Positions 1 through 30,126 of a DNA stretch of 30,126 bases are shown piece after piece. How positions within the stretch are numbered: position 1 is the first letter of the stretch; each line of letters opens with the position of its first letter. A program made the position numbers and the translations under genes. The stretch comes from Sphingomonas sp. HDW15A (GTDB taxonomy: Bacteria > Pseudomonadota > Alphaproteobacteria > Sphingomonadales > Sphingomonadaceae): positions 2,310,001 through 2,340,126 of the forward strand of contig NZ_CP049870.1 of NCBI RefSeq assembly GCF_011301715.1, given 5' to 3'. The notes beneath the pieces are model-generated. The model did no database searches, was not told where the DNA came from, and saw only the letters and a list, made by a program, of their open reading frames with translations.

Positions 1-2355
<2,355 letters not shown>

Positions 2356-2378
2356 CCCCCAATCAGCGTGCCGAAGGG

Positions 2379-2412
2379 AAAAGCCGGTGGTGCCCTCCGC
2401 CGGCTTTTCTTT
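2379..2412 (+). terminator. Hairpin terminator after katG
   Basis: AAAAGCCGG at 2379-2387 and CCGGCTTTT at 2400-2408 form a perfect 9-bp inverted repeat with a 12-base loop, followed by CTTTT. It begins 23 bases after the katG stop and looks like a Rho-independent terminator. It overlaps the possible TTG start of the next gene at 2412, which favours the ATG at 2439 for that gene. Confidence 0.8.
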
Positions 2413-2438
2413 TGGCCGCCGCACCCCATCTTTCCGCC

Positions 2439-2993
2439 ATGCGCGACTTGTTCGGTACCGCGCCGGTCGCCGGCCTTGTCCTTCGTGAGGATGTCGTTTC
2501 CGAAGCGGAGGAGGGACACCTAGTCCATCGCTGCCAGGCGCTCGACCTCTCTCCGTTCCAGTTTCAAGGCTGGGAGGGCAAGAGGCTCACCAAGAGCTAT
2601 GGGTGGCATTACGACTTCGACCGCGGACGGATTGGGGAAACAGAGCCGATCCCCGACTGGCTGCTAACTGCGCGGGAGAAGGCGGCGAATGCTCTGGGCC
2701 GCGATCCGGTGGCCTTTCTACAGGCGCTCGTTATCCGATACGATCCCGGTGCCGGCATTGGCTGGCATCGCGACCGCCCTCAGTTCGACGAGGTGATTGG
2801 CGTCACGCTGGCCAGCGACGCGACCCTCGCCTTTCGCCGCCGCCGCGAAGATGGCAAGTTCGATCGCACCAAGCAGCCGCTTCATCGCCGCTCTGCCTAT
2901 CTTCTTTCCGGAGAGGCGCGAGCGGAATGGCAACATGGCATCGCAGAGCATGAGGCGCTCCGCTTCTCCCTGACGTTCCGAAGCCTTCGCTAG
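2439..2993 (+). CDS. AlkB-like 2-oxoglutarate/Fe(II) dioxygenase
   Basis: A protein of 184 residues of the AlkB family, which removes methyl lesions from nucleic-acid bases by oxidation. The iron ligands are visible as His110-Arg-Asp112 (GWHRDRP) and His166 (EWQHGI). The 2-oxoglutarate-binding arginines are in RFSLTFR (Arg175, Arg181). Family members usually place these motifs in this order at the C-terminal half, as here. I chose the ATG at 2439; an upstream TTG at 2412 lies in the katG terminator. No good Shine-Dalgarno is visible. The stop overlaps by four bases (CTAG) with the stop of the convergent amidase gene. The substrate (DNA, RNA or protein) cannot be told from the sequence, so I give no alkB symbol. 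Placement after katG suggests a stress-defence neighbourhood, but the terminator separates the two. Confidence 0.85.
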   Translation: MRDLFGTAPVAGLVLREDVVSEAEEGHLVHRCQALDLSPFQFQGWEGKRLTKSYGWHYDFDRGRIGETEPIPDWLLTAREKAANALGRDPVAFLQALVIRYDPGAGIGWHRDRPQFDEVIGVTLASDATLAFRRRREDGKFDRTKQPLHRRSAYLLSGEARAEWQHGIAEHEALRFSLTFRSLR

Positions 2994-5182
2994 CGCGTGC
3001 GCCTTGCCTCACCGGGACGATACGCCTCGACCGCCTGGGCGGCGATCTCACGGGCATCGAACGGCACGGGCAGCAGACGACCATCGGCATAGGCCTGCGC
3101 CTGATCGGTGAAATGCGGTGAGGCCGGGTCGCCGTTCACGCCGCCGGCAGTCACGGCCATCGCTTTCGGGCCAGTGGGCGTAAATTCAACCACCGCGACG
3201 AAGCTGTTGCCGCTCGTTCCATAGCGCTTCTTCGTCCCCGGATAGGTTTGCGCGCCGAAGGAGGCGAGTGTGCCCCAGCGCGCCGAAGGGAAGCCGACAG
3301 CGATGCTCGGTTTCTTGTCATCGAACGTCTGGGTGATCGACCCGTCGTTGCGCTGGAAGCGGTTGATGTCGCCCCATTTCACGCGCCAGTCGCCATAGAG
3401 ATCGCGCATTTTCGCGACCGCTTCAGTAAGGGTTTCGAGCTGCACGTTAGCCGGCGCCGCGATCATCCGGCCGTAGCCGACCTCTTCGTCGTTGGGTGGA
3501 CGGTCCGTACCTAATGCTTTCTCCCACATGATTTCTGCCCAGTTGACGGCGAGAGATAGCGCCTCGCTGTCCTTCCTCCAGCGCCTGTCCCAGTTCTTCA
3601 GCAAGGTGATTGGCCCTTGCAGCGAGCGCCTTCGCGAATCGCTGCGCGGCAGTGCGGCGTAAGCCGCGAAAAGCGGTGGTAGCAGTCGGTCGAAACCCGG
3701 ATTGGCCGTATCGTAGGCCGCCGCGCGGAGGTCTTCCGCCGTGAACTTGCCCTGTCCCGAAAGTACTGCGAGGGCATGGTCCGTTCGGGGGTTCCAGCCC
3801 CATTGGTCCATATAGGCCGGGAAGCGTCGCGGATCGAGCGTGCCCTTGCCGGCTGCGGGCCATGGCGCATCGTTGACGTTGAAGACGAAGCCGGACTTCG
3901 GGTTGATGACGTTGGGCAGGCTGTCGATGTCGTGAAGACCCCGCCAGCCGGTCCTCGGATCGCTGCCATCAACAACTCCGCGATATTTGAAGCGGTGATC
4001 GCGAAGCGGAACGAACTGCGGATGAAGGTAGGCGAAGTTGCCGCTGCTGTCGGCAAACAGCGTGTTGTTGGAGGAATTGGCCCGCAGGGCCGAGACCTCC
4101 ATGAACTGCTTGAGGCTGGTCGCCTTTGTTCGGCGGAAACTCTGCTCGAGCGCTTTTGCCGGCTCGTCCATGATCGCGAAAGCGATGAAGCGGCCGTTTT
4201 CGCTCCTGACGATCGGCCCGTGCATTGTCCGGAAGGTCGTTATTGTCCTCGTCGCCAGTGTCCCGTCCGGCTGGCGCACGCGCAGGGTGATCGGATTCAG
4301 CCCGACCGGCCGGACGTCGCTTCCGTAGCGATAACCGAGCTTTCCGTTCGCCATCCGCGCAAACGTCACCGCAAACTCGTCGCGATTGTCGAGTCCGCTC
4401 GAAGTGTGCATCCACCCGGCCTTCTCGTTGAAACCCTGGTAGATGAAGAACTGGCCCCAGGTAACGGCGCCATAGGCATTAAGCCCCTCGCCGCTGGTCA
4501 TCTGTACGACGTCGCGGAAGAAGAAGCTGGTGTGCGGATTGATCAGCAACAAGGGATTGCCACTGGCACTCCGCGTTGGCCCGATGGCGATCCCGTTCGA
4601 TCCGGCCGGCTCGCCCCAGGGCATGATCGATGCCCTTCGCGCCGCTCCGTCGTCATAGAGCGCCTCTAGGGCTGCGACGTCGACATATTCGATGTCCCCG
4701 CCGATGCTCCCTTCCGAAAAGCTCAGCGCCATCCACGGCTCGAAGTGCGTCAGGACCCGCGGCTTCACTTCGGGATGAGTGACAAGGTAGTAGTTGAGAC
4801 CGTCAGCCCAGGCATCCATCAGCTTGCGAAGCCACTGCGGGCTTGACCGATATTTCGCTCTTAAGGCGTCGTGATCGATCCACAGCCGCTGGCGAACGTC
4901 CTTCCACAGCGCCTTTTCGCCTTCGGCTTCGGCCAGCCGCCCCAAGCTCGCCAGATAGTTGGTCTCGACGCGATTGAAGTCGTCTTCCGCCTGCGCGTAG
5001 ATCATGCCGAACACCGCATCGGCGTCGGTCCCACCGCGAACGTGGGCAATCCCCAACGGGTCGCGAATGATCGTCACGTTGGCGGCGCGTGCTGCCAGGC
5101 GTTCGGGCTCGCTCGGCGCCATTTTCGTGGTGGCGGGCGCAGCGAGCAACGCCGCAGAGATCAAGCCTAACCAGATCTTCAT
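2990..5182 (-). CDS. Secreted penicillin-acylase-family amidase (Ntn hydrolase, S45)
   Basis: A protein of 730 residues with an N-terminal signal peptide (hydrophobic LGLISAALLAA after MKIW), so it should be periplasmic. It belongs to the penicillin amidase family, whose precursors cut themselves into alpha and beta chains, exposing a catalytic N-terminal Ser on the beta chain. The expected site is GEPAG/SNGIAIGP with Ser195. The sequence around it (beta-chain LLINPHTSF, alpha-chain GIAHVRGGTDADAVFGMIYAQAEDDF) is typical. Members hydrolyse beta-lactam side chains, acyl-homoserine lactones or other N-acyl amides; the substrate cannot be read off here. The ATG at 5180-5182 is preceded by GAGGGA. 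The gene stands alone: 148 bases separate it from the CHAT gene upstream, and it converges on the alkB-like gene with a four-base stop overlap. Confidence 0.9.
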   Translation of the reverse strand: MKIWLGLISAALLAAPATTKMAPSEPERLAARAANVTIIRDPLGIAHVRGGTDADAVFGMIYAQAEDDFNRVETNYLASLGRLAEAEGEKALWKDVRQRLWIDHDALRAKYRSSPQWLRKLMDAWADGLNYYLVTHPEVKPRVLTHFEPWMALSFSEGSIGGDIEYVDVAALEALYDDGAARRASIMPWGEPAGSNGIAIGPTRSASGNPLLLINPHTSFFFRDVVQMTSGEGLNAYGAVTWGQFFIYQGFNEKAGWMHTSSGLDNRDEFAVTFARMANGKLGYRYGSDVRPVGLNPITLRVRQPDGTLATRTITTFRTMHGPIVRSENGRFIAFAIMDEPAKALEQSFRRTKATSLKQFMEVSALRANSSNNTLFADSSGNFAYLHPQFVPLRDHRFKYRGVVDGSDPRTGWRGLHDIDSLPNVINPKSGFVFNVNDAPWPAAGKGTLDPRRFPAYMDQWGWNPRTDHALAVLSGQGKFTAEDLRAAAYDTANPGFDRLLPPLFAAYAALPRSDSRRRSLQGPITLLKNWDRRWRKDSEALSLAVNWAEIMWEKALGTDRPPNDEEVGYGRMIAAPANVQLETLTEAVAKMRDLYGDWRVKWGDINRFQRNDGSITQTFDDKKPSIAVGFPSARWGTLASFGAQTYPGTKKRYGTSGNSFVAVVEFTPTGPKAMAVTAGGVNGDPASPHFTDQAQAYADGRLLPVPFDAREIAAQAVEAYRPGEARRTR

Positions 5183-5330
5183 TACGCGTCCCTCGCGACT
5201 TCGAACGCGGCCAGTGTGGAAGCATGAGACCGATGACGCAATCGGGCCTGCTCGCTGCTCAAAAGAAGTTCATCACCTTCGTCGCGGGCGGTGCATGACA
5301 TCCATGCTATCGATAGCTGATCGCCCGAGA
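5183..5330. promoter_or_regulatory. Spacer between CHAT operon end and amidase start, two inverted repeats
   Basis: The region must hold the end of the tps-CHAT transcript and any amidase promoter. CTGATC at 5317-5322 and GATCAG at 5329-5334 form a 6-bp inverted repeat with a 6-base loop that includes the CHAT stop codon. There is no T-run after it, so it is a weak terminator candidate. GCTATCGATAGC at 5306-5317 is a perfect 12-bp palindrome that could be an operator for the amidase. No clear -35/-10 pair was found. Confidence 0.3.
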
Positions 5331-8300
5331 TCAGCGCGCGGCCAGGTTACCGGGGATCATCGGCTTGGCTCCATCGCCAAGGATGATGAACGCCGCCCAG
5401 TAGAACGGATGGGACGTGTTGGCGTCGTCCATCAGGCCGCGCTGCGCTTCGGCGAGCGCGCCCGCGATGGGCTGTCCAGGGCGGGCCGAAACCAGTCCGC
5501 TGACAAGCCGCTTGGTCGCATCGAAGTCATCCGGCACCTGCCAGTGGCTCGCAACGACAGAGCGTGCTCCGGCACCGACGAATGCGCGGACGAGGCCGTC
5601 GAGAGCATAGTTGCCGCCCGTTAGGATGCCGGCCTCGCGGGAAGCCTGTGAGGTCGCCGCGCCGGCGGTGTCGCATGCGGATAGAATGACCAGGTCGGCA
5701 TTGAGCTTGAGGTCGAAGATCTCGCTGAAACTCAGCAGACCGTCAGATCCCGGCCCGCCGAAAGAGGTGACCAAAGCCGGTCGCGCCGGGCAATCCGGCC
5801 GCGGCGCTGTGACGAGGCCATGGGTGGCGAAATGAAGTATCCGGTAGTCGTCGAGCTGCGGATTGCCCAGAAGCGCCGTGTCGCTGAATGCCGCTCCGGT
5901 CAGCACGGCCGACTTGTCCGCCCCGAATGCCGCTCGTGCGACCATCAACTCGGCGGGCGAAATCGGCGCCTGCCAGGTCTGCACCGGCCAGTCGCATTCG
6001 TCAGCTGCGGCGACGACGGGCTTCGCGGCCACCGGCTCATTGTTGCCAAGGCCAAGATAGGCCTGGCGAGCGCGCGATGGGGCGAGTGCGCGAACGTCGA
6101 GGAAGCTGCGCGGACTGACGGAAATGGAGATGTTGCGGCCCCGGCCCAGCCAGTCGATGCCGCGCATGTCAAACGGGTCGGCGCCCGGCGCTGTGAGCCT
6201 GGCCTTGTAGGCGGCGAGGCCTTCGTCGCGCGCGATCAGCAGGTACGGCGGAAGCTGGAGCATCGGCCCGTCCGGCTCGAACACCAGGTGCTTCTGGCCC
6301 TGGACGTCGGCGTCGACAGGCCCGAAGAGATCGCGATAAAGCTTGCGGGCGCGATCGACGTCGAATGCGCCGATGGACGTTTCACCGTTCACATTTTCAA
6401 CGATCGAGCGGCGGATCGCCGACACCTCGTCGGTCAGCATGCCACGTGTCGGCGCGAGCCGAATTGCACGTGCCCCGCCATTGGTCGCGTAAATGGCGTA
6501 AGCGCGGTCGCCGACGACCATGAGCTTATAATAACCTTCGCCGGCGCGGAGCGCTCCGCGGAGTTCGGTAAGTTCTGTTCGCGTCGGGGCGAGAACCTTG
6601 TAGCGCGGATAGTCGGCGAGCTGCGACTGCAGCTTGACCTGGTCGGCGCGCAGCGCTTCGAGGCTCGACTTGGCAGCGGCGAGGTCCTCAAGATCGCGCG
6701 GCGTGGGCGCGACCTTGGCCGACAAAGTCGCAATCTCCGCTTCCGTGCGGGCAACATCGCGTGTGCGTGCGACCGCCAGCCTGAAAAGGTCCGCTGCCGC
6801 ATCGCTGCCTTCCGACATCTGACGCGCGAAGACCGCCTGCGTCTGGGCGACGCCGGGGCGCTGCAGTTCCTGGGCGGCCCGGAACATCTCGGCCGCGGCC
6901 TCAGCCGATCCATCGCGGGCAAGCATCTCGAAATAGGGCGAGAGCAGGTTACGCAAGGCCGTTCCGCTGTCTGGAACGGACGCCGCCTGATCCACGATGG
7001 AGGCGAACAGTGCGCGCGCTTCGGCGTGCTGCCCGCGCCGTGCTATGAAAGCGGCCTTGCGCGCCCGCGCGGCCAGGAGCATCGGCGATTCCGGATAGTT
7101 TTGCTGAAGCAGGCTGATCGCGTTGTCGAACGCACCGTTTGCGGAATCCGCGTTCCCGGCGGCCTCACTGACCAGCGCTCGCTCGACCGCTATATCGGCG
7201 GATAGCCAGGCCGCCGACGAAAGCTTTCCGTCGCGAACCTCGCTCAGCTTGTCACCGGCTTCATCGAGGGCCCGGAGCGCCTCGGGATAACGGCCGGCCT
7301 GGCGGAGCGCGATACCGCGCAACTGTTCTGCCTGCGCATCGAGGATTGCTGCGCGCTCGATCGGCCGTAGCCCGCTTCCGAAGTTGCTCAGTTGCTGGGC
7401 CGTGCTGTTCTCACGGTTGATCCCCTCGGCCAGCGGAATGTTTATCAGCCCATTGCGCAGCTCTTGGCTTTCGTCGATCTCGACATCGGCGACCTGCTTG
7501 GCGAGTGCCGCGATCGCGGCCTCGCTATTGCGCTGGTTGAGCTGGTTGATTGCCCGGTAATTGCGGATCAGGCGCTGAAGCACGCCGTCGCTTTGGGGCC
7601 CTCGCTGCTCGGCCAGGTTGAGCAGTCGCTCGGCGGCGGCGAAGTTACTGAGGTTAGATTGTTGCAGGCCCTGGTTTGCAAGAGCTTCGCCAAGTGCGGT
7701 CGAGTCCTGGTTTTCGCGTTGGGCGATGGTCTCGAAAAACTCCGCGGATTGCGCGAACTGGCCACCGTTGTTGCGGGCGTAGGCTTCGGTCCGAGCCGAG
7801 CTGGAATCGAGCGATCCTGCCTGGATCCGCGCGAAAGCCGCGGGATCGCTGACTTCCGTCGTGGCAACGCGGATCGCACCGCTTTGCGGAACATCGGCGA
7901 CGACGGATGCGAGCGCCAGTTGGAGGGCGGGGTCGTAGCCGGCGAGGCCTTCGACCAGGTAAGACGTCTTGCCGCGGTCGGTTGCATAGCGGCGATAGTC
8001 CAGTTTTTCCGCTTCATCGCGGCATTTGACGGATCGCACTTCGCCGATCCCTTCGATTGTAACGGATTCCTCCGTGCCGCACGCCAGCGATTTGGCCCCA
8101 AGGCTGCTTGGTTCGGTAGCAAGATTCACGGCGCGTCGGACGGCGATCAGGCTTCCGACCGAAGCGGCCGCATCGCGGCAGGTAAGGGCGTAGGCCCGGT
8201 CGAAGATTCCGGTCAGGCGTGTATCCTGGGGCCGGCTCTGCGCGGTGCACATCACGCCGGAATCGCCGATCCTGAAGCTGTTGCGGTTCGCAATCGGGGT

Positions 8301-8380
8301 GACTGCCCCCATGCGGGCATGGTGCTGGCCGCCACCGTTACTAGGAGCGCCATCCTACCGATACGCGATACCCCGGTCAT
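5331..8380 (-). CDS. Secreted TPR-CHAT caspase-like protease (one-base frameshift in signal peptide)
   Basis: The C-terminal domain is a CHAT (caspase-like, clan CD cysteine peptidase) domain with catalytic His in LHFATHGL (codon 5820-5822) and Cys in LSACDTAG (codon 5673-5675). Before it lie helical TPR-like repeats, then a charged coiled-coil segment (about 6600-6780). An N-terminal module of about 130 residues has four Cys. The long open frame begins at an ATG at 8312 that has no signal. An ATG at 8378-8380 overlaps the tpsA stop as ATGA, has GGAGG six bases upstream and encodes a clear signal peptide (MALLVTVAASTMPAWG). The two frames differ by one base at a run of five Gs (8306-8310); one added G joins them as PAWGAVTPIANR and gives 1,016 residues, with catalytic His854 and Cys903. 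It is the last gene of the tpsB-tpsA-CHAT operon. The substrate is unknown; TpsA is the obvious candidate. Confidence 0.85.
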
Positions 8381-8391
8381 TGCTTGCCTCC
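8377..8391 (-). promoter_or_regulatory. ATGA stop-start overlap with strong ribosome binding site for the CHAT gene
   Basis: The tpsA stop TGA (8377-8379) and the CHAT ATG (8378-8380) share bases as ATGA. GGAGG at 8387-8391 sits six bases before the ATG. This arrangement is typical of translational coupling and fixes the CHAT start at 8380 rather than the signal-less ATG at 8312. Confidence 0.85.
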
Positions 8392-11300
8392 AGTCCGACC
8401 CTCAGCCTGCCCGGCAGGCTTGGCCTCGTTGCCGTCCTTCTCGTCATCCTCTTCATCGTCGTCGGTGACCCCGTAGAGCGACGGGTTGCCCGCGCCGGAA
8501 ACAGGCTCGTTGACGTCTTCATCGCCGTCGAGCGGCCGCGTGTCGAACAGCGGCTGCGGGGCCTCGATGGGACTGGTCAGGTCGCTTCCGTCATTCTCCA
8601 CATTGTCGTCGATGTCGCCTTCGTTCCCGAAGTCCATCTCGCCGATCGGATCGTCAGTCAGGATGGCAACCTGGGTCGGAGTGACAACCGCCGCGGGCGG
8701 GATTTGCTCTTCCGGCGAGAAAGACGAACAATCGCCGGTCAAGGTGCAACCGTTGATGGTGCTGTCTGCAACGAAGATCTCGGTTCCGAATTCTTCGACG
8801 AAAGCCGCGCGGACATCGTCGCCAGTCAGCGTGCCGGTCGGCGTTTCGATCTGGCCGTTGATGACCATATTGATCGATCCGGGCAACGGGACGCTGCCCT
8901 CTTCGCCATCGCCCGCCAAGCTCAGGACGTTGATCAGGAAGCCGGCCGGCAATTCCTCGGTACCCGTGTTTTGAATCAGGATGTTCCGAAGAACGGCGTC
9001 GTCCTCATTCAGCGTGACGACCGCAGCGCGCACAACGCCCTCAGGCCGCTGGACGGCGGCCGGTGCATTCAGGTCGTCGCGGAAGCCTTCATACTGCGGA
9101 TTTTCCTCCAGCCTGGCGAGAATCTCGCTGCTGGCGATAAAGATATTCTCCGCTTCAATGTCGAGGGTCCCGGTTAGGTTTCCGTTGGTGTCTACAAGCA
9201 AAACCGATCCGGTCGCAGCGTCGATCTCGAACGTTTCGGAAGAGAATTCCACGCCCTTGTCGGCACCCAGCGTGAAGACCACGTCGCCAACCACGCGAAT
9301 GGTGCCGACCCTGCCTTCTTCTTCGTCCTCCACTCCGAATTCGACGACATCCACGTCGCCTGATGTTTGGATGTCGAACTCAAGGTCGCCGAGGTACATG
9401 AACGGCGCCCCGCCGCGAGACGTGTTCACTTCGAATTCGAATGCATTCGCGTTGACCCGGTCAATTTCGGCCTGGGTCAACCGGTAGCCATTCGAGCCAT
9501 CGAGGCCGTCACCAATGTAGGTCCCGTCCGAATTGACAGAGATGAAGCTGATCCCGTCCGTCGCGGCGAGCGTGGCGGTTGCTCCGATTGCGATGTCGGC
9601 AGACAGAAGCCGGACATAGCTTCCGGCGACCGAGCCGTTGATTGCCAGCAGGCCGCCGGTCTCAACGTCGACATAGCCATTGAATTCGCCGTTGGCGGTG
9701 ACCGAATCTATCGTCGTGTTGCCGCCGACAAAGGACGCGAACTGAGCGACGTTGGAGTCCCCTGCAAATGTCGCGTCGCCGCCGGTCGCGTCGATCGGGA
9801 ACGTGCTGAAAATCAGCTCCGGATCGAAGAACTCGATGCCCTGCAGCGTGTCGAAGTTGCCGTAGCCCGCAAGGATGAACCGCTCCGGAGTGTTGATCGC
9901 GCCGAAGCTGGCGTCGTCGCCCGCAAGTGCGATAACATCGTGTTCAGCAGTGATCGATTGCGCCGTAATGTCCTCAACCGCGTACAGGCCGACGTAGCCG
10001 TCGGTCGTGATGTCGCCCGTGACGATCGACGCCCCGGAGAAGATCTCGACGGCATTGCCTGGACCGACATCCTGAGTGGTGATCTGGCCGAGCAGGATTG
10101 GCCCGCCAAGCCCTGCATCGATGTCGCCGGTGGTGACGCTTCCCGCCGCTTCCAGAACGATCGAAGTGCCGGCGTTAAGATCACCGGTGTCTATGTTCCC
10201 GCCTGCGTTCAGCGCGATGAAGGTAGCGCTGTCGATGTCGCCGGTGTCGATGCTACCGTTGCTCGAGAAAAGATCGACGTACGAACCGCTGTCGATATTG
10301 CCGGTCGAGATTCCAGACGCAGCGCTCAGCGCGACCGGGTCGCTGGTGATAATATCTCCAACGTCGATGGAGTCCGCCAGGATCTCAAACGATCCCGACG
10401 TAAGATCGCCGGTCGTAAACGCCGCACCCGCGGCGACGCGGAAAAGTCCGGTCGTAATCGGTCCGTTGATGGTGATCGACCCGCCAGTTGCCACCGGAGA
10501 CTGGGCCAGGACGATTGTAGGATCAAAATCGCCCTCTCCGTCCCATGTGCCACCGCCGAGCAGAAGCATGGAATCGTCGCCGATATAGACCTGTCCGCCG
10601 CCCGTGCCCGTCGTCGCCACGCCGTTCATGGTCGTGTTTCCGCCGACTAGGGCCAAGATACCCTCGACTGCGTTGATCGCGCCGGTGACGAGGTTGCCCT
10701 GAGTTGCGAACCCGGCCGGGCCTTCAGCGGTGACATCGCCGATGGTGATGTTGCCCACCGCCAGCATGCCGACCGAGAAATCGTCGTCGACCGGCGGACC
10801 TGCAACCAGGTTCCCCAGTGTGATCGATCCCTGGGCGTTGCCGTTGATCTCATTGCTCGCTGTCACGTCGCCGCCGGTGACAGAGGCGCCGCTGTCGAAG
10901 TCGAACTGTCCACTGACGTTGGCGCTTGCGAAGACGATATTGCCCGCGGCCGTCATTTCTACGTCACCCGCCGCGATCGTGCCCGTGGTGATCGTGCCAA
11001 GCGTTCCGATACCCGAATTCGCGAAGGTGGGACGTGCGTCGAACGTGTTATCGACGTGGAGGACGCCAGTATATTCGAACAGATCCCAGCCGCCGATCAG
11101 CAGTTGGCCGCCGAGCAACAGATTGCCGAGCGCGATATTGCCGTCGGATACTGCGAACATCCGTTCGGTCGTCGTCACATTGCCGGCAACGATCCCGTTG
11201 AAGCCCGCAAGCTGGACGTCGCCAGTGGCATCGATGTTGCCGACGTCGATGCTTCCGCCGACCAGCGCCACTTCGTAAAGCGCGGCAGGGTTGACGCTGG

Positions 11301-14300
11301 GGCTGACGATGCCTGCGGAGAGATTGCCCAAATCGATGAGGCCGAAGGTCGTCGCGACGATGCTGTCGCCAGCGGTGACATTCCCGCCGGTGATGCTGGC
11401 GTCGGAGCCGATCCGCACACTTTCGCCCGCCTCCGCGCTCGCGAAGGTCAAGGCACCGATCGAGCCGACGTTGACGTCTGCACCTGCCGACAGCGCCCCA
11501 AAACTCGAAGCGCCGCCGTCACGCGAGCGAACTTCACCGCCAGCTGTCACGTCCTGCGCGACGATGGAGGTACTGCTATTCACCTCGACGTTCCCGCCAG
11601 CAGTTATGTTCTGAAGCGTGAGAGCTCCAGTAGATTCAGCCAGCACGTTTCCGCCCGCGCTAACGATGCCGAGGCTCATCGTGCCATTGGCTTGCGCGGT
11701 CACGTCGGTGCCGGCCGTGATTGCGCCGGTCAGGACGTTTGTTCCGGCGAGCACGGTGATTCCGTTTACTGCCGAGATGTCGCCGGTTTGGGCGTCTGTT
11801 CCCGCCTGGATGAAGGCATAATCGCCGGCCGTGACATCGCCTACGTGGACGTAGCCGCCGACAGTTGGGAAGCCGTCGCCGCTATCATAGGTGCGAAGGT
11901 CGATGCCTCCTGCCGCGTTCGCAGCGACAATGTCGATGTTTCCGAACGCAAGCAGATCGATGTAGCTGCCGGTGCTTACCAGAAGACCAAGGTCCATCGA
12001 ACCATCGGTGAATCCGTAAATCGCGCCGGCCGCCGTAATGTTGCCGCCTTGGATCAGGCCGTTCGAATAGAGGCCCGTGCCCGCGCCCGAACTGATGGTC
12101 GCGTAGGTAACCGACGAATCGCCGCTGAGGTAGGTCTCGTCGTCGCTTACAGCACTGTTGATCGTGAGGTCTCCGCCGGCGTCGGCGTTGATGTAGAAGC
12201 CTGACGTCAAATCGTTGGTCGTGATGTCCGTCGCGGCATCCAGCACGATCTCTCCGACCGCCGTGATGTCATTAAGCGTGATCGCTCCGCTCTGCGCGTT
12301 CAGATAGACTTCCGCGTCGCTGTCGATGTTAACCGCGGTGATCGATCCGGGCGCCGTGATGTCAACGATGTTCGCGCTCACGAGATTGGCGTTGGTAATG
12401 AAATCGCCACCTGTGGTGATGTCGAACGTGTTGGCACTATAAGTGCCGAGCGCCGTCGGTGCGGGATCGAACGTGTGCGGCACGAACGTGCCGGCATTGA
12501 GCGCCATCGCTCCGCTGACCGTCATCGAACCGTTGTTTGCGTCGAGCGCAAGTTCTCCGGTCGTCGAATAGCTAAAGCTGCCGATGGTGGCAGTACCATC
12601 GCGAACCGATACCCAGTCTTGGCCTTGCGGCCCATCGACATAGAGATCGCCCTCGATGAGGATATCGACCGACCCGATCGTCGCGTCCCCGTTCAGCACC
12701 CGGAAATAGCTTCCGCCAAACACGGTGCTCGTGCCGTCAACACCACCGGATCCCAGCCCACCGATCGCGATCGCGGTTCCAGTGATCGAGTCGGCAAACA
12801 GGAAGCCGCGCTGGCTAGGAATGTCGAAGCGATCCTTGGATTCGACGCCTATCAACCCAGTGGTCGCATTCCCGCCGCTTCCGCCGCCGCTGCCACCCTT
12901 TCCACCGGTAGCATTAGCCTGCAGCGTTACCGTCCCGACGTTGGAAGTAACGCCACGGATCAGGAAGCTTGACGATCCACCTTTCGCACTGCCGCCGTTG
13001 CCGCCGTTTCCGTTGCCGCCGCCGCCAAGCCCGGCCGCCCCGCCCCGCCACCTGCCGCGTTCGTGGCGGCGAACAGGCTCGTGACGTCGAAGCCACCCCC
13101 GCTGCCTGGCGCTCCGCTAGCGCTCACCGTTCCGCTCTGAATGCTTCCGCTAAAGGCGGCTCCACCCGTTCCGCCGTTGCCACCAGTGCCGGTGTCGCCG
13201 TTCCCGCCGACTCCGCCGTCGCCGCCAGTGGCGCCCGCACTGAGGACGGTGATTCCACTGGTCAAGAATCCGCCCGCGGCACTTCCGACGAAGCTGATCC
13301 GCCCCCCGGTTCCGGTGCCGCCATTGCCGCCATTTCCGCCGGTGTTGCCGTCGACGCCGGCGCCACCGTCACCGCCAATGCCATCGGCGACAACCGTCGC
13401 GCTAGCGAGTGTGAGAGTGCCCCCAATCGCGGCCGCACCCAGACCGAAGGCGATGTCAGCATATCCGCCTGTGGCGTTTCCGCCGTTGCCGCCTTGCCCG
13501 CCGTCGCCGCCATTACCTGAGATGTCGACTGCCAAATCGCCCATCGCGATGTCGCCGAAGAAAGCAACGATGTCGATTTCGCCGGCCGTTGCATTGCCCC
13601 CGTTGCCAGCGCTGCCATTGCCGCCGGTCGCGCTTGCGTCGATGGCCACCGCTCCGTTGACGGTGACGGAGCCGTTGTTGTTGGCATAGACCCCGACCGC
13701 GATCGGATTTGTTTCGTTGACCGTTAGGTCTGCGAGCGCGATGGCATTACCGCCTGCCGTGCCGTTACCCCCGATGGCGCTTCCGTCCATCGCCAAATTG
13801 CCGGCGATAAGGATGTCGCCACCAGCGCCCTGGAGCCGTGCCGAGCCTCCGGTCGCATCGCCGCCGGTGCCGGTTCCTTCGATAACGGTTCCGCCCTCGC
13901 CGGTCGCGGAAATATCCGCCGATCCGAGCGTGACCGTTCCCGTCTGGACAAACATGCCGGCGACCCCGCCGGTGCCCGCTCCGCCATTCCCGCCGTACGA
14001 TCCGCCGCCGTAACCCGAGGCATCGAGGAATACCTGCCCGGTCACGGTGATCGTGTTCACGCCGGTCGCGTTGGTGTTGAAATAGACGTTTCCGCCCTTG
14101 CCGGCGCCGCCACCGACGCCGTTATAATCGAAACCACCGGTGCCAATGGCGCTGATGTCGACGTAGGTGGCGGTGATCGTTCCGCCATTCCCGGCGAACA
14201 TGCCCGCATTGCCGCCCTCGCCATAGCCGCCCGTACCGCCATCGGTGCTGGACAGGCCGCCGCGGCCATCGGCAGTGGCAGTCAGGTCGTCGCCGAATGA

Positions 14301-17075
14301 GAGGGTGCTTCCGGCTCCGTCCGCGCTGATGTTCAGATTGCCGCCATCGCCGATCCCTGGCGTTCCGCCGCAATCCAGGCACTCGAGGTAGAAGCCGGCG
14401 AGACCGTCGGCGCTGAGATCCGTGCTTCCCCCAACCGAAAGGTCGCCTCCGCCTGCCGCAAAAAGGAACAGTTCGGCATTGCGTCCGGTGCCGCCAACAC
14501 TTGTTGCAGTATCGGCCAATCCGCCGATGCCGTCCGAAACCCCGGTCAGCGATCCTAGAATATTCAGCGTTCCCCCGCTCGGCGTGGCTCCGCCATTGCC
14601 AGCATGGATGGATACTACGCCCCCGTCGCCATCGCCCGCCGTGCCGCTGCCGAAGGCGACGAATCCGCCTTGGCCAGTCGCATGCGCATCGACATTGCCC
14701 TGAACCGTGAGCGTTCCGCTGCCTGTGGCGCGAACATTGGCCAAGCCACCCTGACCCAGACCGCCATTCCCGCCGAAAGCACCTCCGCCGCGTCCATCGG
14801 CAACAAGGTCAGCATTTCCGGTCAGCAGAAACGTACCGCTCGATGCGAGATAAGCGTTGCCGCCCCGGCCGAAACCGCCCGTGATGCCTGAGCCGCCCAA
14901 GCCGCTGACGTTGATGTCGTAATCGCCGCCTATTGTGACATTGGCACCGAAGGCGTCGATCCAGCCCTGGCCGCCAAGACCTTGCCCGCCCGTGCCATTA
15001 TTACCGTCACCGCCGAAGCCGCGGCCAAGAATCTGCAGTCCGCCCTGGAAGTTGATTGTGCCGGCGTTGCCGCCGTTGTCGCTGAGGCCGCCTTCGCCGG
15101 TGCCGCCATTGCCGGTGCCCGCGCCGTAAGAATCGCCGCCGTAACCTTCGATGGCAGCGTAAGCGAGGCCGGCCACGGTGAGGCTCCCTCCCGTCGCATT
15201 GTTCTGCGCACCGAATTTGACCGTACCGCCCTTCCCGTAGCCACCGTCGACGCCCAAGGCGTCGCTTTGTCCGCCGGCGCCAGTCGCGGTGAAACTTGCG
15301 TTGGCATCAAACTGGATCGTACCGTTTGCACCGTAGGTCGCTGAAATCGTGCCGCCGTCGCCACGGCCGGTGGCCGTCCTGCTGCTTCCGCCGGACCCGG
15401 AAGCGCTGGCCTGGATATCGTCGCCGATGGTCAGGAAGCCGCCGTTGCCGACCGTTTGGAAATAGATTTGTCCGCCCTGACCATTGCCACCGGCGCCGTT
15501 GCAGCTGAAACAGGATTCGCTGTAGCCGCCGTTTCCGCCCACGCCATCGGCCGTGGCGAATAGGCCTCCGTTGATGGATAGCGTACCGTCAGGACCATAA
15601 GCGGTAATTGCGATCAATCCGCCGACCGCCGAACCGGCGTTAGCCCCGTTGACAAGGGTTTCGCCACCATAGGCATTGGCGTCGACGCTCAGATCGCCAG
15701 CAATGACCAGCGTGCCATCGCTGCCGAGAACATTGATGTCGCCACCTTGCGCGTTTCCGCCATTCACGCCGGCCGTTCCGCTCGCCTGCCCGCGAGCAAC
15801 CGCGCTCAGGACTGCGCCTCCGGAAGCGGTTAAGAGAGCTCCGCCTTCTGCGCTGACCATTACGTCGCCAGCCTGTCCGGCCTGTCCGGCGGCAACGAAA
15901 ACGTCGCCCGACATAGTCAGAAGCCCGCCCACCGTCAGGTCGGCATTGGCGCCGATGGCGCGCAGGTGCACCATATCCTCGCCGATTATGGTGACGTCGG
16001 ACGCCATCGTGATGTCGTTGAAGCCTAGGAAAATGTTGTTGTTCACCGCGCTCGCGGTGATCGCAGAGGTGGTCGTCAAATCGTTCGAGTTTATGCTTGC
16101 GGTACCGGAGCCCATCGCTGCCGAGCGCGCAGTATCTGCGTCACCATTCGTGACGTTGCGGCCAGCCGAAAGAACGATGGCATTGCCGTCCACATTCACG
16201 GCGCCAGCTATGTCGAAGCCCAGTTGGGCGCCCGCCGTGATGGCCAGGGTCATCGCCTGGTTCTTCGGAACAGCGACCGCATAAATGCGCTGCGTCTCAC
16301 CGACTCCCGCTTCGGGGCCGGTGATCGTGCCGCCAATGACCACGCCGTTGGCGTCCGTCGTGCCGGCAGTGACCTCGATGTCGAACAGGCCGTCAGGCGA
16401 GAAGGTGATGTTCGCCGCTTCCGCGCCGACGAGAGCGGCGCTGCCGTTGACGTTGATCGTGCCGTTATGGACCACCCGCGGCGCCACCAGCGCGACGTAG
16501 CTATTATTCGACGTGGCGTTGATCTGCGCGCCTGACTGAACATCGATCGATGCGCCGGCGAGACCCTGCTGGAAAACGACCTGGTTGTTGCCGTCAATGA
16601 ACGCGCCGCCGCTAACCAGGATCGGCGAAGTCGACAGCACCAGGCTTCCAACGTTGAAGACGGAGCTGCCGCCGACGACGATGCCATTCGGATTGTAGAA
16701 GTAGACGCTGCCGCGGCCCTGAACCCCATCGACCGATGAGGTGACGGTCCCGTTGAGGCCGAGCATGTCGGTCCCGGTCGAGACATTGTTGAGCACCGCG
16801 AAGTCGCTCGACGATGAGAAGGTTAGCGTGTTGCCTGGCGCCAGGAACTGATTGACCCCACCAACCACCGTGCCCGTGGCATTCCAGTCGATGACCGCTT
16901 GTCCGCCGCCTGTAATATCGACGGTGCCTGCACCCGGGTTGATGGTGCCCGTGCCGGTGCTGAAGTTACCCGTGCCCGCCACCTGCGCCGCTGCCGGCGT
17001 TGCGCCGACCGTAAATACGGTCGCCATTGCGAGGATCGAACAGGCCGCTCGATTGCGGCGGGAGAAAGTACGCAT
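8377..17075 (-). CDS. Giant filamentous-haemagglutinin-like TpsA exoprotein (one-base frameshift)
   Basis: A two-partner-secretion exoprotein of about 2,899 residues after correcting one frameshift. It has a signal peptide (LAMATVFTVGATPAAAQ), then a TPS secretion domain at about 35-170 with the family's NPNGI motif (YFYNPNGIVVGG). Residues about 430-1400 are Gly-rich repeats of 40-50 residues; about 1400-2600 is a series of short beta-helix-like rungs; the tail is acidic (DDDEEDDEKD). No YadA or other membrane anchor is visible. The mature chain has only six Cys in three close pairs. The frame breaks at 13036-13050 in a GGGGCGGGG run: the first frame ends at 12960 with an Arg/Ala tail unlike the repeats, while the repeat pattern continues in the next frame. 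One added G makes the length divisible by three. The stop and start signals couple it tightly to tpsB and to the CHAT gene. The role is probably adhesion or biofilm, by family analogy. Confidence 0.88.
10114..10315 (-). repeat. Tandem 57-60 bp repeats coding beta-helix rungs in TpsA
   Basis: The motif (I/V)xTGDI(D/N)AG recurs four times. The corresponding bases lie at 10121-10130, 10178-10187, 10235-10244 and 10295-10304, spacings of 57, 57 and 60 bp, so the unit is 19-20 residues. This is the length of one coil of the right-handed beta-helix typical of haemagglutinin-like proteins. Looser copies of the same rung continue on both sides (about 8800-12800). Confidence 0.75.
12880..15730 (-). 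repeat. Gly-rich long repeats in TpsA (about 20 units)
   Basis: About twenty units of 40-50 residues follow one pattern: a beta strand like GTLTIxGDL, a short AxAxGxGG turn, then a Gly/Asn loop such as GGxGxGxGG, then another strand. Clear copies include GTLSINGGLFATADGVGG, GTLTVQGNVDAHATGQGG, STLSFGDDLTATADGRGG and GSVTVNGAVAIDASATGG. The Gly loops vary in length and sequence while the strand parts stay alike. The DNA is GGC/GGT-rich and so prone to length change and to base-calling errors; the tpsA frameshift lies in this array. Confidence 0.8.
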
Positions 17076-17085
17076 GATCACCTCC
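17073..17085 (-). promoter_or_regulatory. Perfect anti-SD match embedding the tpsB stop, at the tpsA start
   Basis: Reading on the minus strand, GGAGGTGATCATG carries the full GGAGGTGAT complement to the 16S rRNA 3' end, the tpsB stop TGA inside it, and the tpsA ATG one base later. The last codons of tpsB (Trp-Arg) thus double as the tpsA ribosome binding site. This fixes the tpsA start at 17075 and implies coupled translation. The frame stays open upstream to 17276 but that extension overlaps tpsB and lacks a signal peptide at its start. Confidence 0.9.
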
Positions 17086-18787
17086 AGGGCAACAGACGGG
17101 TGGTGAGAGTGATGAGGCCGCGAACATCGCCGCGCTCGTTGAGAATGCCGGTTTTTTCGAGTGGCACCGCTAGCACGGCGTCGAGCGCGATCTTGTCTTC
17201 GAAGGTCGCTCGGACGCCGCCCCCGGCCGACTTCAAATGATCGGGGTCGCCGCTGAAGTTCTTGTTCCAAACCCACAGGGCATCGCCGAAGACGTAGGGC
17301 TGGACGGCGAACCGGTTGCGCTGAAATGGAATCCGCGGACCCCTGAGCTCAAGTGCCGCGCCAACGCCGCTGTCTCCGGAAATGATCGCCGGGTCGTAGC
17401 CGCGTCCGATAGTGTAGTTTCCGCCGGTAAATTCCTCGAAGGAGAGCAAGGGGTCGAAGGCCAGCTGAGCCCGCGGGCTGAACGCGACCGCGAGCTTGCT
17501 ACCGAGGGCGAATTCCGCCGTCCCGTTAGCGCGGATGAGCGTCGCCGTTGGCTTGCCGTCGGCGCGGCTGGTCGGTGTCTCGCCGATCTCGCAGCAACGA
17601 TCGCTTGCTCCGAACACGTCGAGCCCTTGGCGAAGCTCCAGCGTGCCGGCCACGCGCCACGCCGGCCGCCGCGAAGTCAGGTCGACCGCGTCATAATCGG
17701 CGCGCAGCCAGGCGATCCGGATGTGGTCGCGGGCCAGCGGGCCGAAGAAGTCGACCTTCTGGTCGACCCAATCGAAACCGCCGCCAAGAGTCAGGTTGCG
17801 CTGCTGGCTGCGGATCACGGGGTAGGCGAGACCGAGGGTGGCAAACAAAGTCGTCGCATCGAGATCGGGATCGTTGTTCGACTGCTGAATGTCCGGCTTG
17901 GTCCACGCGTAAGTGAAATGACCGTTTACGGTCAGCCCTTCATTCCCCGGCCGGAAGCTGTGGCCGAACTGCAGGATCTGCTGCTCCTTGAAGTCCAGCG
18001 TCGAATAGATGGAGGCGTAGGTCGCGTCGCCGAGCCCGGTGAGGCCATAAGCCTGGCCGCGAAGCTGAGCCCCCCAGCGGCCACTCGATTGCGCAGCGAG
18101 GTTTTGAACCATCAGGTCGACCGAGAAGGGCTGGCGAACGACAGAAACTTCGCCGACCAGCTCACCAGGGCCGGTTCCCGCCGGCTTAAGGGTTAGCTGG
18201 ACATTATATCCCGGCAGGTCTCGGGCCAGCAGCAGGTAACGCTCGGCCCGATTGCGGTTGAACACTTCGTCTTCTGTCAGTCGCGAGAGATAGCCGGCGA
18301 GCTTGGCTTCGGCGCCGCTGGTCTGGCCGCGTGCGCGGACTGCGGTTACCCGCGCGAACAGCACCTCGAGCTTGACGACCCCGTTCTCGATCCGCTGCGT
18401 CGGCACCTGCACGGCCGCCAGATATCCCTGATCGCGTAAGTAGGTCGCGGCCCGGTCGCGAATCTCGCAGATGATCGAGACCGGCTGGTTGGTCCCGGAA
18501 TACTCCGCCCAGGTGTGGCGCAAATCCTCGGGCGAAGCACCCTTCAGATTGTTGAACTGAACGTCGCTCACCGTAACCCGGATGTCCGCATATTGCGGGT
18601 CGGCAAGAGGGCAGGGTGACCGTTCGACGTCGCCGACGACATTAAGGTTCGAGCGGGGCGGTTCCTGGGGCCGCACCCGGGTCAATTCTTCGCGCGTCGG
18701 CGCAATCGATTGCGCCGCTGCCTGGCCAGAGGCAACAGCCCCCACCATGGCAGCACAGATCACATACTGATTATTCTTACGCCCCAT
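17078..18787 (-). CDS. TpsB outer-membrane transporter (ShlB/FhaC/HecB type)
   Basis: A protein of 569 residues, the usual TpsB length. A signal peptide (ICAAMVGAVASGQAAAQ) is followed by a POTRA region (about 60-200, with VSDVQFNNLKG, YLRDQGYLAAVQVP and a TLKPAGTGPGELV strand pair) and a 16-strand-type beta barrel to the C-terminus. GRGYDPAIISGDSG near residue 460 matches the conserved RG(F/Y) motif in the loop that folds into the pore of TpsB proteins. It should recognise the TPS domain of TpsA in the periplasm and export it without ATP. A CC pair lies in DRCCEIGE. It is the first gene of the operon, with tpsA starting two bases after its stop. Identity is clear from domains and context. 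Confidence 0.93.
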   Translation of the reverse strand: MGRKNNQYVICAAMVGAVASGQAAAQSIAPTREELTRVRPQEPPRSNLNVVGDVERSPCPLADPQYADIRVTVSDVQFNNLKGASPEDLRHTWAEYSGTNQPVSIICEIRDRAATYLRDQGYLAAVQVPTQRIENGVVKLEVLFARVTAVRARGQTSGAEAKLAGYLSRLTEDEVFNRNRAERYLLLARDLPGYNVQLTLKPAGTGPGELVGEVSVVRQPFSVDLMVQNLAAQSSGRWGAQLRGQAYGLTGLGDATYASIYSTLDFKEQQILQFGHSFRPGNEGLTVNGHFTYAWTKPDIQQSNNDPDLDATTLFATLGLAYPVIRSQQRNLTLGGGFDWVDQKVDFFGPLARDHIRIAWLRADYDAVDLTSRRPAWRVAGTLELRQGLDVFGASDRCCEIGETPTSRADGKPTATLIRANGTAEFALGSKLAVAFSPRAQLAFDPLLSFEEFTGGNYTIGRGYDPAIISGDSGVGAALELRGPRIPFQRNRFAVQPYVFGDALWVWNKNFSGDPDHLKSAGGGVRATFEDKIALDAVLAVPLEKTGILNERGDVRGLITLTTRLLPWR

Positions 18788-18929
18788 TGGTCCCCCGCTT
18801 GGACGGCAATGAACAAGCCGAACGCGCGGGCGACTCGGCTAAACTCCCGTTAACATTGGTGAAGCTAACCTTAACATGTGTCAACGTTCGACGTTGGCAA
18901 CTCGTCCCGTTTTTGAGCGCTGATCTAAG
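18788..18929 (-). promoter_or_regulatory. Upstream region of the tps-CHAT operon with candidate operators
   Basis: This 142-bp gap is the only place for an operon promoter. On the minus strand TTGACA (18879-18884) is a fair -35 box, but no good -10 is found at 16-18 bases. It overlaps a perfect inverted repeat CAACGT-TCG-ACGTTG at 18882-18896. TTAACAT occurs twice on the plus strand (18850-18856 and 18871-18877), exactly 21 bp apart, two helical turns. On the minus strand TTAA-N7-TTCAC (18859-18874) is one base off the CtrA consensus TTAA-N7-TTAAC. These are sequence observations; regulation is inference. Confidence 0.4.
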
Positions 18930-19826
18930 CTAGCGAGCCTCGAAGCCGGCGATACATTCCGCAACCCAGCGCGCAGCGGTCAAAGCGCTGAGGTCCGTGG
19001 GGTCGAGCGGCGGGTCCCATTCGGTAAGGTCGATGACGCGAACCTGCGGCTGGGAAGCGAGAAGCCTAGTGGCCGCGAAGAAATCGGCGGCGCTCATTCC
19101 GCCGGGCCGGGCACCGGGCGCCGCGGGAAATTGCGAACGGTCGATCACGTCGATGTCGCAATCGACGAACACGGCCTCGCAATGCGCTACGTGATCAAGC
19201 GCCCTCTCGACAACAGCTTCAATTCCGAGCTGGTGGACCTCGCCGATTGTAACAAGCAAATTGCCATATGCGACCGCGTCGTCGTGCATGGCGCGCGAAT
19301 TGGCGAAAGGCGCGAGACCGACCTGGGCGACATTAGTGCCCGGCAGCCCGTCCTCGATCAGCGCCCGCACGGGATTGCCATTGCCGAGACCGCGGGACAG
19401 GTCGCGCATGTCGAGATGCGCGTCGAGCGTGACCAGGCCAATCTTGCCGAGAGCTAGGCCAAGCGCAGAAGCCAGGCCGTGTATGCCGGGGCGGGTAACG
19501 GCATTGTTGCCGCCAACCAGCAGGGTGAGCTTATGGCGGGATATGCTGCGGGCGACCGAGTCGCCGATCGGGCCTGTGGCCTGCTCGATTGTCATTCCGC
19601 CGATTTCAATGTCACCGTGGTCGGCGATAGCTGACGAAAGTTCTTGTCCGGACTCAATGTCGAACAAGCCTATGCGCCGCAATGTCTGGCGCAGCGTGGC
19701 CGGTGCACGGTCGCAATGGCCCGGGGTAACCGATCCCAGGCTCAGCGGCGCCCCGACCAGTCCGACCGGTGCATCTTCTTCCGCATCCACGATCAAATCG
19801 GCTAGATTCGGCCAGGCGCTCGTCAT
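18930..19826 (-). CDS. hutG: Arginase-family formimidoylglutamase, variant metal site
   Basis: A protein of 298 residues of the arginase/agmatinase/formiminoglutamase family. In this context it should hydrolyse N-formimidoylglutamate to glutamate and formamide, the last step of histidine breakdown. Two of the binuclear manganese motifs are clear: DAHLD (135-139) and DCDIDVIDR (222-230). The first motif, usually GGDHS, reads GGNNA at 105-109, so the His ligand is absent and replaced by Asn. That may be a lineage variant or mean altered metal use. The ATG at 19824-19826 is divergent from hutI with 40 bases between the start codons. It could be another arginase-family amidinohydrolase, but hutI next door makes formiminoglutamate the best guess. 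Confidence 0.8.
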   Translation of the reverse strand: MTSAWPNLADLIVDAEEDAPVGLVGAPLSLGSVTPGHCDRAPATLRQTLRRIGLFDIESGQELSSAIADHGDIEIGGMTIEQATGPIGDSVARSISRHKLTLLVGGNNAVTRPGIHGLASALGLALGKIGLVTLDAHLDMRDLSRGLGNGNPVRALIEDGLPGTNVAQVGLAPFANSRAMHDDAVAYGNLLVTIGEVHQLGIEAVVERALDHVAHCEAVFVDCDIDVIDRSQFPAAPGARPGGMSAADFFAATRLLASQPQVRVIDLTEWDPPLDPTDLSALTAARWVAECIAGFEAR

Positions 19827-19866
19827 GCGCTTGACCTAGCAGCTTCGCACCGCGATTCCATGGCTC
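19827..19866. promoter_or_regulatory. Short divergent spacer between hutG and hutI
   Basis: Only 40 bases separate the two start codons, so promoters must overlap here or reach into the coding regions. I see no clear -35/-10 boxes, no palindrome suggesting a HutC site and no strong Shine-Dalgarno for hutI. Confidence 0.35.
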
Positions 19867-21081
19867 ATGTGGGACCGCCTGCTGACCGACTGTCATGTTG
19901 CAACGATGACCGCGATTCCGGGCAATCCGCTCGGAATCATGCGCAATGCGGCCATTGGCATCGACGGCGGCCGGATCGTCCGCGTCGGAAGCCGAACCGA
20001 GCTCGCCGGCTTCCGCGCCCGGGAAGTCACGGCGCTTGGTGGGGCCTGGGTCACACCCGGGCTGGTCGACTGCCACACACATCTCGTGTTCGCGGGCACC
20101 CGGGCGAACGAGCATGCCATGCGCCGTGCCGGCGCGACTTACGAACAGATCGCCGAGGCCGGAGGCGGGATCGTCTCGACGGTTTCCGCAACTCGGGCCG
20201 TCAATATGGAGGAACTCATCGCGCAATCGCAGCGCCGCCTCCACGCGTTGATGGCGGGCGGCGTGACGACGGTGGAAATCAAGTCGGGCTATGGTCTCGA
20301 CACCGCGACCGAGCTCAAGATGCTTGAGGCGGCCAAGGCGCTAGGCGTCGAAGAGCCTGTCCGGATCGTCCCGACACTGCTTGCCGCTCACGCTTTGCCT
20401 GCGGATGCCCGCGAAGGACCAGCGCGCGATGCGTTCGTCCGGATGATCTGCGAGGAGATGATACCCGCCGCCGCCAAGTCGAAGCTCGCGACCAGCGTCG
20501 ACGCCTTTTGCGAGACTATCGCCTTCACCCGCGAGGAGGTGGAACGCGTGTTCACCGCCGCCCGTGCGAATGGCCTTCCGGTTCGTCTCCACGCCGAACA
20601 ATTGTCAAATCAGAATGGCGCAGCCTTGGCTGCCAGTTACAAGGCCTTGTCGGCCGACCACCTTGAGCATCTCGACGCCATCGGTGCGCGCGCGATGGCT
20701 GCGACCGGAACGATTGCGGTCCTGCTCCCAGGCGCCTTCTACTCTCTAAACGAAAAGAAGAAGCCCCCGATCGACCTTTTGCGCAAGGAAGGCGTTCCGA
20801 TCGCCATTGCTACCGACTGTAATCCCGGAACGTCTCCGTTGCTCAATCCCCAGCTGGCGATGAACATGGCCTGCGCGCTGTTCGGACTGACCTCGGAAGA
20901 AGCTTTGGCGGGAATGACGGTCAACGCTGCACGTGCGTTAGGGCTAGCCCACGAGGTCGGCTCGCTTGGGCCCGGCAAAGCGGCGGACCTTGCTGTCTGG
21001 GGTATCGAGGAGCTGGCTGAACTCGGCTACTGGGTCGGACTCTCGCCGGAGCGCAGGATCTTCGGTGGCCGCGATGGCTAG
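19867..21081 (+). CDS. hutI: Imidazolonepropionase HutI
   Basis: A protein of 404 residues, the usual length for this amidohydrolase. It opens the ring of 4-imidazolone-5-propionate to give N-formimidoylglutamate, the third step of histidine degradation, in the cytoplasm. Family motifs are all present: VDCHTHLVFAG with metal ligands His70 and His72, EIKSGYGLD, LHAEQLSN with His242, SADHLEHL and ATDCNPGTS with the catalytic/metal Asp317. The ATG at 19867 gives the expected MWDRLLTDCH start. Its 3' end overlaps the start of the Pr6Pr-type gene by eight bases, so the two are probably cotranscribed and translationally coupled, with hutU next. Confidence 0.95.
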   Translation: MWDRLLTDCHVATMTAIPGNPLGIMRNAAIGIDGGRIVRVGSRTELAGFRAREVTALGGAWVTPGLVDCHTHLVFAGTRANEHAMRRAGATYEQIAEAGGGIVSTVSATRAVNMEELIAQSQRRLHALMAGGVTTVEIKSGYGLDTATELKMLEAAKALGVEEPVRIVPTLLAAHALPADAREGPARDAFVRMICEEMIPAAAKSKLATSVDAFCETIAFTREEVERVFTAARANGLPVRLHAEQLSNQNGAALAASYKALSADHLEHLDAIGARAMAATGTIAVLLPGAFYSLNEKKKPPIDLLRKEGVPIAIATDCNPGTSPLLNPQLAMNMACALFGLTSEEALAGMTVNAARALGLAHEVGSLGPGKAADLAVWGIEELAELGYWVGLSPERRIFGGRDG

Positions 21082-21676
21082 GCTCGCGGCCGCCCTGATT
21101 GCGCTGTCGGCATGGGCCGGGCTGTCTGTGCAATTCCAGTCCACGGTCGCCAGCGGCTATTCGGTCGGCGAGACGCTGTGGATTCTCCTTCGCTTCTTCA
21201 CCGTGCTCACCAATATCGGCGTCGCCGTCACTATGAGCCTGCTGGCGTTGGGAAAGCGCGTGTCGCCTTCCTGGCTTGGCGGCCTGACACTCGCGATCCT
21301 CCTGGTCGGGGTCGTGTACATGACGTTATTGCGCGGGCTGCTCGAACTCAGCGGCGGGGCGCTCCTTGCCGATACCCTGCTTCACAAGGCGACTCCCGTG
21401 CTCGTGACCTTCTGGTGGCTCGCGTTCGCGGACAAGGGCAGCCTGAAGTGGCGTGATCCCCTGTTTTGGGCGATCTACCCGCTCATCTACCTTCCCTATG
21501 CCCTGACGCGCGGCGCAGCGGAGGGTATCTACGCTTATCCTTTCATCAACCTTGCCGATCTCGGATGGAGCGGGGTTCTCGCGAGCTGCGGCATGATCAC
21601 GCTCGCGTTTCTGATTGCAGGGTTCGGCCTTGTCGCGCTCGACCGCAAGCTTGGCGTTGCACCCGCGGCGGACTAG
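21074..21676 (+). CDS. Pr6Pr-family integral membrane protein
   Basis: A protein of 200 residues with about six hydrophobic segments, beginning [20 protein letters not shown] and including [21 protein letters not shown] and [16 protein letters not shown], which resemble the Pr6Pr membrane family (conserved FTxxTN motif and a late YP-x-LP-Y motif). No function is established that I know of. The ATG lies inside the last codons of hutI and the stop TAG is part of the AGGAG ribosome binding site of hutU. So it is embedded in the hut transcript rather than merely near it. A role in moving a histidine-pathway compound across the membrane is possible but speculative; no transporter signature is visible. 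Confidence 0.8.
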
Positions 21677-21687
21677 GAGCGCGGACC

Positions 21688-23349
21688 ATGACCGACACAC
21701 GACGCGACAACAGCCGGCGAATCAAGGCGCGTACCGGTTCCGACATCAAGGCGAAGTACTGGACGACCGAAGCCGCCGTGCGGATGCTGATGAACAATCT
21801 CGATGACGAGGTCGCCGAGGATCCGCAGAGCCTTGTCGTTTATGGCGGAATTGGCCGGGCCGCTCGCAACTGGGCCTGCTACGACAAGATCGTCGAAACC
21901 CTGGAGCGGCTGGAGGAAGACCAGACCCTGCTGGTCCAGTCGGGCAAGCCGGTCGGCGTCTTCCCGACCCACAAGGATGCGCCGCGCGTGCTCCTCGCCA
22001 ACTCCAATCTCGTGCCCAAGTGGGCGACGTGGGAGAAGTTCAACGAGCTCGATCGCGCCGGACTCATGATGTACGGCCAGATGACCGCGGGGTCGTGGAT
22101 CTACATCGGCAGCCAAGGCATCGTCCAAGGCACTTTTGAGACTTTTGCGGAGATGGGCCGCCAGCATTATGGCGGCGATCTCTCCGGCAAATGGATCCTA
22201 ACCGCTGGCCTCGGCGGAATGGGCGGTGCGCAGCCGCTCGCCGCGGTCATGGCGGGGGCGTGTTGCATCGCCGTCGAGGTACAGGAATCGTCAATCAGCA
22301 AGCGGCTGGAAACGCACTACCTCGATCACCGCGCCACCACCATCGACGAGGCGCTGGAGATTATCCGCGCCGCGACCGAACCGGTCAGTGTCGGCTTGCT
22401 CGGCAATGCCGCCGAAGTGCTCCCCGAAATGGTCGCGCGAGGTATCCGCCCCGACGCCGTGACCGACCAGACTTCGGCGCACGATCCGGCCAACGGCTAC
22501 TGCCCGGCCGGCTGGAGCGTGGCGAAATGGATGGAAATGCGCGAGCGCGATCCGTCCGCCGTCGCGTCCGCAGCGCGCCAATCGATGGCGGTCCATGTCC
22601 AGGCGATGCTCGATTTCCAGAAGATGGGAGTGCCGACTTTCGATTACGGCAACAACATCCGCCAGGAAGCCTTCAACGAGGGGGTGACGAGTGCATTCGA
22701 TTTTCCCGGCTTCGTGCCCGCCTATGTCCGTCCCTTATTCTGCCGCGGCATCGGCCCGTTCCGATGGGTGGCCTTGTCGGGAGATCCCCAGGACATCGCC
22801 AAGACGGACGCCAAGGTTAAGGAGCTGATCCCCCACGATCCGCAGCTTCACCGCTGGCTCGACATGGCCAAGGAGCGGATCGCCTTCCAGGGACTTCCGG
22901 CTCGCATCTGCTGGGTCGGCTTGGGCCTGCGCCACAAGCTCGGCCTCGCGTTCAACGAGATGGTGCGGAACGGCGAAGTGTCGGCCCCTATCGTCATCGG
23001 TCGCGATCATCTCGATAGCGGCAGCGTCGCGAGCCCCAACCGGGAAACGGAAGCGATGAAGGACGGCAGCGACGCGGTCAGCGACTGGCCGTTGCTCAAC
23101 GCCTTGCTCAATTCCGCCAGCGGCGCGACCTGGGTGTCGCTGCACCACGGCGGCGGGGTCGGAATGGGCTACTCTCAGCACAGCGGCATGGTGATCGTCG
23201 CCGACGGGACGGACGATGCGGCGCGGCGACTGCAACGAGTTCTCTGGAACGATCCAGGCACTGGTGTCATGCGCCATGCGGACGCCGGCTACGACATCGC
23301 CATCGATTGCGCGAAGGAGCAGGGTCTCGACCTGCCGATGATTGGCTAG
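21688..23349 (+). CDS. hutU: Urocanate hydratase HutU
   Basis: A protein of 553 residues, the normal length. It converts urocanate to imidazolonepropionate using a tightly bound NAD+, in the cytoplasm. The NAD-binding region is [16 protein letters not shown]; the substrate region includes [17 protein letters not shown] with the conserved Cys, and [16 protein letters not shown] near the C-terminus. The ATG at 21688 is preceded by AGGAG at 21675-21679, which overlaps the stop of the upstream membrane-protein gene. Longer in-frame starts lie inside that gene and are unlikely. A large hairpin follows the stop. Confidence 0.96.
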
Positions 23350-23361
23350 CCCTCGATTGCA

Positions 23362-23397
23362 GGACCGCGCCGCGGGATTGCTCCCGAGACGCGGTCC
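23362..23397. terminator. Long hairpin between convergent hutU and flp
   Basis: GGACCGCG (23362-23369) and CGCGGTCC (23390-23397) pair perfectly, and the inner bases continue to pair around a TTGC loop: 14 of 16 positions match. It sits between the hutU stop and the flp stop on the other strand, so it could end both transcripts. There is no long T-run; plus-strand bases after it include CCCTTTATTT. Confidence 0.6.
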
Positions 23398-23408
23398 GCC
23401 CCCGCCCT

Positions 23409-23591
23409 TTATTTCTTGTAATTGATGCCCTCGCCGAGCTTCGTGTCGACCTGCTCGTACTTGTGCTGAACGGCATGTCCCAGGTTGCCGAACGCCGTGA
23501 CCGCGGCAACGGAAAGGAGGGAAGCAATCAACGCAAATTCGAATGCGCCGACGCCGCGATTGTCGCGAATGAGATTCAAGATGCGGCTCAT
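23409..23591 (-). CDS. flp: Flp-family type IVb pilin, stand-alone
   Basis: A protein of 60 residues with the Flp prepilin layout: a short basic leader (MSRILNLIRDNRG), a cleavage Gly, Glu at +5 of the mature chain (VGAFEF) and one long hydrophobic helix (ALIASLLSVAAVTAFGNLG). After processing by a prepilin peptidase it would be assembled by a Tad secretion system into thin pili. Position +6 is Phe rather than the common Tyr. AAAGGA lies upstream of the ATG at 23591; the frame extends to 23648 but without a better start. No tad, cpa or rcp genes lie in this window, so its assembly machinery must be elsewhere. Confidence 0.85.
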   Translation of the reverse strand: MSRILNLIRDNRGVGAFEFALIASLLSVAAVTAFGNLGHAVQHKYEQVDTKLGEGINYKK

Positions 23592-23741
23592 TGCCGGTCC
23601 TTTACCGTCCACCCACAAAGGATGCCTTCGGCCTGGCGCCGCCGCCACCGCGCACTTCGCCTTGTCCGCATCCGGGACAGTTAATGAGGAAGTGCCAAAT
23701 GCTGGCTATCGAGCCCAACATCTGCCACATGCCATGCCACC

Positions 23742-24263
23742 ATGCGTAAGTGGTTCAAGCGGGTTTCTCCCGATCGGGACACATTGCTGGCCGTTCGCTG
23801 GATGCGGCCAATCGCGCATCGCCTCGCCGATCCGACCATCTGGCATTTCAACAGGCACAGCGTCGCTCGCGGCGTTGCGCTCGGCTTGTTCGTGTCGTTC
23901 CTGCTCCCGGTCGGCCAGATCATTCTAGCGGCGATGTTCGCCACCGTCGCTCGCGGCAATTTGCTGGTCGCTGCCGCCGCGACCCTCTTGAGCAATCCCA
24001 TCACGTTTCCGGCGATTTATTACGCTGCGTACCAGACCGGCGTTTTCCTGCTTGGCGGCACGCCGCTAGCCGTCCCGGCCGTGCCGGAATCGGCCTCCAT
24101 GATGGCGATGATTTCGGGTGCGTCCGTTCCGACCCTGCTCGGTCTGCTGCTGTTCGCGATTGTTTCGGCGGCGCTCGGTTATGCCCTGGTGCAGTTGAGC
24201 TGGCGCCTGTTCCTCGTCCGTCAGTGGCGCCGCCGTCATCATGGTACCGCCGCGCACGCCTGA
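23742..24263 (+). CDS. DUF2062 membrane protein
   Basis: A protein of 173 residues with the DUF2062 pattern: an amphipathic start, PTIWHFNRHSVARGVALGLFVSFLLPVGQ, then LLSNPITFPAIYYAAYQTG, then a last membrane segment (LLGLLLFAIVSAALGYALV) and a basic tail. The function of the domain is not established. The ATG at 23742 suits the family's start. It lies between the divergent flp gene and hutH; 52 bases separate it from hutH, so the two may share a transcript, but nothing in the protein points to histidine metabolism. Confidence 0.8.
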   Translation: MRKWFKRVSPDRDTLLAVRWMRPIAHRLADPTIWHFNRHSVARGVALGLFVSFLLPVGQIILAAMFATVARGNLLVAAAATLLSNPITFPAIYYAAYQTGVFLLGGTPLAVPAVPESASMMAMISGASVPTLLGLLLFAIVSAALGYALVQLSWRLFLVRQWRRRHHGTAAHA

Positions 24264-24315
24264 ACATGGTCGTGCCTCTGGCGAGGCTCAGGTAAATCTC
24301 CTAGACGGCGCGGCA

Positions 24316-25815
24316 ATGACCTTGACCCTCGACCCGACCGCCATCGACCTCGCAACGCTTCGCCAAATCTGGTCAGGCGCGGATTGCCGCTTGGACGAGG
24401 CCAGCATGGAGCGCGTGAGGGTTTCCGCCGCCGCGGTAGAGCGGATCGTCGCCAGCGGCGAGACGGTTTACGGGATCAACACCGGGTTTGGGCTGCTCGC
24501 CAACCAGGCCATCCCGCCGCAGCGCCTTGCCGAGCTTCAGCGCAATCTTATCCTGTCGCACAGCTGCGGCCTCGGCGATCCGCTTCCGCGCCACGTCGTG
24601 CGGCTGATGATGGTCCTCAAGCTGCTCGGTCTCGGCCGCGGCTATTCGGGTGTTAGGCCGGTCGTCATTGGTGCGCTTCAGGCCCTGATCGATCGCGATG
24701 CCATGCCAGTCATTCCAAGCCAGGGCAGCGTCGGCGCATCGGGCGACCTTGCGCCGCTCGCCCACCTCATCGCGGCGCTGCTCGGCGAGGGGCGGATCGA
24801 TGTCGGGGGCGACATTATTCCCGCCGCTGAGGCCTTGACCGAGATCGGGCTGGAACCGATTGAACTCGGGCCGAAGGAGGGTCTGGCGCTCATCAACGGC
24901 ACGCAAACCTCGACCGCAATCGCTCTCGACGCCTTGTTCTTGGGAGAGCGGGTATTCTGGTCGGCGGTTCAGGCAGGGGCGCTTTCGGTCGATGCTCTGA
25001 AAGGCTCGATCAAGCCGTTCGACCCGCGCATCTCGGAGGTTCGCGGCCAGCCTGGCCAGGTCCGCGTCGCTGCCACGATCCGTGAGCTTCTCCAGGGCTC
25101 CCCGATCGTTGAGTCGCACCATCGTTGCGGACGCGTGCAGGACCCTTACAGCTTCCGCTGCCAGCCGCAGGTGATGGGCGCGGCGCTTGATCTTCTAACC
25201 AACGCCGGGCGAACGCTGGAGATCGAAGCCGGCGCCGTCACCGACAACCCGATCGTCTTCGCAGACGAAGATTCGGCGATCAGCGGCGGCAATTTCCATG
25301 CCCAGCCTGTGGCCTTCGCCGCCGACATGATTGCCATGGCGCTGTGCGAGGTTGGTTCCTTGTCGGAACGCCGCACCAGCGTCCTCGTCGACCCCAAGAT
25401 GAGCGGGCTTCCCGCCTTTCTGACGGACGACGGCGGGGTCAATTCCGGCTTGATGATCCCGCAGGTGACCGCCGCTGCGCTGACCAGCGAGAACAAGAGC
25501 CTGGCCTTTCCGGCATCGGTCGATTCAATCCCGACGAGCGCGGGCCAGGAAGATCATGTGTCGATGGCCCCGATCGCCGCCCGCAAGGCCGTCGCAATTG
25601 CCCGGAACACCGCCGGGATCGTTGCGATCGAGCTGATCGCCGCGGCCCAGGGCGTCGACTATCATGCTCCGCTCAAGACCTCAGACAGGTTGCAGGCGCT
25701 TCACACCAGGGTGCGCGCAATTTCGCCGCATCTTGAAGCGGACCGCTATTGGGCGGACGAGATGGCAGCGCTCCAGGCCGCAGTGCTCGCCGGGGAGTTC
25801 GGCCAGCCTGCTTAG
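24316..25815 (+). CDS. hutH: Histidine ammonia-lyase HutH
   Basis: A protein of 499 residues, close to the usual length. It removes ammonia from histidine to give urocanate, the first step of the pathway, in the cytoplasm. The MIO cofactor forms from Ala141-Ser142-Gly143 in SQGSVGASGDLAPLAH. The catalytic Tyr region is VYGINTGFGLLA, and other family motifs are LINGTQ, VQDPYSFRCQPQV, EAGAVTDNP and SAGQEDHVSM. The ATG at 24316 (MTLTLDP) gives the expected start; the frame is open to 24241 but that would overlap the upstream gene. Its stop overlaps by four bases with that of the convergent DUF2147 gene. Confidence 0.96.
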   Translation: MTLTLDPTAIDLATLRQIWSGADCRLDEASMERVRVSAAAVERIVASGETVYGINTGFGLLANQAIPPQRLAELQRNLILSHSCGLGDPLPRHVVRLMMVLKLLGLGRGYSGVRPVVIGALQALIDRDAMPVIPSQGSVGASGDLAPLAHLIAALLGEGRIDVGGDIIPAAEALTEIGLEPIELGPKEGLALINGTQTSTAIALDALFLGERVFWSAVQAGALSVDALKGSIKPFDPRISEVRGQPGQVRVAATIRELLQGSPIVESHHRCGRVQDPYSFRCQPQVMGAALDLLTNAGRTLEIEAGAVTDNPIVFADEDSAISGGNFHAQPVAFAADMIAMALCEVGSLSERRTSVLVDPKMSGLPAFLTDDGGVNSGLMIPQVTAAALTSENKSLAFPASVDSIPTSAGQEDHVSMAPIAARKAVAIARNTAGIVAIELIAAAQGVDYHAPLKTSDRLQALHTRVRAISPHLEADRYWADEMAALQAAVLAGEFGQPA

Positions 25816-26192
25816 GGCGCGCGCGTCCAGACCTGCGATTTGCAGATGAAATTTCCGGCCATGCAGCCGCGCACCGACAGCCGGTCCGGATCAAGCAGCC
25901 GCAATTCTGCGCGCGAGCGGAAATTGATGTCGGGGACAAACAGCCGACCCTTCCATCTGCCATCTCCGGCGGCTGTGAAGCCGGTCATCAATTGGGTACC
26001 AACTAAGTTTGCCGTGCCGCCCTTGGCGGCATCCGCCTTGGCCTTGTCCGATGCCCAGACGACCGTTCCGCACCAGGCCTCGCCGCAACTCGCAATGGCG
26101 ACCGTCACGCTGCCTTGCGGATTAGTCCATTTGCCCTCGGGCGAACCGTCGGCGAACAAGGCGGCAAGCAGGGACAGGACCGGAGTCGGCAT
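25812..26192 (-). CDS. Small secreted DUF2147 protein
   Basis: A protein of 126 residues. The start MPTPVLSLLAALFADGS looks like a short signal peptide, followed by the DUF2147 pattern: GKWTNPQGSVTVAI, CGEAWCGTVVW, GTQLMTGF, WKGRLFVPDINF and a C-terminal VRGCMAGNFICKSQVW. The Cys are placed for disulfides, consistent with a periplasmic lipocalin-like fold. Function is unknown. I chose the ATG at 26190-26192; a TTG at 26219 also fits the frame. It lies 38 bases after dnaE2 on the same strand and could be read through from it, but no link to DNA repair is seen. Confidence 0.75.
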   Translation of the reverse strand: MPTPVLSLLAALFADGSPEGKWTNPQGSVTVAIASCGEAWCGTVVWASDKAKADAAKGGTANLVGTQLMTGFTAAGDGRWKGRLFVPDINFRSRAELRLLDPDRLSVRGCMAGNFICKSQVWTRAP

Positions 26193-26230
26193 GCGCCGAA
26201 CATGGCGCAAGTGCGGCAAATCGCAAAATC

Positions 26231-29200
26231 TCAGTGAAAGTCGCGGCTTTTTGGGATGACTGAAACTTTGCGCGGGTGGGCATGCGTCGGCGGCCTGATG
26301 ATCGCGCCCTGAGCGCCGCCGCCGTCGCCATTCGACAGGGTCGAGGGCATGGCATCCTCGCTCAATTCGCGGAGCAGGGCCGTGCCGTCCTCAAGCCGGC
26401 CGGCGATGACGTGGACGACCGCCTCGTCATGCTGGACGATGCCGTGGACGACCATCAGCCGCGCACCCATGACGATGGCGCGCTGTGTTGCGAAACGATC
26501 CGGCCAGACGACCAGGTTGGCGATTCCCGTCTCGTCCTCAAGCGTGATGAAGCAGACGCCCTTGGCGCTTCCCGGCCGCTGGCGGATAAGCACCAGCCCG
26601 GCCAGGCTGACGCGCCGCCCGTAGCGCATCGACCGTAGCTCGCCGGCGGTGATGAAGCCGCGCTTCGCATAATGCTCGCGCAGAAACGCCATCGGGTGCG
26701 CCTTCAGGCTCAGCCGTGTGGTCTGGTAATCGCTCACCACATGCTCGCTGAGCGGCATTGCCGGCAGGCGCACGATCTCGGTCTCCCAACCTTCGTCGGC
26801 GGCGTGGGCGGCGCGGAACAGCGGCAGGTCGGGCGCGCCTTTCAGGGCCCGCGAATCCCATAAGGCCTGCCGCCGGTCGAGTTTGACCGAACGAAAGGCA
26901 TCGGCCTCGGCCAGGCGCTGGATCGCGGCCACCCCGATGCCCGCACGGCGGCGGACGTCCTCGACCGAGGCGTAAGGCGTGTCGGCTCGTGCCGCGACCA
27001 GCCGGGTCGCATCGTCGAGCCGCAGGCCCTCGACCTGACGAAGGCCTAGACGGAGGACGGGGCCGTTCCTGCCCGGCTCCAGCGTGCAGTCCCAATGCGA
27101 ATGATTGACGTCGACGGCGAGCACCGTGACGCCATGCTCGCGCGCGTCGCGGACGATCTGCGCCGGCGCGTAAAAGCCCATCGGCTGGCTGTTGAGCAGC
27201 GCCGCCGCGAACGCCGCCGGATAGCGCCACTTGATCCAGCTCGACACGTAGACAAGGTGGGCGAAGCTCGCCGCATGGCTCTCCGGGAAGCCATATTCGC
27301 CGAAGCCGCGAATCTGGTGGAAGCAACGCTCGGCGAAGTCGCGGTCATAGCCGCGCTCCACCATCCGCTCGACCATCTTGTCTTGAAGCAGGTCGATCGT
27401 CCCGCGGCTGCGAAAGGTCGCCATCGCTTTCCTCAGCTGGTTGGCCTCGGCCGGTGTGAATTTGGCCGCGTCGAGCGCGATCTTCATCGCCTGCTCCTGG
27501 AAGACCGGCACGCCCAGCGTCCGCGACAGGATCCGTTCCAACTCGTTTGGCGGGCCGTGATCTGGGTCGGGGCAGGGGAAGGTCACGACCTCCTTGCCTT
27601 GCCGTCGCTTCAAATAGGGGTGGACCATGTCGCCCTGGATCGGGCCGGGGCGGACGATCGCCACTTCAATTACCAGGTCGTAGAACTCGCGGGGGCGAAG
27701 CCGTGGCAGCATGTTCATCTGCGCCCGGCTCTCAACCTGGAAGACGCCCAGCGAGTCCCCCTCGCACAGCATGTCATAAACTTCCGGGACTTCGCGCGGG
27801 ACGGTCGCCAGTTCCCACCGCTCGCCATGATGCTCGGCGATCAGGTCGAACGCTTTCCGGCAGCATGTCAGCATGCCCAGCGCCAGCACGTCGATCTTGA
27901 GGATGCCCAGCTCCTCGATGTCGTCCTTGTCCCACTCGATGAAGGTACGGTCGGCCATCGCACCATTGCCGACCGGCACCGTTTCGATGAGGGGCTTTTG
28001 GGTCAGGATGAAGCCGCCGACATGCTGCGACAAATGGCGCGGCATTCCGATCAACTGGCGGGCAAGCGTAATGGTCCGTTTGAGGTGCGGATCGCTGAGG
28101 TCGAGCCCGGCCTCGCCCACCCGTTCCTCGGCGGTGCCTTCCTCCATGCTTCCCCAGTGAGTCGCGGCGATCGCCCCGCACACGTCCTCGCTAAGCCCCA
28201 TCACCTTGCCCACCTCGCGGACCGCGCTTCTCGGCCGGTAATGGATGACTGTCGCGGCGATGCCCGCCCGCTCGCGGCCGTATTTGCCGTAAATGTGCTG
28301 GATCACTTCCTCGCGCCGCTCATGCTCGAAATCGACGTCGATGTCGGGCGGTTCTTTCCGCTCCTCGCTGATGAAGCGCTCGAACAGCAGGTCGTTGACC
28401 GACGGGTCGACCGCAGTAACTCCGAGGCAATAGCAGACCGCGCTGTTCGCCGCCGAGCCGCGCCCCTGGCACAGGATCGGCGGGTCGAGGCTTCGGGCAA
28501 AAGCGACGATGTCGTGGACCGTCAGGAAGTAGCGCGCGAAGTCGAGCTTCTCGATCAAGGCCAGCTCATGGTGAAGCTGCTTTACGACCTTGTCCGGGAT
28601 TCCCTCGGGATAATAGGCCTTCGCTCCCGCCCAGGTGAGATACTCCAGATGCGCTTGCGGGGTTCGCCCTTCCGGCACCGTCTCTTCAGGATATTCGTAG
28701 CGAAGCTCGTCGAGCGAGAAACGTATCGCATCGGCGAATTCCCGCGTCGCATCAATCGCGTGCGGCCAGCGCTCGAACAGCCGCGCCATCTCGTGTGGAG
28801 ATTTCAAATGCCGCTCGGCATTGGGATTGAGCAAATAGCCCGCGGTCGCCAGCGTCACCTTCTCGCGGATGCAGCTCATTACGTCCTGAAGCGGGCGACG
28901 GTCAGGCGCATGATAATGCACGTCGTTGGTCGCCAGGATCATGCAGCCATGGCTCCGCGCCATTCGGTCGAGACGCTCGATGCGGGCGATATCGTCGCCG
29001 CGATAGAGGTAGGACGCGGCGACATGGCGCATGTCCGGCAAGGCGGCGGCTAGTGCAGGCAGCGCCTGCTCGAACGCGTCCAGGTCCTCGCCCGGCATGA
29101 CGATGAAGGCGATGCCCTCGGAGTGGAGCGCGATCTCGCTCAATTTGAGGTCGCATTCGCCTTTTTCGCAGCGCATCTTGCCGAGGCTCAGCATCCGCGA

Positions 29201-29539
29201 CAGCCGGCCATAGCCGTCGCGGTCGATCGGATAGGCGAGCAACTGCGGGGCATCGACGGGCACCAGCCGGCAGCCGATCAGCGGACGGATGCCCGCGCTT
29301 TTGGCCGCGCTGTGCATCCTGACCACCCCGGCCAGGGTGTCGCGATCGGCGATGCCGATTGAATCCATTCCCAAGGCGTACGCAGTCAGCGCTAGCTCGA
29401 TCGCGTCCGATGCTCCGCGCAGGAAGGAAAAAGGCGAGGCGATGCCAAGCTCTACGAACGGCGCGGGCGGGATTGGCGCCAGCGTCTCGCCGTCGCCGAG
29501 CATCAGTTTCTTGCGCGCGAAGCCGGTATATTCGGGCAT
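26231..29539 (-). CDS. dnaE2: Error-prone DNA polymerase DnaE2 (ImuC)
   Basis: A C-family DNA polymerase of 1,102 residues, shorter than replicative DnaE as expected for DnaE2. It extends DNA past lesions together with ImuB in the SOS response. An N-terminal PHP domain (FVELGIASPFSFLRGAS, IADRDTLAGVVR) is followed by the palm with catalytic Asp401 and Asp403 in PPDIDVDFEHERR and the third Asp in LGILKIDVLALGM. Finger motifs include GVFQVESRAQMNMLPRLRP and VAIVRPGPIQGDM. The C-terminal OB region ends in the SRDFH tail common to DnaE2. It starts 31 bases after the imuB stop, so the two form an operon. Its promoter and any LexA box would lie beyond the right edge. Confidence 0.95.
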   Translation of the reverse strand: MPEYTGFARKKLMLGDGETLAPIPPAPFVELGIASPFSFLRGASDAIELALTAYALGMDSIGIADRDTLAGVVRMHSAAKSAGIRPLIGCRLVPVDAPQLLAYPIDRDGYGRLSRMLSLGKMRCEKGECDLKLSEIALHSEGIAFIVMPGEDLDAFEQALPALAAALPDMRHVAASYLYRGDDIARIERLDRMARSHGCMILATNDVHYHAPDRRPLQDVMSCIREKVTLATAGYLLNPNAERHLKSPHEMARLFERWPHAIDATREFADAIRFSLDELRYEYPEETVPEGRTPQAHLEYLTWAGAKAYYPEGIPDKVVKQLHHELALIEKLDFARYFLTVHDIVAFARSLDPPILCQGRGSAANSAVCYCLGVTAVDPSVNDLLFERFISEERKEPPDIDVDFEHERREEVIQHIYGKYGRERAGIAATVIHYRPRSAVREVGKVMGLSEDVCGAIAATHWGSMEEGTAEERVGEAGLDLSDPHLKRTITLARQLIGMPRHLSQHVGGFILTQKPLIETVPVGNGAMADRTFIEWDKDDIEELGILKIDVLALGMLTCCRKAFDLIAEHHGERWELATVPREVPEVYDMLCEGDSLGVFQVESRAQMNMLPRLRPREFYDLVIEVAIVRPGPIQGDMVHPYLKRRQGKEVVTFPCPDPDHGPPNELERILSRTLGVPVFQEQAMKIALDAAKFTPAEANQLRKAMATFRSRGTIDLLQDKMVERMVERGYDRDFAERCFHQIRGFGEYGFPESHAASFAHLVYVSSWIKWRYPAAFAAALLNSQPMGFYAPAQIVRDAREHGVTVLAVDVNHSHWDCTLEPGRNGPVLRLGLRQVEGLRLDDATRLVAARADTPYASVEDVRRRAGIGVAAIQRLAEADAFRSVKLDRRQALWDSRALKGAPDLPLFRAAHAADEGWETEIVRLPAMPLSEHVVSDYQTTRLSLKAHPMAFLREHYAKRGFITAGELRSMRYGRRVSLAGLVLIRQRPGSAKGVCFITLEDETGIANLVVWPDRFATQRAIVMGARLMVVHGIVQHDEAVVHVIAGRLEDGTALLRELSEDAMPSTLSNGDGGGAQGAIIRPPTHAHPRKVSVIPKSRDFH

Positions 29540-29570
29540 CGGCCAAAGGCCTTAATGGGGGTTCGGATGG

Positions 29571-30126
29571 TCATCCGAACAGGCCATGCAGGTACCAGAC
29601 CGGATCGCCGCCGCGGCCGTCGCCCAACAGCCCTTCGCGATAGATCCAGTAACGGCGGCCCTGGCCGTCCTCGACCCGGTAATAATCGCGAAGCCGCGCG
29701 GTCGAGCGCTCGCGCCACCATTCCGGCGCAATCCGTTCCGGTCCCTCGGCGCGGACGACGTCATGAACCCCCCGCCGCCAAACGAATCGCCGCGGCAGGC
29801 CTGCAGGTGTCGCGTAAATGACGTCGATCGCTTCCGGCCGGTCGAGCAAGCGCTGAGGACGGGGCGCTGTTATTGGCCGCGCCTGGCTCGGTGTTTCCTT
29901 GTTCAATGCTCGCTGCCATCCGCTGGCCCTCTCGGGCAAATGGCTTGCGCGCGGCTGCGGCCGCGTGACGGCGTCAGGACCCAGTTTGGTGCTCAGCCGA
30001 TCGACAAGCCGAGCCACCTCGATCTCCGGCCGCGGCCCGCCGGCAAGTCCGTCTTGCATCGCGCCCAACGGCTCGCACCACTCAGCTTCCAGCACGAAAC
30101 CGTCGAAGCCGAAGCCGGGATCTAGG
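29571..30126 (-). CDS. imuB: ImuB, Y-family polymerase-like protein, 3' part only
   Basis: The frame is open to the window edge, so only the last 184 residues or so are seen. It begins LDPGFGFDGFVLEAEW, the typical little-finger region of ImuB, and ends with the C-terminal part RRFVWRRGVHDVVRAEGPERI and WWRERSTARLRDYYRVEDGQGRRYWIYREG. ImuB lacks polymerase activity in studied species and bridges DnaE2 to the replication clamp; the clamp-binding motif and degenerate active site would be in or upstream of the missing part. Gene order imuB-dnaE2 supports the call, with imuA expected outside the window. Confidence 0.9.
   Translation of the reverse strand, partial: LDPGFGFDGFVLEAEWCEPLGAMQDGLAGGPRPEIEVARLVDRLSTKLGPDAVTRPQPRASHLPERASGWQRALNKETPSQARPITAPRPQRLLDRPEAIDVIYATPAGLPRRFVWRRGVHDVVRAEGPERIAPEWWRERSTARLRDYYRVEDGQGRRYWIYREGLLGDGRGGDPVWYLHGLFG

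Follow-up and report, generated by a model that had tools for sequence, protein, structure and literature searches.

A TPR-CHAT protein encoded with two-partner secretion genes in Sphingomonadales and a conserved C-terminal tag of the adjoining TpsA

Comparable systems and the operon of Sphingomonas sp. HDW15A

The best-known CHAT proteases (Craspase and separase) are switches which act inside the cell, and Csx29, the TPR-CHAT component of the type III-E CRISPR system Craspase, is encoded together with Cas7-11 and possesses no export signal. Among two-partner secretion (type Vb) systems, reports on the adhesins HMW1 and HxuA provide the precedent for a C-terminal disulfide loop (PMC3983070, PMC5422565), and a precedent for cleavage of the TpsA tail comes from Bordetella FhaB/FhaC (with DegP, CtpA and SphB1), for which periplasmic proteases are reported to act on the C-terminal prodomain of TpsA and to control its release, DegP and CtpA cutting the tail in the periplasm (PMC8263021). 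The operon described here shares with HMW1 and HxuA the TpsB, a TpsA with TPS domain and a Cys pair near the TpsA C-terminus, but additionally encodes a protease with predicted export, and its TpsA carries a tag past the loop. It differs from the Bordetella system, whose proteases are encoded elsewhere, in that the operon itself holds a putative Cys protease of caspase-like fold. The gingipains RgpB and Kgp as well as the PorU sortase of type IX secretion use another transport route, and no evidence of transpeptidation was found here.

The window, i.e. the whole analysed stretch of 30,126 nucleotides from Sphingomonas sp. HDW15A, carries a three-gene operon of the order tpsB, tpsA and CHAT gene on its minus strand, with the following features:

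18787-17078, minus strand: TpsB (569 aa; signal peptide, POTRA, ShlB-type barrel, outer-membrane transporter), assigned by Pfam
17075-12960, minus strand: N-terminal part of TpsA (signal peptide, TPS domain, Gly-rich repeats), assigned by TIGR01901
13116-8377 (open), minus strand: C-terminal part of TpsA in a different frame, mapping onto the frame of an intact relative
8728..8748, minus strand: TpsA Cys loop CTLTGDC (123 to 117 residues ahead of the C-terminus), a putative disulfide stop
8485..8508, minus strand: TpsA C-terminal tag EPVSGAGN, 35 residues ahead of the C-terminus
8377..8380, minus strand: ATGA overlap of the tpsA stop (8379-8377) and the CHAT start (8380), with GGAGG at 8391-8387
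8252..8380, minus strand: signal-peptide part of the CHAT gene (own frame, 42 codons; stop 8254-8252), from the ORF reading
5331..8354, minus strand: body of the CHAT gene (N-terminal beta domain, TPR solenoid, CHAT protease domain), from Pfam and the AlphaFold model of a homologue
5820..5822, minus strand: catalytic His of HFATHG, invariant in 100/100 aligned sequences
5673..5675, minus strand: catalytic Cys of LSACDTA, likewise invariant in 100/100

TpsB matched both ShlB (60.8 bits) and POTRA_2 (29.1 bits) of Pfam above cut-off and thus combines the POTRA domain and barrel of a type Vb transporter, while the adjoining tpsA encodes an N-terminal TPS domain (TIGR01901, 30.0 bits at a cut-off of 29.1); a Pfam search with the TpsA frame (P0002) assigned no family. 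From these genes, TpsB-dependent secretion of TpsA is predicted. The original prediction of a tpsB-tpsA-CHAT operon was borne out by these matches and by conservation in relatives, and the claimed two-base gap, ATGA overlap and strong ribosome binding sites agree with the coordinates: the TpsA start at 17075 lies two bases past the TpsB stop with GGAGG at 17085-17081, so that GGAGG precedes both junctions.

Two of the three operon genes, tpsA and the CHAT gene, are frame-broken in the HDW15A assembly. The tpsA frame starting at 17075 stops at 12960, its break falling between 13116 and 12960, and the CHAT break lies inside 8354-8252, just past the signal peptide, leaving signal peptide and body in different frames. 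In Sphingomonas mesophila (locus L092) all three genes are intact and possess the identical 4-base tpsA/CHAT overlap; here, a single open frame covers both TpsA pieces of the window (its residues 64-1704 and 1766-3234), and a single CHAT protein covers the signal-peptide frame (residues 1-25) as well as the CHAT body (residues 28-1016). Identities between window and S. mesophila amount to 77% for TpsB, 86% for CHAT and 36-38% for whole TpsA. The giant TpsA claimed earlier exists as a single open frame in S. mesophila, whereas its break in the HDW15A assembly had been missed, and of the CHAT gene described as intact the His/Cys dyad is so, but the gene is not. Assembly indel errors are considered likelier than real decay because the HDW15A genome also has a frame-broken second CHAT and a frame-broken thiolase gene, located within one 20-kb stretch. 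A decaying pseudogene cluster with real breaks, which would be compatible with any reading for the intact relatives, is judged improbable: it would account for both operon breaks and for that of the second CHAT copy, whereas the broken thiolase gene, the intact TpsB, the dyad codons in place and the intact S. mesophila operon speak against it.

The CHAT protein and its linkage to two-partner secretion genes

In the listed ORF of 993 aa, the CHAT domain (PF12770) spans residues 654-980 (Pfam CHAT, 189.8 bits), and its His and Cys were found to be invariant in all 100 sequences aligned; from the domain and the intact dyad, proteolytic activity is predicted. In addition to the catalytic Cys, six Cys are invariant in this alignment, and an extra N-terminal beta domain holds four invariant Cys. 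The structure prediction called for earlier yielded a TPR-CHAT fold, the AlphaFold model (pLDDT 83.1) being that of the 86% identical S. mesophila homologue P0010, which stands in for the window protein and is letter for letter identical to the CHAT of the intact operon. The model resembles the folds of Csx29, separase and gingipain and comprises a long helical TPR solenoid between roughly residues 180 and 600, whose sequence resembles the TPRs of kinesin light chain.

Export of CHAT is well supported as a prediction, because a scoring scheme of our own identified hydrophobic N-terminal stretches in 231 of 239 listed homologues, as compared to 25 of 239 control stretches taken from inside the proteins. 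Out of 12 CHATs inspected from other alphaproteobacterial orders, 10 have lipobox-like N-termini and thus resemble lipoproteins, and the six invariant non-catalytic Cys mentioned above likewise agree with export. The earlier placement in the periplasm or at the surface thus stands as regards export, the surface being less likely than the periplasm. As claimed before, the protein is set apart from Csx29, with which it shares the TPR plus CHAT fold of the homologue model: it carries an export signal and the additional beta domain with its four Cys, and its neighbours are TPS genes instead of Cas7-11. PADLOC assigned no family to three CHAT proteins.

A survey of 246 Sphingomonadales genomes listed 150 CHAT matches, of which 67 have a listed ShlB/TpsB match no more than 25 kb away (taken as linkage). 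The linkage is well supported and beyond chance, because all 67 reside on the same strand as their ShlB match, and the three-gene operon read earlier proved to be conserved; in cyanobacteria, for which a search had also been suggested, two plasmid loci had no TPS neighbours, too few to judge. Two gene orders occur, tpsB-tpsA-CHAT and CHAT-first, and the 4-base tpsA/CHAT overlap recurs in loci L016, L017, L024, L025, L026, L028 and L092. The association was likewise identified in alphaproteobacterial orders beyond Sphingomonadales (a sample of 19 genomes, with G392 left out), and a phylum-wide CHAT search at E 1e-45 returned 9 of 299 genomes, eight from the same class and one (G679) from outside. 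Neither a listed ShlB nor a tag lies within 25 kb of 73 of the 150 listed CHAT matches. Some TpsB-CHAT pairs have no TpsA next to them, one such pair being located in the HDW15A genome itself; a search for its partner with TIGR01901, a not very sensitive model, gave a single match in HDW15A and no match in G015 or G022. The short CHATs of a distant lineage (L108, L121, L127) adjoin TPS genes that lack the tag. The CHAT tree was built without the window CHAT and, owing to a strict filter, without most CHATs of other orders; its row L199, counted as lone, is directly preceded by a long frame, possibly a TpsA. A supposed TpsA-CHAT fusion in L230 was discarded, since TpsA has a frame of its own (1513 aa) at this locus.

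A conserved C-terminal module of CHAT-linked TpsA

The C-terminus of CHAT-linked TpsA possesses a conserved module, which is new here and consists of a Cys pair, the tag [DE]PV[ST]GxGN 46-211 residues further on and a short tail. The Cys pair was identified in 56 of 57 tagged TpsA, 21 of which came from stretches chosen through the tag profile (L016 and L024 having been dropped as duplicates of L103 and L097), as compared to 0 of the 6 complete TpsA which were obtained from 20 TPS loci without CHAT nearby, the other 14 loci standing outside this count. The tag profile (41 columns) was built from 25 TpsA ends, all of the order tpsB-tpsA-CHAT, and gave 58 matches in 52 of the 246 genomes, corresponding to 56 distinct frames, 20 of which are profile rows. 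Out of the remaining 36 frames, 34 lie within 25 kb and on the same strand of a listed CHAT, and 20 of these 34 have the CHAT-first order, hence with the tag at the far end of tpsA; overall, the tag precedes CHAT in 36 matches (34 frames) and follows it in 20. Altogether, 54 of the 56 tagged frames have a listed CHAT no more than 25 kb away, the exceptions being a weak match without TPS genes (G006) and a frame which a CHAT gene adjoins (G147).

Among ShlB-positive genomes, the tag was found in 51 of the 71 with CHAT and in 0 of the 35 without CHAT. Within the fetched loci, 49 of 1086 ORFs carry the tag pattern in their last 60 residues, all of them TpsA or pieces thereof. Window and S. mesophila share 80% identity over the 40-residue tag segment. 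Among 15 TPS-linked loci of other orders, there are 10 in which the neighbour terminates in a related core, G[NK]xx[LR][WF]. An NCBIfam search at E 1 with six TpsA C-termini gave two unrelated matches far below cut-off and nothing else, and tblastn of the last 75 TpsA residues of the window against plasmids gave no match.

Readings of the tag and of the protease

The reading which we favour, and hold to be more probable than not, assumes that a disulfide loop keeps the tail of TpsA on the periplasmic side, where CHAT would recognise the tag and cut, thereby controlling maturation or release. Its firm parts are the operon, the export signals, the intact dyad, the predicted TPR-CHAT fold, the tag and the tag-CHAT linkage; for the remaining steps, namely disulfide, periplasmic tail, recognition, cleavage and an effect on release, we infer the following course. 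TpsA would be exported to the periplasm and then threaded through TpsB with its N-terminus leading, whereby the small disulfide loop near the C-terminus would be too big for the TpsB pore; the last ~70-245 residues, including the tag, would remain periplasmic, in line with the proposals made for HMW1 and HxuA. The TPR-CHAT protease, after export either free in the periplasm or held there by a lipid anchor, would recognise this tail and cut it there, a cut that may mature the giant TpsA and set whether it is anchored or shed. Since the tag is shared by CHAT-linked TpsA, there is now a more specific argument for the earlier suggestion of a role in exoprotein maturation or release, the cleavage step itself being conjectural.

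Several findings count against the favoured reading: 20 of the 71 genomes with ShlB and CHAT gave no tag match at E 0.01, and the tagless short-CHAT lineage, the TpsB-CHAT pairs lacking TpsA and the 73 CHATs with neither ShlB nor tag nearby point the same way. Furthermore, any TpsA feature could track CHAT because genes of one operon are co-inherited, and HMW1 is, as far as described, anchored without a linked protease. In an alternative, considered unlikely overall, tag and Cys loop form a TpsB-binding anchor of this TPS lineage and the linked CHAT has another substrate, e.g., by serving in stress response or quality control of the periplasm in connection with the CHASE2-cyclase gene which accompanies it in the CHAT-first order. 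This alternative is in line with the C-terminal loop reported to hold HMW1 and HxuA in TpsB (PMC3983070, PMC5422565), with the CHASE2-cyclase genes which adjoin CHAT in three CHAT-first loci and four scanned loci of other orders, and with the pairs devoid of TpsA; two points speak against it, namely that the tag was found in none of the 35 ShlB genomes without CHAT and that it lies 46-211 residues beyond the Cys pair. It was also considered, as a quite improbable reading, that CHAT is a sorting enzyme which cuts TpsA at [DE]PV[ST]GxGN and joins the newly formed end to an anchor in the cell envelope, the CHASE2-cyclase reporting the state of the enzyme in several lineages; CHAT would then be the equivalent of sortase or PorU in type Vb secretion. 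A tag conserved on the clients and tied to the enzyme gene agrees with sorting, whereas clients encoded apart from the enzyme are lacking, 54 of 56 tagged frames being near CHAT. That CHAT serves mainly as a periplasmic TPR chaperone or docking factor for the giant unfolded TpsA prior to export, with proteolysis secondary, appears very doubtful: the long TPR solenoid with its kinesin light chain similarity and clients of about 1100-4000 aa are consistent with it, but a pure chaperone would not need the dyad, which is invariant in 100/100 homologues.

Within the searched open-licence literature, a weak basis for absence, no paper was found on a CHAT domain with two-partner secretion or hemagglutinin, nor, among the matches listed, anything on protein DdvA; the pairing of tag and CHAT was found neither in the searched open-licence papers nor as an NCBIfam model, and the protease would be the only operon-encoded one for two-partner secretion met there. 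As the best-known CHATs act inside the cell, a large CHAT group with export signals next to giant secreted proteins is of interest: in many alphaproteobacteria the operon combines a predicted exported caspase-like enzyme with a giant surface protein and its exporter, the tail tag suggesting trimming or release. A concrete short peptide as candidate substrate renders the old question of exoprotein anchoring versus shedding directly testable. Five plasmid CHAT regions were opened; those of Pseudosulfitobacter, Agrobacterium, Nostoc and Tolypothrix have no TPS genes and were rejected as members of the system, and that of Sphingobium has both TPS genes and a tagged TpsA.

The operon and its frames

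The original prediction placed a tpsB-tpsA-CHAT operon in the window, and its coordinates were found to be correct; the three genes lie as follows:

18787-17078, minus strand: tpsB, outer-membrane transporter gene (POTRA_2 and ShlB both over cut-off)
17075-8377, minus strand: tpsA, giant exoprotein gene (TPS-type domain TIGR01901 just over cut-off)
start 8380, minus strand: gene of the TPR-CHAT caspase-like protease (CHAT domain 189.8 bits)

The predicted two-base gap between tpsB and tpsA, the ATGA overlap of tpsA and CHAT and the ribosome binding sites were likewise borne out, GGAGG preceding both downstream starts (tpsA and CHAT). Overlooked, however, were two frame breaks, one in tpsA and one in CHAT, meaning that this assembly shows the window's operon with broken frames. 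TpsA is read in two frames, the first extending to 12960 and the second being open from 13116 to 8377, and for CHAT the frame starting at 8380 gives the signal peptide while the body resides in another frame, open 8354-5331. Both TpsA pieces map in order onto one open frame of Sphingomonas mesophila (locus L092), whose 3234 codons were counted from the first possible start, and both CHAT pieces map onto one 1016-aa protein of this species (P0010, 86% identical). Among the best 119 homologues listed for the 993-aa CHAT body, 116 measure 1014-1034 aa, as expected for a body without its start. A second pair in the same genome possesses a CHAT gene broken near its C-terminus, with a broken thiolase 0.7 kb beyond the pair:

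L021 10934-15875: second tpsB-CHAT pair, without adjoining tpsA

As the cause of the frame breaks, assembly indels seem likelier than real decay.

The next gene after CHAT, likewise on the minus strand (2990-5182), is penicillin-acylase/PvdQ-like; at the matching place the related locus L017 carries a 732-aa frame with a similar beginning. Histidine-use genes (formimidoylglutamase-like and imidazolonepropionase HutI, 18930-21081) adjoin tpsB. Frames of 298 and 405 aa occupy the same place in locus L016, so the position of the operon may be conserved.

Distribution and gene orders

A search with the CHAT body yielded matches in 9 of 61 genomes, namely the own genome plus 8 of 36 congeneric ones, and none in 24 other genomes of the order. 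The conserved neighbourhood proposed earlier as a check is present in seven loci, where the order tpsB-tpsA-CHAT comes along with a 4-base tpsA/CHAT overlap (L016, L017, whose tpsB lies past the contig end, L024, L025, L026, L028 and L092). Across 246 Sphingomonadales genomes, PF12770 was identified in 92, ShlB in 106 and both in 71; among the matches listed, 67 of 150 CHAT have a listed ShlB match no more than 25 kb away, all 67 pairs on the same strand, with tpsB upstream in 34 (two of these being halves of the own genome's one broken gene) and downstream in 33. The latter order, whose genes were identified by Pfam scan in three loci, starts with CHAT and finishes with tpsB and tpsA; in between, many loci encode a CHASE2-adenylate cyclase followed by a small exported protein.

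In the rest of the class, the CHAT profile (E 1e-60) matched 21 of 289 genomes, and 19 of the 21 belong to other orders. Inspection of 18 of these 19, some of the same genus, revealed TPS genes (own profiles) in 9 and a long Gly-rich frame ending at the CHAT start, in most cases cut at its own start, in 6 more, neither being found near CHAT in the other 3. CHASE2-cyclases adjoin CHAT in all four other-order loci scanned; cyclases beside CHAT were located as follows:

L109 8005-10772: CHASE2-adenylate cyclase
L115 8078-10958: CHASE2-adenylate cyclase
L223 1992-3995: CHASE2-adenylate cyclase
L229 5782-7725: CHASE2-adenylate cyclase

The cyclase might sense secretion or cleavage. A protein of about 268 aa without Pfam family accompanies cyclase and CHAT in L109 and L115. 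Taken together, this is a real, widespread two-partner secretion variant with a protease partner, of which no description was found in the literature searched.

The TpsA C-terminus

As a whole, TpsA shares 36-38% identity with that of S. mesophila vs 80% for a 40-residue segment holding the tag [DE]PV[ST]GxGN; TpsA proteins diverge fast, except at their ends. The form [DEQ]P[VIL][STA][GS]xG[ND] was found in 20/20 CHAT-linked TpsA of the order tpsB-tpsA-CHAT (L088-L107, the first 20 of 28 candidates, fetched irrespective of the tag), where it ends 13-40 residues before the C-terminus. A 41-column profile, built from 25 TpsA ends of this order, gave 58 matches at E 0.01 in 52 of the 246 genomes, corresponding to 56 distinct frames, 20 of which are rows of the profile itself. 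The remaining 36 include 34 that have a listed CHAT on their strand no more than 25 kb away, and 20 of these 34 were found in CHAT-first loci, at the tpsA end (example LLDDPVTGAGNDDLW); a Sphingobium plasmid likewise combines this order with a tagged TpsA. The two exceptions are a frame in genome G147 without a listed CHAT match, which a CHAT gene nevertheless adjoins, and a 777-aa frame of G006, without TPS genes, that matches weakly (E 0.009). Among ShlB-positive genomes, the tag occurs in 51/71 with CHAT vs 0/35 without (Fisher p 4e-14, the genomes not being independent). As a control, all 1086 ORFs of the fetched loci (from L016 onwards) were screened for the pattern over their final 60 residues, and the 49 ORFs carrying it are all TpsA or pieces of TpsA. 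In other orders, 10/15 TPS-linked loci end with a related core, G[NK]xx[LR][WF] (SGNEALW, TGKDGLW), which is absent from the ends of the other 5.

Upstream of the tag, by 46-211 residues, 56/57 tagged TpsA possess a Cys pair, mostly preceded by [ST]x[ILVF]N (54 by pattern, two slightly beyond its reach; L107 is without); as many of these 57 were fetched for the tag, its frequency is to be taken from the unselected L088-L107 set. Both Cys pair and tag are absent from all 6 complete TpsA without CHAT nearby. Some CHAT-first TpsA carry a second Cys pair after the tag, within the last 25 residues (L118, L148, L165, L166, L177-L181).

CHAT export, fold and proposed role

By own scoring and reading rather than SignalP, 231/239 listed CHAT homologues possess a strongly hydrophobic N-terminal stretch vs 25/239 internal control stretches, and 10/12 relatives from other orders a lipobox-like N-terminal signal. 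Seven Cys never vary across 100 aligned sequences; besides the catalytic residue these are four Cys of the N-terminal domain and another two within the CHAT domain, a pattern to be expected if disulfides form outside the cytoplasm. Modelled with AlphaFold (pLDDT 83.1, pTM 0.79), the S. mesophila homologue folds into a beta domain, a solenoid of TPR helices and the CHAT domain, the best solved-structure matches being Craspase TPR-CHAT/Csx29, separase, DdvA (a transmembrane anti-sigma factor by its PDB title) and gingipains.

HMW1 is anchored at the surface by its 20 C-terminal residues and a disulfide among them, its C-terminus being unreachable from outside (PMC3983070), and the same anchoring is expected for HxuA (PMC5422565). 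In the case of the TpsA FhaB, release is controlled by proteases of the periplasm acting on its C-terminal part (PMC8263021). Put together from these precedents, it is proposed that the Cys pair of CHAT-linked TpsA forms a disulfide loop which, like that of HMW1, would anchor the exoprotein by stopping in the TpsB pore; the tagged tail would stay in the periplasm, where exported CHAT, like the proteases acting on FhaB, may cut it. The tag is probably a substrate tag of CHAT. Counting against cutting of the tagged tail are a short-CHAT lineage (764-821 aa; L108, L121, L127), which stands apart in the CHAT tree, distant from other CHATs, and adjoins TPS genes in loci devoid of the tag; TpsB-CHAT pairs without adjoining TpsA in five genomes (G000, G015, G022, G207, G226), the own genome having a single TIGR01901 match; and, among the matches listed, 73/150 CHAT without a listed ShlB or tag nearby, of which some, at least, are other CHAT proteins. 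Beside the G207 pair lie two proteins of 1047 and 519 aa (L193 1423-6149) with no Pfam family over cut-off, and frames with similar beginnings adjoin CHAT in L018, L019 and L022.
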